DNA from: Thermoanaerobacter wiegelii Rt8.B1
GTDB taxonomy: Bacteria; Bacillota; Thermoanaerobacteria; Thermoanaerobacterales; Thermoanaerobacteraceae
Length of the DNA stretch: 64,000 bases
Direction of reading: 5' to 3'
Assembly: GCF_000147695.2 (NCBI RefSeq)
Contig: NC_015958.1
Location: forward strand, 2,162,001-2,226,000
Part shown: piece after piece, positions 1 through 64,000 of the stretch
Position numbering within the stretch: position 1 is the stretch's first letter
How the letters are laid out: every line of letters starts with the position of its first letter
Notes under the pieces: model-generated
Told to the model about the DNA's origin: nothing
Seen by the model: only the letters and a program-made list of their open reading frames with translations
The model's database searches: none
Program-made: the position numbers and the translations under genes

Positions 1-485
1 AAATAATAGGTGCCTAAAACTATAATGAGATTATACGTCACTATATAAAATATAGGCCCTAAAACACTTCCTCCAGAAGCAAGCCCCATCCCTATACTTA
101 ACAAGATTGGTATAAGCATACCAGGAATTAAAGAATCTCCTATTCCTGCTAAAGGACCCATTAATCCTACTTTAACACTTTGAATAGTTTCTTCATCAAC
201 ATCCTCTCCATTTGCTTTTGCTTCTTCTAATCCAGCCACAATACCATTTACTATACTGCCAATTTGAGGTTCTGTATTGTAAAAAGCGGAGTGTCTTTTT
301 AAAGCAGCTATTTGATCCTCTTTTTTGTCATATAATTTTTTTATGATTGGAATCATTGAATGACAAAATCCAAATGATTCTAATCTTTCAAAACTCATTG
401 AAGACAAATTGAAGAAAAGCCATCTCCACCATCCCGCGATTAAATCTTTCTTTTCGAGTTTCTTTACATTTGCACTATTGCTCAT
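1..485 (-). CDS. PTS mannose/fructose/sorbose family IID component (partial)
   Basis: This is the N-terminal part of the IID membrane subunit of a mannose-class phosphotransferase transporter; the C-terminus lies beyond the left edge. IID works with IIC as the sugar channel. The reading starts at an ATG at 485 and gives a cytoplasmic start (MSNSANVKKLEKKDL), then the hallmark stretch around residues 18-50 (WWRWLFFNLSSMSFERL, then GFCHSMIPIIKKLY). Further on come EPQIGSIVNGIVAGLEEA and GPLAGIGDSLIPG, typical of the family. The ATG overlaps the end of the IIC gene by 11 bases, so the two are translationally coupled. The substrate cannot be read from the sequence. Confidence 0.92.
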   Translation of the reverse strand, partial: MSNSANVKKLEKKDLIAGWWRWLFFNLSSMSFERLESFGFCHSMIPIIKKLYDKKEDQIAALKRHSAFYNTEPQIGSIVNGIVAGLEEAKANGEDVDEETIQSVKVGLMGPLAGIGDSLIPGMLIPILLSIGMGLASGGSVLGPIFYIVTYNLIIVLGTYY

Positions 486-1248
486 TTTCAATTGCCTCCT
501 TATTTGAGGAACTATATTTATAATGCATTACAGCAAAAGCAATACCTAACATAGCAAGTGCGACCATGTTCAATTTTAAGAAAACCACTGCTATAAAACC
601 AACAGCAAAGAATGCTAGCAAGGAGACATCTTTAACAACCTGTTTTAATAAAATACCAATACCAACTGCAGGTAACATACCGCCAAGAACACTCATAATA
701 TCAATAACAACTTTAGGTGTTGCAGTTACAAAATGCTGTATATATGGTGCTCCAAAATAAACCGCAATAAACGAAGGTATAAACCTCAAAAGAAAATTCG
801 TTATCTGCGGATAAACTGCATTTACTAATACAATTCCTCTAAAGTCACCCTTTTCCACAAATCTATCACCCATATGGGCATATACAGAATTTAATACCAT
901 CATGAAATTAAATACGATTGTTCCCGCAATACCAATTGTAGCAGCAAGTGTTACAGCAACTTTAGGGTCAGCACCTGATAATACACCAAGTGCAATTGCA
1001 GGATAAGCCACAAAATTAAGATCTGCCGGCATTGTACCTCCGGGTGTTATCAAAGCTATATATACTGCCTGTACAGCAACTCCTATTAAAATACCCTTTT
1101 GTACGTCTCCCAGTATTAGACCGACAATCATTCCCGAAACAAGAGGACGTGTTAGTGTATACCATCCGCCTGTTGTACCTAAGATCCACGGCGTACTCAA
1201 AGAACCAAGGTAGCAAAATATACCTATTAATATTGCCTTTAAAAGCAT
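475..1248 (-). CDS. PTS mannose/fructose/sorbose family IIC component
   Basis: This 257-residue polytopic membrane protein is the IIC subunit that, with IID, carries sugar across the membrane while IIB phosphorylates it. Visible family features are the ITPGGTMPADLNFVAYPAIALG segment around residues 67-90 and several long hydrophobic stretches. Length is normal for the family. A good Shine-Dalgarno (GGGAGG) precedes the ATG at 1248. It lies between the IIB gene (29 bases upstream) and the IID gene (overlapping downstream) in one leftward operon. Confidence 0.95.
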   Translation of the reverse strand: MLLKAILIGIFCYLGSLSTPWILGTTGGWYTLTRPLVSGMIVGLILGDVQKGILIGVAVQAVYIALITPGGTMPADLNFVAYPAIALGVLSGADPKVAVTLAATIGIAGTIVFNFMMVLNSVYAHMGDRFVEKGDFRGIVLVNAVYPQITNFLLRFIPSFIAVYFGAPYIQHFVTATPKVVIDIMSVLGGMLPAVGIGILLKQVVKDVSLLAFFAVGFIAVVFLKLNMVALAMLGIAFAVMHYKYSSSNKEAIENEQ

Positions 1249-1277
1249 TTCAAATCCTCCCTTTTAATTTTTTAATT

Positions 1278-1772
1278 TTATTTTTTTACAAACTCTTCTC
1301 TTATGTCACTCCATCTATACATTTTGCTGTCAGGTACAAGTTGAAATGTTATGTCTACCCCCCAATTATGCAATTGTTCACACGCTTCTATTTCTTCATA
1401 CGTCAGAGATGCATTTGGAGCAACATTTACTGTGTTTGGCCTCGCACTTGAGGGCCCATAAATTACTTCTTTTATAAAATCACACCCCCCTTCAATTAGT
1501 TTAAGTAAAGTAATGGGAGTTTTTACAATAATAAAGTAATTTTTTTGGGAATCCCTTGCTTCAATAATTTTAGGAATTGCATCTTTGATAGTATAAATAC
1601 TAGATTTTATGCCAGGAGGAGCGGCATTTTTCATAACCATAGAAAGAACTTTATCTGATGCTATTTTATCATCCACAGCAATTATTTCGTCGCATTTTTT
1701 CTCTCTCGCCCACCTTGTTACAATTTGTCCATGAATAACTCTATCATCCACTCTGACAAGTGTTATTGGCAT
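1278..1772 (-). CDS. PTS mannose/fructose/sorbose family IIB component
   Basis: This is the cytoplasmic IIB phosphocarrier of 164 residues. It takes phosphate from IIA on a histidine and passes it to the incoming sugar. The N-terminus MPITLVRVDDRVIHGQI carries the expected phospho-accepting His in the RxDxRxIHGQ motif at about residue 14. The length matches the family, where IIB is about 160 residues. It follows the IIA reading frame by about 35 bases and precedes IIC in the same operon. Confidence 0.95.
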   Translation of the reverse strand: MPITLVRVDDRVIHGQIVTRWAREKKCDEIIAVDDKIASDKVLSMVMKNAAPPGIKSSIYTIKDAIPKIIEARDSQKNYFIIVKTPITLLKLIEGGCDFIKEVIYGPSSARPNTVNVAPNASLTYEEIEACEQLHNWGVDITFQLVPDSKMYRWSDIREEFVKK

Positions 1773-1807
1773 TTTAATAACCCCCTCAATTATTCTATTG
1801 GCAATTT

Positions 1808-2205
1808 TTATATTTCAGGAGCAAAAATGCTTTCTTTACCTGTTTGTATAGCTATATTAACAAGTTCCTCCAAATTAGCAGTGTCTCTCATTGCAATTAT
1901 TTCTAAAAACATTGGTAAATTTAAACCAGAAATTACTCGTATATTTTTATTTGAATATTTTTTAATTGCAAGTTCTAAACTCACATTATATGGGCTACCA
2001 CCTTGTAAATCACACATTAGCAAAACTTCCTCACAGGTTATTAAGCCATCAATTGTTTTTTTAATTCAAAAGTAAATTTTTCAATTCCTTCCATATTTGA
2101 AAGCATCACCGTCTCAACGTTTTCAATATTCGGATAAATCATTTTTCCTGCGTCGAGAAGTCCTTCTGCTAATTTACCATGAGAAATCAATATAATTCCA
2201 ACCAT
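1808..2205 (-). pseudogene. PTS mannose-family IIA component, frameshifted in an A7 run
   Basis: IIA receives phosphate from HPr. Translation begins at the ATG at 2205 behind AAGGAG and gives MVGIILISHGKLAEGLL with the phospho-acceptor His at residue 9-10. After about 48 residues the frame runs into a stop, because the coding strand has TTA AAA AAA CAA (T7 at 2056-2062 on the plus strand). Adding one A, or slipping back one base, restores TIDGLITCEEVLLMCDLQGGSPYN and the normal C-terminus to 1808, about 132 residues in total. The DLQGGSPYN segment is the family signature. This may be a sequencing undercall, a true mutation, or recoding on a slippery A7. The rest of the operon is intact, which argues against long-standing decay. 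Confidence 0.8.
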
Positions 2206-2285
2206 AATTACTACTCCTTAATGTAATAATGTTATTTTGTTATAATGTTATATCTTTTTAGAATAAAAAACCCTCCTTTCTTTTT

Positions 2286-3020
2286 TCATTTTAATGTAAC
2301 AAAATACCTATACCTATCACCCCTATAGAAACATTCTGTATATTCAATCTGATTCTTCCTCTCATTAAAGGAAGTTCTTACTGTTTTTAGAACTGGATAC
2401 CCCACCTCCATTTCTAACAAATTAGCAATTTCTTTATCGGCAACAGTTGCTTCAATATACTCTATAGCTTCGGTAATTTTAATTCCATTTGTCTCTTCAA
2501 GAAGTTTGTATAAAGAACCATAATATAAATTATCATCAAGTGGAAGTTCAAGGAAATTTGGTAAATAAGTGTCAAATACAACAATCGGCTCATCATTTGC
2601 ACATCTTACTCTTTTTAATCTATATACCTTATCTCCTTCTTTAATATTAAGAGCTAACGCAACCTTTTTAGAAGCTTCTTGAATACTTATTTGCGCTATT
2701 GAAGTAGAAGGTTTTAATCCTCTCAAAATCATTTCATCTGTAAAACTTCTGATTCTTGATAACATCTCTTCAATTCTATGAGGTATTACAATAGTACCTT
2801 TTCCTCTCTTGCGAGATAAATATCCCTCTCCCACCAGCTCATTTATAGCTTGTCGTATAGTAATTCTGCTTACTTTAAATTGCTCTTGTAATTCTCTTTC
2901 TGAAGGAATTATATCACCTGGTTTATATTCACCAGTCTCAATTTTCTCTTTTAAAATCTGCTTGATTTGAAAATATAATGGCTGAGCGCCTTTGCTATAA
3001 TCTAACTTTGACTTAATCAC
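2286..3020 (-). CDS. GntR/HutC-family transcriptional regulator
   Basis: This is a 244-residue DNA-binding regulator that probably controls the adjoining PTS operon in response to a sugar or sugar phosphate. The N-terminal winged helix (LYFQIKQILKEKIETGEYKPGDIIPSERELQEQF, then VSRITIRQAINELVGEGYL) spans residues 15-75. The remainder is a UTRA effector-binding domain (RLKRVRCANDEPIVVFDTYLP near residue 140, and YTECFYRGDRYRYF at the C-terminus). The start is GTG at 3020. It lies 80 bases upstream of the IIA start on the same strand and may be co-transcribed with it. A palindrome at 3100-3113 is a plausible autoregulatory operator. Confidence 0.93.
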   Translation of the reverse strand: MIKSKLDYSKGAQPLYFQIKQILKEKIETGEYKPGDIIPSERELQEQFKVSRITIRQAINELVGEGYLSRKRGKGTIVIPHRIEEMLSRIRSFTDEMILRGLKPSTSIAQISIQEASKKVALALNIKEGDKVYRLKRVRCANDEPIVVFDTYLPNFLELPLDDNLYYGSLYKLLEETNGIKITEAIEYIEATVADKEIANLLEMEVGYPVLKTVRTSFNERKNQIEYTECFYRGDRYRYFVTLK

Positions 3021-3099
3021 AGTATCGCCTCTTTACATGTTATGTTGAAATTATATAAAATCCCATGTTTTCAACCCAAATGTTTTAAAAAAATTAATT

Positions 3100-3113
3100 A
3101 AGTCTATAGACTT
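3100..3113. promoter_or_regulatory. Candidate GntR/HutC operator palindrome
   Basis: AAGTCTATAGACTT is a perfect 14-bp palindrome about 80 bases upstream of the GTG of the GntR-type regulator. HutC-subfamily regulators (NagR/DasR type) bind GTCTAGAC-like palindromes, so this fits an operator for the adjacent gene. The binding role is inference. Confidence 0.5.
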
Positions 3114-3196
3114 GTGCAAAATCCAAAAGCCTTCATTTAAGCCACTTTGTAGACATACTTTTTCACTATCACTCTTGAATTTTTTATCTTTTATGT

Positions 3197-3720
3197 AGGA
3201 TTTCCCCTCCCATTTGTCGAATTATTATATATACACTATAAAAAATTTTTTTAAGGAGGAGGAAATCCTACATGTACCAACTTCAATTACTTTTAAATAT
3301 ACCTGAGCTTTTTACCTCTCAGTCTAAAATTGATTTCTATTCTTCTATGTTTAAAAATCTTGACCTATCTTCAATACCTGAATTCCCTTCCTCTAATCAT
3401 GGACGTAAGGGTTATTCTCATCATGGAATGTTTAGAGTTTTTATTGTTATTAAGCTCTAAGATTTGGTACAATTTCTGACCTTTTAGATTATCTCCGCAA
3501 CAATCTTATCATTGCTCATCTTTATGGCTTCGATATTTCTAAACCTCTTCCTTCTTAATGGATTTTTCGCCGTTTTATTAATGAGTTCTCTCATGATTAT
3601 TTGACCTCTATCTTTCAAAATCAGGTCAATATCCTCAAAAATATGGGCATTATCGCCATCCAGGCAGTAGCAATAGCCATTCCTGCCGTAATTACTGTTG
3701 AAATAACATTCCAAATTTCT
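3197..3720 (+). pseudogene. Degenerate DDE transposase remnant (DUF772/IS1182- or IS5-like N-terminus)
   Basis: A decayed N-terminal portion of a transposase begins at the ATG at 3272 (MYQLQLLLNIPELFTSQSKI) behind a strong AAGGAGGAGG. The frame breaks at 3460. It resumes as FGTISDLLDYLRNNLIIAHL in another frame, meets a further stop near 3557, and continues as FRRFINEFSHDYLTSIFQNQ. GRKGYSHHGMFR and the LDYLRNN segment resemble DUF772-type transposase N-termini. No catalytic core remains. An inverted repeat in the leader (TGTAGGATTTCC near 3195-3210 with GGAAATCCTACA near 3261-3273) would pair over the ribosome binding site. Confidence 0.6.
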
Positions 3721-3882
3721 GTATTTTAAATTATTACTCCTTCATTACTAGATTTTAAATATATGTTTTAAGACCATTCTGACTTATAAAAATATCATTC
3801 TTTCTTTGCATTTTATTTAATAATTCTTCAGTAATGTTTTCATAATTATTTGCAGAACTTAATATATCATCGGCAAACTGAT

Positions 3883-4536
3883 TCAAATATTTTGCAAAGA
3901 TACTATTTTTTTGTTGAAATTATTTAATTCGTCATTCCAGTTGTCTTTTACTTCATTGTAAGCCAATTGACAGCCTATTAAACCACCATAAAAATTAATA
4001 ATTTTCTCATCCGAATAGTTTTTTTGACGCAAGTTAAAACCTTTTTCTATCGGCTTTGGTTTTTTAATTTTATTTTCTCCATATAATTCATTATTTTCAT
4101 GTATGTTTTTAATCACATCTATTAAATCAAGTAATCTAGATTTTATAATAGAAAATTTTATTTTATTATTTTTATGATAGTCAATATACTGCTTGTAATT
4201 AACAATTGCTTCACTCAAGAAGAGATATTCCGCATATCCTAAAAAATTAGTATAACCATATTTTGCTATTATAGTTTTCTCAATATCATGGTGAATTAAT
4301 TCATGGTCAAGAGTATAGGAAATACAATCATATAGAGTAAAATCACAAAATTTATTGTCTTTTGCTATTTTTATACATTTATCGTATAATTCTTTTACTT
4401 GTGGCAAGTAGACTCTTATTAAATTATTGTTATATGTTCCACAAGAATTACCATTTTCATCTATTATTTCAAAATGGACAAAAGGATAATTTTCTTCGTA
4501 TAAACCCAATATTTTTTCTGTATTGATGTTATCCAT
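3883..4536 (-). CDS. Putative HExxH metallopeptidase-like protein, C-terminus probably frameshifted
   Basis: I do not recognise this 217-residue protein. A helical region contains DHELIHHDIEKTI at about residues 100-112, which includes HExxH, the minimal zinc-binding motif of zincin peptidases. No third ligand can be assigned. The ATG at 4536 is chosen because GGAAGGAG lies 11 bases upstream; a longer TTG start would place that ribosome binding site inside the gene. The frame ends at a TGA just after an A7 run (T7 at 3906-3912 on the plus strand). One extra A would add about 50 residues (NSIFAKYLNQFADDILSSAN and onward) to a stop at 3755, and that tail looks like real protein. No signal peptide is visible. 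Confidence 0.6.
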   Translation of the reverse strand: MDNINTEKILGLYEENYPFVHFEIIDENGNSCGTYNNNLIRVYLPQVKELYDKCIKIAKDNKFCDFTLYDCISYTLDHELIHHDIEKTIIAKYGYTNFLGYAEYLFLSEAIVNYKQYIDYHKNNKIKFSIIKSRLLDLIDVIKNIHENNELYGENKIKKPKPIEKGFNLRQKNYSDEKIINFYGGLIGCQLAYNEVKDNWNDELNNFNKKIVSLQNI

Positions 4537-4602
4537 TTTTAAAACAACTCCTTCCAAATAAGTTTATATTTTACTTTTACAATAAAATACATATGGGATA
4601 AC

Positions 4603-4720
4603 CTATTTTGTTTTGTTGTACCATGGATCTCCTGGAATATGGTATATCTTCTCTCCTTTGCTGTTGATATTGCCTTTAATTAAGCTCCTACCGCTGCTGT
4701 CTACATATATACGGCAGGCT
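4603..4720 (-). pseudogene. Out-of-frame C-terminal tail of the MBL lipoprotein
   Basis: This reading frame encodes the surface-protein tail SLIKGNINSKGEKIYHIPGD, then PWYNKTK. It belongs to the end of the MBL lipoprotein upstream but is displaced by a small indel near 4710-4745. It is listed separately because automatic annotation would call it an independent short protein, which it very probably is not. Confidence 0.6.
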
Positions 4721-5791
4721 TTGAAAAGTTTTTGACGAAGATGTACTTGATGTACTGCTGTTTCCACTGCTGCCGGCTGTGTAATCTCCCGGTTTAACAT
4801 TGAATGAAATTGTCCTGCCGTCGCTTACTGCAACTACTGTTCCGCATTCATCCGTCCTGTATACTGTTACACCAAGAGATTTGAGTTTTTCCATTGTTTC
4901 TTTGTGAGGATGACCGTAATCATTATTCTTACCAACTGAAATTACAGCATATTTTGGACTGACTGCTTTTAAAAATACCCATGTTGTAGCTGAAGAGCTT
5001 CCATGATGTCCTACTTTTAATACGTCTGCTTTTAAATCATATCCTTTGCTGAGCATTTCCTCTTCAGACTGGGCACTTGCATCTCCTGTAAATAGAAAAG
5101 AGGTATTTCCGTATGTGAGCTTTATTACCGCACTATAATTGTTTAAATCATCATAAGATGTATTATTAGGTGCAATCATTTTTGCAGTTACATCGCTACC
5201 AAGGTCAAATGCAACTCCAGCTTTTGCAATATTTATTGAAAGTCCCTTTGCTTTTGCTGCTCTTAAAACATCTTCAAAAGTTTTTGTGGTTGTTGTTACT
5301 TTAGGCATGTAAAATTTGCCTATTTGAAAGTTTTCTATTACTGCCGGTATACCACCTATATGGTCCGCATGAGGGTGTGTACCGACAAGTATGTCTATTT
5401 TATTGATTCCACGACTTTTTATGAAGTCCACTACTCTGCTGCCCATTTCAGGAACTCCTGCATCTATTAACATTGTTTTACCTGATGGTGTTTGAATGAA
5501 TATGCTGTCGCCCTGTCCCATGCCTATAAAGCTTGCTGTGAGTTTGCCTGACACTGAAGTATTTGTGCTTTTATTAGACTGCTGCTGTGCTGCCTGATTG
5601 GTTTCCTGCGTATTTGTTTGTTGTGTCTGGACAGCATTCACTTGCTGTGTTTGTATTGACGTTGATTGTTGGTCTATGTTTGTTGTACCTGAGCAGCCTG
5701 CAAAGGAAAATAGGAGAAGAATGAAAATTAAAAGCAGTGAGAGTAATCTCTTCTTCAACGTGGTTTGTTGTTTCCTCCTATATTTATTCAT
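4688..5791 (-). CDS. Secreted metallo-beta-lactamase-fold lipoprotein (ComEC/Rec2-like domain), C-terminus frameshifted
   Basis: This exported hydrolase resembles the extracellular MBL domain of ComEC. It has a basic start, a hydrophobic segment and a lipobox ending in FAGC at about residue 33, then a Ser/Thr/Gln-rich linker. The MBL domain has THPHADHIGG (the metal-binding HxHxDH) near residue 150 and GHHGSSSATT near residue 255. The C-terminus runs out in the wrong frame (LPYICRQQR). In another frame down to 4603 lies YVDSSGRSLIKGNINSKGEK, then IYHIPGDPWYNKT, a tail often seen on such proteins. One extra A in an A5 run plus a TA dinucleotide change would join them. The start overlaps the end of a degenerate DUF3006 gene. 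Confidence 0.8.
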   Translation of the reverse strand: MNKYRRKQQTTLKKRLLSLLLIFILLLFSFAGCSGTTNIDQQSTSIQTQQVNAVQTQQTNTQETNQAAQQQSNKSTNTSVSGKLTASFIGMGQGDSIFIQTPSGKTMLIDAGVPEMGSRVVDFIKSRGINKIDILVGTHPHADHIGGIPAVIENFQIGKFYMPKVTTTTKTFEDVLRAAKAKGLSINIAKAGVAFDLGSDVTAKMIAPNNTSYDDLNNYSAVIKLTYGNTSFLFTGDASAQSEEEMLSKGYDLKADVLKVGHHGSSSATTWVFLKAVSPKYAVISVGKNNDYGHPHKETMEKLKSLGVTVYRTDECGTVVAVSDGRTISFNVKPGDYTAGSSGNSSTSSTSSSKTFQSLPYICRQQR

Positions 5792-5951
5792 CTACAAATA
5801 AATATTTTGCAAGGTCCTCAACAGTTTTTTGCACTTCTTAGTTTCTTCAATTTTCATTTCTACATTGAATTTAAATACATCGCTTTCTTTGCGTCCTTGG
5901 GAAGAAGCTCTTTTGGAAAGGTAAAGAATTTTACTTCGTATTCAATCGTTT
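5784..5951 (-). pseudogene. Degenerate DUF3006 gene
   Basis: Three reading frames together spell a DUF3006-like protein closely related to the intact copy at 7139-7390: EYEVKFFTFPKELLPKDAK, then ESDVFKFNVEMKIEETKKCK, then TVEDLAKYLFVDE. The breaks again fall at short A-runs. Its stop overlaps the ATG of the MBL lipoprotein. The intact DUF3006 gene sits about 1.3 kb upstream, so the pair looks like a small duplication. Confidence 0.6.
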
Positions 5952-6105
5952 CTCAGTAACCTTCGAATTAGTTTATGATGTAAAGTTCAGGTATACTTCG
6001 TGACAGCTGAGACACCATATTATTAATTTCCTTTATTCCGATCATTAGTACCCGATCCCAATCATGTTTAATTCCCGACCGCAGCTGAACTTGTAACGCA
6101 GCATA

Positions 6106-7110
6106 TCACTTTTCTTCTTTTTGTTTATTCAACATCTCTAATACATTCTTTACTAAATTTCTATAATGCTCTACTAGTCTATAATTTTCTTTTTCCCATG
6201 GGTTAGGTTTATCATATTGAATAATCTGCCTTAAATAATCTCTTTTAGCAATTCCAATCTCTCTAGAAATGGTGGTCAATATAATACCTGCCTGTGTATC
6301 GTTTTCGGCTTCTTTTCTTTTAAGTAATTCTTTTTTTATCATTTCTCTATTTACAAACTTGTGCTCCAAACACAGAGGAAATAGTATTTCCCTTATTCGA
6401 CGAGGAGTAATTCTATTCTCTGACAAATAGTTAATCAGCAGCTCTCTAAGTTCATCTTCGTTGTATTTCCCAGGTTCGTCGGACATTAAAATTTCAAGCT
6501 GTCTTTTTCTAATTCTTTCTTTTTCGATCTCTTCCGGTATTATTACTGTTCGGGCGATAAGCTCTTCGCCATTCTTTGTTTTTACATATTTCAAAATGAC
6601 TGCATTGATACTAACTCCATAATTATTTGAAAGCCATTCAATCATTCTTTGTAACGATTCCTCAATCAAAAAACCGACAAGAAGAACTCTTTGCGTCTTA
6701 TTTATAGTTAAATCTTCCAGATCAATTTCTTCAAATTTCTCACTGAGGTAATCTTCTAAACTTTGGCCAGTATATTTAGTACATATCTCGCTAAGCTTAT
6801 CAACATCCCATGAAGAAACATCTGAGGCATAATCAATGGCTTGTGTTAGTACATCTCTTGGGAGTTTATCTCTTTTTAATTCGATCACAACAAGATTTCC
6901 TGATTTATCTATACCAAGAAAATCCATTGGGTCTGATTTTGTTGGCACCTGTTCCCCTATAATTAATACATCTTCACCAAGGATTTTGGGATTGCTTTTA
7001 ATCCATTTTTCAAGGTCTTCTATTTCTTTACGTCCTGCTTCAACCATTGTTGTTTCAATAGGCTCCAAATTGCCGTTAATAATCTGCCACACTTTTATTT
7101 CCGTCGCCAT
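6106..7110 (-). CDS. NucS/DUF91-like PD-(D/E)xK endonuclease-family protein
   Basis: This 334-residue protein has an N-terminal nuclease-like domain. WQIINGNLEPI opens it, LEKWIKSNPKILGEDVLIIG follows at residues 30-50, and DFLGIDKSGNLVVIELKRDK near residues 62-82 has the D-x(n)-ExK arrangement of PD-(D/E)xK nucleases. This resembles the EndoMS/NucS and DUF91 families. The C-terminal half is helical and charged, of unknown role. The ATG at 7110 is preferred over upstream starts because those overlap the coding end of the DUF3006 gene. Mismatch repair or restriction is possible; neither can be assigned from sequence. Confidence 0.7.
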   Translation of the reverse strand: MATEIKVWQIINGNLEPIETTMVEAGRKEIEDLEKWIKSNPKILGEDVLIIGEQVPTKSDPMDFLGIDKSGNLVVIELKRDKLPRDVLTQAIDYASDVSSWDVDKLSEICTKYTGQSLEDYLSEKFEEIDLEDLTINKTQRVLLVGFLIEESLQRMIEWLSNNYGVSINAVILKYVKTKNGEELIARTVIIPEEIEKERIRKRQLEILMSDEPGKYNEDELRELLINYLSENRITPRRIREILFPLCLEHKFVNREMIKKELLKRKEAENDTQAGIILTTISREIGIAKRDYLRQIIQYDKPNPWEKENYRLVEHYRNLVKNVLEMLNKQKEEK

Positions 7111-7138
7111 ACATCCACCCCATTTCAAATCCACCGAT

Positions 7139-7390
7139 TTACTCGTCGGTGAAAAGTTCCTTCGCAAGGCCTTCAATAGCCTTTTTACACTTCTCAGTCT
7201 CTTCAATGTCTATTTCTACATTGAATTTAAGTATATCGCCTTCTTTTACTTCTTTGGGAAGAAGTTCTTTGGGAAAGTTAAAAAATTGTTCTCCATATTC
7301 GATTACTACCCAACCTTCTTCAAAGCGGTCTATAATGCACAGTTTTTGCGTTCTTTCAGGCACTCCTAATGCCTCCTTCTCCTTGTTCAT
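7139..7390 (-). CDS. DUF3006 domain-containing protein
   Basis: This intact 83-residue protein reads CIIDRFEEGWVVIEYGEQFF, then NFPKELLPKEVKEGDILKF, ending IEGLAKELFTDE. This is the usual small beta-rich DUF3006 protein often encoded beside secreted MBL-fold hydrolases. Its function is not established. It is followed at once by the NucS-like gene. A decayed paralogue lies at 5784-5951 directly before the MBL lipoprotein, so this copy may be the original partner displaced by duplication. Confidence 0.8.
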   Translation of the reverse strand: MNKEKEALGVPERTQKLCIIDRFEEGWVVIEYGEQFFNFPKELLPKEVKEGDILKFNVEIDIEETEKCKKAIEGLAKELFTDE

Positions 7391-7671
7391 CTACCACTAT
7401 TGACCACATCGGAAGTTTGTATAATATGGGCTAATAAGAAAATGAGCCTGCAAATTCAATAAGAAGTGTAAAAATCCATCTAATAACCTCTGCTGTTTAT
7501 TAGAAGCTTAACTTTGTTTTATTTAAGTATATTTTACCTCGAAAATTTTGCTTACAAGCCTTGTAGTACTTAGCGAGAGAATCGGTTGTAATAAAAGTAC
7601 CTGATTTTATTTACAAAAAGTTTCTTATTATTTGAAACTAGCTAGCCAGTATCTTTACTCCAATTAAAAAA

Positions 7672-8057
7672 CTACAAATTAATTGTTAGTAAACATAAGT
7701 TTATTAAAGCAATCATTCTATAAAAGAGATAATCAATTTGCTGTAAAGATTCTATTTGAATTTTATCAATTTCAAAATGTCTTATTTGATACTCATTACA
7801 TATACGTGTTAAAATTTTGAATTCCTCCTCTAAAAGAGCATCAAATTTTGCTGTTTTACCAGCTACTTTTTTAATTAACTTTGTGACAGATTCTTTTTTG
7901 TCATCTGTATAAAACGTTTTTAGTCTTTCAAATGCATCCCATATTTTTTCTAAAGCCATTATCCTGTCTTCTTGTCTTGGTTTTTTAATTTTTGTTACAG
8001 CAATATCTATTAATTCATTTAATCTATCGTCATGAGTTCTAACTTTTAAATTATCAA
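7672..8057 (-). pseudogene. 3' fragment of a larger gene (possibly abortive-infection-like)
   Basis: An open frame runs from about 8055 to the stop at 7672 and encodes ILIDNLKVRTHDDRLNELID, then KPRQEDRIMALEKIWDAFER, then KIQIESLQQIDYLFYRMI. There is no start signal; the frame begins at the junction with the truncated beta-lactamase gene. It is therefore the C-terminal part of a larger gene whose 5' end was lost. The composition is reminiscent of C-termini of some abortive-infection/HEPN-type proteins, but that is a weak impression. Confidence 0.5.
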
Positions 8058-9110
8058 TTAAGATATTCTATCGTTGTATATGGTATTTTTGAGATAATAC
8101 ATCAATTCTCCAGCTGTATCCGGATGAGCCTTCACATAATTTAAGAGATTTTCCATATACATACTCATATCTCTTGGGGAAGTAACATTGCTGTTATAAG
8201 GTATTACATTTGCTCCTAAGCTTTCCATGAATTTTATATAGTTATCCCTCCCTACAACTCTCATAATCATATTTGATGCTATATTATCACTCTCTTCAAT
8301 CGAACGTCTTGAAAGCTCTCTTATAGTATAATAACTTCCAACAGGGTCTGCCTGTATAGAACCGGCACCCCCTTCATAGTCAGCTTGAGTGTATTGCACT
8401 TTCATATTAGGGTCTATTTTTCCATCGGTTATAAGAGTATAAAGGTAAAAGTTAAGAGGTACTTTATAAGTGCTTGCCGCAATAAACGAATCATAACCGT
8501 TTATTTCAAAAGTTTGCCCTGTATTTAAGTCAATAAAGTAAACTCCGTATTTACCAGGATATTGAGATATTAATACCTGAATGTTATTTTTAAGTTCTTG
8601 ATAATTTGTAGCATTGTTCAATTGCTGCGGCACTTCAACAGGCGGATGAGGAATTAAAATCTTTTGCCCAACATATAAACTATCCCCATCATTTAATCCA
8701 TTTGCATCCATTATATTTTGGACATTCGTTCCATGGCGCTTTGCTATAAAGTATAAGTTGTCCCCTGGTTTGACAGAGTAAACTATCGGGTCAGCCCAGG
8801 AAACAGTTTCAAGAGCAGCATATGTCTTAGGACCTACAATTCCATCGGGTACAAAATTTTTGTACCTTTGAAAGTCTAAAACTCCATTTAATGTCATTTT
8901 ACCAAATATGCCATCAACAGTACCTGTATCAAATCCCGCTTTATTTAACATAGCTTGTAATTCTTCTACATCAGTTCCATACGTCCCGCTATATAAAAGC
9001 CTTGACCCAAAAGTGAATTTTGGAAGATTTCTTGCATACGAAAATATAGGTATCAATACAACAATAGCAATAATAAGAATCCATGAAAGTATCTTTTTTA
9101 TATTCTTCAA
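8058..9110 (-). CDS. LysM/peptidoglycan-binding serine beta-lactamase-like protein, C-terminally truncated
   Basis: This exported cell-wall protein has an N-terminal membrane/signal segment, a peptidoglycan-binding domain (GSRLLYSGTYGTDVEELQAM, residues ~35-90), a LysM repeat (YSVKPGDNLYFIAKRHGTNV, residues ~110-155) and a class A beta-lactamase-like domain. The nucleophile motif is STYK (SxxK) near residue 215 and the second motif is SDN (EESDNIASN) near residue 275. The third motif (KTG/KSG) is absent because the frame stops after NTIYNDRIS, where sequence from another gene begins. The enzyme is therefore truncated and probably inactive. The start is taken as TTG at 9110 with GGGGGG just upstream; ATG at 9134 is the alternative. 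Confidence 0.75.
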   Translation of the reverse strand: MKNIKKILSWILIIAIVVLIPIFSYARNLPKFTFGSRLLYSGTYGTDVEELQAMLNKAGFDTGTVDGIFGKMTLNGVLDFQRYKNFVPDGIVGPKTYAALETVSWADPIVYSVKPGDNLYFIAKRHGTNVQNIMDANGLNDGDSLYVGQKILIPHPPVEVPQQLNNATNYQELKNNIQVLISQYPGKYGVYFIDLNTGQTFEINGYDSFIAASTYKVPLNFYLYTLITDGKIDPNMKVQYTQADYEGGAGSIQADPVGSYYTIRELSRRSIEESDNIASNMIMRVVGRDNYIKFMESLGANVIPYNSNVTSPRDMSMYMENLLNYVKAHPDTAGELMYYLKNTIYNDRIS

Positions 9111-9256
9111 TTTTATCCCCCCATTCAACTCCATATTATACTGTATATAACATCATATTTCAACAAATATATATATCCATATATACCAATTTACAAATAT
9201 GATTTTATAAATAAAAAGTTTCTTAATGGGGATATTAATTATGAGGTGATTTAAAT

Positions 9257-10069
9257 ATGCGCTCAATGTGGAAAGGAGCAATAAGTTTTGGTCTTGTAAG
9301 TATCCCCATAAAACTGTATACCGCTACAGAAGACCATGCCATACATTTTAGGCAACTTCACAAAGAATGTAAATCCCCCATAAAATATGAAAAAATATGC
9401 CCTGTATGTAATAGACCCGTTTCAGATGAGGAAATAGTACGAGGGTATGAATACGAACCAGGTAAATTTGTCATTATAGATGATGAAGATTTGGAAAGAA
9501 TACCTATGCCAACAGTTAAAACCATTGATATAGTAGATTTTACCGATATAGGACAAATAGACCCCATATACTATGACAAAACATATTTCATTGTACCTGA
9601 AGATATTGGTACAAAGCCTTATGTACTTTTAAGAGATTCTATGAAAGAAACAAAGCGAGTTGCAATAGCGAAAGTGGTAATTAGGTCAAAGCAAAACCTC
9701 GCATGCATACGAGTGTATGATGAAAAATACATGGTCATGGAAACAATGCATTTCCCTGATGAAATAAAAAACGCAAACCAGCTTCCTCCCTTAAGAGAAG
9801 TCAGCTTACAGGAAAATGAAATAAAAATGGCCAAACAACTTATTGATACTTTGACCTCCGATTTTAAACCCGAAAAATATGATGATAGCTACAGAAAAGC
9901 GTTAATTGAAATGATTGAGTCAAAAATACAGGACAAAGATGTAGAAATTCCCCAAAAAGCACCTGAAGCCGATAATGTTCTTGATTTAGTAAGTGCATTA
10001 AAAGCGAGTATTGAATCTGTAAAGAATGAAGAAAAAGCAAAAAAAGGACGCAAAAGAAAAGGCGCATAA
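9257..10069 (+). CDS. ku: Ku protein (non-homologous end joining)
   Basis: This 270-residue bacterial Ku forms a homodimeric ring that binds DNA ends and recruits the NHEJ ligase. The start MRSMWKGAISFGLVSIPIKL is the family hallmark, and CKSPIKYEKICPVCNRPV carries the conserved cysteines. The C-terminus is lysine-rich (KAKKGRKRKGA), as in many bacterial Ku proteins. A good ribosome binding site (GAGGTG) precedes the ATG. It is 14 bases upstream of the ATP-dependent ligase and clearly co-transcribed with it. Confidence 0.97.
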   Translation: MRSMWKGAISFGLVSIPIKLYTATEDHAIHFRQLHKECKSPIKYEKICPVCNRPVSDEEIVRGYEYEPGKFVIIDDEDLERIPMPTVKTIDIVDFTDIGQIDPIYYDKTYFIVPEDIGTKPYVLLRDSMKETKRVAIAKVVIRSKQNLACIRVYDEKYMVMETMHFPDEIKNANQLPPLREVSLQENEIKMAKQLIDTLTSDFKPEKYDDSYRKALIEMIESKIQDKDVEIPQKAPEADNVLDLVSALKASIESVKNEEKAKKGRKRKGA

Positions 10070-10083
10070 AAGGAAGATTGAAT

Positions 10084-11007
10084 ATGTCTATGATAGAAGA
10101 AAAAATATCACCTATGCTGGCATCCAGCAGTGACCCTTTTGATAGCCCCGAGTGGATATATGAAATCAAATGGGATGGTTCAAGGACTATTGCTTTCCTT
10201 TCTAGTAAAACAAGACTTCAAGATAGAAGGCTTGTTGATATAACCTATAAGTTTCCAGATTTGGCATTACTTCATAAGCAAATAAAAGCAAAAGAAGCAA
10301 TACTTGACGGTGAACTTGTAGTCTTAAAAAACGGCAAGCCTAGTTACAAAAGCATTATGTCAAGAAAGCATCAGCAAAATTTATTAAAAATAAATCTTTT
10401 AAGCAAGATAATGCCTGTAATTTTCATAACATGGGATATATTGTACTTAAACGGCAAACCTCTTGTAGAATTGCCACTTATAGAGAGAAAAGATATACTT
10501 AGAAAAACAGTTAAAGAAAACGAGATCATAAAAATATCAGATTTTATATTTGAACATGGAAAAATGCTTTTTGAAGAGACAGGGAAAAAAGGACTTGAAG
10601 GAATTGTTGCCAAAAAAGCAGATTCAAAATATTTAATAGGAAAAAGGAGTAAACTCTGGCTTAAGTCAAAACATTTTATTGTAATAAATGCTGTTATTAT
10701 AGGGTACAGAACTGACAAAACAGCCCTCATACTGGGGCTTTACGATGAGGAAAATAATTTAATAAACATAGGAAGTTGTGAATCAGGCCTATCCCAGAAG
10801 GAATTAAAAGCATTCTATGAAGTTGCCAAGGAGATAAAAGCCCCAGATAATTATTATAACTTTAAAGAAAAAAATGTGCAGTGGTTAAAACCCTTGCTAA
10901 CATGTAAAGTGAGATTTATGGAATGGTCTGAAAACATGAAGATGAGGGCACCTTCTTTTATTCAATTTGAGTATAACGTAAAACCAGAAGAGTGCAGGTT
11001 TGAATAA
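10084..11007 (+). CDS. ATP-dependent DNA ligase (LigD-type ligase domain only)
   Basis: This stand-alone ligase of 307 residues seals breaks held by Ku. The nucleotidyl-transfer lysine is in motif I EIKWDGSR near residue 27. Further motifs are DGELV near residue 77, EGIVAKK near residue 175 and KLWLKSKH near residue 200. An OB-fold C-terminus follows. The start is ATG at 10084 with AGGAAG eight bases upstream. It lacks the polymerase and phosphoesterase domains of full-length LigD, so those activities must be separate or absent. It abuts yjbQ tail to tail with two bases between stop codons. Confidence 0.93.
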   Translation: MSMIEEKISPMLASSSDPFDSPEWIYEIKWDGSRTIAFLSSKTRLQDRRLVDITYKFPDLALLHKQIKAKEAILDGELVVLKNGKPSYKSIMSRKHQQNLLKINLLSKIMPVIFITWDILYLNGKPLVELPLIERKDILRKTVKENEIIKISDFIFEHGKMLFEETGKKGLEGIVAKKADSKYLIGKRSKLWLKSKHFIVINAVIIGYRTDKTALILGLYDEENNLINIGSCESGLSQKELKAFYEVAKEIKAPDNYYNFKEKNVQWLKPLLTCKVRFMEWSENMKMRAPSFIQFEYNVKPEECRFE

Positions 11008-11009
11008 AC

Positions 11010-11399
11010 TCACTTCAAAAACTTAATATACACTCTTCTTCTCCTTGGACCATCAAACTCACATAAATAAATACCCTGCCAAGTTCCTAAAAGTGGCCTT
11101 CCATTTTCAATAATGAGAGTTACTGAACTTCCCATAAGAGACGCCTTGATGTGGGCATCAGAATTGCCTTCCATGTGTTTAAAACGTATATTAGGAATTA
11201 TTCTTTCTAAAGCCGCCATTATATCTTCTCTTACAGTTGGATCTGCATTTTCGTTTATTGTAATTCCCGCTGTTGTATGAGGCACAAAAATGACACAAAG
11301 GCCATCAACAATACCAGATTTCTTAATTTCTTGCATCACCATATCAGTAATATCCACCATCACTTCTCTTGCCGATGTATTTATCTCCAGAACAGCCAT
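11010..11399 (-). CDS. Secondary thiamine-phosphate synthase-like protein, YjbQ family (UPF0047)
   Basis: This 129-residue cytoplasmic protein spans the full length of the YjbQ/UPF0047 family. Characteristic segments are VIFVPHTTAGITINENADP near residues 38-56 and RHMEGNSDAHIKAS-like sequence (FKHMEGNSDAHIKASLMG) near residues 73-90, followed by GTWQGIYLCEFDGPRRR. The conserved histidines of the family are present. Thiamine phosphate synthase side activity is reported for members; the physiological role is unclear. The gene is convergent with the ligase. Confidence 0.92.
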   Translation of the reverse strand: MAVLEINTSAREVMVDITDMVMQEIKKSGIVDGLCVIFVPHTTAGITINENADPTVREDIMAALERIIPNIRFKHMEGNSDAHIKASLMGSSVTLIIENGRPLLGTWQGIYLCEFDGPRRRRVYIKFLK

Positions 11400-11505
11400 A
11401 ACAATTCCTCCATTTTTTGTTTTCTAGATTTGCTTTTTATAATAGCAAATTGTTTAATGCCATGTCAACCTGGACTATAAAAAGTAAAATCAAAAAATAC
11501 AACAT

Positions 11506-11808
11506 TTATTTCCATATCATCACAAATATACCTGCAGTAATGAGTACACTTGCAACTAAAGTTTTTGCGTTGAATTGCTCGTTTAGGATAAAAAAAGATA
11601 AAATCAAGGTCAGGACAATGCTGGATTTATCAATAAGTGCAACCTTTGATACTTCACCTATGGATATTGCCTTATAATAAAATAACCAAGACAAACCTGT
11701 TGCGAGTCCAGAAAGAATCAAAAAGATCCAATTTTGTTTTGTCAAACTTTTAATTCCATACTGTCCCCCTGTTGTAAATACAATACCCCACGCTAAAAAA
11801 ATAATAAC
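11506..11808 (-). pseudogene. EamA-family transporter, C-terminal fragment
   Basis: This open frame reads TVIIFLAWGIVFTTGGQYGI, then QNWIFLILSGLATGLSWLFY, then YKAISIGEVSKVALIDKSSI and on to the stop. That is the last three or four transmembrane helices of an EamA (drug/metabolite) transporter. The N-terminal part is missing: the frame meets the left edge of a 341-bp repeat unit at 11809. The fragment probably marks the old chromosomal sequence next to the Tn7-like attachment region. Confidence 0.8.
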
Positions 11809-12149
11809 TGTTAATTTAAAAAAACCCTTTCCATTTCCAATCCCTCAAACCCGCATAAAATCTACATGTCATTTTCTGGGAGGTAATAAAGTTTTTCCAT
11901 GAAGCAGTAATATTTTTCCTATAATTTACCAAATACATCTCAAATTTGTGTGAAAAAAGTCTTTCCAAAAGGGCAGGATCATGGTTCAAGGAAAAAAGGG
12001 ATAAGTAGCGTAAACCTTGCTTTTTCAAGGCTTACCACTTATCCCTCATCTTCCTCACTACTGCTTGAACCTTAATCCTTTTCCCTTTCTTACCCCTCAG
12101 CGGAACCACTTTTTTCGCATGCAGGAGAGGAATAAATGAAAAATACACA
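11809..12149. repeat. 341-bp TGT...ACA unit, copy A (miniature Tn7-like element or solo ends)
   Basis: Copy A begins TGTTAATTTAAAAAAACCC and ends with ACA at 12149. It shares the left ~90 bases almost exactly with copies B and C and is diverged in the middle. Inside are TAATAAAGTTTTTCC and GAAAAAAGTCTTTCC in forward orientation and GGAACCACTTTTTTCG in reverse. These resemble each other and the AATAAAGT core of Tn7 TnsB-binding sites. A conserved stem GGGATAAGT.../...ACTTATCCC lies in the centre. Copy A is the older, more diverged unit and directly precedes copy B, separated by the four bases TTTC. Confidence 0.8.
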
Positions 12150-12153
12150 TTTC

Positions 12154-12494
12154 TGTTAATTTAAAAAAACCCTTTCCATTTCCAATCCCTCAAACCCGCA
12201 TAAAATCTACATGTCATTTTCTGGGAGGTAATAAAGTTTTTCCGTAAATAAGCTATATTTCGACTAAAAATTCCCAATCATGCTCCTATTTTGTGCGAAA
12301 AAAGTTTGTCCGAATGGGCAGGTTCAAGGGCAAAAGGAAAAAGGGATAAGTGGTGTAAAACCCTCATCTCTCAAGGCCTTACCACTTATCCCTCACCTTG
12401 TTCAATGATACTTGCCCATTAAACCCTTTCCCTTTTCCCTACCCAAACGGAACCACTTTTTTCACACAGGGAAAAGATTTAAATGAAATATACA
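12154..12494. repeat. 341-bp TGT...ACA unit, copy B
   Basis: Copy B begins TGTTAATTTAAAAAAACCC and ends ATATACA at 12494. It is nearly identical to copy C at 58837-59177, with a T/G difference in the shared left part as the only change I noticed. It holds TnsB-site-like motifs at 12230-12244 and 12297-12312 (forward) and 12448-12464 (reverse), and a perfect 12-bp stem GGGATAAGTGGT (12343-12354) with ACCACTTATCCC (12381-12392). It is preceded by ATTTC (12149-12153), the same five bases that follow the glmS-side copy. It therefore serves as, or contains, the left end of the Tn7-like island. Confidence 0.85.
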
Positions 12495-12730
12495 TCGTTT
12501 GGAAATAAGTGGTAAAGGTTAAGACTTATTTCTAAATTAGTCTAACAGTCAAAGTTTGTAAGACTTTCGAAATTTTTAATATAAGATTTCGATTTAATGG
12601 TATTATATACCGCCCATAAGTACCCCAATAATCCTATAATCTAATATTTAAACACAAAATATGGGTCTAAGAAGAAATATTTTCTTAAAATATAATATAG
12701 TTCGAAAAACTATTCCATGGCAAATAACAT

Positions 12731-15700
12731 TTAAATTATTATTCTACTTACACCCAATAAATGATACTCCTCATATGATTGTGCCTTGTCAAAAATGCTT
12801 TTCTTGAATTTGTAATTTATCCTTACAACATATCCTAACCTTAAACCGTAATCAACCAATAGTTTGTTCAAAAATTCCGTTTTCATTAATATACATGTTC
12901 CATGTGGAATTTCCATATCTATATCATTTCTTTCCTTTAACCCTTCTAACCAATCAAAAACCCTAACAATAACTTTATCACGATAATAATAGTTCAGTTC
13001 TTTCTTGTGTAATCTAATTATCATCTCTCTATCCAGGTCCTTTGATAAAATAAATGGAGGATGATAGTCTCTAAACCACTGCCACAAATATATTACTAAA
13101 GGCTTACACCTGTATACTAATGGGAAAATAACCAAATCATTAATCTCAATAGGAATCTCCTCTAACTGCATAACATAGTTACTTGCCTCTAGCATATTAA
13201 AAGGTCTTGGGGCTTTGGGAATTAGCCTTTGCGAAGACCACATAATTTCTTTGGCTACTTCTTCCGCTAAAGGAATATCATTTCCTACAACTTCATATGC
13301 AAAGGCAATCATGGTTATCCGAGTATCAATATTCCCTTTACTCCAACCGACAGACGGTTTAGCTGCACCATCAAGTCCGATAACTTTAAAGTCCCCTTCT
13401 TCATTAATAAGCCTATTAAGGGAATCAAAAAGCCCAGTCTTGGAGAGATCTATATCTCTACTTGACACATTAGTATTAAACCCTGGCCACCAATCAGGAC
13501 ATCTTTGAGGTTCTATCTTCCAATAAGATAATTCTACAGGTAAAGTTATATATGAATATTTCAGATATAAATCCTTTGAAATATTGCCTTGGTCATAATA
13601 ATATTGAAGAACCCTTAAAAAGGCTGACCTATAAACCTCACTAAGATTTGTAGACATTCCAAGAAGTATAGGCAAAGTTCTTCCCCCATAGAAATGCATT
13701 ACTTCATTTTCTTCTTTCTGGAAACCACATTGCTCCATAATCTCATCTGCCGTATATGCCCATTGTTTAATAAAATCTTTCCCCGTCCGCTCTGAAATCA
13801 TTTTTGCAATTTCAAAATAAATTGGTGCTAAAAAGCCTGTTACATTTTTTAAGAAAAAATCGCTGGGATGATACAAATATGGCGCAGGCTTGATATCAAT
13901 AACCTTCTTCGGAACAGTTACTTTTTTATTCAACAGAGTAGCCAATTCATTAACAAGTTTATCAATTACTACAGAAGTTAAGGGTAAAGCAGAAATCAAT
14001 CTATCTATGTCTAGATAGTTCATTTCTTCGGGTCTTGTTGAAGCAGCTTTTATTAAAGGCAACAAACCTATTGCGACTAAACTCTCCAATTTCTGATTAG
14101 ATATAAATTCTATTAATTTGTCCCAAATAAAGATCTTGTTAGAAGAATCTATTAACAAAGAAGCAATAGCTGTTGCAGCCCTTTCCCTGACAAATGGACT
14201 GGGCCACGTCAATCTCTGAAGTAAAATATCGATGACACCAATCTCAGGAAGCATCAGCCATTTACTGGCTGGCAATACTATATCAGCCATCAATTCCTTG
14301 GCAAACAAAATACCTGCCTCTGTTATTTCTTCTGCATATTCTTGTTTGTCGAAAAATAGGAAGAATTGAACACCTCGTAAAAGGGGAACGAAATATTCCC
14401 TACCTCTGCCGTAACGAACTCCAGTATAATAAATACTTTTTTTGAAGAATTCCATATACCTTGTGGGAAAATATTCTTTTAAAAACTTCCATCTCTCAAA
14501 GACTCTTTTTTCATCACTCCAATATTTACCCCACCCACTATGGTTAGCTTGTGCCCAACAAAGATATTCAAAGGCTTTGTTTATATCTTCGTCAAACTCA
14601 TATGCTAGCGGATACAAGAAATCCAGAATTTCTTCATCAGCATTGTGTAAACCTTGTTTTTCAACTATAGTTTTTATAGTATCGTAAATACATCTTTTAT
14701 CTACATCTTCTCTACTATTCCAATGCTTTAACCATTCAGTTAGGAACTGACGCATATCCCATTTTGTCTCAATCCCATCCAAATACTGTCCCAAAGAAGA
14801 TGGAGTAATAACCGAGTAATCTATCTTTTTCTCAGCTGGAAATGGAGAAGATGAAGTAACAGGTCCAGAATAAAAATCATTATTAACTGAATAATCAACT
14901 GGACCTAAATAATCCTGGATTATTGTTAAAGCTCTGTTAGCACCTTCGTTGTTCGCCGCTATGGATTTTAATTCTTCAAAGGAATTAGAATCAAGTGCTG
15001 TCGTGGCTAACCATACTTCTTCATCAGCTTCAAAATTTAAGGACCTTATAACATTTTTGAAAATATCCTCCGCAAGAAAAAGATCTTCCTCATAAGCTTT
15101 TTGATAATAGTATTTATATAAAAGCTCAGGACTAACATTTACCAACAATTCAGCTAAAAATATAGGAAAATGGCGTGTCTCATCCCCATCAGTATATTCA
15201 CTTACATTTTCCACAAGTGGAGCTATTTCACTTATCCATTTTACAGATTTTTCAGAACCTGACTTATGACATTCACGAATAGCATCCATCAGCTCGTCAA
15301 GATACATATCTTTATGGTATCCATATCCTAAGAGATTTGATGCAGAAAGATTCAAGAATTCATTAACTGCATCCACATCATTATAAATTAATGCTAGCCT
15401 AGCCAGCAATGCATACCATCGAGACCTTTCTGAGAAATAAGTAATATGTCTTTTCCAAAATGCTCTTTGCTCCTCTAGAAAATGCCTAAAAGAATCAGTC
15501 GATAAAATAGGAGTCCCTATTTCAAGCAAAAACTGTATAAATTCCTGCGAAGAATAGAATTTAGAGCTATTAATTTTTATATACTCCTCCATTGTTATAA
15601 GAGAAGATTGATTCAAGGATATTTTAATAAGATAAATGCTCTTTAAAATGTTTGATAGGGCAATTGTCAGACTGTGCTGAAGTTCTAATAGATCTCTGTG

Positions 15701-18670
15701 TTCGGGAAACCTTAATTTAGTTACCTTATCCAGGTACTCAAATATTGTTGTATACTCAATAGAGTCTCTGACTTTAATTTTTTTAGCTATAGCTATTCCC
15801 GCTTGGAAGACACAAGATATTACGTCCAAAGCCCATCTTTTCTCTGCTCCCTCAATCCATTTAAAGACTTCCGATTCTCGTTCTCGCAGCCCGTACATTA
15901 CTCCAAGGAAGAAGTTGTTCGAGAATATTTTGGCTCTTTCTGTTCTCTTTCCTGTCTCGTACTCTTTAACATAATACGGAAAATCGTCATAATTGGGTAA
16001 CTTAGGAAGTTTTCCAATATCAACCCCTTTGATAAGCAAGTAGAGCAAGCAAAAATAACTTAAATCGGCTTTGTTCTCAGCACTTATTACTGAATCGATA
16101 TTTTTGTCATTATATTTCAACCCATATTCGGCCAAATTATTAAGGATAGTGTTCCTTTCTTCTTTGGTCAATTCCATTCCAAGCAGTTCTAAAACTTTAG
16201 TTAGTTGTTTGCTTTTTAGCAAGGCTGCCGAATAGATACCGAAAAGATCGCTAGACCAACCAGTGTTTCTAAATTGCTTAATATAGTGATAAACCTTTTT
16301 TGAGCTAATATTTTTAGCACAAGAAACAACCTCTAACAAATAACGTGATATTTGTGGAACCTCGGCACCTATATCACCTTTTGTTCTTATGGTTTGATTT
16401 TCATGCCTGCTGTTGAGGACTTCAATAGCATCATTAATTATTTCTGTTTCTCCATCTTTTACGGCTGCCTCGACAATAATAGATATATTTTTTGAGTATA
16501 ATTTATTAAGATCCCTTTTGTAGATTTCTTCTTTCCTTTCATTACGAAGAAAAGCAACTTCCCATATCAATTCTGCCGATTCATCTATATATTCCAGAGA
16601 ATTTTCATAATAGGTTTTTAACTTGGAGAGCTCATAAGCTTTCCCATATAATCCTCGCTCAAGTGCTGCCTTAATACCAAGTCTTAGCTGGGCAACTATT
16701 TTCAGAGGATCCCTTGGATAGCATATAGCATCAAGCAGCCAGTCTCTGTTTAATTCTAATATTGGCTCAGGGTTGCCCAAGTCATAATATAGTTTCCTTA
16801 ATTCTGCCCACTTAAGTTCTTCATATGGAGATTCCTCAAGCCATTCTTTAAGTATCCGTTTAATTGGCTTTTCCTGCAAATGAAGCTCTGGTCTGTCCAA
16901 AATAAATGTTTCAAAACTATTGTGATATATGAAGATGCCTTGCGATTTTTCGTCAAGCAAATGTGAAATTGCTTTAAACCCTTCCTGTATTTTTATCGGG
17001 TTATCTTCAAATTTGGGAAGGATTTCAAAAAGTTGGAATTTTTTAAAAGAAAAATCAGCTATTGCTACAAGGAAAGCAAATGTTTTCGAGGTTTCAGGAA
17101 GTTTTCTCCATAACGAATTATAGTAGATGAAAATTTCTCCACCATAAGGGAGAAGATCGTCGCAATCAAAAACGGTTAAAAGTTTATTGCCCAGTTTATT
17201 TTTCAATTCCCTTAAAGTATATCGCAGGTGTAGTGGATTCCCCTCAGTTAATCCAAATAGCTTTTCTACTAAGGCTTTTTTTTGAGAACTGTCCTTAGGG
17301 AGATTGAGCCCAAGAAGGTTGGCATTTAAGATTTCCTCAACTGCATCTTTTGAAATCCCTTTAATCTCAATCCATTGTTCTTCAGGGCACTTCTCAAAAA
17401 TAATTTGTGGTAAATACTCTTTAGCACTCATCTGCATGCCTATTAATAACCATAAACCAGGTTGAGGATAGCATACTTCCTTCAAGAATTCTGAAAGCTC
17501 CTTTTCGTCTCTATACTTTAAAACATGGTCCAGACCGTCAATTATTAGCACAAATGCTTTTCCTTTTTCGTATAGCTCTCCTGCTAACTGGGCTATGTAC
17601 TCACGTAGAGTAATATTTTTAGAATTTTTATGGGCAAGATTCCCTAAGTATTGATAATGTTGCTTAAACTGATACTTTATACTTTCAATCACTCGTTGGG
17701 ACTCTAACCTATCAATAGGATTAGGATCATTGGGGGCAATATGGTAATGATGTCTAACTGAAATTACTTTTCGTTCCGTAAGTAGCTTGTGAAGTTTTGA
17801 GAGATATGTACTTTTACCACTACCAGGTTTACCATAAAATACTTTTATGCCTCCCTCTGGATTCATTAAATCTGAAATGATCTTTTCATGCATTTCCCGA
17901 TCGAAAAATACAAAATCTTCGGGTATTTGGAAATTCTCATTAAGAGGCCTCGGATTGTCCCATTCACACCAATTTCTGATTTGTTCTATCAATATTCTGT
18001 TTGTATATGGCTTCCTGGACTCTTTATGAATTTGAGAAAGCAAATTAGTCGCTCCATTCTCGGTCACTCCTAAATCCTCTTGGAGGATTTTTCTTATCTC
18101 CTGTTCTAACTCATCAACATTTTTCTGCCCAAAATAAAAATGAAATTCATTAAAAAATATTTCAATTTTTATCTCGTCAACCAATTGTTCTTTTATTTTT
18201 GCATAAACTTCAGGAAAGTTACTCTTAACAAGGCTGATATCTATTTTATCTCCGTCTAAACACTTTTGTATGTCTTCGTCTGCTATCCCATTACTAACAA
18301 AAGCTGCAAAACTTATCTTACCATCCAATTCAGGTTTAAACATCGACTTAAACCATTTTTGTATTAGCGAATTTTTAGGCTCTCCCTTTGAATTGGATTC
18401 CTGTTTCAAAAGGGAATCCCAGTTCCATTTATCTTTTTTGGGATTTTGCTTATGTTTAAGTTGATATACATGATAAGTATCATCCTGGGTACACAAAATA
18501 ATATCATCCAAAAAGAAATTTCGGTCATTTAATTCATCAGGAACTGTTTCAAACCTAATCCATTTATATTTATCAGGGTTCTTTAGCCATTCAACGCAAA
18601 GAAAAGCTCCCCATAAATCCTGAAAATCAAGTCCGCTCCTAATCGGACTAGTTGGATTCTTCCTATTCAT
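12731..18670 (-). CDS. Avs-like antiviral STAND NTPase with Cap4-like nuclease domain
   Basis: This 1979-residue protein has the layout of antiviral STAND (Avs) proteins. Residues 1-220 resemble the Cap4-type dsDNA nuclease: SGLDFQDLWGAFLCVEWL at 12-29, then a FFLDDIILC strand with the D55/D56 pair and VYQLKHK with the QxK-type element at 69-74. Residues ~255-550 form the NTPase, with Walker A YGKPGSGKST at 279-288 and Walker B FVLIIDGLDH at 373-382. The rest, about 1400 residues, is helical and repeat-like, as expected for a sensor that binds a phage protein. In known Avs proteins, target binding triggers oligomerisation and DNA cleavage; which phage protein is sensed here is unknown. It is single, intact cargo between the left end and tnsD. 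Confidence 0.82.
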   Translation of the reverse strand: MNRKNPTSPIRSGLDFQDLWGAFLCVEWLKNPDKYKWIRFETVPDELNDRNFFLDDIILCTQDDTYHVYQLKHKQNPKKDKWNWDSLLKQESNSKGEPKNSLIQKWFKSMFKPELDGKISFAAFVSNGIADEDIQKCLDGDKIDISLVKSNFPEVYAKIKEQLVDEIKIEIFFNEFHFYFGQKNVDELEQEIRKILQEDLGVTENGATNLLSQIHKESRKPYTNRILIEQIRNWCEWDNPRPLNENFQIPEDFVFFDREMHEKIISDLMNPEGGIKVFYGKPGSGKSTYLSKLHKLLTERKVISVRHHYHIAPNDPNPIDRLESQRVIESIKYQFKQHYQYLGNLAHKNSKNITLREYIAQLAGELYEKGKAFVLIIDGLDHVLKYRDEKELSEFLKEVCYPQPGLWLLIGMQMSAKEYLPQIIFEKCPEEQWIEIKGISKDAVEEILNANLLGLNLPKDSSQKKALVEKLFGLTEGNPLHLRYTLRELKNKLGNKLLTVFDCDDLLPYGGEIFIYYNSLWRKLPETSKTFAFLVAIADFSFKKFQLFEILPKFEDNPIKIQEGFKAISHLLDEKSQGIFIYHNSFETFILDRPELHLQEKPIKRILKEWLEESPYEELKWAELRKLYYDLGNPEPILELNRDWLLDAICYPRDPLKIVAQLRLGIKAALERGLYGKAYELSKLKTYYENSLEYIDESAELIWEVAFLRNERKEEIYKRDLNKLYSKNISIIVEAAVKDGETEIINDAIEVLNSRHENQTIRTKGDIGAEVPQISRYLLEVVSCAKNISSKKVYHYIKQFRNTGWSSDLFGIYSAALLKSKQLTKVLELLGMELTKEERNTILNNLAEYGLKYNDKNIDSVISAENKADLSYFCLLYLLIKGVDIGKLPKLPNYDDFPYYVKEYETGKRTERAKIFSNNFFLGVMYGLRERESEVFKWIEGAEKRWALDVISCVFQAGIAIAKKIKVRDSIEYTTIFEYLDKVTKLRFPEHRDLLELQHSLTIALSNILKSIYLIKISLNQSSLITMEEYIKINSSKFYSSQEFIQFLLEIGTPILSTDSFRHFLEEQRAFWKRHITYFSERSRWYALLARLALIYNDVDAVNEFLNLSASNLLGYGYHKDMYLDELMDAIRECHKSGSEKSVKWISEIAPLVENVSEYTDGDETRHFPIFLAELLVNVSPELLYKYYYQKAYEEDLFLAEDIFKNVIRSLNFEADEEVWLATTALDSNSFEELKSIAANNEGANRALTIIQDYLGPVDYSVNNDFYSGPVTSSSPFPAEKKIDYSVITPSSLGQYLDGIETKWDMRQFLTEWLKHWNSREDVDKRCIYDTIKTIVEKQGLHNADEEILDFLYPLAYEFDEDINKAFEYLCWAQANHSGWGKYWSDEKRVFERWKFLKEYFPTRYMEFFKKSIYYTGVRYGRGREYFVPLLRGVQFFLFFDKQEYAEEITEAGILFAKELMADIVLPASKWLMLPEIGVIDILLQRLTWPSPFVRERAATAIASLLIDSSNKIFIWDKLIEFISNQKLESLVAIGLLPLIKAASTRPEEMNYLDIDRLISALPLTSVVIDKLVNELATLLNKKVTVPKKVIDIKPAPYLYHPSDFFLKNVTGFLAPIYFEIAKMISERTGKDFIKQWAYTADEIMEQCGFQKEENEVMHFYGGRTLPILLGMSTNLSEVYRSAFLRVLQYYYDQGNISKDLYLKYSYITLPVELSYWKIEPQRCPDWWPGFNTNVSSRDIDLSKTGLFDSLNRLINEEGDFKVIGLDGAAKPSVGWSKGNIDTRITMIAFAYEVVGNDIPLAEEVAKEIMWSSQRLIPKAPRPFNMLEASNYVMQLEEIPIEINDLVIFPLVYRCKPLVIYLWQWFRDYHPPFILSKDLDREMIIRLHKKELNYYYRDKVIVRVFDWLEGLKERNDIDMEIPHGTCILMKTEFLNKLLVDYGLRLGYVVRINYKFKKSIFDKAQSYEEYHLLGVSRIII

Positions 18671-18904
18671 ACTTAATCACCTAACCTTATAGCATGATCT
18701 TACGCATTTCTGATTTTTTGGTTTTAATTTCACTCCTAAATTTCGTCATAATATTGATCTAGTTGAAAGATTTGGACTCTACATTTATGTATGTATATTG
18801 TGCTTTTCTCGTCTGCTTTGTTATTTACCCATTTATTACATATTTTACTATTACTGTAAAAACAAAATGTCCCTTAAGCAGCCATGTTATCTCTCATTAA
18901 AATT

Positions 18905-20782
18905 CTATTCTTTAATCATTTTTAGTATATAGTTCTCCATATCTTGACAAAATTCCTTCCTTATCCCCGCCTTTCTTAACACTTTCCACATTTTTAGTTC
19001 TTGCCCTTCCTTTTTCAATTCCTTAACTGCCCACTTTATCCTTCTTAACTGAAAATCCTTCCTGCTTTCCTGGACCGAATCAAGGTACTGGTTCGTAAGG
19101 GGCAACTTATCCAAGTGTTTTTCAAGTAACGCTCTTATACCCAATTTGCTCCCAATAAGGCTTATAGTAATCCTTTCAGGCTTTTCTGTAGAGTTCAGCA
19201 TTTCCTCGACTACCACTTTTACCTTGGCCAATATTTCCTTGTCCCTTTTGTCCCAATCAACGCGCGTGTTTCTATATCTATATATCGGCTCTGGAGAATT
19301 AAACTTAAGCCATTCTTTGTCATTTCTATACAGCCAAGCGTAAACTGCCTTGTTTAACTGACGAAGTTCCGTTTTGCTTTTGTCAGGATACTGATTCATT
19401 AACTTAAGCCATTCTCCTCGGTAATAATCCTTCTTATCAGCATTCGTAATGCTGTTCCCTTTATCTTGAATAAGTTCCCGCTTACTTCTTTTCTCCCAGT
19501 AAGTCTCAAGTCCCAGCTTGGCTGCATATTTCTTTACCGTCTTCGGATCTGCTCCCATCAGCTTTGCTGTTTGTCTCAAGCTCAATCCCTTTTCGACAAG
19601 TTCCTTAAGCTTTGCCTCCCACACATGCCCAAATTGCTTAATCTTCCCAACCTTATACCGAGATTCTTCAGTAACATCAGGCCCTGTCCTAACATATACA
19701 AATCCGCAGTCACAGGAAAATGTTCCAACAGGCCTTTTTGTATCGTTGCTGTAAGATATTTTGAGTTGTTTTACCACAGGTTTAAGGTAATGTTCCGCCG
19801 CAGGGTTAAGGCACGGCCAGGGTCCGTCTCCAAACGGCTTATAGGTTAACTGCCTGTAAAACAAATCGGGAATGGTTATGCCCAAAAACCTTGCCAAAAG
19901 CAAATGCCTTATAGGATGGCTTGCCCTGTTTCTCCCTCTGACCATATCTGCCAGCCAATTGTTATCACTGCCGATTTCAATACTCGATTGCACAAGTGTC
20001 AAAAATTCCTCACCGTAAAACTGTACAAATTCCTTGGTCAGTTTTTTCTGCATTACATTCCCATTTATAGTAGCAAAGCCTTGCTCCATTAACTTCGCTC
20101 GATACTGCTCATGAAACCATTCCGTGGGGCGCCGTTCAAACTGGTTGTTAAGCAAAAATTCAACATCTTTTGCCAGATTGTTTAAATGTGACATAGTTTT
20201 ATCCGAGTGTACAACTACCTTATCTGACTTGATACAATTTTCCTCGCTGGCAGCAACATATTGATGCTTATTGTAGCCCTTAATCGGCACTTTGCTGTCG
20301 CAAAGCATTACCTGATGTTTAGGGCACACAAGTACCCCAGGGATCTGGTGGATACGGTGCCAGTACAGCTCTCCGTACCGTTCCTTATCTTCTTCATTAC
20401 ACAATGGGCAGAACCTGAAATAATGGTTTGATACCACGCTGCTTGCCATGATACCCGTCTTGCCGTAAATCCCTTTTCCATTTCTTTTCATCATGTTATT
20501 CCTAACCCATTGAGCCCTTTTTGGTGGCAGGAATGCTGTGTAAAACGGGAAAAGGGTGTGGTTGTCTATAAGATAGTCCGCAGTATATTCAGTGTTAAGT
20601 GGCATGTTGCTTATTAAAGCATTAATGTTCGATGGAAGTTCCACTACAGCCGTAGCATTTTTAGTACCGAAAACATCTTCCATGGTGGCTTTAAAGCTGA
20701 TATTTCCGCTCCGCAGGTGGTACCGCGCCAGGACGCTGTATAACAGCTCATCGGGGTAAGGTGTAGGAAAGAACGGCATCAT
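18905..20782 (-). CDS. tnsD: TnsD/TniQ-family target-selection protein
   Basis: This 625-residue protein selects the target site, most likely the 3' end of glmS, and recruits TnsC. The N-terminus (MMPFFPTPYPDELLYSVLAR) is the TniQ/TnsD signature. A zinc-binding segment CPLCNEEDKERYGELYWHR followed by CPKHQVMLC lies near residues 140-175. The middle and C-terminal part (GTFSCDCGFVYVRTG, and LSLRQTAKLMGADPKTVKKY, an HTH-like stretch) is typical of longer TnsD proteins. The start is taken as ATG at 20782 with GGGG nearby, just past the tnsC stop. The gene ends the tnsABCD operon and no tnsE was found in the window. Confidence 0.93.
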   Translation of the reverse strand: MMPFFPTPYPDELLYSVLARYHLRSGNISFKATMEDVFGTKNATAVVELPSNINALISNMPLNTEYTADYLIDNHTLFPFYTAFLPPKRAQWVRNNMMKRNGKGIYGKTGIMASSVVSNHYFRFCPLCNEEDKERYGELYWHRIHQIPGVLVCPKHQVMLCDSKVPIKGYNKHQYVAASEENCIKSDKVVVHSDKTMSHLNNLAKDVEFLLNNQFERRPTEWFHEQYRAKLMEQGFATINGNVMQKKLTKEFVQFYGEEFLTLVQSSIEIGSDNNWLADMVRGRNRASHPIRHLLLARFLGITIPDLFYRQLTYKPFGDGPWPCLNPAAEHYLKPVVKQLKISYSNDTKRPVGTFSCDCGFVYVRTGPDVTEESRYKVGKIKQFGHVWEAKLKELVEKGLSLRQTAKLMGADPKTVKKYAAKLGLETYWEKRSKRELIQDKGNSITNADKKDYYRGEWLKLMNQYPDKSKTELRQLNKAVYAWLYRNDKEWLKFNSPEPIYRYRNTRVDWDKRDKEILAKVKVVVEEMLNSTEKPERITISLIGSKLGIRALLEKHLDKLPLTNQYLDSVQESRKDFQLRRIKWAVKELKKEGQELKMWKVLRKAGIRKEFCQDMENYILKMIKE

Positions 20783-20787
20783 CCAGA

Positions 20788-22449
20788 TCACCCCACTTGG
20801 AATATAACATTGTCTATACCTTTTATGAGCTCCTTCTCCTTTAACGCCTCATAAGCCGTCATCTGCTTCTTTCTGCCTTCCTCGACGATAAAACGGATGT
20901 CGTTTTCGTTCATCTTTTTGATAGTGCGTCTGGGTTTACGATTCATTTTTTCTCCAGGTGAAGAAAGAAGCTGGATCGCCTTTACCGCCAGCTCCGAAAC
21001 ATCAATCTTCTCCCCTTCTGCTTCCATTACCTGTTCTACAGCTTTTTGGGCTTTCTTTGCTTCGATATTAAGCTCCAGCAGTTTTGTAATCGCCTGTTCC
21101 TTAATAGAAAGCGACGCTTTTTTCTCTTCTTCCTGTCTTTGCTTTTGCAGCGCTTTCAGCCGCATTTCCGCTTCTACCGTTTGTCTGCTCCTGTCAAGGA
21201 AACCTGCAAAGTCAACATTTACGGTGCAGATATCATCATATTTTGCAATCTCCCTCAAGCCTCCTTTTTTCAAAGCCTGCAGCATGGGCTGTACCAGCTG
21301 CAAATTTTCTTTGGCAACCTGCCTTATAAGGTTAGGAGTGATTTCTTCTTTTCCCGAAACAATAGCTCTAATTTGTGACATAGCATAGAGCTTAACGACA
21401 ATATCGGTAATACCCTGGCTTTCTTCATAGAGCACTTCATTGATTTCATCGGTAAGCTGGGTTTCCTTTTTGGTCCACTGATAGCCCCAAAGTGCATCTA
21501 TAAGAAGCTGCCATGTATCGTCTTTTTTTAGTCTTTCCCAGATCATATCACCCTGTCCGCTGCCCCGACGCGCCTGTCTGAACTGCGATTGCAACACATT
21601 CAAAGCTTTTGGCGTGCCGATCAAAACTATAGGTAAACCAATGGTATTGACCAAGCTGACAAAGAAGTTTAGCATCCGCTGATCCCCTCCGCTTTTTGCT
21701 TCATTTAGGTGCTGGATTTCATCGATTACAAGCAGGCCAAGGCCGAGGTTCTGGGCGATCTTGCAGATAGCAGTTACCATATTGTCGACGCTGTAGCGCC
21801 CATTTCCAAATTTTTTATAGTAGTCTGTCCCCAACAAGTTGTCCACTTTGTTAAAAAATTCAATACACAGACCTTTTATAGAGCCGTCGAACGGGCAGTC
21901 AAGCTTGAGCCAAACCAATTGATACACGCTGAATTTGGTTTCTTTATAGCGCGAATGTATGATCACCTGGGGATACATGCGCAGGATCTGGTTTACCGCC
22001 GTGCTTTTGCCCATACCGCTTACGCCGACGATGCTGAAACCTGAAGCAGTGGTCCGAAACAATTCATTGGTTTCCAAAACTCCATTAATTCCTTTATTTA
22101 TCTCATCCGATTTTTTCAAACTCTGCACAAATTGAGGCTTTAAAGGGTTGCGGGCAAGGTAACCCTGCCTCAATACCCTTGAGATCCTGCTTTCCATGTC
22201 AAGATGAACGGGAAGTGGCTGAAATATTTGAAAAAGCCGCTGAACCATGTGAATGCGGTAATGGCTTTCAAGTTTCCTCTCCTCGGGATGATATGGCGGG
22301 TAATAAGCAAGCCTTTCAGCCGCCTCTTCAGCGCATAAAATCGGAGGAAGGGCTTCGATGAAGGGATTCCCTCGGTATTCTGGAATTACCTGCTCTTTAT
22401 ATTCTGCAGGGACAGCCACCGTACCGTTTGGTATTTTCAGTTTATCCAT
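20788..22449 (-). CDS. tnsC: TnsC AAA+ transposition regulator
   Basis: This 553-residue ATPase links the target selector to the transposase. Walker A GVSGMGKST lies near residues 143-151, and Walker B LGLLVIDEIQHL is about 95 residues later. Downstream, NTIGLPIVLIGTPKALNVLQ carries sensor-type sequence. The C-terminal region is charged and coiled (KKASLSIKEQAITKLLELNI), the likely contact region for TnsA and TnsB. The start overlaps the end of tnsB and the end nearly touches tnsD, showing translational coupling. Its base composition looks clearly more G+C-rich than the flanking chromosome (by eye). Confidence 0.95.
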   Translation of the reverse strand: MDKLKIPNGTVAVPAEYKEQVIPEYRGNPFIEALPPILCAEEAAERLAYYPPYHPEERKLESHYRIHMVQRLFQIFQPLPVHLDMESRISRVLRQGYLARNPLKPQFVQSLKKSDEINKGINGVLETNELFRTTASGFSIVGVSGMGKSTAVNQILRMYPQVIIHSRYKETKFSVYQLVWLKLDCPFDGSIKGLCIEFFNKVDNLLGTDYYKKFGNGRYSVDNMVTAICKIAQNLGLGLLVIDEIQHLNEAKSGGDQRMLNFFVSLVNTIGLPIVLIGTPKALNVLQSQFRQARRGSGQGDMIWERLKKDDTWQLLIDALWGYQWTKKETQLTDEINEVLYEESQGITDIVVKLYAMSQIRAIVSGKEEITPNLIRQVAKENLQLVQPMLQALKKGGLREIAKYDDICTVNVDFAGFLDRSRQTVEAEMRLKALQKQRQEEEKKASLSIKEQAITKLLELNIEAKKAQKAVEQVMEAEGEKIDVSELAVKAIQLLSSPGEKMNRKPRRTIKKMNENDIRFIVEEGRKKQMTAYEALKEKELIKGIDNVIFQVG

Positions 22450-24604
22450 CACTTTTCTGTAGTGCCTCCTTCTGCTTTCTCTTCAATAATTCCAACTGTC
22501 CTTCCTCTTCCCCTACAGTTTCTTGACTGTTCCCAAGCGTGACAACAGGAGCCAGTCCTTTCGAAGTCTCTTTTTTCAGTTCAAAAGCTTCCTTCTCTCG
22601 ATTGGCAAGCTTTTCCGCCTGACGGTTTGCCCTGATGCTCCTTTTCTTTTTCGTATCACTTTCTCCGTCATCCTTTGTCACAGCTGTAGCTTTCTGTGCC
22701 TCTTGCACTATATGCTGGATTTCGGTAATCAGTTCCGCTTTTGCCTGGGCCTCACTGTCGGCTGCCTTTTTCTGTTTGAGCTTTTCTAAAGCCAATAAAT
22801 TCTGTATTTCATCAAAAGTCTTATCTTTGTATCTAACTTGATGATCAAGAAGGTAGCATTTTTCGAAATTGATACCGTCCGCATCTTTTATGTAAATATA
22901 GTTCATGTTCCGCGGGTCGAAACATGCCTCCACCTTCCAGGTCCCGTTCATTCTGGCTTTTTCAGTCCATCTCTCCTCCAGCATGAGTGGCGAGCCGTAG
23001 TACAGGTTCTTAAACCTTATGCCTCTCGGCGTAACAGTTGCCGTATCGCTGGGCATAAGGTGGAGCTTTACAATATCCTCGGGCACACTCCGCAGTTTTC
23101 CTGCACGGTTTTCTATCCCCCAGTTCCAGATTTCCCGCGGGATACACTCAACATCGTCGGCAATCATCATTTCTTCTTGGTTATAATTTTTCAAATAGTG
23201 CTGGTTGTTATGGTAGAGTACGCACTTGATAATAATTTGCGTAAATTGGTAAATGTCAAGTTTGGCATCAAGCCTGTAGTCCCTGTCTCCCCGCTCCCGC
23301 CCCTCGGGATCGACGGTACCAGGGACAACAGACTTGTACTGCAAATTTACGGTTCTGAAATACTGCTCGATAATTCCTTTCCAATCGCAGCGGTAAGGCG
23401 GGGTGTTCATTATTTTCACATGGAGTCCATTTACAAGGTTTTCGGCATTTTTGCCCTCCAGCTCCCCACGGTCTGCAAGGATGGCCTCGGGAATATGATG
23501 AACTGGCCAGTCCTCTTCGGTTATTTCAATTCCGTATTCTTTGCAGAAAGCAACTTTATCACTTGCCGCATTTGCAATTGCCATCATAGCTCCATTCCAT
23601 GAAGGCCCTTCCAATCCAACATAAATTCCCACAACCATCCTGCTGAAAACATCGATAATAGCGTAAATTACTGGCCGCCCGATAATCCAGTTGCGGTTGT
23701 ACCTTGACACGAGATACACATCCGCCAGCGTAGCATCTACCTGAAAGATGGAGCCTGGTCCCATAGCCTCTACAGTAGAACTTCCTAAGACTGGCCTGTA
23801 CTCATGCTCATATTTCTTTGGACTGAAACGGGTGGATATTTCTTTCTTTATATTGCGCTCTTTCTCAAACCAGTAGCGGAACTGCCAAAAGGTAGGGATT
23901 TCCGATGCAGGCTTTAAGATTGGAACCTTAACGCCGCTTTCAATTTTAAATCCTTCAGAAAAGTATTCTTTACGCATCAGTTCATAAGTTAGCCGCAGGG
24001 AATGCTTGGCAGAAGAGTAGTAAAACTTGTTAATGGCATTGCGGAATATCTTTTTGACATCTTCATCTACATTTATGCCTTCGCCTACAATATCAGCGTG
24101 CTGCCTCGGCCTGCCCCTTTTGGCACTGCCTATCCTTTTCTCTTTTCCTCTGCCGCCGCACAAATAAAATGACGGCAGCAGAGCATTTTTTGTCTTCCCG
24201 TTTCTCCAGTATTTTTTGAGGTAGTTTCCGATCGTCTTTACGGATACACCGCTTTTTTCAGCAATGGCTCTGATGTATTTGCTCCGTTCTTTTCGATAAT
24301 AGATGTGAGGTTCAAGGGTGACGATTCCGCCAATCAGCTCCCACGCCTTGTCTCGCATATGCCGTTCTTTTTCAGAAAGTTTGTCCTCCTCTACGACCCG
24401 TAAAAAAGGATCGTTATGCAATACAGTTGCAAACCCTTCATTTATCCCTTCCTCAATTTCGCTAATCGTTACTGCAAAAGGAAATTCATTTGCTTCTACA
24501 TCAATTACGAAAGCCAGATCGGATTGACGATCCAGCCATAAGATTCTCTCAATACTTGTTTCTCCACCATTTTCCCATTTGATAAGCATATTAACCGCCA
24601 GCAT
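22442..24604 (-). CDS. tnsB: TnsB DDE transposase
   Basis: TnsB binds the repeated sites in the transposon ends and carries out 3'-end cleavage and joining. This version has about 720 residues. An N-terminal helix-turn-helix region (YIRAIAEKSGVSVKTIGNYL) precedes the catalytic core. The triad appears as QVDATLADVY (first D), ILADRGELEG (second D) and KGIIEQYFRT (E), with spacing like Tn7 TnsB. A long charged C-terminal tail follows. ATG at 24604 is preferred because GGGGGGAAGG lies just upstream; a longer start overlaps tnsA further. The gene overlaps tnsA by 14 bases and tnsC by 8. Confidence 0.95.
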   Translation of the reverse strand: MLAVNMLIKWENGGETSIERILWLDRQSDLAFVIDVEANEFPFAVTISEIEEGINEGFATVLHNDPFLRVVEEDKLSEKERHMRDKAWELIGGIVTLEPHIYYRKERSKYIRAIAEKSGVSVKTIGNYLKKYWRNGKTKNALLPSFYLCGGRGKEKRIGSAKRGRPRQHADIVGEGINVDEDVKKIFRNAINKFYYSSAKHSLRLTYELMRKEYFSEGFKIESGVKVPILKPASEIPTFWQFRYWFEKERNIKKEISTRFSPKKYEHEYRPVLGSSTVEAMGPGSIFQVDATLADVYLVSRYNRNWIIGRPVIYAIIDVFSRMVVGIYVGLEGPSWNGAMMAIANAASDKVAFCKEYGIEITEEDWPVHHIPEAILADRGELEGKNAENLVNGLHVKIMNTPPYRCDWKGIIEQYFRTVNLQYKSVVPGTVDPEGRERGDRDYRLDAKLDIYQFTQIIIKCVLYHNNQHYLKNYNQEEMMIADDVECIPREIWNWGIENRAGKLRSVPEDIVKLHLMPSDTATVTPRGIRFKNLYYGSPLMLEERWTEKARMNGTWKVEACFDPRNMNYIYIKDADGINFEKCYLLDHQVRYKDKTFDEIQNLLALEKLKQKKAADSEAQAKAELITEIQHIVQEAQKATAVTKDDGESDTKKKRSIRANRQAEKLANREKEAFELKKETSKGLAPVVTLGNSQETVGEEEGQLELLKRKQKEALQKSDG

Positions 24605-25451
24605 AAGCCTTCCCCCCTTTTCTGGCGGCATCGGTTATATCGACACTATAAGCGGGGCGATTAAGGTCAATAGGCTCGTCCATATTTACCTTGATCCTTT
24701 TGACCGCAAGAAGGTGCCTGAACAGGAACATCCCTGTTCCTGGATCAAGCCCATAATCTTTATCAAATTCCAACGCCGTTTTACGAATTGATTCGGAGCT
24801 TTGGGAGAGCCTTAATAAAAAAGCGTCCCCCAGCTCAACCAATTCACTTTCAGTTAACCCTGCATCCATATAAGCATAGCGCGCTGAATGTATCCATTCA
24901 ATGTTTTTTGCTTTGACAACAGGAATATCTTTATTCGTTACGATTCCCCAATCGATACCCCTTGCCTGCCAATAGCGCCTTTCTATTTCAAGCCGTTCAA
25001 GGCTTATTCTCTTCTCCAGCTCACTTGCCGCCTTAAGACTCCTCGCTACATACCTTACATTACCATCATGATCCTTTACCGTGATCAAAAACGAAGTTGA
25101 AATAACATAGGTGGTTCCCGATTTTTTGTCGGTAAACAAATCAAACCGCAAGTCTTCTCTATCCTGTACCCAGTCTCCATAATCCAAGAGGGGAAAATGT
25201 TCTCTGATGTCAATTACTGAATCTTCCCATTCAAGCAGGTAGAAAAATCTGGCCTCGCTGTCAGTGAAAAGATGGTGAATCCGTCCTGTTTTCCATCCGA
25301 AAATTCTATGGCAGCGGCCCTTTGACGGAAAATCTTGAACAGTTAACCAGGGCTTATAGTCTTTCCCTTCTCCCCGTCCGCGTCCTTCTTTTAGAAACCT
25401 TTTATATTTTTCTTCCGACCAGTCAGTATTGTATTTCCCAATATTCCTCAT
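24591..25451 (-). CDS. tnsA: TnsA endonuclease-family transposase subunit, catalytic Asp replaced by Ser
   Basis: TnsA makes the 5'-strand cuts that allow cut-and-paste movement in Tn7. The 286-residue protein aligns well with Tn7 TnsA: KDYKPWLTVQDFPSKGR, then GRIHHLFTDSEARFFYLLEW with E66 and E76 at the spacing of Tn7 E63 and E73, and ARSLKAA with K140 at the place of K132. At the position of D114 (Tn7 STDFLV) this protein reads ISTSFLI, so the residue is Ser120. TCG to an Asp codon needs two changes, so a single read error does not explain it. C-terminal TnsC-binding region features (EIERRYWQARGIDWGIVTNK) are present. It is the first gene of tnsABCD, with AAAAGGAG before the ATG. Confidence 0.93.
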   Translation of the reverse strand: MRNIGKYNTDWSEEKYKRFLKEGRGRGEGKDYKPWLTVQDFPSKGRCHRIFGWKTGRIHHLFTDSEARFFYLLEWEDSVIDIREHFPLLDYGDWVQDREDLRFDLFTDKKSGTTYVISTSFLITVKDHDGNVRYVARSLKAASELEKRISLERLEIERRYWQARGIDWGIVTNKDIPVVKAKNIEWIHSARYAYMDAGLTESELVELGDAFLLRLSQSSESIRKTALEFDKDYGLDPGTGMFLFRHLLAVKRIKVNMDEPIDLNRPAYSVDITDAARKGGKAYAGG

Positions 25452-25480
25452 CTCCTTTTATAAGGAAATGCTATAATAAT

Positions 25481-25522
25481 TGCTGAGGAACCTTCAAAAC
25501 AATTCAATGAAGGTTCCCCAGC
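25481..25522 (-). terminator. Stem-loop between the upstream cargo operon and tnsA
   Basis: GCTGAGGAACCTTC and GAAGGTTCCCCAGC form a strong stem with a short A+T loop. It lies directly after the stop of the 25538 gene and before tnsA, so it probably separates the two transcription units. There is no clear U-run on the minus strand, so termination may be partial. Confidence 0.5.
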
Positions 25523-25537
25523 AGAGGAGCTAAAATT

Positions 25538-26059
25538 TTATGCAGTCATAAAAGTTTTTCTTATATCATCATCTGTTAAATCATTCTTTTTCAATGAGCA
25601 AGTTAATAATATCGTCACATACGCTTCAAAAGGAGTTAGCTTCTGAATTTTTTCTATCAAAGTCTTAGCAATATCAAAATCTTCTTCGTCAAAATCAAAA
25701 GATTCATATTTTAAAACATCTTCAATTGACTTAACAATTACTTCTCTTGGCTCAATTTTATTGCTTACATGATACAGGGTATTCCAAAACACTTGAAGTA
25801 ATATATAAACTTCTTCTTCCGTAAAATATCCTTGCAGTCTTTTTCTGGTGAAATTAAATAATCTCGTAAGGTCAAGAATCATATCTCTAATCTTATTTTC
25901 AAGGTAACAAGCCTTATCTTCCTCAGTAATTGTTTCTCCAATTTCTTCGTAATCCTCCAAAAGATAAATATTGCCTGAAGGATAATTGCGTACGGCTTCG
26001 TAAACCATCGGACTGATTTCAATTTTTATATTTTTTTCGGCTTCGGTAAGATTTTTCAT
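25538..26059 (-). CDS. Hypothetical acidic protein
   Basis: I do not recognise this 173-residue, Glu/Asp-rich, soluble protein. It starts MKNLTEAEKNIKIEISPMVY and carries helical stretches such as CYLENKIRDMILDLTRLFNF. There are no membrane segments or known motifs. ATG at 26059 is used because AGGAT lies just upstream and the in-frame start before it lacks one. It lies between the coiled-coil gene and tnsA, on the same strand, at the edge of the integrative replicon module. Confidence 0.6.
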   Translation of the reverse strand: MKNLTEAEKNIKIEISPMVYEAVRNYPSGNIYLLEDYEEIGETITEEDKACYLENKIRDMILDLTRLFNFTRKRLQGYFTEEEVYILLQVFWNTLYHVSNKIEPREVIVKSIEDVLKYESFDFDEEDFDIAKTLIEKIQKLTPFEAYVTILLTCSLKKNDLTDDDIRKTFMTA

Positions 26060-26152
26060 ACAAATCATCCTTTCTTTTACTTTTTTGCTCTAATTAAAAT
26101 TCAAACTTAAGTGTCAGCATTACAAGGCATCATTATTAGCAATTGTCGTAAA

Positions 26153-27073
26153 TTACTGCACTAATTTAACTAAATCATATTTACCTAAATAATCGCTTAT
26201 AACAATTACTTCGCCCTCTATATCATCGTTATCATCTTCTGAATCGTTATCCTCATCATAAGGAAATGTTTCAATTTCTGCGACATAAGCATTGTATCCT
26301 TTATCAATCAGTTCTTTAACCTCTTTTAATGCTTCAAGGCTTGGATTATCTGTTTTTTCCCAACAGCCGTTGTCGAAATAGTCTAAAGTAAAATCAGGGA
26401 ATTCCTTTCTTGCCCTTTCGTACACATAATCCTTTTCGCACTCATATCCTAATTCTAAAGCTAATTTCAATTTTTCGCTTCCATATTGTTCAATCCAAGT
26501 TTTTCTTTCTTTTATGATTTGCTCTTTTTCTTGCCTTATTTTTTCTTCCTCTTCTCTTTTCTTCTTTTCTAATTCTTCGGCCTCTCTTTGCCTCTGTTCA
26601 TTTTTTATCCTTTCTTTTTCTTCATATTCTTTTTCCAATACCTTTTTTTGTTCTTCTAACGCTGCTTTTTTCTCCGTGATATTTTTCACTCTGTTCTTTT
26701 CCCATTCAATCAATTGTTCTACTGTTTGAGGTTCACTAAACTTTTTAAAATCTCTTACTTCTTCAATTTTCCAATACGATGGGCATCTTTCCTCAAGCTT
26801 ATAGTCAACTACAACTTCAGCAAGATAATATTTTTTATATCCTTCATTAAAAAAAGAATCCCTGTTGTCTTCTTCAACGCTAATCTCTGCTCCAATGTTT
26901 AAATAAATATTTCCGTATTTGTCCACTCTTGCAAGTTCAATAATTTCTGGAGTAGCATTGCAGTAAATTTCTTGCAATTCTTTACCATTGCCTCCGCTCA
27001 AAAGGCTTTTTTTTCTTCCTTCTTCATTGAGAAGATATCTAATTCTTGCTTTTTTGTTTAATTCTGTCGTCAC
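26153..27073 (-). CDS. Hypothetical protein with central charged coiled coil
   Basis: This 306-residue soluble protein has three parts. A beta-rich N-terminal domain (residues 1-110) includes a GNIYLNIGAEISVEEDN segment. A long Glu/Lys/Arg helix (KKVLEKEYEEKERIKNEQRQ and onward, residues ~135-195) is predicted to form a coiled coil. A C-terminal acidic domain ends YDEDNDSEDDNDDIEGEVIV. GTG at 27073, nine bases after AGGGG, is taken as the start. It is transcribed with the small XRE gene upstream. The function is unknown; a regulatory or partition-associated role is only a guess. Confidence 0.6.
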   Translation of the reverse strand: MTTELNKKARIRYLLNEEGRKKSLLSGGNGKELQEIYCNATPEIIELARVDKYGNIYLNIGAEISVEEDNRDSFFNEGYKKYYLAEVVVDYKLEERCPSYWKIEEVRDFKKFSEPQTVEQLIEWEKNRVKNITEKKAALEEQKKVLEKEYEEKERIKNEQRQREAEELEKKKREEEEKIRQEKEQIIKERKTWIEQYGSEKLKLALELGYECEKDYVYERARKEFPDFTLDYFDNGCWEKTDNPSLEALKEVKELIDKGYNAYVAEIETFPYDEDNDSEDDNDDIEGEVIVISDYLGKYDLVKLVQ

Positions 27074-27117
27074 ATATACCAACCCCTTTCAATTTATTTT
27101 TAAACAGTCATTTGAGG

Positions 27118-27333
27118 TTATAATTTTGTGTTTATAATAAACTCTTCTATATCCTTACCTAAGGCCGCAGCAATTTTCCCAACTGTCTGCGGCCTTGGGA
27201 TTACCTTGCTATGTTCTATTCTTATTAATGTTTTAGGACTCAAATTCGCTTCTTCTGCCAGCTGGGCTATACTTTTACCCTGTCTGGCACGCTCCAGCTT
27301 AATTTTTGCTGTATCATAATAGACATTACTCAT
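27118..27333 (-). CDS. Small XRE-family HTH regulator
   Basis: This 71-residue Cro/CI-type DNA-binding protein is almost entirely the helix-turn-helix (RARQGKSIAQLAEEANLSPK and TLIRIEHSKVIPRPQTVGKI). ATG at 27333 follows AGGGGG. It is transcribed divergently from a second XRE gene across a 145-base control region containing three CTAAC-type repeats. This resembles a Cro/CI-like switch of an integrative element. Confidence 0.85.
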   Translation of the reverse strand: MSNVYYDTAKIKLERARQGKSIAQLAEEANLSPKTLIRIEHSKVIPRPQTVGKIAAALGKDIEEFIINTKL

Positions 27334-27346
27334 ACATACCACCCCC

Positions 27347-27454
27347 TTTACTAACTTTTAAGACATTTTTATTATAACATCTAATTTGTTAGTGTGCAAA
27401 TTTTACTGCTCTCTTTTTTACTAACTTTTTTTTCGCTAATTTTTATGATATACT
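27347..27454. promoter_or_regulatory. Divergent XRE control region with repeated operator-like motifs
   Basis: Between two divergent XRE genes the motif TTTACTAACTTTT occurs at 27347-27359 and 27417-27429, and in inverted form as AATTTGTTAGTG at 27383-27394. A likely -10 element TATACT lies at 27449-27454 for the rightward gene. The spacing suggests cooperative repressor binding. Seen directly are the repeats; the operator role is inferred. Confidence 0.55.
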
Positions 27455-27478
27455 CTTTACGAAAGGAGTTGACAGCAA

Positions 27479-28027
27479 TTGATCGGCGAAAGACTTAAAA
27501 TGCTTCGCAAAGAGAAAGGACTTACAATGAAAGAAATTGGGGAAATCATTGGAGTTTCTGATGCAGCATGGACCAAATATGAGAAGAACCGTGCTGAACC
27601 TTCTATAGAAAGTCTTATTAAAATTGCTGATTATTTTCAGGTTTCACTTGACTTCCTTCTTGGGCGTACCAACATACGGGAACCACAGTTTGTAGAAAAA
27701 GCTAATATACAAAGTGAATTTTTGAAAGAATTCGAGTGGTCAAAGATAGGCGACCCATCTCAAATGTATTTTTTAGTGGAAAATCTTTCTACTTCTATCG
27801 GAAAATATAATGAACATAAAGTAACAGAATCAGAACTGCAATTGCTGCTAAAAACTATCAGCGATGTAGTTCTTTATTTCAATACCCTTGCGGAACTGAA
27901 AGAGAAAGACAAATGTATTACAAAACAAGCCTTAGCCGAACATCGAAAAATTTTATCTCAAATTATTGAAGACCTGAACGACATTTTAGAAGAAGCATAC
28001 AAGGATGTATTAGGCGGAAAAAAGTAA
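27479..28027 (+). CDS. XRE-family transcriptional regulator (CI-like)
   Basis: This 182-residue repressor-like protein has an N-terminal helix-turn-helix (RLKMLRKEKGLTMKEIGEII and SDAAWTKYEKNRAEPSIESL, residues 4-60) and a helical C-terminal dimerisation region. The start is TTG at 27479 with AAAGGAG upstream. It is divergent from the small XRE gene and followed by the tyrosine recombinase on the same strand, an arrangement common in integrative elements. No peptidase motif of the LexA/CI self-cleaving type is seen. Confidence 0.88.
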   Translation: MIGERLKMLRKEKGLTMKEIGEIIGVSDAAWTKYEKNRAEPSIESLIKIADYFQVSLDFLLGRTNIREPQFVEKANIQSEFLKEFEWSKIGDPSQMYFLVENLSTSIGKYNEHKVTESELQLLLKTISDVVLYFNTLAELKEKDKCITKQALAEHRKILSQIIEDLNDILEEAYKDVLGGKK

Positions 28028-28035
28028 TAAAAATA

Positions 28036-28158
28036 TTATGTAGCGAGATTTTTTCATTTATTTTCATTTTTAAAAACGCAAACATCAGAAAAATTCGTTT
28101 TTAAAATCGTAAAACTCGCTACATAACGATATCTTATGAAGCCAAATTATGTAGCCAA
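28036..28158. repeat. Nested inverted repeats upstream of the tyrosine recombinase
   Basis: TTATGTAGCGAGATTTT (28036-28052) and AAAACTCGCTACATAA (28111-28126) form a long inverted repeat. A third ATTATGTAGC copy lies at 28146-28155. Within the loop are two CGTTTTTAAAA-type half-palindromes (28065-28078 and 28096-28109). Such arm-type repeats beside a recombinase gene suggest its recombination or binding site. This interpretation is inference. Confidence 0.5.
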
Positions 28159-28187
28159 TCCGATTTATGGTATGGGAGGTAACTGTT

Positions 28188-29063
28188 GTGGATTGGTTAG
28201 AAAAGTTTGAAGAGGAATTAAAACAAACAGGGAAAAGTCAAAATACAATTATAAGTTATTGCACAGACATAAAAGAATTCTTGAAGTGGTTTTCCGATAC
28301 ATATGCGAAGGAATTCGACGGTAGAATTCTTGAGCAAGACGTTCGTGAATACCGTAACTACTTACTAAACATAGCAAAGTTAAAGCCATCCTCCATTAAC
28401 AGAAAGATGGCCGCTTTAAAAAACTTCAACCAGTTTCTTATCCAAACTGGCACAGGGATAGAAGCAGACATTTGTGGTATTTCTGTGGCCGACATTCATG
28501 ACAGAGAAATTAGAACCATTAGCCGCAATGAACTTAACAGGCTTAAGCGTGCAGTATATGCAAGCGGAAATAAGCGAGATATAGCATTGATCGAGCTTTT
28601 GATAGGAACAGGTGTAAGAGTTTCCGAACTCGTTTCTTTAACCACAGAAGACATCCATTTAACTGCACGAAATGGCAAAGAAAACTATTCATATATTGTT
28701 ATCCGTAATGGGAAAGGCAATAAATATCGAGAAATACCTTTAAATTCCCAAGTCAAAAAGGCGTTGGAAGAATACCTCGTCACAAGGTCACATTTAAGTG
28801 GCAGAATTTTCATCGGCCAGCGTGGCCCGCTGAGAAGAGAATCGGTTGATAAAATTATTAAAAAATACTGTCGTATGGCAGGCATCGAAGAAATTTCCGC
28901 TCATGTCTTGCGGCATACTTTCTGCACCCGTTTGATGTCCGAAAATGTTCCCATACCTATCATCTCAAAGCTGGCAGGCCATTCAAGTATTCAAACCACC
29001 ATGGACTTCTATGTTCGAGTTAGCCGAGCCGATAAGACTGCTGCAGTGGAAAAATTAACCTAA
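28188..29063 (+). CDS. Tyrosine recombinase (XerC/D-like phage-type integrase)
   Basis: This 291-residue site-specific recombinase has a SAM-like N-terminal core-binding domain (KFEEELKQTGKSQNTIISYC). Catalytic residues are visible: the first Arg in GTGVRVSELV near residue 145, HVLRHTFCTRL (HxxR) near 240, LAGHSS (second His) near 263, and the Tyr nucleophile in MDFYVRVSRAD near 275. GTG at 28188 is chosen because GGGAGG precedes it. It could integrate the replicon module or resolve cointegrates of the Tn7-like element. A strong terminator follows. Confidence 0.93.
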   Translation: MDWLEKFEEELKQTGKSQNTIISYCTDIKEFLKWFSDTYAKEFDGRILEQDVREYRNYLLNIAKLKPSSINRKMAALKNFNQFLIQTGTGIEADICGISVADIHDREIRTISRNELNRLKRAVYASGNKRDIALIELLIGTGVRVSELVSLTTEDIHLTARNGKENYSYIVIRNGKGNKYREIPLNSQVKKALEEYLVTRSHLSGRIFIGQRGPLRRESVDKIIKKYCRMAGIEEISAHVLRHTFCTRLMSENVPIPIISKLAGHSSIQTTMDFYVRVSRADKTAAVEKLT

Positions 29064-29086
29064 TGTAAACACAATGGAAACACAAA

Positions 29087-29120
29087 ATAACCGCAGGTCA
29101 ATTTAAAACCTGCGGTTTTA
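29087..29120 (+). terminator. Rho-independent terminator after the recombinase
   Basis: AACCGCAGGT (29089-29098) pairs with ACCTGCGGTT (29108-29117), followed by TTTA. It lies 24 bases after the recombinase stop codon. Confidence 0.85.
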
Positions 29121-29216
29121 TCATGAAGAAGAAGGAGATATTATAAAAAAAGCCAAAACATAACCATATCAATCAAGAAAATTATAGAAAATACACCTTT
29201 CTTATGTCAAAAATTT

Positions 29217-29390
29217 TTATTTTCCCACCAGTATCTCATAGATTGCCTCATCTATACATCCTTTTTCATAAAGAACGCTTGCTACACTTCTTCCAAACTC
29301 TGCTATGTCATGTCCGTAATGTGCGAGATAAATAATTTCCTGCAGCACTTCCCCTGCGTTATACCTTTCTTTATCTTTAGCATTTGCCAT
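29217..29390 (-). CDS. Small hypothetical protein (57 aa)
   Basis: This short open frame is supported by AGGAGAGGTG just before the ATG at 29390 and by a protein-like composition: MANAKDKERYNAGEVLQEII, then YLAHYGHDIAEFGRSVASVL, then YEKGCIDEAIYEILVGK. It is soluble and helical. The function is unknown. It is convergent with the recombinase. Confidence 0.6.
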   Translation of the reverse strand: MANAKDKERYNAGEVLQEIIYLAHYGHDIAEFGRSVASVLYEKGCIDEAIYEILVGK

Positions 29391-29687
29391 ATGGTTTCAC
29401 CTCTCCTTTTAATATGATGGATCTATTATAGCGCACATGACAAAAAAGCAAAAAATAATTCCATTCAAATTTCTGCATTACATAATATGTCAAAGTATAG
29501 CTAAAGTCGAGTGTATAGCTGAAATCTTTTACAGGCAAAAGTGTTTCCTTTTGGTCAGGCTCAAAATATGATGGGTAAGAAAGTAAGATGGTATTTAAAC
29601 AAACTTTGGATCGTTTTCGTTTTTGAAAATAAAAAAGGGGACTGTCCTATTCAAACAATCCCCTAAACATGTATTTAAAAAACTTGG

Positions 29688-29990
29688 TCACGTTTTTATC
29701 TCGTCTTTAAAAATTGCATTATTAAGCAAAAATCCTATTTTCAACCCATCTTTAAACCCCTGTTGGTATAAAAAACGAAAAGCCAAAGCCTCCCTTTGCC
29801 CGACTAAGTCTTCGTATTTTTCAAGCCTCGACTTGCTATCATCAATGGAACTTGAAAATATTTTTTCATATGCTATTTTCACAGAACATGTTAGTTGCTT
29901 ATATTCCGAAGAAGTTGCAGCAATACGGTTTACAATTTCGTCTACTCTGTCATTTTTATAGTTTTCCAAAGCACTGTAAATGTCCCGCAA
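29688..29990 (-). CDS. Small hypothetical protein, DUF6809-like
   Basis: This 100-residue helical protein starts at a TTG (29990) with GGAGGG upstream. Its C-terminal part (LEKYEDLVGQREALAFRFLY then QQGFKDGLKIGFLL) resembles the small DUF6809-type proteins found on mobile elements, where the YxxGFxxGLKIG ending recurs. The function is unknown. The assignment rests on memory of the family pattern, so it is moderate at best. Confidence 0.6.
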   Translation of the reverse strand: MRDIYSALENYKNDRVDEIVNRIAATSSEYKQLTCSVKIAYEKIFSSSIDDSKSRLEKYEDLVGQREALAFRFLYQQGFKDGLKIGFLLNNAIFKDEIKT

Positions 29991-30171
29991 AAGATATTCC
30001 CTCCTTCATCTTCTTGTGCAATTAATTATTGTATGTAACCTTAATTAAATCCTTTTCCCTTAATCCCTACAAGCAATATGTACGCCGCTACCATAAATCA
30101 GTAGCGGCCAATAAATACACCTGCTTTGTCAAAAAAGAAGGAGACAGGAAAAGAAGGGAGAGAATGGGAAT

Positions 30172-30282
30172 ATATATAAAACAGCACTTTTAGTGCTGTG
30201 GGAACCGCAGCAGGAATTTCAGGAGTTTTTAGTCAAAATGATTTTTAAACCAGTTTTTTCTTGAAAAACTTTTACTCGTAAC
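30172..30282 (-). ncRNA. Candidate small RNA with its own promoter and terminator
   Basis: On the minus strand, TTGACT (30313-30318) and TATGAT (30289-30294), 18 bases apart, form a good sigma-A promoter. About 85 bases later comes the stem CAGCAC/GTGCTG followed by TTTTATATAT (30172-30199), a terminator. No reading frame lies between. A small RNA of about 110 nt is therefore predicted. Its position after the primase gene in a replicon-like module makes a regulatory or copy-control role conceivable; this is inference. Confidence 0.5.
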
Positions 30283-30447
30283 ATCGCCATCATAAACAAT
30301 GTTCTTTTAAAAAGTCAAGAAACTTTTCTTTATATCACTTCAAACCACATTTTTTAAAATGCAAGCATATGAATTTCGGCAATGCAAAAAATAGAGTTAT
30401 GAAAAAATCCAGTAACTTTACACATTTGCAATTCAAAAAAGAGACTA

Positions 30448-32211
30448 CTAAACAGCCTCACGATAAACAAGGTTTCTCGCTTCCGTCTCCGTGATATAAA
30501 AATCTTCCATAATCTCATGCACAAGTTTTTCTTTTTCTATTATGCTTTTATCTGCTTGTATGCTTTCTTTTTTCTTTTCTGCTTCCATTTCTTTCTCTTT
30601 TTGCATTTTTCCCGTAACACAAGACAAAAAATATGCGTTTACTTCATCTCGGAAACTCTTTTCTTGTGTTTTTTGCGTTTCTAGTGCGTCTGAAATAAGT
30701 CCAAACTTTTTGCGGTATGTCTCTATGTCCACCGCCTCATCAATCGCATGTTGTATTTTTCTTGTTACAATCTGGTAAAAAGCCGAATCCCGTGGAGCAA
30801 CCATCTCGCCGAAATCCTTATACCTGTCATGTGTGTTCTTTTTTGGATATACTAAAATTTTCACTCTCGAAAAACCAAACTTTTTCATCTTTTCATAAGT
30901 TGCAATATTTGCTTTTATTCCGTCATCCGTACTATCGTATGCTAAAATCACCTCTATATCTTTCCCAAAAACTTCCATTAAGAGTTCTATCTGCCGTTCA
31001 GATATAGAATTTCCGAGTGTCGCCACAACCGCAACGCCATCAAGACGGTAGCAATAAACTCGTGCTGCATCCTTTGGCCCCTCGACGAGCACGACTTTTT
31101 TATATTCATTCGGATTTTTTACATACTTGTAAAGGAGATAGAGGTTTTCATCGCGTTTAAAACCAACAGTATTAATAATTCTCGATGTCAGCTTTTTCTT
31201 TTTATTGTTTTTTTGTTCCTTTGTAATTTCCAAGTTTTCCCAATACTGTTTTTTCCAAAAATTATCGCTCAAAACTTTATGTTCTCGTTCTTGTTCATCG
31301 TCAAAAATGCTCCGTCCCTGCAAGCCAACCACTTTCCCATTTATGTCTTTGATAGCATAAATGACACGATAACGGAAGTCGTTCGATTCGTTGCAATCAG
31401 CCGATTCGCTCCCGTCTCTGTAATAAATATCACACTCTTCCATCTCTTGTGCATTAAATCCTAACTTCTCCATATACATACATTTTCCCTTGGTTTCGCT
31501 TAAGATTTTTTCAACATTCTTCTCGTTTACAAAACCTCTTACTCCATTTGTCTTACCTATTATTTTTTGAGTTTCTATATCTCTTTCTTGCGAATTCTCC
31601 TCTAATATTTCCCATACAGTTTCGATATTGTCAACAAAAAGATCGGCACTTTCTTTCAAAAGCCCCCAAATATCCCCCGTAAAACCACAGCGAAAACAGT
31701 TTCCATGCGGCAGGGCATCTTCATTCATAAAAATTGCAAAATTTTCGTGTTCACAAATTGGACAAATATCAAGCTTCACAACATAATCACTAATATCTAT
31801 AATTTCATACCGTTGCTTTTCAAAAATCTTTGCAATTCTTTCAGTGTTCCATTTTGCGTCTAAAATTTCTTTTTTTATTTTTGCAAGTAGAAATTTTTTT
31901 GAAAACAGCAGAGCAAAATTCACAATATCATCCATTTTTATGTCATTTGATAAAAAGTTTTTTAGTTGCTTATACGTTTCGTAATCGGCTTTGTAAAAAA
32001 TCGGATTCCATAAATAGCCATCTTTTTGATTTACTGACTGTTTATAATTAAAGTGTCGTAGTTGCTTCCAGTCTGCGTTTTGTAAAGCGTTTTGAATAGC
32101 TTCTTCGATAATGTCTTGAAAAGTCTTTTTTGTTTCAACTATTTCATTATAGCGTGATAAAATCTCGTTGTATTCTTTGTATAAATTTTGTATAATTTTC
32201 ATTAAGCACAT
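30448..32211 (-). CDS. DnaG-like primase with zinc finger and TOPRIM domain
   Basis: This protein of about 587 residues is probably the replication primase of an integrative element. Near residues 150-175 (from this start) a zinc-binding element reads CPICEHENFAIF then CFRCGFTG. A TOPRIM domain follows with KKVVLVEGPKDAARVY and, about 50 residues on, ILAYDSTDDGIKAN, the acidic metal-binding motifs. The N- and C-termini are helical. The start is ATG at 32211, four bases after AAGGAG, with ATG at 32202 as alternative. It shares its N-terminal plan with the protein at 34023-35129. Confidence 0.8.
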   Translation of the reverse strand: MCLMKIIQNLYKEYNEILSRYNEIVETKKTFQDIIEEAIQNALQNADWKQLRHFNYKQSVNQKDGYLWNPIFYKADYETYKQLKNFLSNDIKMDDIVNFALLFSKKFLLAKIKKEILDAKWNTERIAKIFEKQRYEIIDISDYVVKLDICPICEHENFAIFMNEDALPHGNCFRCGFTGDIWGLLKESADLFVDNIETVWEILEENSQERDIETQKIIGKTNGVRGFVNEKNVEKILSETKGKCMYMEKLGFNAQEMEECDIYYRDGSESADCNESNDFRYRVIYAIKDINGKVVGLQGRSIFDDEQEREHKVLSDNFWKKQYWENLEITKEQKNNKKKKLTSRIINTVGFKRDENLYLLYKYVKNPNEYKKVVLVEGPKDAARVYCYRLDGVAVVATLGNSISERQIELLMEVFGKDIEVILAYDSTDDGIKANIATYEKMKKFGFSRVKILVYPKKNTHDRYKDFGEMVAPRDSAFYQIVTRKIQHAIDEAVDIETYRKKFGLISDALETQKTQEKSFRDEVNAYFLSCVTGKMQKEKEMEAEKKKESIQADKSIIEKEKLVHEIMEDFYITETEARNLVYREAV

Positions 32212-32310
32212 CACTCTCCTTTGATTAGGTTTCTTATTCTCCTTTTTTTGAGTAGTATGTACGAGGGAGTAACTGAGAAACATGAAACGCAACAAAAAAA
32301 TTTTCTGTAA

Positions 32311-32372
32311 CGGGAAGAATTCCCGCTTTTTTTGTTTAAGTATGTCAGCCCGCCGTTAAGCGGGCAGTTTTT
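32311..32372 (+). terminator. Two consecutive stem-loops upstream of the primase
   Basis: CGGGAAGAATTCCCG (32311-32325) followed by CTTTTTTT, and GCCCGCCGTTAAGCGGGC (32348-32365) followed by AGTTTTTATT, are two terminator-like hairpins in a row, both with T-runs on the plus strand. No plus-strand gene was found to their left, so they may instead structure the primase leader. This is a visible structure with uncertain role. Confidence 0.45.
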
Positions 32373-32499
32373 ATTCTTTTCGTAACTTTTAAAAGTTTCT
32401 ACAAGCTCCTCAACACCGTGCAAAGACTTTACGCCAAGTATAAACGGCATTTTTTTCTACGCAAATATTGTAAGAAATACCTTAAGAGAAAATCAAATT

Positions 32500-32808
32500 T
32501 TACTCCGACTTTTTAAAAAAATGAGTATACAAAATGTTTCTCACCAAACGTGATACAGACATCGAATGTTTCTGAGCAAGGTCTTGCAGTCTCTCCAACT
32601 CTTCATCCGTCACTTTTGCAACTATTTTGTGCCCTTTTGCCGTGGTAAAAGTGTAATCATTTCTGATTTCCGTGCTGTAGTCAAATTGTTCAAACAGTAT
32701 CCAAAGCACAACTTTTGTTATCGTCATACCAGTTTCCTCCGAGAGTTCGCGCAATCTCTGAAAAGTTCGCTCCGAAACTACCGTCCAAAACTGCTTTTGT
32801 TTTCTCAT
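32500..32808 (-). CDS. Tandem ribbon-helix-helix DNA-binding protein, copy 1
   Basis: This 102-residue protein has two similar halves. Each has a beta strand then two helices: FWTVVSERTFQRLRELSEET with GMTITKVVLWILFEQF, and KIVAKVTDEELERLQDLAQK with HSMSVSRLVRNILYTHFF. That is the pattern of two ribbon-helix-helix units in one chain. ATG at 32808 follows AGGTGG. A paralogue sits at 55157-55489. Both copies are transcribed away from a small plus-strand gene that is itself duplicated, so the protein may control that gene. Confidence 0.7.
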   Translation of the reverse strand: MRKQKQFWTVVSERTFQRLRELSEETGMTITKVVLWILFEQFDYSTEIRNDYTFTTAKGHKIVAKVTDEELERLQDLAQKHSMSVSRLVRNILYTHFFKKSE

Positions 32809-32897
32809 ACAAACCACCTCGCTTTTAATTCTCTACAAACATAATAGAAAAATATTCATGCTTGAGTCAAGTTTTTATTCAATATTTTTTGCAAATA

Positions 32898-32926
32898 TTG
32901 TCAAGTTGCAAAAAATATGATATGAT
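32898..32926 (+). promoter_or_regulatory. Promoter of the 32971 small gene
   Basis: TTGTCA (32898-32903) and TATGAT (32921-32926), 17 bases apart, give a good sigma-A promoter about 45 bases before the ATG at 32971. It lies in the gap between the RHH gene and the divergent small gene. Confidence 0.65.
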
Positions 32927-32970
32927 GTAGCCAACAATGATGAGTAAGACTGTGAAAGGAGCTGGTAGGA

Positions 32971-33176
32971 ATGGTAGTTTTCGAAAAATTCGTATCCTCG
33001 AAGAGAGGGGCGTTCTGGATATACGTAATTACGCACAGTTTTTGGAAAGCAGAAGTAGTGCTGCAGGTTCCGCACTGGTATGGCAAGAAAACAGTTTGGC
33101 GCAAAATCTTTTTCTTCCCATTTGCTCACCACTTATTACAATTTCTGCACGGCTTGCTGAAGCATTCACAATATAA
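32971..33176 (+). pseudogene. Small (~68 aa) protein of unknown function, copy 1, frameshifted
   Basis: The ATG follows AAAGGAG. The protein begins MVVFEKFVSSKRGAFWIYV and ends, in another frame, SPLITISARLAEAFTI. It matches the intact paralogue at 57798-58004 (KFVCSPKGIFWICV ... FAARFAEAFVI) only if one A is added to the A4 run at 33103-33106. The protein has aromatic strands and a conserved ARxAEAFxI tail. No known family is recognised. It is divergent from a tandem-RHH gene and is followed by a strong terminator. Confidence 0.6.
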
Positions 33177-33183
33177 AAACGAA

Positions 33184-33210
33184 AGCCCCGAAAAAATCGG
33201 GGCTCTTTTG
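33184..33210 (+). terminator. Terminator after small gene copy 1
   Basis: AGCCCCGA and TCGGGGCT form a G+C-rich stem with an A-rich loop, followed by CTTTT. It lies directly after the stop of the small gene. Confidence 0.85.
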
Positions 33211-33364
33211 CTTTCTACATAGCACTTTTGAGCCCTATACTATGTTTCTCTTGGATTTTTCGCATTAAGGCTTTTTAGTCTATTGCCTTTTAAAAACGAA
33301 AGCTTGCCTTCTAAATCCTTTGACGTAAAACCACAACCGTTCGTCGCCGTGAAGGTGGGTGTAA

Positions 33365-33517
33365 TTACGTTTTTAAAAACGTGCTTTTTCCCCTCGACCA
33401 TACACCTTGTCTGTAAAGATCTTGTTGCATAAGTTTTACAAACTCTTCCTTTGACATTAAGTTTTTCACACCACTTTCAACATCATCAAAATGGTTTGTT
33501 ATATTTTCGTCCAGCAT
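33365..33517 (-). CDS. Small open reading frame (50 aa)
   Basis: GAGGAG lies six bases before an ATG at 33517 that opens MLDENITNHFDDVESGVKNL, then MSKEEFVKLMQQDLYRQGVW, then SRGKSTFLKT. The composition is protein-like. The stop codon overlaps the perfect palindrome ACGTTTTTAAAAACGT (33367-33382). Function unknown. It is probably the first small gene leftward from the origin-like region. Confidence 0.5.
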   Translation of the reverse strand: MLDENITNHFDDVESGVKNLMSKEEFVKLMQQDLYRQGVWSRGKSTFLKT

Positions 33518-34022
33518 CAGCATCTCCTCGCTCTATCTTTGCCATAGAAATAAAGCAACATCAAATAGCTAATTTAACGCTAAGCTCAGCTCCAAAATTG
33601 CATTGGTTCAAAAAGTGCAAAGCAAAATATTCAAAAACGGGGGAATTCCCTGGGAAGTTTTTTCCGCTATAGCTTATCCCTTTGAAAATTATGTTTTTTG
33701 AAAATTTGGCTTTTGTTCAAATCCCCTGAGATTCCCCCGTTGTAGAAAATTTTCTTACACTCCATTTTGTTGTAAGCTAAAGCAAATAGATTAAAGTAAC
33801 CAATCTCCTAAGTTTGTTTATAAAATCTTATAAGCATTTATAGGAGATTGGTTTTCATAATTTCTTATTGCTTAAGCTAATGGCTTAGGCTAAACGCTAA
33901 AGCTAAAAGCTTAAGCTCTTGCTACAGCTAAAAGTAATGTTGAAGCTCGCTTTTGCTTTCTTTTATGATCAGTTTCTTATCTCATTTTTGTGGTAAAAAA
34001 ATAAAGGGGATCTATTCCCCTT
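33518..34022. other. Gene-free, structured region with iteron-like repeats (candidate origin)
   Basis: No gene is seen. The region holds a pair of related inverted G-runs (ACGGGGGAATTCCC near 33637 and its reversed match GATTCCCCCGT near 33730). A perfect 13-bp inverted repeat AACCAATCTCCTA (33798-33810) / TAGGAGATTGGTT (33841-33853) encloses a very A+T-rich loop. Next comes a run of GCTTAAGC/GCTAAAGC-type units (33870-33935). Repeats plus an A+T-rich melt zone next to primase and helicase genes are typical of a replication origin; this role is inferred. Confidence 0.45.
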
Positions 34023-35129
34023 TTAAACGAGTTTTAATGCTCGATTTACTTCTTTTCTTTCGATTTCAGGATCATCAAACATCATGTCCGCAAAATTGTT
34101 AAACCGCAACGGAATATCTGCAGCTTCAACTTGTTGATAGCCTTCTTCACTGAGTTTTTTCACTTCGCGGTTGAGATCTTCATACCAAACATTATTGCCA
34201 AAACCAAGAATAATTTTGCTTTGTTTTGGAACACAATTGCATATAGTTTTCAACTGTTCCTCGCTAATCGAGTTAGAATAAACTGCTATAATGTTAACAT
34301 CCTCGTTGTTTTTCCTAATTCGCATTGCACACAATACATCATATACAATTACGTAAACATCGTCTCTTTCCCCTTTGTTCATGTAAACTATGGGATTTTC
34401 ACCTTCTCCTTTGGGCACGATAAAACATTTTGAAACAATCTCTTTATCAAAACCAAAACCTTTAAAATCTTCAAGAGTCATTTTGGTATAAAAAGGTGTA
34501 CTTACAAATTTGCTATTTTTCACTTCAGTTTTTTGTTCACAAATTTCAGCTAAAAATTCTATTGCTTCGGCAAAAGTTTTATTATACTGTTTAATTAAAA
34601 AGGATATGATATCTACGCGGTTTCTGTTATAAAAGCTGCACCTAAAATTAATGCATCCTACGAATATATTTTTGTTAGCCAAATCAAGGCTGAGGTAGAA
34701 GCGTTCCATACCGCATGCTGGACAGATAGTGTAATAATAAATTCTTTCTCTTTCGTTATCAATTTCAGTTTCCGCTATTTCCAAGTCAAGTTCCTGAAAA
34801 AGCCTTGACATGTAAGCTTCATCAAATGCCTTTTTTATTTTTTCTTTCTTTTGTTCTCTTTTGTAAATTGGCAAATAAAGCTTCAGCGCAAAGTTGACAA
34901 TGTCGGAAGCATCGGTTTTCCCATCCGAAAAGCGCTCGAAATTGAAGCGGATATCTGGCATATTTATTCTAACAACATAATTATCGTTTAGTTCGGTGTG
35001 CTTTATTGTGTATTTTTTCCTCGATGCTGCCTTTTCTAAATTTTGAAGTGCCAAGGGAATTATGCGAATAACGTCACAACCCACTTGGGCGTAGCTTTCA
35101 ATGCAGTTTTTTTCTATATAAAGTATCAT
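34023..35129 (-). CDS. Primase-like zinc-binding protein
   Basis: This 368-residue protein resembles the first half of the primase at 30448-32211. A shared N-terminal stretch includes ASDIVNFALKLYLPIYK (versus MDDIVNFALLFSKKF). A zinc element reads CPACGMERFYLSLDLANK, with CINFRCSF downstream, near residues 125-160. The C-terminal part (VNIIAVYSNSISEEQLKTIC) looks like a reduced TOPRIM without its clear acidic motifs. It may therefore bind DNA but not prime alone, or pair with the other primase. ATG at 35129 follows AGGTGG. It lies 25 bases after the helicase gene in one leftward unit. Confidence 0.65.
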   Translation of the reverse strand: MILYIEKNCIESYAQVGCDVIRIIPLALQNLEKAASRKKYTIKHTELNDNYVVRINMPDIRFNFERFSDGKTDASDIVNFALKLYLPIYKREQKKEKIKKAFDEAYMSRLFQELDLEIAETEIDNERERIYYYTICPACGMERFYLSLDLANKNIFVGCINFRCSFYNRNRVDIISFLIKQYNKTFAEAIEFLAEICEQKTEVKNSKFVSTPFYTKMTLEDFKGFGFDKEIVSKCFIVPKGEGENPIVYMNKGERDDVYVIVYDVLCAMRIRKNNEDVNIIAVYSNSISEEQLKTICNCVPKQSKIILGFGNNVWYEDLNREVKKLSEEGYQQVEAADIPLRFNNFADMMFDDPEIERKEVNRALKLV

Positions 35130-35153
35130 TGAGACCACCTCTTTTATATTTAG

Positions 35154-37073
35154 TTAAGCTCGTTTTTTTTGAAGAGAATGATATTTCTCTTCAATATTCA
35201 TTTTTTTCATTAAATTCTTTATATACTGAACTTTCAAGTGGTTCGCAAGGGTATCCTGGTCTGTATATCCCAGCGCCTCGCGAACCTCTTTTTTTGTAAT
35301 AATGCTTTTTTGAGAAAACTGTGTTTTCAGAAACTCACCCAGTTGCAGAATTTTTTTGTTGCGTTTGCTACTGTGCGTTAAATAATGCTTATAGAACTCC
35401 TCGGGATACCATGTTTCAATTTTGGCATTGGGAAAATATGTTGTTAGAAGTCCAAGCAGTACAGATTCTCCAATAAAGCTGTAAATCTGAACCTGTTCAT
35501 TTGTAGATTTCCTCAGCGCGGTCCTGCAAAAGTTCTGGATCATCTCTGTGAAAAGGTCACTTTCGATGACCCGTTTCACTTTTTCAGCAAGTACTACTGC
35601 TTTATCATCCGCACTGCCTAAATCGTCGAAATCCTGTTCGTTGCTAACTGATACGGCTTTGGCAAGATAGTATTCATCACCTTTATGGTTAATGCCAATA
35701 TTTAGCATGACCGTACAGTTGGCATAAATGTTCTTACCCTTAACGTTGTTAAAGTGGTCAATGTAAACACGGTTGTTTTTGTAAAACATGGTATCCATCA
35801 ATTCTTTTTTGATGGTATTAACGAGTTTTTGATAGGTTAAAATAAACACTTCTTTATCCTTAATTCCCTCCAAATCCTGAAACAGCTTCTTGAAATCAAA
35901 CCTCGCACTGCTTTTTCTGCTGAAAATGTTTGTGCGGCTCAAATTTACAGGGCAGTTGTAAATGGTAAGATTATCGTAGTTTCGAATCTGAGGCAAATCC
36001 AATATTGCAAACTGCCTTTCTTTGTACTCGGCGTCATATTTTGCGGTGGCATCAAAGATAACCGTCTTTAATCCGTCTAATTTGGCAAATTCAATGTAAT
36101 CCGTAGTAATAGCCTGGGCTTCCAAGCCAATCTTGGCTTCTTCGGCGCGCAGAATGCCGCCTTTTCTGATAAGACTTGCAATGCACTCGAGTATTTCGAC
36201 ATCGTTTTCTGTGTATGCTTCTTCAAAAAAACTCTTGAACTTATCAGACAGCTTAAAACCTGGTTCTAAGGCTGACAGAAACGGGCTTGTAAAATCAAGG
36301 TCATTTAATATGGTATTGAGCTCTCTGAGGTGGCTCATAAGACACTGAGCTTCCTCATACAGTTCTGATCCTGGTTGTATATAGCGTATAACTTCGTATA
36401 CTTTCCTTATATCCCTTCTATTTACAGGTCTATTAATTGCCAGCGGTGGTTTTTCGTCAATGATAAGGATGTCTCGCTTGTGCTCAATCCCATCCTTACC
36501 ATAGAATGTCAAAAAATCCTTGAGATGCCGTCCATACAGCATTTCCAATCGAAATCTCTCACTGCTCATCAAGAGTACAGGATAATTTTTCTGCTCACTG
36601 ACGGCTTTTTTCATCCTGCAATCGGCGTCGCAGTTTCTGCATGCTATGCGCTGATATTCCTTGTACCCCTGCAGGCAGTGGTCGGGATAAAAGCTGTAGA
36701 CAGCTTTGGCTTTTCCTTTCAGATTTTCTTCGAGGTCTAAAATATCCTCAATCCTTTCTTTAACGACTATTGCGCCAAAATTATTAGAATCATCGTCAAG
36801 TTTTAGCCTTAAAAACTCTTCTATCATTGTTGACTTGCCGAGTCCAGTCTCCATTGGAATAACCACTGGTTTGTTGGAATCAATTAAGGGGAAAAGGAGA
36901 ATCTTTGCCACTGTCCTTAACTGGCCGTAATGTTCACGGCTAACAGTTCCTCCATATGCTTTTATCTTACCCATCACAGCCATGGCTAATTTAACGGCTT
37001 CAAAAGAATCTTTAGGATAACAAATTTCATTGTATTTGTAAAGCCGATGTTGAAAAGGCTGAATTTTTCCCAT
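35154..37073 (-). CDS. DEAD/DEAH-like helicase-type ATPase of an integrative element
   Basis: This 639-residue P-loop protein has Walker A METGLGKSTMIEE near residue 74 and a Walker B-like RDILIIDEKPPLAIN near residue 205 (DEK in place of DEAH). A cysteine cluster CRNCDADCRM lies near residue 138 and could bind zinc or an iron-sulfur cluster, as in XPD-type helicases. Later motifs include KEVFILTYQKLVNTIKKEL. Together with the two primase-like genes it forms a replication module. The family is not named with certainty. Confidence 0.65.
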   Translation of the reverse strand: MGKIQPFQHRLYKYNEICYPKDSFEAVKLAMAVMGKIKAYGGTVSREHYGQLRTVAKILLFPLIDSNKPVVIPMETGLGKSTMIEEFLRLKLDDDSNNFGAIVVKERIEDILDLEENLKGKAKAVYSFYPDHCLQGYKEYQRIACRNCDADCRMKKAVSEQKNYPVLLMSSERFRLEMLYGRHLKDFLTFYGKDGIEHKRDILIIDEKPPLAINRPVNRRDIRKVYEVIRYIQPGSELYEEAQCLMSHLRELNTILNDLDFTSPFLSALEPGFKLSDKFKSFFEEAYTENDVEILECIASLIRKGGILRAEEAKIGLEAQAITTDYIEFAKLDGLKTVIFDATAKYDAEYKERQFAILDLPQIRNYDNLTIYNCPVNLSRTNIFSRKSSARFDFKKLFQDLEGIKDKEVFILTYQKLVNTIKKELMDTMFYKNNRVYIDHFNNVKGKNIYANCTVMLNIGINHKGDEYYLAKAVSVSNEQDFDDLGSADDKAVVLAEKVKRVIESDLFTEMIQNFCRTALRKSTNEQVQIYSFIGESVLLGLLTTYFPNAKIETWYPEEFYKHYLTHSSKRNKKILQLGEFLKTQFSQKSIITKKEVREALGYTDQDTLANHLKVQYIKNLMKKMNIEEKYHSLQKKRA

Positions 37074-37220
37074 ATCCTTTATGAATCCCCTTCCTTATGT
37101 GGAATTCTGTTATCATTTTAGAACATAAAGAGGCTTAAACTCAAATTTTACCCCCTTTTTTATTGTCAATTTTTTTAATAAAAATAGATTGGTTTAACAG
37201 AAGAGAAGAAAAATAAAAAA

Positions 37221-37244
37221 GCAACTATCATAAGCGATAGTTGC
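37221..37244 (-). terminator. Terminator of the defence operon
   Basis: GCAACTATCGC and GATAGTTGC pair on the minus strand and are followed by TTTTTTATTTTT. It lies about 65 bases after the stop codon of the SF1 helicase, the last gene of the leftward operon. Confidence 0.85.
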
Positions 37245-37307
37245 ATAATATTAATACAGATTAAGTAAGCAAATTTTTTATTTTTTGCTACAATAACAAT
37301 TGATCAT

Positions 37308-39715
37308 TTATTCCACTGGTTTAATTCCCATTTCGTCTAACTTCTTCCATAAAGACGCCATAGCCTTTTCAGGATCCCTATAAAATACACTTCCTCGCAC
37401 ACGCCAAAAAGTCCAACCAACCCTTTCCAAAATACGTTGGCGTTCTATATCCTCCTCCCATTTATCAATACCATGCCACTTATCTCCATCACATTCAATC
37501 GCTAATCTATTGCGAATTCCTTCAACCACTAAATCAATTCGCTTGCCCAAATTCGCGACTTTTACTTGGGGTATTACTCTATACCCACGTGCACAAATAA
37601 TTCTATAAACATCTTCCTCAAACTTTGATTCAAATAAATGTTTAACTTCATCAATTTTTTGTTGCACTCTATGTGGATTTTGGCAATACTGTAATAAGCG
37701 ATATCTCGCACATTCTGGATTATTTATATCCTTTAATTGCACTGAATGAAACAAAAACATTTGGTCTCTTGCCCTGCTTGCCGCAACATTAAACCTTTGA
37801 TAATCAGAACGCTTGGTTAATGCCCTAAACCTAACATTCGGTGCAATAACCATTGAAAGGAAAATTATATCTCTTTCATCACCTTGGAAGAAATATGCAT
37901 CCCCACATATCAGCTTTCTTTCAACCATCTCTTTTTCTCCAATTGCTTCTCTTAAAAGTTCCTCAATAAGTTCTGCTTGATCATCTCCCTGAAGGGAAAT
38001 AACCCCCATTGTCTTTCCATTATATTTTGGATCAGAACAAAGTTTTACAATATGTCTTACTATTGCTTCCGCTTCAGGCCTATTTATTACTTTAGTAGTA
38101 TGTTCTTCCACAAATCCTTCCTCTACAAATATTGCTGATACAGGCGGTTCAAATATTTCATGAGACATTGGTAATCTTAAGGGTATTATTTTTCCTTCAT
38201 ACATAAAATCATTACTAAATTGTATTATTTCAGGAACACTCCTGAAATGTTCTTTTAATACAATTTTGCTTTCAAAAATTTGATTCGCTATATCATACAA
38301 GCTTGTAGTAAGTTCAAATCTGCTGGCATGGGGCACTATTCCAGCCAAATAACGTTGAATAAGTTGATGCACTTCTCCAACATTTATACCAATACTTTCT
38401 GGGCTTATCTGATTATCATCTCCAACTATCACTGCTTTTTTTGCTCGTAATAATGCACATAAAGCAAATAAGTTACTCTGACTGCTTTCGTCTACTATTA
38501 TTACATCAAATAAATCATCTGTAAGCTTTATGTTCTCGATTATTTTTTGTATAGGCATTATCCAAACTGGGATCGCTCCTTTGCAAATCTGCATTTCTTC
38601 CCTCGCTTCTTTTCGGTACATATTAGCATACTTACCTGTTCCTTTACCAATTTTCCTAACTGCTTGCACAAATGCATGCAGACTTTTCTTTTGCTCATAT
38701 GTAGTTCTTTCAATTTGCGCAAGCCATGTAGATTTCGCAACAAGTTCTCTTAAGATACGTGATTCCTTTTTTTCTTCTTCCTTCAACAATTCCTCAAATT
38801 TTTCTATATTAGTTGTCTCTTCTAACTCTTTCAGGTAAGTATCACATTGTCTCCATTGCCATGCTAATTTCCAATCATCAGGTGGAATTAAAGGTTCCCC
38901 TTGCCCACCTTGTTCAATTATCATTCTTACCCATTTAGGTGCTACTTCTTCAAGTCTGTCTTTTAAGCTTAAATAAACATTATAATCCTCTTCTAAGCCT
39001 TCAAGTCGAACAACTTCCCAGTATTCTTTATTCCATAACTCTGTATCTTTTGCTTCACATGCATTTAAAAGATTTATCCAGCTTGGATGAGCATTATTTG
39101 ATTCCTTCCCGCGAATTAATAGAGTTTTTAATCTCTCAAAAAATGCATTGGCATCATTCAATTTTATCTTTAATTCAAGTACTTCTATACCATTATAAAG
39201 TTTTTCAAACCATTTTATATTAGTCCAAGCAGGTGTTTCTGGAATGCCTAAGCCATTCAAAAATTCTTGCAAAGGTTTTACAACTTTATCATTCCATTGT
39301 AACCCTTTTTCTATTTTATCTATAAGTTCCTCTACATAGAAAGAAAATCTTGGTATTGAATCAGATAATTGTGGCCCTCCAATGTCCTTCATTATGTTAT
39401 TCCATTTCAATATTAACTTGTTTTTAATTTCATTTTTCTCTATATATTTGATAATTATATCAACCTCATTTTCATTTCTTATTTCATGCCCGTCTAAAGA
39501 TACTTTACTCTTATCCATTAAATACGTATATTTACGACCCGTAATGTTTCTAAAAAACCAACTTATTTGCTTAACACCTTTTAGTTTCTCTTTTAAAACC
39601 TTTAAGCTTTCCTTTGCAACTGTAGGATCAATATCTTCAGAAAAAACAATCTCATGCTCTATTAACTCCATATCAAGATTTTTTATTTGCTTAATCCTAT
39701 CTCGGCTTTCCTGAG
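37308..39715 (-). pseudogene. SF1 helicase (COG1112-like) with Vsr/DUF559-like nuclease, 3' part, cut by IS21 element
   Basis: This is the C-terminal ~800 residues of a 1469-residue protein whose N-terminal part is at 41849-43855. It holds helicase motif II (DVIIVDESSQSN), motif III (AVIVGDDNQISP), motifs V/VI (FFQGDERDIIFLS and FNVAASRARDQMFLF), and a C-terminal nuclease-like domain (GKRIDLVVEGIRNRLAIECD then WHGIDKWEEDIERQRILE). Removing the IS and one copy of the CTGAG duplication rejoins the frame exactly (VLAQ-ESRDRIKQI). The first ~31 residues of the present open frame come from IS sequence. It is the last gene of the defence operon. Confidence 0.85.
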
Positions 39716-39774
39716 TGTAAAAGTCAATATATTTTTGTACAAAAAGTGGAATATAATTTTGTACAAAAAATGTA

Positions 39775-40538
39775 CTAAGATGCATTCGAAGAACTGTTAA
39801 AATATTCAACTTTTGACTTTAATCTATATGAAGGCCCTTTTATTGATATAACATGCGAATGATGAAGTAATCTATCCAATATTGCATTGGCTAATGTTGC
39901 TGATCCAAATACTTCTGCCCAATTAGAAAAGGGCATATTAGTTGTAATAATAGTACTATGCTTTTCATACCTTTTAGATATTAGCTGAAAAAATATATTT
40001 GAAGCATCTGTGTCTATTGGTAAATACCCTACTTCGTCTATTATTAACACTTTATACTTTGAAAAATGTTTTAATCGGATCTCTAAACGGTTTTCTGCTA
40101 ATGCCTTTTTAATTGAGACATTAATTCTTGAAAATGAATGAAATATGTAGAATATCTGTGCTTAGCACATTCTATCCCTATGGCGGTGGCAAGATGTGTC
40201 TTGCCTACCCCGGGGGTTCCTACAAACAATATATTTTCGTTATTTTCTACAAATCTTAAGCTTTTTAAATCAAGAATTTCTTGTTTGTTTATGCTTGGTT
40301 GAAATTCAAAATCAAAATCATCAAGTTCTTTTAAAAAAGGGAAGTTTGCTACTTTAACACATGCAAGTATTGCTTTTTCTTGTTTTGATTTTATTTCTAA
40401 ATTGCTTAGTTCATATAGAGCATCTATAACACTTTTTTCTCCTGATTTAATCAGGTTTAAGTACATATCTATATTATTTTTTATGTTATTTAATCCAAGC
40501 TCTTCTAAATTGTTTAATAGCTTAATATAGTTACTCAC
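39775..40538 (-). pseudogene. istB: IstB ATP-binding protein of the IS21-family element (frameshifted)
   Basis: IstB is the AAA+ helper of IstA. The first part has Walker A FVGTPGVGKTHLATAIG, and the second has Walker B VLIIDEVGYLPIDTDASN and the STIITTNMPFSNWAEVFG segment. The two parts are in different frames: the coding strand reads TTA AAA AGG where AAA AAG GCA is expected, so one extra A at 40106-40110 restores about 254 residues. GTG at 40538 follows AGGTG. Confidence 0.85.
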
Positions 40539-40546
40539 ATTTTCAC

Positions 40547-41748
40547 CTACCTATGCAATAATTTATCTAATTCGTTAAGATTATTTGTGCATATTTGTTC
40601 AATATCTTCTCTATTTTTGATGAGATTTTCCATTAATTCTCTATAATGAGATTCATGATAATTTATCTTTTTATCACTTAATATATGGACAGATATCAAA
40701 TCTGTGTTAAAATATACATGTAACTCATTTTCTACTGTTTTAAGAGTTACAGTTTTATTTATATATTTTGGAGGGACTGAGTATCTACTCCCTTTGTAAT
40801 ATATCATAGAATCTTTATGGACAGTTGCTTTTTGCTCGAAGTTCATATAACTTTCTATGATATCATTACTTGGTAGCGGAGATAGATACTCCTTCTCTTT
40901 TTGGAATAATATTATCGGTTGTATCCCTGTTGATTGATTTGTGGATTGATTAACTTTTTGTTTATTTCATCAATTATCTTTATTAAATCTTCTTCATTTT
41001 CAAATTCACCATTGTATGGCAGTAACCAGTCAATAAATTTATTAGATGATTCCACCTTTCCTTTGGTATATGAGTGTCTTGGTTTACATAAGCGTATCTT
41101 AAAGCCAAAATCATTTGCAAATGCTTTTATTTTATTATTTATCTTCCTCCCCTCGTTTGTTATATCAACTATTGTTTTCATATTGTCAAAAAGTATTTCC
41201 TCCGGAACACCTCCTGTAGCTTTAAATGCGTTTATCAAGCATTCAATTACATCTTGTTGAGTTTTTGCTTTCCTATATTCAAAGTAGCAATATCTTGAAT
41301 ATCCAAGTTTATAGTTAAATACATTAACAACGAATTCTTCTCCATATCTCGAAACTAATTTTATGTCTTCCTTCCAATCTACCTGGGCCTGTTTTCCCGC
41401 AGGAGTTTCAAATCGTGGATGACCACTTGCTTTTTTAGTAGGTTTCAACCCCTTTCTCTTTACATATTTGTTGAAATTAGAATATGTTCCAATATCATAA
41501 TTTTTAGAAACAAAGTATTCATATACTCCCTTTACCGTAACCCCCTTTATCTCAAGCTTTGCTTTTATTTCATCATAGTATTTATCTAATTTACTTTGTT
41601 TATTTCTTGTTTTTGGCTTGCCTTCATATCCTTCATAATACTTTTTAACAGTTCTCCTATCTATTCCATATTCTCTTGCTAATTCTGAAAAATTAGGTTT
41701 TATCTCCATAGCTTTAAATATACTAATTTGACCTAATAGATTTTTCAT
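40547..41748 (-). pseudogene. istA: IstA DDE transposase of the IS21-family element (frameshifted)
   Basis: The transposase starts at ATG 41748 (MKNLLGQISIFKAMEIKPNF). An N-terminal HTH (ELAREYGIDRRTVKKYYEGY) is followed by the catalytic core (QAQVDWKEDIKLVSRYGEEF, then EEILFDNMKTIVD, then GKVESSNKFIDWLLP for D, D, E). The frame breaks at an A5 run (40955-40959). One extra A gives NKKVNQSTNQSTGIQPIILF and the C-terminal beta-barrel domain to the stop at 40547. Upstream in-frame codons to 41886 come from the interrupted helicase gene and should not be counted. Confidence 0.88.
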
Positions 41749-41848
41749 TTTTGGTATCCCTCCTACAAACAGAAGGATACCAAATTCATGTACAAATTTG
41801 TACATTTTTATTTTCCACTTTTCGTACATTCTTATTTTATCATTTACA

Positions 41849-43855
41849 CTGAGCAAGTACCTTCCATAATTCTTTTCTGTCCCCACCTGATATTGAATCC
41901 TTCATAATAAACTGCATCCAAGGTTCGCTTAACTCTTTTAGTTCATTAATTATAGACAAAATCTTTTGCTTATATGTATCTACTTCGTTATAGACATTTT
42001 GAGATACATTCCAATCCTTTATATAATTAAACTTTTCCGCTATTTGCTGCTCAAGAGTCCTAATATTCAATACATTTTCATTGAATATATGTGGATCAGG
42101 TAATTCTGAAATTTTGGGTCTCTTTTTTCCTAAACTTTCTTTATCGCTCGTTCGTAACTTCCCCGCTAATTCAAAAAATTTTCTTACCTCTGCTTCCGAT
42201 AAAGGACATTCTTGATCTATTCTTATAGAATCAGGCATCCAGTTATGTTCAACATTTTCTTTTAGCCATTTTGCTATTTCTAAAGGAGTCATTTCACAAT
42301 TACCAATACTAACCTTTTTGTTTTCCAATTCGCCTGCCTGTTTAATTAAATTTTGATATCGAGTCTTCTTTTTCCTTGTTTCATATAATTCGTTTCTCAG
42401 CCTTTCTATTTCCTTTTTTAAAAGTTGAGGATCGTAGATATCGATATTTTCAGTAATATTTTCTATTGAATTCTCTAATTCCTTTACAGAAGCAGAATCT
42501 CCTCCTAACACACTTACACACAAATGCCTAATTTCTTCTGGAATCTTATCTCTTAAAACCCGCAATGCTCTTTCTTTTTCACTCGTCACTAACACTCTTT
42601 TCCCATGTGCAAGCAAATGGCAAATTAAATTAGCAATTGTATGACTCTTCCCAGTGCCAGGTGGTCCCTGAACAACTACACCAGGGCTTACAGCCAACTT
42701 CTGGGCAATCAATTTTTGCTCATTATTTACTGGAAGAGGAAATAACAAATCTTCTCCAACAGAATCCCAATTATCTTGATTATTATTTGCTTCATCTTCT
42801 TTCTTACATTCTTCTAAATTATCAACAGCAAGCAATTTAATAGTTTCAGGAATAGGATAACCGTTTTTTATTTTATCTATCGCTGTAATTAATTCTGTAT
42901 GCCATATGCGTCCACTGGTTTTCCTTAAAAATATGACAGGCGAATAAGTAATTACGGGAACTTCCCCTATATTTTGGAGGGGAAAATCTTCATCTGAATA
43001 TATACCTTCAGGATTTATTGTATGCACTATCTCCTTTAAAAGAGGTTCTATTGATTCCTTATCCCAAACATTTATTTCGGCATTCTGAATCTCAAATTCC
43101 ATTTGTTGCAGCCTTTTAATATATGGCAAATCAATATTGTTAAGCATATCAGTTTCCAAATATGTTCTTTTACTTGTTGGTAACAATATAAAAATCCCAT
43201 TTTTAGCATCAAACTGTAATTCTAATGGCGTTACAAGTGCAGGCCTTTTAATCCTAAATCCGTTAACATCCCACCATAATATACCATGCCCCCATGCAAG
43301 TTCAACGTCTTCTCCTTCACGCTGAATTCTTTGATGTATTGTAAATAATTTTGTATATAATTTTTTAATTCTTTTTTTAGGTAAAGCTTCATTCATCCAA
43401 GGACGCCATACATTTTCTATCCATTCTTTAAAAGCCTCTACTCTTTCAGGGTCATCCTCGAAATTTTCATAATCTGCTTTATCTTTTTCGCTCAATAAAG
43501 AGTCATTATAAGAAAAAGAATTCTTACTGCTTACTTCTTGCTTTTCTGTAATTTTGTCTTTTTTAGGAATTTGTTTCTTAACTACTGGTTCTTTTTCTGG
43601 ATCGGGCCAATAAATCACCCAATCACTTAACGTTTTTGGTAATTGTGGAGCAGATGGTAGATCCTGCTTATGTACTTCAAGCCAAGCTTCTTTATATTTC
43701 CCACTGCCATTTAAAAAACACCCTTCATAATCTGGCAAATCCTTTTGCCAGATTACTTCATCATACTGCTCAATATTTCTAATTACTGTCTCGTTTAAAT
43801 TCTTAACTGCTAAAAGGTATTCAAATATTTTGCAAACTTTGCTCCTTATATCCAT
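41849..43855 (-). pseudogene. SF1 helicase (COG1112-like), 5' part, cut by IS21 element
   Basis: This is the N-terminal ~669 residues of the helicase. Walker A VVVQGPPGTGKSHTIANLIC lies near residue 400, and motif Ia KRVLVTSEKERALRVL follows. The first 350 residues include WGHGILWWDVNGFRIKRPAL, an N-terminal domain of unknown role. The current frame ends KVLAQCK using bases of the IS end. ATG at 43855 follows GAGGGGG. It is 176 bases downstream of the DUF262 gene. In that gap only a 17-codon in-frame remnant (ALVIEQAINLFEDVA) is seen. Confidence 0.85.
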
Positions 43856-44031
43856 ATATACCCCCTCTTTTCCGAATAGTAGCGTTTCCCTTAAATCTAA
43901 AACTACTACTTACTTATATCACATCAAATTAAGCCACATCTTCAAATAAGTTTATAGCCTGTTCAATGACCAGTGCCATGGGCAATACCGTTATAATCTA
44001 CCATCAATCCTGCAAACTACCCTTATTTTAT

Positions 44032-45765
44032 TCAGAACATCAAAATCTGCATAAGTTTATCTTTCATCATTTCTTTGCGCTTATTAAAAAAGTGCCTAAA
44101 ATTAACAATAGAAAGATCCAACCCGCTCAAATAGTGAAGTTCTTTATATTGATTTTTGGCAATGTCATCTTTATAATTTTCATCAAGCCACTCGATGAAT
44201 GGCTTTGCACTTTTCGACATATTTATATTGCCCTGTAAAAGTTGCAGATTTGGAATCTTATTATAATTTTCGAGGCAAAAATCGATATCTTCTGGTTTTA
44301 CTCCTAATTTTAGTAGTTTTTCTCTGCTCGTAAAGAAACTTCTTGGATGAATGTGATCTTGATGAAAGAGATTGCTATAGTCCAGTGTGGGATATAAAAG
44401 AGCCAAAACCGAAAAAGTATATCTTTTGCCGTATTCATATTCTAATAGATTTTCTATTTCATCTTCGCCAAAATCCAATGATTTTGGTGTGCCCTTCAGC
44501 CTTTGCTTCATAATGTCAACTGGGAAGCCATTTAAGTTATCTCTTATAACATCTCTTATAATCCTTAAAATGTTATCTGATTGTCCGCCAAAAATTTGCT
44601 TTAAAAGAACAATATGAAGCCACTTTTTTATCTTTTCTCTTTCAGACCTAAAATTTGAAGAAGTTACATAACTACTATTTAGACCTTTTTTATACAAATA
44701 ATAAGCTATTGGTATAATTGCGTTATTTGAAGTCAAGGTCTGATAATCAAATCCGAATGTATTTATTAATTCTACGCTTGTTCTTATGCTTTCTTTTATC
44801 TTATCCCAGTTATTTTGAATAATTGCCATGTTTTGAGCATTAAAATTGTCAACTTTAAACCTGATATCATTAAAATCGCAGAGGACAAGGCAAGTTTTTA
44901 AAACAAAGTCCTTATTAAATGCAAAGCCTCTCCCAATGTTATTAATTTCATCTACAAACTTTATAATTTCCTCTCGCGCATCCCTTTTATCCCACTGTGC
45001 GGTAGCAATTGAAAGCAACAAATCAGAATAGCTCAGCTGCGTACCACCGCTATTCACACGGATAAAAATATTCAAAACCTTATCGAGTTCCTGATCTTCC
45101 TCAAGGTAATAATTTATTAACGTGCGCTTAAAGATAACATCTGATAATCTGAAAAGTGTTCTGGATGCAAATTTGTTTGTAGCAAGCTGATTTTCTATTA
45201 AAAAGTCATTAATCTGCGAAGGATCTTGAGGATCAAAATTAAGAATATCCCCTACTTTAAACCAAAATGTATTTTCATCTCTTTTTTTTGCATCTTCTTC
45301 GGTAAGAAATCTGAAATCATACTTCAAATCTTCATCATCAGCTTCCTTAAGTAGATTTAAATAAAGATATTTCTTCGGAAAAGCGGCAGGGTTATTCCAA
45401 CGCATGTAAGGAACTTTTGAGGCATAACTTCCTTTTAGGGCAATATAAAGGGAAGTAAGTCTTTGCTGTCCGTCAAGAACTGATATAATTTCTTCATCCC
45501 CCATAAGAACCGCTTTCTGGTTGTGGCTTTTACCCTGATGATAGTGGCATATGAATTCATAAAACTGATATTTTTTCACGCTTTCCTTTGAAACCTTCCA
45601 AAAAAGAAATGAACCAATAGGATAACCCCGCATAATTGAATCAAATAGCCGTTCTATTTGTTCTTCACTCCAAACAAATTCTCTTTGTATTGCAGGAAGC
45701 AAATATTTCCTGCTGCTTATGTTTTTTATGGCATCATATATTGTAAGCGGTGTTTGAAATGACAT
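44032..45765 (-). CDS. DUF262 protein with C-terminal HNH nuclease-like domain (GmrSD-related)
   Basis: This 577-residue protein combines a DUF262 ParB/Srx-like NTP-binding domain and a DUF1524-type HNH domain, as in the modification-dependent GmrSD restriction enzymes. N-terminal motifs are AIQREFVWSEEQIERLFDSI (residues ~27-46) and ISVLDGQQRLTSLYIALKG near 100. C-terminally, NLFHQDHIHPRSFF with LQLLQGNINMSKSAKPFIEW gives the H...N...N/K arrangement. ATG at 45765 is used because GGAAGGAAGG precedes it; upstream in-frame codons overlap the SNF2 gene. A DNA-degrading role in the defence operon is likely. Confidence 0.88.
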   Translation of the reverse strand: MSFQTPLTIYDAIKNISSRKYLLPAIQREFVWSEEQIERLFDSIMRGYPIGSFLFWKVSKESVKKYQFYEFICHYHQGKSHNQKAVLMGDEEIISVLDGQQRLTSLYIALKGSYASKVPYMRWNNPAAFPKKYLYLNLLKEADDEDLKYDFRFLTEEDAKKRDENTFWFKVGDILNFDPQDPSQINDFLIENQLATNKFASRTLFRLSDVIFKRTLINYYLEEDQELDKVLNIFIRVNSGGTQLSYSDLLLSIATAQWDKRDAREEIIKFVDEINNIGRGFAFNKDFVLKTCLVLCDFNDIRFKVDNFNAQNMAIIQNNWDKIKESIRTSVELINTFGFDYQTLTSNNAIIPIAYYLYKKGLNSSYVTSSNFRSEREKIKKWLHIVLLKQIFGGQSDNILRIIRDVIRDNLNGFPVDIMKQRLKGTPKSLDFGEDEIENLLEYEYGKRYTFSVLALLYPTLDYSNLFHQDHIHPRSFFTSREKLLKLGVKPEDIDFCLENYNKIPNLQLLQGNINMSKSAKPFIEWLDENYKDDIAKNQYKELHYLSGLDLSIVNFRHFFNKRKEMMKDKLMQILMF

Positions 45766-45796
45766 ATTATTATCATCCTTCCTTCCATTATCCAAT

Positions 45797-48508
45797 TTAT
45801 TGCCAGCCAACCATAAGATATTTCTTCTTTTCTCTATTATCCAGCACCTTCGCACAACTTTCCCAATCAATTTTGCCAACATGAGCATGATACCGTAGTT
45901 CAAAAGGATGTTGTTTTGGAATAGCATCAATCTTCTTCTTTGCTTCTTCAATTTCATTTAATGCCACATGCACCCATACATCTTCTAAAACATCGGGAAT
46001 TTGACCAAACATATCGTAAATATTCGCAAGCCTTTGGGAAAGCAATTGATGCACCCTGTCTTCAACAGAACCTTTATACCTCATGTTATAAATATACACT
46101 TTATCGTAAACCTGCCCTATACGTTGGATCCTCCCTTTGCGCTGCTCAAGCCTTGTCGGATTCCACGGCAAGTCAAGATTTATAAGCGTGCCCAATGTTT
46201 GAAGATTTAATCCCTCGCTGGCAGCATCAGTACCAACTAAAATTCTTAATTCGTGCCTTTTAACCATCTGCTTTATCTCTTCCTTGCTTTTCCTTTCATA
46301 AATTCCATTAACAAACACACCTGATTTTTCTCCGCCTGCATAAAGTCCTATTTTTTCATTTGGAAGATCATGAGATAAACTCTCAGCAACCCAAAAGGCG
46401 GAATCATAATATTGAGAAAAAATAATACATCCACGCTCTATCCATTTATCTTCAATAAGTAACTTTAAAACCAAATTGTACTTGGGATCTCTTTCTTTAT
46501 TAATATTCAGGGTCTCGATTAATTTTCTGAGGCAATTTCTTTCTTCTTCCGTTAAATTCTTTGTTTCACTTTGAATATCCTTTTCATCCTCTACTTCCTC
46601 TTCTTCGTAATCTTCTTCTACTACAAAATCTCCCCAATTGTTAAGCATCCTCTCTGCAGTAATCCTTCCCGCAATTATAGTGCTACCCATCCTTCTTAAA
46701 AGCAATGTCTTAAAAAATCCCCTGGTTTTCAATCTTCTCTTCAATAGCTCGCAAAATTCCTCTGCATACCTGTAAGCTTCCTGCAAATACGGCGGCAAAA
46801 CAATAACTTCATCATCGCTTTCTCCCATTAATTCAACTTCAATCTTTTTTAAATATGGTTCTCCTGTTTCAGGATTTATAGTATTTTCAAGATATTCCCT
46901 GGTCCTTCTTACTATGTGTCTTATAAAAGGATTGTGTTCGGTCATAAAATTATCGTCTATAATTCTAATAATCCTCCGCTTATCCTGTTCTCTCAGCTGG
47001 TCAAATACTTCTGGTTTTATCACAAATTCATTATCGGCCATGCCTAACTGCTTTCTTATAAATCCAAATGTCGTTTCTCCTTCAGATGCTGGTGGGAAAG
47101 GATTCCTAATCCACTCCCAATTTTCTCTATCAAAACGGTCAAGAACTTCTTTCCCTGTAATCAAGTTTATAGTTCTTTCAGGGTATCTTCTCCACATGCT
47201 GAAAGTATTTCCCAAAACAGCATCGCTGCCCTGAGCAAGAATATAGAGCAAATCCCATGCTTCAATCGGATATAACTGCACAGGTGTTGCAGTGGCTAAG
47301 AGCATACTCTTTGTGCACTTAGAAATTTCAAGTAAAAATTTCATCAGATTATTCGGTTCAGGTTTTTCTTTTTCCCTGCCAGGACCTAAATTTCTTCTCC
47401 TTGCCCTGTGGGCTTCATCCACAATTACACATTCATACTCCAAATTCAAAAGATGCTGGATCTGTTCGGAATTTGCTGTAATTAACCCTTGGGAGATTAT
47501 ACCGATACGTCTTGGACATTTTTTTATAGCTGTATCGCTATTTGCAGGATACCTTATACCATTCTCATCTACCCATCCCTTTCCATCCCATACTGCTGAC
47601 GGCATATCTAAAAGAGTTTTCATCTCATCCTGCCACTGCCAGATAAGCGTTTTTGGCACAATTATAAGGATAGGCTTATCTCCATATAAAGCCATAAGCT
47701 GTGCAGCCATAGCAAGCTGCACAGTTTTCCCAAGCCCAACCATATCGGCGAGCACATACCTTGCTCCGTATTTTTTATGGTCCTCAAAAACCATATTTAT
47801 GAAATACTTCTGGTGTTCCCATAAACCCAGTTCTTCTCTATATACTGGCGATTCAATAACAGTTGAAGCAGGTTCAGGGTCTTTTTTCCATTCATCAATA
47901 GAATAAATCACTTTTCTTTCGGAAATCCTCTTAATGTCCTCAACGATAAAATCTGCAAGAGGCACCGCATAAGGACTATTCCAGAAATAATCAAATTCTT
48001 CCTGAACCCATTTTACTGCCTCTTCTGAATCATCTTCCCAAAGTATCTCATAGTTCAGTTTCCAACCAGCATAACTTTCGTTTACACTGCCTATAAAGGC
48101 TGTTTTTCGCCCATCTTTTAGGGTAATAACTCCTGCTTTCCCATGGATAAGTCCAAAAACATCGTTCGGGACAACTTTTATAAGCAGTTTACCGCTTTTT
48201 ATAAGACTGTAGAGCTTTTTTAATCTTTCAGGGACATTCTTATATTTTTCTTCGGGTTTTGCACTGCACCATTCCCTGCGCATAGCATTAACGGCAGCAC
48301 TTATTGTAACAGCATCTTCCTTCTGCATTTCTGAATTGCATACAACCCTTGCACAACCCTGGATATTCTCAATTGCTTCTCCTGCAACCTCAATGATGGA
48401 AGAGCTGAAATAACCAGCAATCCTGTCATAATTTACAGCATTTTTAAGTTTTTCATTTAAAAAACTTGAATCCAATCTTTTTCTTCTTGAGGAATAACGG
48501 TAAATCAT
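45797..48508 (-). CDS. PLD-domain SNF2-family helicase/nuclease, anti-phage associated
   Basis: This 903-residue protein has a phospholipase D-like N-terminal domain (LIHGKAGVITLKDGRKTAFI then GSVNESYAGW, residues ~118-148) and an SNF2-type ATPase. Walker A is LADMVGLGKTVQLAMAAQ near residue 262. Motif II is CVIVDEAHRARRR near 370, followed by LLATATPVQL. The C-terminal lobe has DAASEGLNLQTLGTLINLDL and RLEQRKGRIQRIGQVYD. Such proteins recur beside DUF1156 methyltransferases. It begins 15 bases after the methyltransferase stop. It may translocate on unmodified DNA and cut it; that is inference. Confidence 0.9.
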   Translation of the reverse strand: MIYRYSSRRKRLDSSFLNEKLKNAVNYDRIAGYFSSSIIEVAGEAIENIQGCARVVCNSEMQKEDAVTISAAVNAMRREWCSAKPEEKYKNVPERLKKLYSLIKSGKLLIKVVPNDVFGLIHGKAGVITLKDGRKTAFIGSVNESYAGWKLNYEILWEDDSEEAVKWVQEEFDYFWNSPYAVPLADFIVEDIKRISERKVIYSIDEWKKDPEPASTVIESPVYREELGLWEHQKYFINMVFEDHKKYGARYVLADMVGLGKTVQLAMAAQLMALYGDKPILIIVPKTLIWQWQDEMKTLLDMPSAVWDGKGWVDENGIRYPANSDTAIKKCPRRIGIISQGLITANSEQIQHLLNLEYECVIVDEAHRARRRNLGPGREKEKPEPNNLMKFLLEISKCTKSMLLATATPVQLYPIEAWDLLYILAQGSDAVLGNTFSMWRRYPERTINLITGKEVLDRFDRENWEWIRNPFPPASEGETTFGFIRKQLGMADNEFVIKPEVFDQLREQDKRRIIRIIDDNFMTEHNPFIRHIVRRTREYLENTINPETGEPYLKKIEVELMGESDDEVIVLPPYLQEAYRYAEEFCELLKRRLKTRGFFKTLLLRRMGSTIIAGRITAERMLNNWGDFVVEEDYEEEEVEDEKDIQSETKNLTEEERNCLRKLIETLNINKERDPKYNLVLKLLIEDKWIERGCIIFSQYYDSAFWVAESLSHDLPNEKIGLYAGGEKSGVFVNGIYERKSKEEIKQMVKRHELRILVGTDAASEGLNLQTLGTLINLDLPWNPTRLEQRKGRIQRIGQVYDKVYIYNMRYKGSVEDRVHQLLSQRLANIYDMFGQIPDVLEDVWVHVALNEIEEAKKKIDAIPKQHPFELRYHAHVGKIDWESCAKVLDNREKKKYLMVGWQ

Positions 48509-48523
48509 CTCAATTACCCTCGC

Positions 48524-51427
48524 TTACACTCCATCATTTTTCACAAGCTCCGCAAGAAGCCTTGCATATTTTGCTTCCTCTTTCCAGTGAGGCATTGTTT
48601 TTATATTGCCTAACGCTGAGATATATTCCAATATCTCAATAATTATACTTCTTTGATTCCAGTAATTGGGCAATTCGTTTTTAAGCCAGTTTCTACCCTT
48701 TGTTGTGTCTTCTGCTTTTATAGCTTGATGCAGTGCGGCAAGGACATTTCTAACAATCGTGTTGCTGAATTTGTCGCTGCTGCCCAATCCCCTCATTCCA
48801 AACTCTAATGCTGTCTTTAATCTTGCATTGTTAGCCTTTGTAGAGGCAAGAAGTTCTCTATATTCTTTAACACCAAAGCCTTTTGCCAATTCCTGATATG
48901 CACCCAATTGATAAATGCCTTCCTTTTCAAGGTCTAAACCTTTAATATAGAACCTCTCTTCTGGCGTCAGCATTTTCCACGTATAAGAATCAAAACCCTT
49001 AGGTATTATATAATCATAGGCAATCTTTACAGCTTCATTTATTATCTTTTCAATCGGTGATTCTTCCCCTTGTAATCTTGTTTTTGAAAGTTCATATTGA
49101 ATATCAATATCTTCAATCTTTTTGTAAGATGTCAACACCTTCAATGAAGCAGCATAAGCGGCAAGTAAGTAATCGGTATCGCTGAAATTAGGTTCTTCCT
49201 TGTCATCTAGTGCTCTCATAATGTCAATTTGACTTTGAACTTCACTTTCAATCTCTGGATAAATCTCGTCAAGATATGCAGTTTCCTCAGAAGTCTGCTT
49301 GCGAAGGACAAGAATGACAGTTCCTTTTACATAATTGCCCTGCTTTATCCCACTGGCATCTGTTTCTGTCGCTATATTCCATGCAGCAGTTACCCTCAAA
49401 CCTGCCACCCACAAGATCAAAGCCAAATCTGCCCATACGCTGACATTTTGATGGGTAAACATTATTATCTGCATTCCATTATCAGGCATATGGTCTGCTA
49501 AGTTTTTGTATACTTCCACCATACTTTGCTTGAAACTTTCTCCAGTCCCTTTTATTGCAAGAGCACGCTTGCTGTCGGCATACCAATCAGGGAAAACATC
49601 AAGAAGCATTTTCTTAGCCCATGCAAGGAAGAATTCGGAAAGTTCATGGTAATTTATGGCATCAGCATAGGGGGGATCGGTGAGCCAGATATCAGACATA
49701 TTTTTAATACTTCTTGCATCAGATAATTTTATAGTAGCAAATTTTGTTAAAAAGTAACTATTCAAATCTAAAATCCAACTACTCTGTAAAAATACTATCG
49801 GTCTCGAACTATAATTATAAATTGTGTTTAAAGCCTGATTATAATATGTTTGGATGGATTTCTCATAACTATTATCCCACCTACATAATTTCGAATTCCA
49901 GTCACAACACTTATTTATTCCCAACAGCCCCACAACCTTCTCCTTTTCCGTTTTTGCATGCTTATCAATCAGTTCCATCAAAAGCCCATGCACCAAAAGT
50001 TGCCTTGGATTAAACAGCTGATGCCAGTATGACCAACCTCTTGTTCTTACAGGCTCATTAGTCTTTTCCCCTTCTTCAATCATACTGTTTGGAATATATC
50101 CTTTCTCCTGCCACTCATAAAATCTTTCTTTTAGAAGATTTACAACTTTCTCTTCTCTTTTTAAATCTTCTTCTGTTGGAGCTGTATAATACCTTTTACC
50201 ATCCTGAGTTTCATACCTTATGCAGTAAAGCCTCTCCTGAAATACATCGTCAGGTCGTGGAAGAAATTCGTGAGCTTCCCACCTGCGAAGGCCGTATTCT
50301 ACTGAACCATCCTCCTTTATTCTGTCTTTTCTAATAGCTGCTATTGGGGTTGAAACCTTGCAGTGCGGGCATACAAGGCTACTGTCCTTTACTGTAGCCA
50401 TCTTCTCTGCAAGTTCCATTTCTTCAACCGTTGCATTTGACTTTATCTCTATATCAAAACTTTTAGTCTCGGAGTTTTCTTTTAAAATAGCAACCGTTTT
50501 TGTCCCCTTCCCGACAATCCAAGAAGGTGCAAGAGGCACCCTCCATCCGCACTCAGGGCAGATAGTTTCATTGCAGTATAAATAAGCATTGGCCCTGTGA
50601 CCTTGTTCGTTATGTTCTATCCCCCACTCGGTAATCTGCTTATCTGCAAGCTCGAATATCTTTTCCTGAAACTTTTTTAAACTCTCTATTTCTTCCTCTG
50701 AACTTCCTAGAATATTCAGCGCCGCCCATGTTAAAAGCATAGCAATAGGATTTAAATCCGAAGCGTACACATCAAAGCCCATCCTTGCCGCTTCGAAAGG
50801 CACACTTCCACCACCTGCAAAGCAATCACCAACAACGGGAACTTTTCCAAATCTTTTTTTGCCGAGCTCACGGACAAGCTCCTGTAAGCTTTTTGCATTT
50901 GTGCCTAAATGCTGATTTATAACCTGCCATTCGGATTCAGGAAGATTATCTATTTCTTCTGGCCTCACGCAATATTTAAGCTTTTCATCATAAGAGAGCC
51001 TATTAAATACAAGTCTTTGTAATTGTTCTTTTTCTTTTCTGGTTATATTGCTTTTGTATGTGATTTTGCCATCATTATTTTCAAAATATCTTTCTCTCTC
51101 CTCTTCAGATAAATTTTCATATATTTCTTTAATAGGAATTGACTGCTTTTTGCGAAGCCACAGCCCTTCTTCATCCATAGTCAATATTTTCAGGAATATC
51201 TCCATATCCTTTTTGGGATTATCGCTTGCAGGCATCAATAAGCCAAGAAGTGCAGCCCTTACAAGAATAAGAGGCTTCCTGCCCCACCACTTCCCAAGCC
51301 CTGTCAATGTTTGGCCACTGCCTGCCTTTCTCTCTTTATAGCTCTCTTTTGAAGCTTTTGATACGGGAAATTGAACCTCTATGAAAGATTTATTCCAGTC
51401 AAACAATTCTGCCACCCCTTTAGTCAT
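48524..51427 (-). CDS. DUF1156 DNA methyltransferase, anti-phage associated
   Basis: This 967-residue protein is a putative adenine- or cytosine-specific DNA methyltransferase that probably marks self DNA. DUF1156 forms the N-terminus (FDWNKSFIEVQFPVSKASKE and GLGKWWGRKPLILVRAALLG). The SAM-binding motif I is GDCFAGGGSVPFEAARMGFD near residue 200, followed by SDLNPIA. Catalytic motif IV is WLTDPPYADAINYHEL near 575. Zinc-ribbon-like pairs CPECGW and CPHCKV sit around residues 320-375. It overlaps the DUF3780 gene by 8 bases. Confidence 0.92.
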   Translation of the reverse strand: MTKGVAELFDWNKSFIEVQFPVSKASKESYKERKAGSGQTLTGLGKWWGRKPLILVRAALLGLLMPASDNPKKDMEIFLKILTMDEEGLWLRKKQSIPIKEIYENLSEEERERYFENNDGKITYKSNITRKEKEQLQRLVFNRLSYDEKLKYCVRPEEIDNLPESEWQVINQHLGTNAKSLQELVRELGKKRFGKVPVVGDCFAGGGSVPFEAARMGFDVYASDLNPIAMLLTWAALNILGSSEEEIESLKKFQEKIFELADKQITEWGIEHNEQGHRANAYLYCNETICPECGWRVPLAPSWIVGKGTKTVAILKENSETKSFDIEIKSNATVEEMELAEKMATVKDSSLVCPHCKVSTPIAAIRKDRIKEDGSVEYGLRRWEAHEFLPRPDDVFQERLYCIRYETQDGKRYYTAPTEEDLKREEKVVNLLKERFYEWQEKGYIPNSMIEEGEKTNEPVRTRGWSYWHQLFNPRQLLVHGLLMELIDKHAKTEKEKVVGLLGINKCCDWNSKLCRWDNSYEKSIQTYYNQALNTIYNYSSRPIVFLQSSWILDLNSYFLTKFATIKLSDARSIKNMSDIWLTDPPYADAINYHELSEFFLAWAKKMLLDVFPDWYADSKRALAIKGTGESFKQSMVEVYKNLADHMPDNGMQIIMFTHQNVSVWADLALILWVAGLRVTAAWNIATETDASGIKQGNYVKGTVILVLRKQTSEETAYLDEIYPEIESEVQSQIDIMRALDDKEEPNFSDTDYLLAAYAASLKVLTSYKKIEDIDIQYELSKTRLQGEESPIEKIINEAVKIAYDYIIPKGFDSYTWKMLTPEERFYIKGLDLEKEGIYQLGAYQELAKGFGVKEYRELLASTKANNARLKTALEFGMRGLGSSDKFSNTIVRNVLAALHQAIKAEDTTKGRNWLKNELPNYWNQRSIIIEILEYISALGNIKTMPHWKEEAKYARLLAELVKNDGV

Positions 51428-51989
51428 TTATTTTTCTTTGAAGCATCAAGTCGAAAAAGTCCAACTGCCTGTTTGATTCTTCTACAGGGTTTTCGGTAAG
51501 CGCATACCTTATAGCCTTTCGCCAGCCTCTTTTATCATTAAGCCCCCCTGTTGCGGCATTGGTCATGGTAAAAAGCCACCAGCGCTCTTCTGGTGAAAGC
51601 CCAAGCCAGTTCTTTATAGCTATCGGTATCACAGAAGGATCACAATCCTCTATTGCCCAAGCTAAAAGCACCATTTCTTTGCCAAAAAGCCTCTGAACAG
51701 GAACCTGCCCTACATGCCATTTACCAGCAGGTAATTTTTCCTTCTTCAACCTCGCATTGAATTCGTTTTTTAAGGTATCTTCTATCTGTTTCCATTTATA
51801 CTTTGAAAGTTCAACTTTCGGTCTATCTTCTCTTTCGTCAATTACTTGTTCTTGAACGCCATCTTGCCATTTAAAACGCTCGTAAATAATAACCTTGCCA
51901 TCATTGGCACGCGGAATAATCACTAAAAAATGATGCTGAGATTCTTCGGGAATAAAGCCAAAGCCGAAAACCTGTCTTTTACTTGCCAT
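51420..51989 (-). CDS. DUF3780 protein, anti-phage associated
   Basis: This 189-residue soluble protein starts MASKRQVFGFGFIPEESQHH and contains GEERWWLFTMTNAATGG-type sequence (LSPEERWWLFTMTNAATGGL) near residue 138. It matches the small DUF3780 family always found between DUF499 and DUF1156 genes in predicted defence loci. No catalytic motif is visible. Its start codon overlaps the DUF499 stop by one base, so dosage is coupled to the ATPase. It may be an adaptor or regulatory subunit. Confidence 0.88.
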   Translation of the reverse strand: MASKRQVFGFGFIPEESQHHFLVIIPRANDGKVIIYERFKWQDGVQEQVIDEREDRPKVELSKYKWKQIEDTLKNEFNARLKKEKLPAGKWHVGQVPVQRLFGKEMVLLAWAIEDCDPSVIPIAIKNWLGLSPEERWWLFTMTNAATGGLNDKRGWRKAIRYALTENPVEESNRQLDFFDLMLQRKIND

Positions 51990-54900
51990 TATTGAACAAT
52001 CTCCTGTTCTTTAAAGTCTTTTAAATCCATCTTCTTTTCTGCAACCCAATCCAAAAAATCCTGGCCAGTATCAAAATGGATACTGTTGCATTCAAAATTG
52101 ATATTTATCTTTCCCTTGTCCATAAAGTTGCTTCTTATGTTATCCATGCTGTTTTCGAGTTTATCTATATCTATTTTCATAGAAGAATCGAAGGTTAATT
52201 CTACCCAACCTTTATCGCCGCTTGTTTCTTCTTCCTTATAAAAAGTCACTATAACATCGCTAATCTTTGCATTGTGCTTTTTAAGCAAATCAAGTTCTTC
52301 ATAGGTTTCTTTGGTGTCATTCGTTCTTATACGCCTGTTAAGTGTCAACGGTTTTTCAACAGCTATATTAACTTCTTCTTTTCTCTCCTTGTCTATTTTA
52401 ATTTCACGGGTACTTGAATAAACCCCTTTAGCTTCTGCAACTGCTACCACATATGTGCAGTTTTCGGGGACAACAAACTCGCCTTCGTATATACCTCCGT
52501 TTTCCTTTGGATTAGAGCCATCGGTTGTGTATTTTATGGTAGCTGGAGGAATGGATTTCAATTCAACAACCTTATTCGTTCCTTTATTGTATACTCGATA
52601 CTTAAGATCTATTTTGTTAACCCATTCGACTGGTTCGCCCGTTTCGTGTTCGCCACTGCTGTCGACACACAGGAATGAAAGTTTTACTTCTTTTGTCCTA
52701 AACTCATACGGATTTTCCACAAGGTTTGAAGCTTCGGTTGCCACAGAGCCAACTTCATAGTAAACTTTATCTCCATAAAGCGGAGTAATTTTCAGGATTA
52801 CCTCGCCTGTGTCCTCATCTCTTCGCAGTTCCTGAATTTGAACACTGGTTTTTTCTTTTGGAAACGGCCCTTTATCTATGTACCCACCATGTTCACGCCA
52901 TATGCCTTTTTTGAGCATCTCCCCTTTTAAATTATCAAGTGCAGTAGGAATATGCCATTGCCATAAAGGATTTGTAGCTGCTCGCTCTTTTATATCGCTC
53001 CACCGCATTTCTTTTTGGGTAAACAATCTGTCTTCGCATTTTTTTCTAAAGGTATCACCCGTAATATCCGTAGTGAATTTCTGTCGCTGTATTAAAACAT
53101 CCCTTATTTGCTTTTCCCCGTTATATTCATTACTCGTAAACTCCATCAGAAAATCAGCTTTTAAAAGACCATTTTTTGCAGGATAGTATAGTTGCGTAAA
53201 AGTCTCCCTCGCTGCCTGCAAAAGTTCCAATACTATCCTGTCTCTTTTTTCAAGAGCCTTCTGGTATTGCGGATTGTTTGCGGGAACTTTATCTTCGTTT
53301 TCCATTCTGTTAATTATTTCATTAATTGCTTTATGTTCTTTAGCTGCATGCAGGAGCTTTTCCATTGTACTCCTGGAACCCGAGAGAAACATTACCCTGT
53401 TCTTGTACTTTTCGTTTTCATAGAATTTTTGCAAATCAGGGTGTAAACCTGGCCCTCCCGTATACGGTTCGAATATAACCAGGGTAACTTTATCTTCAGA
53501 AAGCCTTATTTCATCAACAGCAGGAAAAACTAAAACTTTTTGGTAGCAATCTCCAATAGTGGGTTTGAACTTTTCCTCAAGGAAAGTCCTCAATTCTTTT
53601 TTAGCACTTTCGTTATCGTAAGAATCCACCAAAGAATTAAGTTCTGCTATTAAGTTTCTTGTGTTTTGGAAATATAACCTACCATCTCTGTCGGTATGAA
53701 GATACCATGCCCGCATGACAAATTCATCAAGTGCCCTTTTTACACGGGTAATATCCTTTCCTGGTTCGCATAAGTATCCTATTGTCTCCTGAAGCGAAAG
53801 TCCTAAAAGTGCATTTGGCACATCTGCCAAAGAGGAGACAAGTATAAGCTTTGCAAGGTCCTGCATGTGGGTTTCTCCCATTGTTGCATCAACTACTTCC
53901 GCAACGGATTTTCCATTTGAAGCAATATCATGAGCAATAGCATTGGCAAGCGAGGGCTTAACCTGCGTAATCGCAGTTAGCATTTCATGATCGTTCAAGT
54001 CAAAATCATAAGCATTTATTAAGTATTTACTTTTCGCTTTTGGATTACCACCTCTATAAAGCTGAGAAACAACTATGCGCATTAATCTAAGTAAACCTCT
54101 TGTCTGCTGAAAACCAGGGTTTTCTTTGAATCTCGCATAAAGGTCTCTTATGGAAGGATGAAAAGGATAAGAATCCTTTATTCCGATAAAAATTTGGTCA
54201 GGTGAGACATTGGTATAGCCCATTTGTCTTGCTTCTGAAACTGCCTGCTTATAGGCATTCGCCACCTCATTTATCTCTAAATCTGAAGGCAAAACTTTAA
54301 AAAGCCTCTTCCTTAAAATGTGATATATTTCATCCGAAGTCATATTAACTGGTTCAATATTTATGGCCAAGCGATTGACCTCATTTTCAAGTTCTTTGAA
54401 GGAAGATTGCAAAAGTTCACTCCCGCTTTCATATGCAGCCCGCAAGTCTGAAATAACAAGACATACATTAGAAAGTTCTTCTTTATTTAAAGCATTAAAA
54501 AGATTTGCCAGTGCTGTAGTAGTTACCACCGCTAAATTTGAATCACCAACTGGTTTTGCTTTAGCATTTTCTAAATACGGAGGTAGCTCATCAAGAAGAA
54601 TTAAAAGTGGCTCTCCTTTTAAGAGGTTCACCCACGCACTTTGCCCAGGCGCTTGCAGAGGCGAATAGTAGTCTTTAAACATTTCTTTTTTCCCAAGCTG
54701 CTGAGCAATTGCTCCCCATATGCCGTAAGGAGCATCACTTTCTCTTCCTGTAAATGCAACAACTTTAATTTTTCCAAGAGGACTGTCTTTAAACTTATCC
54801 CCCATTATCTTTTCTCTAAACTCTGGATATTTGGCCAAAAGCCCAAGTGCAATCATGTTATGCGTTTTACCACCGCCCATGTTCTGCGTTAGCTTGATAA

Positions 54901-55102
54901 CACCTGCTGCACTCTGCCTGTGAAAACGCTTAAAGGCCGTTTCAAATAATATTCTCATGCCTTGAGTTACGTAATTTTCTTCAAAAAAACGATTCGGGTC
55001 TATTCTATTTTCAATTAAATCAGTTAAATCTAATACGTCATCTCTTTTTGTTTCATCAAAAACGCTCTCCCGCGGCACACAAAGCTCGTATAAGGTTTTC
55101 AC
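51989..55102 (-). CDS. DUF499 ATPase (BrxC/PglY-like), anti-phage associated
   Basis: This 1037-residue AAA-type ATPase is the first large gene of the defence operon. Walker A is KLTQNMGGGKTHNMIALGLL near residues 70-90, and a Walker B-like LLILLDELPPYLENAK lies near 175. The DUF499 core is related to BrxC/PglY of BREX systems. A C-terminal region has beta-rich sequence (KYTTDGSNPKENGGIYEGEF, resembling a chitobiase/Ig-like fold) near 860. GTG at 55102 is preceded by AGGGG. It likely powers assembly or DNA sensing by the complex; the exact job is unknown. Confidence 0.9.
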   Translation of the reverse strand: MKTLYELCVPRESVFDETKRDDVLDLTDLIENRIDPNRFFEENYVTQGMRILFETAFKRFHRQSAAGVIKLTQNMGGGKTHNMIALGLLAKYPEFREKIMGDKFKDSPLGKIKVVAFTGRESDAPYGIWGAIAQQLGKKEMFKDYYSPLQAPGQSAWVNLLKGEPLLILLDELPPYLENAKAKPVGDSNLAVVTTTALANLFNALNKEELSNVCLVISDLRAAYESGSELLQSSFKELENEVNRLAINIEPVNMTSDEIYHILRKRLFKVLPSDLEINEVANAYKQAVSEARQMGYTNVSPDQIFIGIKDSYPFHPSIRDLYARFKENPGFQQTRGLLRLMRIVVSQLYRGGNPKAKSKYLINAYDFDLNDHEMLTAITQVKPSLANAIAHDIASNGKSVAEVVDATMGETHMQDLAKLILVSSLADVPNALLGLSLQETIGYLCEPGKDITRVKRALDEFVMRAWYLHTDRDGRLYFQNTRNLIAELNSLVDSYDNESAKKELRTFLEEKFKPTIGDCYQKVLVFPAVDEIRLSEDKVTLVIFEPYTGGPGLHPDLQKFYENEKYKNRVMFLSGSRSTMEKLLHAAKEHKAINEIINRMENEDKVPANNPQYQKALEKRDRIVLELLQAARETFTQLYYPAKNGLLKADFLMEFTSNEYNGEKQIRDVLIQRQKFTTDITGDTFRKKCEDRLFTQKEMRWSDIKERAATNPLWQWHIPTALDNLKGEMLKKGIWREHGGYIDKGPFPKEKTSVQIQELRRDEDTGEVILKITPLYGDKVYYEVGSVATEASNLVENPYEFRTKEVKLSFLCVDSSGEHETGEPVEWVNKIDLKYRVYNKGTNKVVELKSIPPATIKYTTDGSNPKENGGIYEGEFVVPENCTYVVAVAEAKGVYSSTREIKIDKERKEEVNIAVEKPLTLNRRIRTNDTKETYEELDLLKKHNAKISDVIVTFYKEEETSGDKGWVELTFDSSMKIDIDKLENSMDNIRSNFMDKGKININFECNSIHFDTGQDFLDWVAEKKMDLKDFKEQEIVQ

Positions 55103-55156
55103 CTTTTGAATCCCCTACCTTTCACCTTAATACTTCTAAAATGTTCCTATACCTTT

Positions 55157-55489
55157 TCAATCGACATACTCCCGTCTTTTTTGTTCTTCTAATTCCCTAA
55201 AGAAGGTATAAACCATATTCCGCAGCAAGCGGCTAATAGTTAAATTGTAGCGCTGTGCGAGGCTTTTGATATACTCAAGCTCTACATCAGAAACTTTTAT
55301 ATTAACCATCTTCCCTGTCTTTGACTGGAAAGTATAGTCTTCCAAAAGTTGGTCAGGATGAAAATTATAAAGAATATACATAATCATTTTCGCACGCGTA
55401 GCAGCTATTTTGTTTTGTACTGCATATTCCTTTAGTTTTTTATGCATTGCTGGGCTCACTAAGGCCCAAATCTGATGCGGCTTTCTCAC
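55157..55489 (-). CDS. Tandem ribbon-helix-helix DNA-binding protein, copy 2
   Basis: This 110-residue paralogue of the protein at 32500-32808 again has two halves: WALVSPAMHKKLKEYAVQNK with AATRAKMIMYILYNF, and MVNIKVSDVELEYIKSLAQR with NLTISRLLRNMVYTFF. The conserved SRLxRNxxYTxFF ending is shared. The start is GTG with GGGAGG upstream. It sits 55 bases before the DUF499 gene on the same strand and could regulate the defence operon. In the other copy a small plus-strand gene is next door; here the matching gene (57798) is separated by an IS. Confidence 0.72.
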   Translation of the reverse strand: MRKPHQIWALVSPAMHKKLKEYAVQNKIAATRAKMIMYILYNFHPDQLLEDYTFQSKTGKMVNIKVSDVELEYIKSLAQRYNLTISRLLRNMVYTFFRELEEQKRREYVD

Positions 55490-55751
55490 AAAATATATCC
55501 CTCCCTCTCTTTAATCATAGCATAACAAAAAATAAAATTCATCAAGCTTTTTTAGATTTTTCTTTAAATTTGTGAGCAGTAAAACCAGCTCAGAACCTCT
55601 AAAACGCTTAATAACCAAACCAATACAGAGATTTCGCAGATTAAAAAACAAATAGTGCTTAGCCAATGATATGACAAGGATTAGATGAATAATAATTGAA
55701 GCATGTAAATTCCGATTTTTACTGGAAAAAAATTTAGTGTTTAAAAATAAA

Positions 55752-55801
55752 AACATCCTTTCTATAATGAATCTTGTAACCAATTCAATAGAAAGGATGT
55801 T
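55752..55801 (+). promoter_or_regulatory. Stem-loop covering the transposase ribosome binding site
   Basis: AACATCCTTTCTAT (55752-55765) and ATAGAAAGGATGTT (55788-55801) are perfect 14-bp inverted repeats. The second arm contains the AAAGGATG ribosome binding site four bases before the transposase ATG. Read-through RNA would fold and hide the site, a known way IS elements avoid activation from outside promoters. A transcript starting inside the loop would escape this. Confidence 0.65.
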
Positions 55802-55804
55802 AAG

Positions 55805-57055
55805 ATGAACAAGTGCTATTTAAAACAAATGCTCACCTACTTCTCTAAGGTATACCATCTTGGAGAAAAAATCAAGGGGTTAAAAGATGGAAGATTAAAT
55901 CCTCAAATTGAGACTTCAACTATTTCTTTTATAGTCTTGCTTACATTTATCTGTAGACTTAAAAGTTTTAATAGACTTGAACATTGGCTTAAAAAAAGAA
56001 GATTTAAAAATTTATTTCCAAAGAAAACAAGATTGCCCCATATTGATGCTGTTAGACGTTCCTTAAGTAGTTTTGATATAAACGGTTTGAATATTTTGCA
56101 TGATCATATAATAAGCACTATATTCAAAAATAAGGTATTTAGAAATGGTACAATAGATGGAATAAAGGTTGCTGCTATTGATGGAGTTGAGATATTTGAA
56201 AGTACAAAAAAGAGGTGTGAAAAATGCCTTACCCGTGTTGATAAACAAGGAATAACTCATTACTTCCACAGAGCAGTTGTTTGTGCAACTGTGGGTTCTG
56301 ATCCCCATATTGTATTAGGCTATGAGATGTTAGAACCTAAAAAAGACCTTTCAAATAAAGATGAAGGTGAAATTACTGGAGGTAAAAGACTTATTAGAAA
56401 GCTTTATAAAAAATTTCATCATTTTGCAGATGTTATAGTTGCGGATGCTTTGTATTGCAAAGCATCATGGATTATGGAAGTTCTAGCAATTGGAATGGAT
56501 GCAGTTATCAGAGTAAAAGATGAAAGGCTTCATATTGTTAAAGACGCATTAGGACTGTTTCAAAGACGTGAAGCTGACAAACAATGGATAGTGCGTGAAG
56601 GAAACACAAAGAAGATTATCGTTAGTGCTTGGGATGATGATGGATTTGAAATGAGGGGTATGGATATTAAGGTGAGATTTATAAGATTTTTAGAGAATAT
56701 TCAAGAAGGTGATAAGAAAGAGTTAAAAGAAGTCTGGATTGTAACCACCAACAAAAATATTTGTGTTGAGACTTTATGGAAGATAATACATAAAAGATGG
56801 GATATTGAAAATAATGTATTTCACCAATTGAAAGCAGAGTGTCATTTTGATCATTGCTATTTGCATAGCCCTAGGGGCGTAGAGGCTATAGTTGAATTCA
56901 TGATGATAGCCTTTAACTTGACCCAATTATACTTTTTTAGAAACATTAGGGGATTTAGAGGGAAAAGACATTTGCAGATAAATATAATAGAAGATCTGAA
57001 AGATGAAATGTTGATAATTATGAATTGGATTAATCCAATTTTTAACACTACATAG
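55805..57055 (+). CDS. IS4-like DDE transposase
   Basis: This intact 416-residue transposase has an N-terminal helical domain (RFKNLFPKKTRLPHIDAVRR). The catalytic residues appear as VAAIDGVEIFE (first D), ADVIVADALYCKASW (second D) and KRWDIENNVFHQLKAECHFD (the RxxxE signature of the IS4 group). Terminal inverted repeats could not be placed with confidence. The element lies between the RHH gene and its presumed small partner gene. A minus-strand open frame at 55511-55783 upstream is probably chance or an older IS fragment. Confidence 0.85.
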   Translation: MNKCYLKQMLTYFSKVYHLGEKIKGLKDGRLNPQIETSTISFIVLLTFICRLKSFNRLEHWLKKRRFKNLFPKKTRLPHIDAVRRSLSSFDINGLNILHDHIISTIFKNKVFRNGTIDGIKVAAIDGVEIFESTKKRCEKCLTRVDKQGITHYFHRAVVCATVGSDPHIVLGYEMLEPKKDLSNKDEGEITGGKRLIRKLYKKFHHFADVIVADALYCKASWIMEVLAIGMDAVIRVKDERLHIVKDALGLFQRREADKQWIVREGNTKKIIVSAWDDDGFEMRGMDIKVRFIRFLENIQEGDKKELKEVWIVTTNKNICVETLWKIIHKRWDIENNVFHQLKAECHFDHCYLHSPRGVEAIVEFMMIAFNLTQLYFFRNIRGFRGKRHLQINIIEDLKDEMLIIMNWINPIFNTT

Positions 57056-57788
57056 TTGATAATAAAATTGGAAGTATATCTTTTCGATATAATGGGGAGG
57101 GGGAAAGTGTATCTATATACACGGCCTACGGCCTTTTCAAATTCCAAAATTTCAACAAAATAGAATACGTCTGATTTCCTGTCAAGAAAAAAGTTTTATT
57201 GGAAATTAGATGCGAAATCTCTGAAACCAATATAGCAAAAATCGTTAAAATTATGTTTTTAAGTTAAAATTGACAAATTATTTTGGTTTATTCCAAGTAT
57301 TCTATGTATTTCTTGCAATAATAACGTTTTTTAGCGGTAAACATTAAATAGCCTCCATGCTTGGAGCATTTTTAAAATCGTAAATACACTATCCGCATTT
57401 CAACTCTCGTTTTTACCAATTGTGATTTTATTAATATGGGCCAACATGTATTAATACAAATTAATATGTATTAATACAAATTAATTTATGTTAATACGTC
57501 TTAATATGAATTAATGAAATCAATCAACATGATCTTATTGCTTCAAATGGAAAAATGGAAGCATTTTCAAAAGGCTTTCGTTTTTAAAAACCTAACAACA
57601 AATTCAAAATCATAATTCGTTTTTAAAAACGTGTGCCTCATACATACCACTGAATTCCTTTTTTCTTTTCAAAAACCTATTTCAACTTACTTCAAGCTTT
57701 TCTTATAATTTTTTATTAAAAAAACATTGATGCATGAAATAATCAATGGTAGAATATTCATACGCTATGAAAACTAATCTGAAATGAG
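57056..57788. other. A+T-rich intergenic region with short tandem repeats
   Basis: No gene is seen. After the IS comes a stretch with GTGTATCTATATACAC and ACGGCCTACGGCC (57108-57135), perhaps the IS end. At about 57447-57520 there are five imperfect copies of an ATTAATACAAATTAAT-type unit. Palindromic CGTTTTTAAAAAC motifs lie at 57579-57592 and 57618-57631. A promoter for the downstream small gene closes the region. Confidence 0.5.
57727..57755 (+). promoter_or_regulatory. Promoter of the 57798 small gene
   Basis: TTGATG (57727-57732) and TAGAAT (57750-57755), 17 bases apart, fit a sigma-A promoter about 45 bases before the start codon. The geometry matches that of the paralogous gene at 32971. 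Confidence 0.6.
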
Positions 57789-57814
57789 TTGACATATATG
57801 ATAAAATATGTCAA
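57789..57814. promoter_or_regulatory. Palindrome overlapping the start codon of the small gene
   Basis: TTGACATAT (57789-57797) and ATATGTCAA (57806-57814) are perfect 9-bp inverted repeats separated by eight bases that include the ATG at 57798. It could be a repressor operator or an RNA hairpin hiding the start. The nearby tandem-RHH protein is a natural candidate binder. Confidence 0.5.
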
Positions 57815-58004
57815 ATTTGTTTGTTCGCCAAAAGGTATCTTTTGGATCTGCGTGCGGCGAAAAGATTTCTGGCGAGATGAGGTTGAAATAGCAGTCCCGA
57901 ATGAAAACCAACAATTGGAAACGGTATACAAAAAAACATTTTTCTTACCCCTAAATCTGTTTACAACATTTGCAGCAAGATTTGCTGAAGCCTTTGTAAT
58001 ATAA
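57798..58004 (+). CDS. Small (68 aa) protein of unknown function, copy 2
   Basis: This intact paralogue of the frameshifted gene at 32971-33176 reads MIKYVKFVCSPKGIFWICV, then RRKDFWRDEVEIAVPNENQQ, ending FTTFAARFAEAFVI. It is rich in aromatic and basic residues, with alternating strands. There is no membrane segment and no known family. It has a promoter, a palindrome over its start codon and a strong terminator after it. Together with the duplicated tandem-RHH gene it forms a repeated two-gene unit. Confidence 0.65.
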   Translation: MIKYVKFVCSPKGIFWICVRRKDFWRDEVEIAVPNENQQLETVYKKTFFLPLNLFTTFAARFAEAFVI

Positions 58005-58091
58005 ATACAATTTTGATTTTAAAAACGAAAATCTTTGATTAAGGTTTCGCATATTCAAAATCGTTCCGTTCATTTTTAAAAACGAAAAATA

Positions 58092-58126
58092 AAGCCTCTA
58101 CTCTGAGAACCAGGGTAGAGGCTTTT
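58092..58126 (+). terminator. Terminator after small gene copy 2
   Basis: AAGCCTCTACTCTG pairs with CAGGGTAGAGGCTT (one mismatch), loop AGAAC, then TTTCC. It lies about 90 bases after the small gene. Confidence 0.8.
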
Positions 58127-58263
58127 CCTTTTATAGTTCTATAAAAAACTTTTATTTTCTTAATCCTTGTGCCAATAGCCACTTAGTAAAATTTGATTTT
58201 AAAGTCCCTTTTCAGTTATTATAAGAGCAAATAATAACATTTTAAGAAGGGAGAGTGATAGGG

Positions 58264-58662
58264 ATGAAGAAAAACGATTATAGTATAAAAGATTTCAAGA
58301 CACTTAAAGTCTGGCAAAAGGCAAGGGAATTGACTCAAGATATATATTTAATCACTGCTAATTTTCCTCAGTTTGAAACATATGCAATAAAATCACAAAT
58401 AATAAGGGCCGTTACCTCCATTGGCGCCAATATTGCTGAGGGCAACGGCCAGCTTTATAAGAAAAAACAGATAAACTTTTTAAATAATGCACTCGGCAGT
58501 GCATCGGAAACGCGGCACTGGCTTATTATTGCTGCTGATAATGGATATATTTCTCAAGAAGATTATATTGTTCTTGAGCAAAAAACCATTGAAATAATTA
58601 AGATGTTGATCGGCTGTATCCGAAAACTGCAATATCAAGCAGGAGATGAGGAAATAGCATAA
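58264..58662 (+). CDS. Four-helix bundle protein (S23/23S rRNA-intervening-sequence protein family)
   Basis: This protein of about 132 residues matches the S23/IVP-like four-helix family: FKTLKVWQKARELTQDIYLI near residue 11, IGANIAEGNGQLYKKKQINF near 60, and an ALGSASETRHWLIIAADNGY segment. Members form pentamers; related Avd proteins serve retroelements, but no reverse transcriptase is present here. The role is unknown. ATG at 58264 follows GGGAG. It is the last cargo gene before the right end of the island. Confidence 0.88.
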   Translation: MKKNDYSIKDFKTLKVWQKARELTQDIYLITANFPQFETYAIKSQIIRAVTSIGANIAEGNGQLYKKKQINFLNNALGSASETRHWLIIAADNGYISQEDYIVLEQKTIEIIKMLIGCIRKLQYQAGDEEIA

Positions 58663-58730
58663 CTTTTGTCTTGTTTCTGCCATTTATAAGATATTTCAAA
58701 ACAAGGTTCAAGGATCTAATAAATACAAGA

Positions 58731-58791
58731 AAAACTTTTTTCCCTTTTTGGAACGACTTTTTTACCCACGGAAAAACTTCAACCAAAAACA
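58731..58791. repeat. Three tandem TnsB-site-like repeats, candidate right end of the Tn7-like element
   Basis: Read on the minus strand from 58791 the sequence is TGTTTTTGG, then three close copies of an AAAAAGTnnTTCC-type motif: GAAGTTTTTCCG, AAAAAAGTCGTTCC and AAAAAAGTTTTTC, about 20 bases apart. Tn7's right end has four overlapping TnsB sites in a similar layout. The ACA at 58789-58791 is followed by ATTTC, identical to the five bases before the left TGT at 12154. Confidence 0.6.
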
Positions 58792-58836
58792 ATTTCAAAA
58801 CTTGATCCTTATCTCCTTTTTCCTTGCCCCTAACTA

Positions 58837-59177
58837 TGTTAATTTAAAAAAACCCTTTCCATTTCCAATCCCTCAAACCCGCATAAAATCTACATGGCAT
58901 TTTCTGGGAGGTAATAAAGTTTTTCCGTAAATAAGCTATATTTCGACTAAAAATTCCCAATCATGCTCCTATTTTGTGCGAAAAAAGTTTGTCCGAATGG
59001 GCAGGTTCAAGGGCAAAAGGAAAAAGGGATAAGTGGTGTAAAACCCTCATCTCTCAAGGCCTTACCACTTATCCCTCACCTTGTTCAATGATACTTGCCC
59101 ATTAAACCCTTTCCCTTTTCCCTACCCAAACGGAACCACTTTTTTCACACAGGGAAAAGATTTAAATGAAATATACA
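58837..59177. repeat. 341-bp TGT...ACA unit, copy C, next to glmS
   Basis: Copy C runs from TGTTAATTTAAAAAAACCC to ATATACA and is nearly identical to copy B, 46.7 kb away in the same orientation. TnsB-like motifs lie at 58913-58927, 58980-58995 and (reverse) 59131-59147. Its right edge leaves 25 bases to the glmS stop codon. It has no open frame, so it is either a miniature element mobilised by TnsABCD or one terminal repeat of the whole island. Confidence 0.85.
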
Positions 59178-59202
59178 TTTCGCATGGGTGGGAGGAATAT
59201 CC
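59178..59202. other. attTn7-type insertion interval downstream of glmS
   Basis: Exactly 25 bases separate the glmS stop codon (59203-59205) from the terminal ACA of the repeat unit. Tn7 inserts about 25 bp past glmS because TnsD reads the conserved glmS 3' end. The interval begins TTTCG. The match to the Tn7 rule is seen directly; TnsD recognition is inferred. Confidence 0.8.
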
Positions 59203-61029
59203 TTATTCTACTGTAACTGACTTTGCAAGATTACGCGGTTTATCTACGTCACATCCTTTTTCTACTGCCATATAATATGCTAAAAGTTGCAAAGGCACAA
59301 CTGTCAATACTGGAGTAAGCTCTTTAAGCGTTTCAGGTATATATATTACTTTATCTACAACGCCCTCCAGCTGCAAATTACCTTGCTTTGCAAAGGCGAC
59401 TAAAAAACCACCTCTTGCTTTTACTTCTTTTATATTACTAAGCATCTTTTCAAAAAGGTCATCTTGTGTTGCAAGAGCTATCACAAGTGTTCCCTCTTCT
59501 ACAAGGGCCAAAGTACCGTGTTTTAATTCACCAGCCGGATAAGCCTCTGAATGAATATAGGATATTTCTTTGAGTTTTAAAGAACCCTCCATAGCAACGG
59601 CATAGTCCAGTCCTCTTCCAATGTAAAATACGTCTTTTGCATTATAGTGTTCAGAGGCAAATTTTTGTATTACATCTTTGTTGTCAAGTAAATACTGAAC
59701 TTTTTCAGGAAGTTTCTTTAATTCTGTGCAAAGTTCCATAACCTTTGTTTTAGTTATTGTCCCTCTTTTTATTGCAAGGTCCATAGCTACAAGATAGAGA
59801 GCTATAAGTTGCGTAGTATAAGCTTTGGTAGAAGCAACAGCTATTTCAGGACCTGCCCATGTGTATAGTACATCATCTGCTTCTCTGGAGACAGAACTTC
59901 CAACGACGTTTGTAATGGCTATAACTCTTGACCCTTTTTTCTTAGCTTCTTTTAATGCAGCAATGGTATCTGCTGTTTCCCCCGACTGGCTTATTACAAT
60001 TGTAAGAGTTCTTTCATTTACTAAGGGGTTTCTATATCTAAATTCTGAAGCGACATCTACTTCAACAGGTATTCTCGCAAGATTTTCTATGACGTATTTC
60101 CCAACAACACCCGCATGATAAGCTGTTCCACAGGCTACAATAAAGATTTTATCTATCTTTTCAAGGTCTTCTTTAGTAATTTTCACATCATCTAAAACTA
60201 TTTCTGAATCATCAATTATTCTGCCTCTTAATGTATCTTTTATAGCACTTGGCTGCTCGTGAATTTCTTTTATCATGAAATGTTCATAACCGCCCTTTTC
60301 AGCCGCCTCTACATCCCATTTTACTTCAAAAAGCGATTTTTCTACTTGCCTTCCAAACATGTCTATAAACTCTACGCTGTCTTTTTTAATTATGGCAATC
60401 TCATGATCATCAAGAAAATATACACTTCTTGTATGTTTTAATATAGCTGGGATATCAGATGCAATAAAGTTTTCACCATTGCCTATTCCAACTATAAGAG
60501 GTGCTTCTTTTCTTGCAGCTACAATCATATCGGGATTGTTTTTGCACAAAACGCCTAAGGCATAAGAACCTTCAATTCTGTCTAAAACTTTTTTCACAGC
60601 CTCTACTATATCGCCATTGTAATAATACTCCAGCAAATTTGCTACAACTTCTGTATCAGTCTCAGACTTAAAGGTATAACCTTCCTCTAACAGCCATTTC
60701 TTCAGTGGAAGATAGTTTTCAATTATGCCATTGTGGACTACTGCAATTAGCCCTGATTGGGATAAATGAGGATGGGAGTTTGTATCAGATGGTTCACCAT
60801 GCGTAGCCCACCTTGTGTGTCCTATGCCTATTGTCCCTACCATATTATCTTTTTCAACAAGCTCTTTTAGGACGTTTAATCTTCCCTTCGCTTTCTTTAT
60901 ATTTATATTGCCATCATTTAAAATGGCAATTCCTGCCGAATCATAGCCTCGATACTCCAATTTTGTCAAACCTTCTAAAAGTATTGGCGTCGCCTGTTTA
61001 TCGCCAATATATCCTACAATTCCACACAT
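59203..61029 (-). CDS. glmS: Glutamine--fructose-6-phosphate aminotransferase (isomerizing)
   Basis: GlmS makes glucosamine-6-phosphate from fructose-6-phosphate and glutamine, the first step to UDP-GlcNAc for cell wall synthesis. The 608-residue protein begins MCGIVGYIGD with the catalytic Cys2. Glutaminase residues follow (GHTRWATHGEP), then two SIS domains (VISQSGETADTIAALKEAKK and a second near residue 460). The tail DVDKPRNLAKSVTVE is the usual ending, whose coding sequence is the Tn7 TnsD target. ATG at 61029 follows AGGAG. The leader contains a glmS ribozyme. Confidence 0.98.
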   Translation of the reverse strand: MCGIVGYIGDKQATPILLEGLTKLEYRGYDSAGIAILNDGNINIKKAKGRLNVLKELVEKDNMVGTIGIGHTRWATHGEPSDTNSHPHLSQSGLIAVVHNGIIENYLPLKKWLLEEGYTFKSETDTEVVANLLEYYYNGDIVEAVKKVLDRIEGSYALGVLCKNNPDMIVAARKEAPLIVGIGNGENFIASDIPAILKHTRSVYFLDDHEIAIIKKDSVEFIDMFGRQVEKSLFEVKWDVEAAEKGGYEHFMIKEIHEQPSAIKDTLRGRIIDDSEIVLDDVKITKEDLEKIDKIFIVACGTAYHAGVVGKYVIENLARIPVEVDVASEFRYRNPLVNERTLTIVISQSGETADTIAALKEAKKKGSRVIAITNVVGSSVSREADDVLYTWAGPEIAVASTKAYTTQLIALYLVAMDLAIKRGTITKTKVMELCTELKKLPEKVQYLLDNKDVIQKFASEHYNAKDVFYIGRGLDYAVAMEGSLKLKEISYIHSEAYPAGELKHGTLALVEEGTLVIALATQDDLFEKMLSNIKEVKARGGFLVAFAKQGNLQLEGVVDKVIYIPETLKELTPVLTVVPLQLLAYYMAVEKGCDVDKPRNLAKSVTVE

Positions 61030-61069
61030 ACTCGGTCTCCTCTCACTTTTGTAATAAATACTCATCCCT

Positions 61070-61212
61070 GCCCAGACTGCTTTATGCCACAGTCGCCTGT
61101 GGTTTTACCAGTCCTTTATCGGTCGCAGAAAACCGCAGGGCACCCGCCGATAACTCGATAAACCCTGTCCTCGTCAGCTTAAAGTATACACTTTAAGCCC
61201 AGGCGCTTTTTT
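61070..61212 (-). ncRNA. glmS ribozyme (glucosamine-6-phosphate-activated)
   Basis: In the glmS leader the minus strand reads AGCGCCTGGGCTTAAAG, then GACGAGGACAGGGTTTATCG, then GGCGGGTGCCCTGCGG, the conserved core of the glmS ribozyme. Self-cleavage is expected between 61207 and 61206, just before GCGCC. A P4-type hairpin CCACAGGCGACTGTGG follows near 61090. Bound glucosamine-6-phosphate promotes cleavage and lowers glmS expression, giving feedback control of the gene that starts at 61029. Confidence 0.95.
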
Positions 61213-61289
61213 AATTTTTAATCCTTACCTTCTTTTACTCTTCTTCAATAGGCATCCCCCCTTTCAAATAATACCTTTCGCACTTTTAT

Positions 61290-62633
61290 TTAATTTAATT
61301 TTCTTTCTATTAATTCAGCAAGTTCTTTTGCCATTTGACTAATTTTATCATAATCTTTTCCTTCTACCATAACTCTCACAAGAGGCTCAGTGCCCGAGGG
61401 TCTTATAAGTACTCGTCCTTCTCCTCTCATTTCCCTTTCTAAGTTTTCAATTTCCCTTTTTATTTCTTCATCCTCTAAATAAGCATGTTTTAACTCATTT
61501 TTTACTTTTGCGTTTATAAGAACTTGTGGGTAAGTAACCATGCAGGCAGCTAACTCTGACAATTTTTTGCCACTTTCTTTTAAAATAGAACAAAGTTTTA
61601 AAGCAGTAATTTCCCCATCTCCAGTAGTATTGTCATTAAGGAAAATAATATGGCCTGATTGTTCGCCACCAATAGAATATCCGCCTTTTATCATTTCTTC
61701 TAAAACATATCTGTCTCCTACTTTTGTCCTTATGAGATTAATCCCTTGCTCTTTAAGTGCAATCTCAAAGCCTATATTGCTCATAACTGTTGCCACAACT
61801 GTGTTATTTTTTAACCTACCTTTTTTCTTTAAATCTATAGCACATATTGCCATTATGTGGTCTCCATCAACAACATTTCCTTTTTCATCAACTGCAATAA
61901 GTCTATCAGCATCTCCGTCAAAGGCTAAACCTATGTCGGCCCCATTTTCTATGACGAGTTGTTGCAATTTTTCAGGATGAGTAGACCCACAATTGACATT
62001 TATCTTTTCCCCTATAGGCTCTGCTCCATGTAATATGACTTCCGCCCCTAGTTCTTTAAATAGAATTGGCGCTACTGTGCTGCTAGCTCCATAAGCACAA
62101 TCAATTACAATTTTCATTCCTTTTAAATCCCCATCAATAGTAGACTTTAAGAACTCTATGTAATCTCTATGAGAATTTGTGTATTCTTTCCTGGTACCTA
62201 TTCCCGTTCCAATAGGAGAAGGCAACTCAATTTTTTCTTTTATTATATTTTCTATTCTATCTTCTACTTCATCTGGCAATTTATACCCATTTTTATCAAA
62301 AAATTTTATCCCATTGTACTCTACGGGATTATGAGATGCCGATATCATAACTCCAGCATCTGCTTGATATAATCGGGTAAGGTAAGCTACCGCTGGTGTA
62401 GGAATTATCCCCACACTTATGACCTCCGTCCCTACAGAGGTAAGACCAGCAGCTAATGCGCATTCTAGCATGTCGCTAGAAATACGGCTGTCTTTTCCCA
62501 CTACAATTTTGGGCCTATGACTTCCTTCCGTCAAAGCATATGCTCCTGCTCTTCCTAGTTCAAAAGCAAGTTGTGGAGTCAAGTCATAATTAGCTATACC
62601 TCTAACACCATCTGTACCAAACAACCTTGCCAT
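61290..62633 (-). CDS. glmM: Phosphoglucosamine mutase
   Basis: GlmM converts glucosamine-6-phosphate to glucosamine-1-phosphate, the next step after GlmS. The 447-residue protein starts [15 protein letters not shown]. The phosphoserine loop [14 protein letters not shown] has Ser100, the metal-binding loop is FDGDADR near residue 240, GEQSGHIIF lies near 325, and the phosphate-binding [15 protein letters not shown] is at the C-terminus. Length is normal. It lies upstream of glmS on the same strand, with the ribozyme leader between. Confidence 0.98.
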
Positions 62634-62701
62634 TTTCTATCTCCTCTCAATAAATCATACGATAATATTTTATCACAGTGAAAACCATATTTCAATTTAC
62701 A

Positions 62702-63301
62702 CTATTCCTCCAACATTGTTAATATATTTTGCATAACTTTGTCTCTCAATTCAACAATTTCCATCTTTATATCAATATTCAGATTTGGGTAAATTGGTTC
62801 CCCTATTTTTAGTTCAATTTTTCCCCTAAATTTGGGAAAATATTTGCCAAAAGGTAGTATTTCTCTTGTGCCTTTTATAGCCACTGGCACAATGGGCTTT
62901 CCCGATTTATATGCTATATACATAGCCCCTTCATACATTTTTTCTACTTTACCAGTTGGTGATATTCCTCCTTCTGGAAATAATCCTATAGAATTTCCCT
63001 CCTTTAGTCTAAATAACGCCTGTTTTATGGCATTTAAATCAGGCGAATTTTTCTTTATGGGAATTGCTTTATCAATTTTTAAAAAATATTTTAAAAAACG
63101 TCTTTTATAAAGTTCAGAACTTGCTAAAAATATAACGGGTCTTTTTACAGAACAGGCTACCACAACTGGGTCTAGCAAACTTTGATGGTTTGCAACAAAA
63201 ATACAAGCTCCCTCAGGCAAATTTTTCTCATATTTTACTTCAAAGGAATAGAATATCTTAAGAATCAATTTAGCAATAAGCCGTAAAATTCTATATAACA
63301 A
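62702..63301 (-). CDS. plsC: 1-acyl-sn-glycerol-3-phosphate acyltransferase (PlsC family)
   Basis: This 199-residue membrane-associated acyltransferase makes phosphatidic acid. The catalytic NHxxxxD is NHQSLLD near residue 38, and the glycerol-phosphate-binding motif is FPEGGISPTGKVEKMYEGAM near residue 108. A hydrophobic N-terminus (LYRILRLIAKLILKIFY) anchors it. The start is TTG at 63301 with GGGAGG upstream. The length is typical of PlsC. Confidence 0.9.
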   Translation of the reverse strand: MLYRILRLIAKLILKIFYSFEVKYEKNLPEGACIFVANHQSLLDPVVVACSVKRPVIFLASSELYKRRFLKYFLKIDKAIPIKKNSPDLNAIKQALFRLKEGNSIGLFPEGGISPTGKVEKMYEGAMYIAYKSGKPIVPVAIKGTREILPFGKYFPKFRGKIELKIGEPIYPNLNIDIKMEIVELRDKVMQNILTMLEE

Positions 63302-63394
63302 AAAAATAATACCTCCCTTCCTCTAATGACAAATTCAATAAAGTCAGCGCTATAAGATATATTCGCCACAATCTTTAACAATCCTTCTTTTAAT

Positions 63395-63420
63395 AAAAAA
63401 TGGAGGAAATTATCTCCCCC
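63395..63420 (-). terminator. Terminator after the indolepyruvate oxidoreductase gene
   Basis: On the minus strand GGGGGAGATAATTTCCTCC folds to a short stem followed by ATTTTTTATT. It lies directly after the stop codon at 63423. Confidence 0.75.
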
Positions 63421-63422
63421 TC

Positions 63423-63998
63423 TTAGATTACCTCCAGCCCTTTTCTAAAGGCATTTGTATTTAATTCAACAAATTTTTGTGGCACGTTATTTTTTATTAC
63501 CTCTTCCCAATCAATGCCTTGTAGTCCTAAATATTTAACAAGTACTCCTAAAAGAACTATATTTTGAGCCTTTATATTTCCAAGGCTCTCTGCTATTTTA
63601 TCTGCATCTACTGCAATTGTCTTTACGCTTTTTGATATTTCCTCAATTAAGTTCTTGGGATACTCTTCTTTGCTTATGAGCACAGAAAGTGGAGGTATTT
63701 CTACCGTATTTACAATGACAACGCCGTCTTTTTTAAGATAATTTAACCATCGCACAGCTTCCATTTTTTCAAAGGCTACGATAACATCAGCAGCCCCAAC
63801 TTCAATGACTGGAGAATAAACTTTTTCTCCAAACCTTATTTGAGTATTGACACTTCCTCCTCTTTGAGACATGCCGTGGACTTCTGACATTTTTACATCA
63901 TAACCACTTTTTAGTAGCCCCTCTGCCAATACATTGCTGGCTAAAATAGTGCCTTGCCCTCCTACCCCTACCATTAATATGCTCTTTACTTCTTGCAC
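63423..63998 (-). CDS. iorB: Indolepyruvate ferredoxin oxidoreductase, beta subunit
   Basis: This beta subunit of the enzyme oxidises aryl-pyruvates to aryl-acetyl-CoA with ferredoxin as acceptor, in amino acid fermentation. The 191-residue protein starts VKSILMVGVGGQGTILASNV and has SEVHGMSQRGGSVNTQIRFG near residue 40, both signatures of the gamma/beta oxidoreductase family. The start is GTG at 63998, two bases from the window edge, so the true start and its ribosome binding site cannot be checked. The alpha subunit gene is expected just outside the window. Confidence 0.9.
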   Translation of the reverse strand: MQEVKSILMVGVGGQGTILASNVLAEGLLKSGYDVKMSEVHGMSQRGGSVNTQIRFGEKVYSPVIEVGAADVIVAFEKMEAVRWLNYLKKDGVVIVNTVEIPPLSVLISKEEYPKNLIEEISKSVKTIAVDADKIAESLGNIKAQNIVLLGVLVKYLGLQGIDWEEVIKNNVPQKFVELNTNAFRKGLEVI

Positions 63999-64000
63999 TT

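Follow-up and report, generated by a model that had tools for sequence, protein, structure and literature searches.

A 47-kb tnsABCD insertion behind glmS in Thermoanaerobacter wiegelii Rt8.B1 with a mini-Tn7-like unit at both ends, and its possible origin as a cointegrate

The stretch of DNA analyzed here (the window, 64,000 nucleotides of Thermoanaerobacter wiegelii Rt8.B1) contains, next to glmS, a set of Tn7-like transposition genes and three copies of a non-coding unit of ca. 341 bp. A previous sequence-only reading explained these units as insertions of a miniature, non-autonomous transposon mobilized by TnsABCD. This poses the question whether the units were inserted independently or are parts of one larger element and, in the latter case, how an element with such ends could have entered the chromosome.

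The units and the insertion behind glmS

The three units are located on the forward strand at 11809–12149 (U1), 12154–12494 (U2), and 58837–59177 (U3), where the sequence-only reading had placed them, and all have TGT/ACA tips. Its observations that U1 and U2 are adjacent with TTTC between them (12150–12153) and that one unit sits at attTn7 were also confirmed: the tip of U3 lies 25 bp from the stop of glmS (59203–61065, reverse strand), the target gene of TnsD. No ORF of at least 80 aa occurs within U1, U2, or U3, in agreement with the reported lack of a reading frame. The equal length attributed to the three units holds for U2 and U3 (341 bp), whereas U1 is 341 bp long only if an extra terminal ‘CA’ is counted, which offsets a 2-bp deletion in its hairpin loop. 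U2 and U3 are identical at 340 of 341 positions and their similarity ends exactly at the TGT/ACA tips; U1 is an older, diverged unit (~80% identity to U2/U3, i.e., 94% in the first 105 positions and 68% in the remainder), stacked outside the insertion described below. No unit copies beyond these three were found in the 2.79-Mb genome. A truncated reading frame at 11475–11808, which is longer in G002 and G004, stops exactly at the left tip of U1.

Read in the orientation of the window, the unit consists of a left end, a hairpin, and a right end with the ACA tip. The putative left end comprises the TGT tip and three TnsB-like sites ~67 bp apart (in U2 at 12154–12311, forward strand, with the second and third sites at 12228–12243 and 12296–12311), and the putative right end two adjacent TnsB-like sites followed by the ACA tip (12449–12494, reverse strand, with the full motif at 12449–12464). 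For the TnsB-like motif GNRAAAAAGTNNNTCC, 1.5 occurrences are expected and 14 were counted, a number that was not attained in any of 100 shuffles; 11 of the 14 fall within the units or beside U3; at the level of sequence, this bears out the earlier suggestion that TnsB-like motifs lie on both sides of a conserved stem-loop. These features support the view that the unit has everything required of a Tn7-type mini-transposon.

The hairpin (12342–12394, reverse strand, in U2; ~59025–59077 in U3) has a long stem followed by TTTTT in the direction of glmS, like a Rho-independent terminator, and a predicted fold of −34 kcal/mol (z = −5.5). In G009 and G010, which lack the insert, the order is glmS, terminator, yjbQ, and in G010 the insertion position falls inside the native glmS terminator. 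The genome G031 possesses two full copies of glmS (L132 and L133); a unit-derived hairpin is present directly behind both of them and the right tip is gone. As covariation in the hairpin is weak (two-sided changes in 2 of 20 pairs), the main arguments for a terminator role are its T run, its location, and the remnant in G031. It is likely that the unit hairpin is a replacement for the glmS terminator disrupted by the insertion. Among known RNA families only a weak, sub-threshold match to Phe_leader was obtained, and this fell outside the unit.

The sequences flanking U2 and U3 indicate how these two copies are related. From the TGT tip at 12154 to the ACA tip at 59177 the insertion measures 47,024 bp, and it is bordered by TTTC on the left (12150–12153; 5-mer ATTTC at 12149–12153) and TTTC on the right (59178–59181; 5-mer TTTCG), a probable target-site duplication of 4 bp whose two copies are shifted by one base. 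On the inner side, U2 is followed by TCGTT and U3 is preceded by AACTA; these two flanks differ from each other and from the outer ones, recur in other species and, therefore, form part of the element. Directly after the right tip of U2 a left inner arm is present (12495–12536, forward strand), consisting of T[ACG]GTTTGG and a purine tract, and this junction recurs, in the more general form T[ACG]GTNNGG with a purine tract, after the distal unit in G006, G008, G012, G011, G016a, and G034. Its inverted relative, the right inner arm (58792–58836, reverse strand), ends with CCCCTAACTA directly before the left tip of U3; the proximal units of G003, G006, G016a, and G021 likewise have CCCCTAACTA in front of them, and those of G034, G020, and G087 close variants of it. 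Judged from these flanks, U2 and U3 are the duplicated terminal direct repeats of one 47-kb insertion that carries tnsABCD. That the units are the ordinary inverted-repeat ends of a big element was rejected, since they are in direct orientation and each contains both ends.

The inner-tip junctions (ACA followed by TAGTNNGG and TGT preceded by CCNAACTA) are conserved across different unit families, as far as G087. An extra right-end-like array of overlapping TnsB-like sites occurs inside the element (58728–58791, reverse strand); it has its own TGT tip, is separated from U3 by the 45-bp purine/pyrimidine arm, and is conserved in G003, G006, G016a, G021, and G034.

Between U2 and U3, homologues of tnsA, tnsB, tnsC, and tnsD, recognized from Pfam and PDB matches, form one operon on the reverse strand: tnsD (18905–20791; TnsD/TniQ, Pfam TnsD 3e-138), the selector of the glmS site, tnsC (20788–22452; Pfam AAA_22/TniB), the transposase gene tnsB (22442–24631), of which the three DDE acidic positions align with those of Tn7 TnsB (7pik, E = 5e-114), and tnsA (24591–25451). 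On the forward strand, the gene of an HTH regulator (27479–28027; Pfam HTH_3) lies ahead of that of a Xer-like tyrosine recombinase (28167–29063; Pfam Phage_integrase 4.9e-35), a candidate resolvase with an 85% identical copy in G034. The reverse strand further encodes a primase-like protein (30448–32295; Toprim, DnaG-N), a plasmid-type replication function, and a small NikA-like protein (32500–32817) of which the match to a mobilisation protein is sub-threshold (25.8 bits vs. a cut-off of 27 bits). The cores of related elements contain recombinases of the tyrosine type (G000, i.e., the window element, G034, and G416) or a serine resolvase (G087), and no recognized resolvase was encountered among the G011 core genes scanned. 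Plasmid-type (ParM-like) actins, which belong to the segregation functions of plasmids, occur in the cores of G087 and G416, with a fragment in G011, and the G034 core combines HTH_36 with a primase, that of G000 a primase with the weak NikA-like match.

The core also holds a gene for a 1979-aa Cap4-nuclease/NACHT protein (12731–18670), likely a defence gene, of which a 95% identical copy is present in another genus (G012) in the same order of unit, NACHT, and tnsD, and a fragment in G017. Other constituents are a restriction/defence-type cluster at 37308–55102 (MTES_1575 nuclease-helicase, GmrSD, PLD-helicase, DUF1156, DUF3780, and DUF499), and, at 40098–41886 and 55805–57055, an insertion sequence of the DDE_Tnp_1 type and remnants of the IS21 type (IstB, rve, Mu-transpos_C_2).

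Related elements and the active site of TnsA

Terminal direct repeats are also present in related elements. In G034, which belongs to another family and of which TnsB is 94% identical, the order ATAAC, unit, tnsDCBA, cargo, unit, ATAAC, glmS extends over 31.7 kb, with a perfect 5-bp duplication outside the pair, ATAAC directly beside unrelated sequence on the left side, and unit copies that are ~99% alike, with one 1-nt indel in the unit. In G416 a 462-bp repeat with TGT/ACA tips is 100% identical and has TCTCT outside both copies; in G087 the repeat is 1179 bp long, also 100% identical, and made up of ~2.5 arrayed units; CCCAT borders both copies on the outside and also separates the stacked units. 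Duplications of 5 bp, which the sequence-only reading had proposed to look for, are perfect in G034, G416, and G087, whereas that of the window is shorter by one base and shifted by one; a 4-bp rule, derived from the 1-nt-shifted duplications of G000 and G023, was dropped after the perfect ones had been found. In G011 (TnsB 64% identical) a block of 1440 bp is repeated at 99.7% and the direct repeat runs ~1 kb past the left tip. The repeats of G017 are ~78–88% alike; in this genome, tnsB is interrupted by stop codons and the matches to tnsC and tnsD are fragmented. Between the elements of G000 and G034 the unit is only ~84% alike vs. 94% identity for TnsB (tnsB DNA ~11% different), which indicates that the copies were made alike again in each lineage. 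The unit copies behave as if they were identical at integration and diverged afterwards.

The elements with such repeats differ from other Tn7-like loci in TnsA. We take E63, D114, and K132 to be the active site of Tn7 TnsA. In an alignment with Tn7 TnsA (1f1z/1t0f), the window TnsA has kept E63 and K132 and has Ser120 (codon ~25092–25094) at the position of D114. Serine occupies this position in G000, G034, G011, G013, and G017, and E63/D114 are replaced by Q/S in G087 and by Q/T in G416, so that D114 is lost in all seven elements of the clade. Both E and D are intact in all other full-length TnsA sequences of the survey, which covered 399 genomes of the phylum together with cyanobacterial (Nodosilinea) and Tn7 sequences; the Asp is kept by eleven relatives and by Tn7. 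A scan of genome contigs for TnsB yielded a cyanobacterial relative as its only match, which can serve as an outgroup with intact TnsA. The assignment of a catalytic role to D114 derives from what is known of Tn7 and from its invariance in the intact relatives. On this basis the TnsA of the clade would be CATALYTICALLY dead. Nevertheless, purifying selection still acts on tnsA (dN/dS 0.115, a value close to those of tnsC and tnsD), and TnsB has retained its acidic DDE positions.

The seven elements lacking D114 are monophyletic in the trees of TnsA, TnsB, and TnsC (0.997, 0.991, and 0.998, respectively; the TnsC tree leaves out G017 and G416, of which the matches were too short). The loss is a single evolutionary event and its link with the terminal repeats, therefore, counts as one independent contrast, not as seven. 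The repeats of G087 and G416 were predicted from their TnsA before these loci were examined, and both have them. Six loci with intact TnsA (G309, G172, G125, G389, G083, and G148) revealed no non-coding direct repeats flanking tns; the direct repeats near G083 and G148 were rejected as transposon ends since they overlap reading frames. The distance between tnsA and glmS amounts to 10–34 kb in those members of the dead-TnsA clade that are inserted at glmS and to 0.15–3 kb in four intact loci with the canonical layout (G083, G125, G389, and G172).

Proposed integration as a cointegrate and its alternatives

In the reading that we consider probable, the element is circular and plasmid-like and enters attTn7 through replicative transposition of its 341-bp unit, hereafter M. 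M would be a minimal Tn7-type transposon composed of a left end, a terminator-like hairpin, and a right end, and would reside at a fixed place on the circle, with tnsABCD, the recombinase, the replication-type genes, and the defence cargo outside its tips. TnsD would pick the site 25 bp behind glmS, TnsB would nick the tips of M and join them there, and the TnsA without catalytic Asp would leave the second strands uncut and M not freed. With a TnsA unable to cut the second strands, the strand-transfer product would be replicated and become a cointegrate, in which chromosome, target-site duplication, M, the whole circle, M, target-site duplication, and chromosome follow each other, i.e., U2-core-U3. 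Recombination of M with M, by RecA or the element’s own recombinase, would remove the core and leave a solo M, and repeated rounds would stack copies of M at attTn7 (U1; G023), where the hairpin would probably take over from the disrupted glmS terminator. The anatomy, the duplications, the clade-wide loss of the catalytic residue, and the lack of such repeats in the intact relatives examined are seen in the sequences, whereas a circular form, cointegrate formation, its resolution, and a terminator activity are inferred. The unit-core-unit order with its outer duplications is that of a cointegrate product, and in view of the recombinases and plasmid-type genes we take the core to be a circular element that has integrated.

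This route has parallels in the literature. The D90A mutation of TnsA in the Vibrio cholerae CAST results in >95% cointegrates with the donor backbone between duplicated mini-transposons (Vo et al., PMC8188705). Similarly, the loss of tnsA together with a gained resolvase is taken to predict a replicative route (Benler et al., PMC8649781), and the Shapiro intermediate and its resolution are described in a review (PMC11406308). Against this reading, plasmid and phage collections contained no M-like DNA and no free single-M circle, and viral contigs neither the left-tip 30-mer nor close relatives of TnsB; the shifted 4-bp duplication of the window and the G011 core, with its longer repeat and no recognized resolvase among the genes scanned, also count against it.

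The anatomy itself would be identical if a circle with a single M had recombined homologously, in a Campbell-type event, with an M already resident at attTn7, the copies of M acting as portable homology and transposition having placed only the resident one. The G011 repeat, which runs ~1 kb past the left tip and needs homology outside M, fits homologous recombination better than a cointegrate and indicates that such recombination takes part at least there; the G087 repeat, a 2.5-unit array formed with the local CCCAT, points in the same direction. However, this leaves unexplained why the anatomy accompanies the loss of the TnsA Asp and is absent with intact TnsA, and G416 and G034 need no pre-existing unit, the ATAAC of G034 being directly beside unrelated sequence on the left. 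We therefore regard it as rather unlikely as the general explanation. An ordinary cut-and-paste transposon whose long terminal direct repeats were homogenized by gene conversion agrees with the outer tips and the target-site duplication, which fit a simple insertion, but seems quite improbable: the residue for second-strand cleavage is absent from TnsA in 7 of 7 elements, such a transposon has no reason to keep a full set of both ends at each terminus, and conversion would have to be very recent to account for repeats that are 100% identical in G416 and G087.

Even less probable, in our view, is that U1, U2, and U3 were each inserted independently as a non-autonomous mini-transposon served by TnsABCD in trans. 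The presence of both ends in the unit, the tns-less solo units at attTn7, and CATT on both sides of a G023 unit all agree with such a process. For U2 and U3, which the sequence-only reading had regarded as separate insertions of this kind, it was rejected: neither has matching flanks of its own, the duplications enclose both units together, and the sequence on the inner side belongs to the element and is conserved in other species. Finally, the stable hairpin with its T run, directly behind both glmS copies in G031, could suggest that the unit is no transposon end but merely a regulatory sequence or terminator of glmS that has become repeated. The TGT/ACA tips, inverted TnsB-like arrays, target duplications, and horizontal spread between families render this scarcely credible.

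The integration of a circle as a cointegrate, our preferred reading, also bears on units found without a core. The proposed search for further copies, in the genome and its relatives, returned the three of the window and related units in 17 of the 37 genomes of the class, 14 of these 17 being without a TnsB homologue. Copies at attTn7 without tns genes, another expectation of the sequence-only reading, are indeed present in other species, including G023, where the stack behind glmS comprises two full units plus a right half in duplicate and the inner unit has CATT on either side. Constant edges apply to the full copies, whereas many other copies are truncated. None of U1, U2, and U3, taken singly, has a target duplication of its own; those at single units, CATT around a unit of G023 and CCCAT among the stacked units of G087, could both be scars. 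A solo unit of G016 and one G012 unit, which is followed by the NACHT gene and tnsD, share their left neighbour sequence; their similarity is 94% in the first 105 positions and drops to 80% beyond these, which would be expected from recombination between unequal copies. The solo units (U1 and the G023 stack) look mostly like scars of core loss, and mobilisation of the bare unit in trans may account for U1 and some solo units. In many cases (U1, G006, G023, and G027) the sequence bordering the left tip is older and truncated, which suggests deletions beside the tip.

In G016 (L030:10100-10800, 591 kb) a hybrid unit far from glmS, with its first 106 bp of the window type joined to another unit family, is flanked by the right inner arm and, at its opposite end, by a TAGT arm; this is similar to the junction presumed for the circle. 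Units of a second family (hairpin CCCGTAG...CTGCGGG) occur beside window-type units at attTn7 (L085:9860-11400 in G023, L131 in G027, and contig 12 of G006) and are often truncated at the tip of the newer unit.

With somewhat less confidence we also lean toward a broader view, i.e., that a natural clade of elements directed to attTn7 has abandoned cut-and-paste transposition, with a dead but retained TnsA, the cointegrate as the way in which a circular, plasmid-like element integrates, a mini-Tn7 attachment cassette of ~340–480 bp with its own terminator, recombinase-assisted exit, and stackable scars.

Comparison with known systems

The element resembles Tn7 in its TnsA, TnsB, TnsC, and TnsD homologues, in its insertion 25 bp behind the stop of glmS with the right end beside this gene and, in relatives, a 5-bp target-site duplication, and in its spaced left sites, clustered right sites, and TGT/ACA tips. 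It departs from Tn7 in the lost catalytic Asp of TnsA, in a tns operon far from the glmS-side end, and in the full left-plus-right unit that is directly repeated at both termini, for which the expected product is a cointegrate instead of a simple insertion. A switch of Tn7 from cut-and-paste to replicative transposition is already known from engineered TnsA point mutants, and Tn7 TnsA D114A is such an engineered active-site mutant. The window element shares the loss of the active-site Asp with the D90A mutant of the V. cholerae CAST, and the product reported in that study (PMC8188705) corresponds to its anatomy; unlike in engineered mutants, the loss is natural and clade-wide and tnsA is still under purifying selection. 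It appears that the active-site loss is natural and fixed in this clade and that the predicted product is preserved in closed genomes. In the open-access papers found, as far as their text was accessible, an M-core-M arrangement is not described.

If correct, this would reveal how a transposon can turn into an integrating plasmid, and stacked mini-units at attTn7 would be explained with no need for a mobile MITE. Solo units and the divergence of the repeats could then serve as a tool for dating past integrations, and the thermophile proteins could be used to probe the remaining role of a catalytically dead, conserved TnsA.

TnsA-less systems of the Tn5053/Tn402 type and the type V-K CAST are comparable in that a replicative route with a resolvase is predicted for them (PMC8649781, PMC11406308); unlike these, the element keeps a dead TnsA, has its tns genes outside the tips of M, uses a mini-unit of 340–480 bp, and targets attTn7. 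Like MITEs and mini-Tn7, the unit is short and non-coding, has both ends and no transposase inside, and would be mobile only in trans, but unlike MITEs it would be the fixed integration cassette of a larger element, most intact copies likely being ends or scars. With IMEs and integrating plasmids the element shares site-specific residence in the chromosome, plasmid-type genes, and a presumed circular form; unlike in IMEs, a Tn7-type transposase that duplicates the cassette, and not an integrase acting at attP/attB, would carry out the integration.
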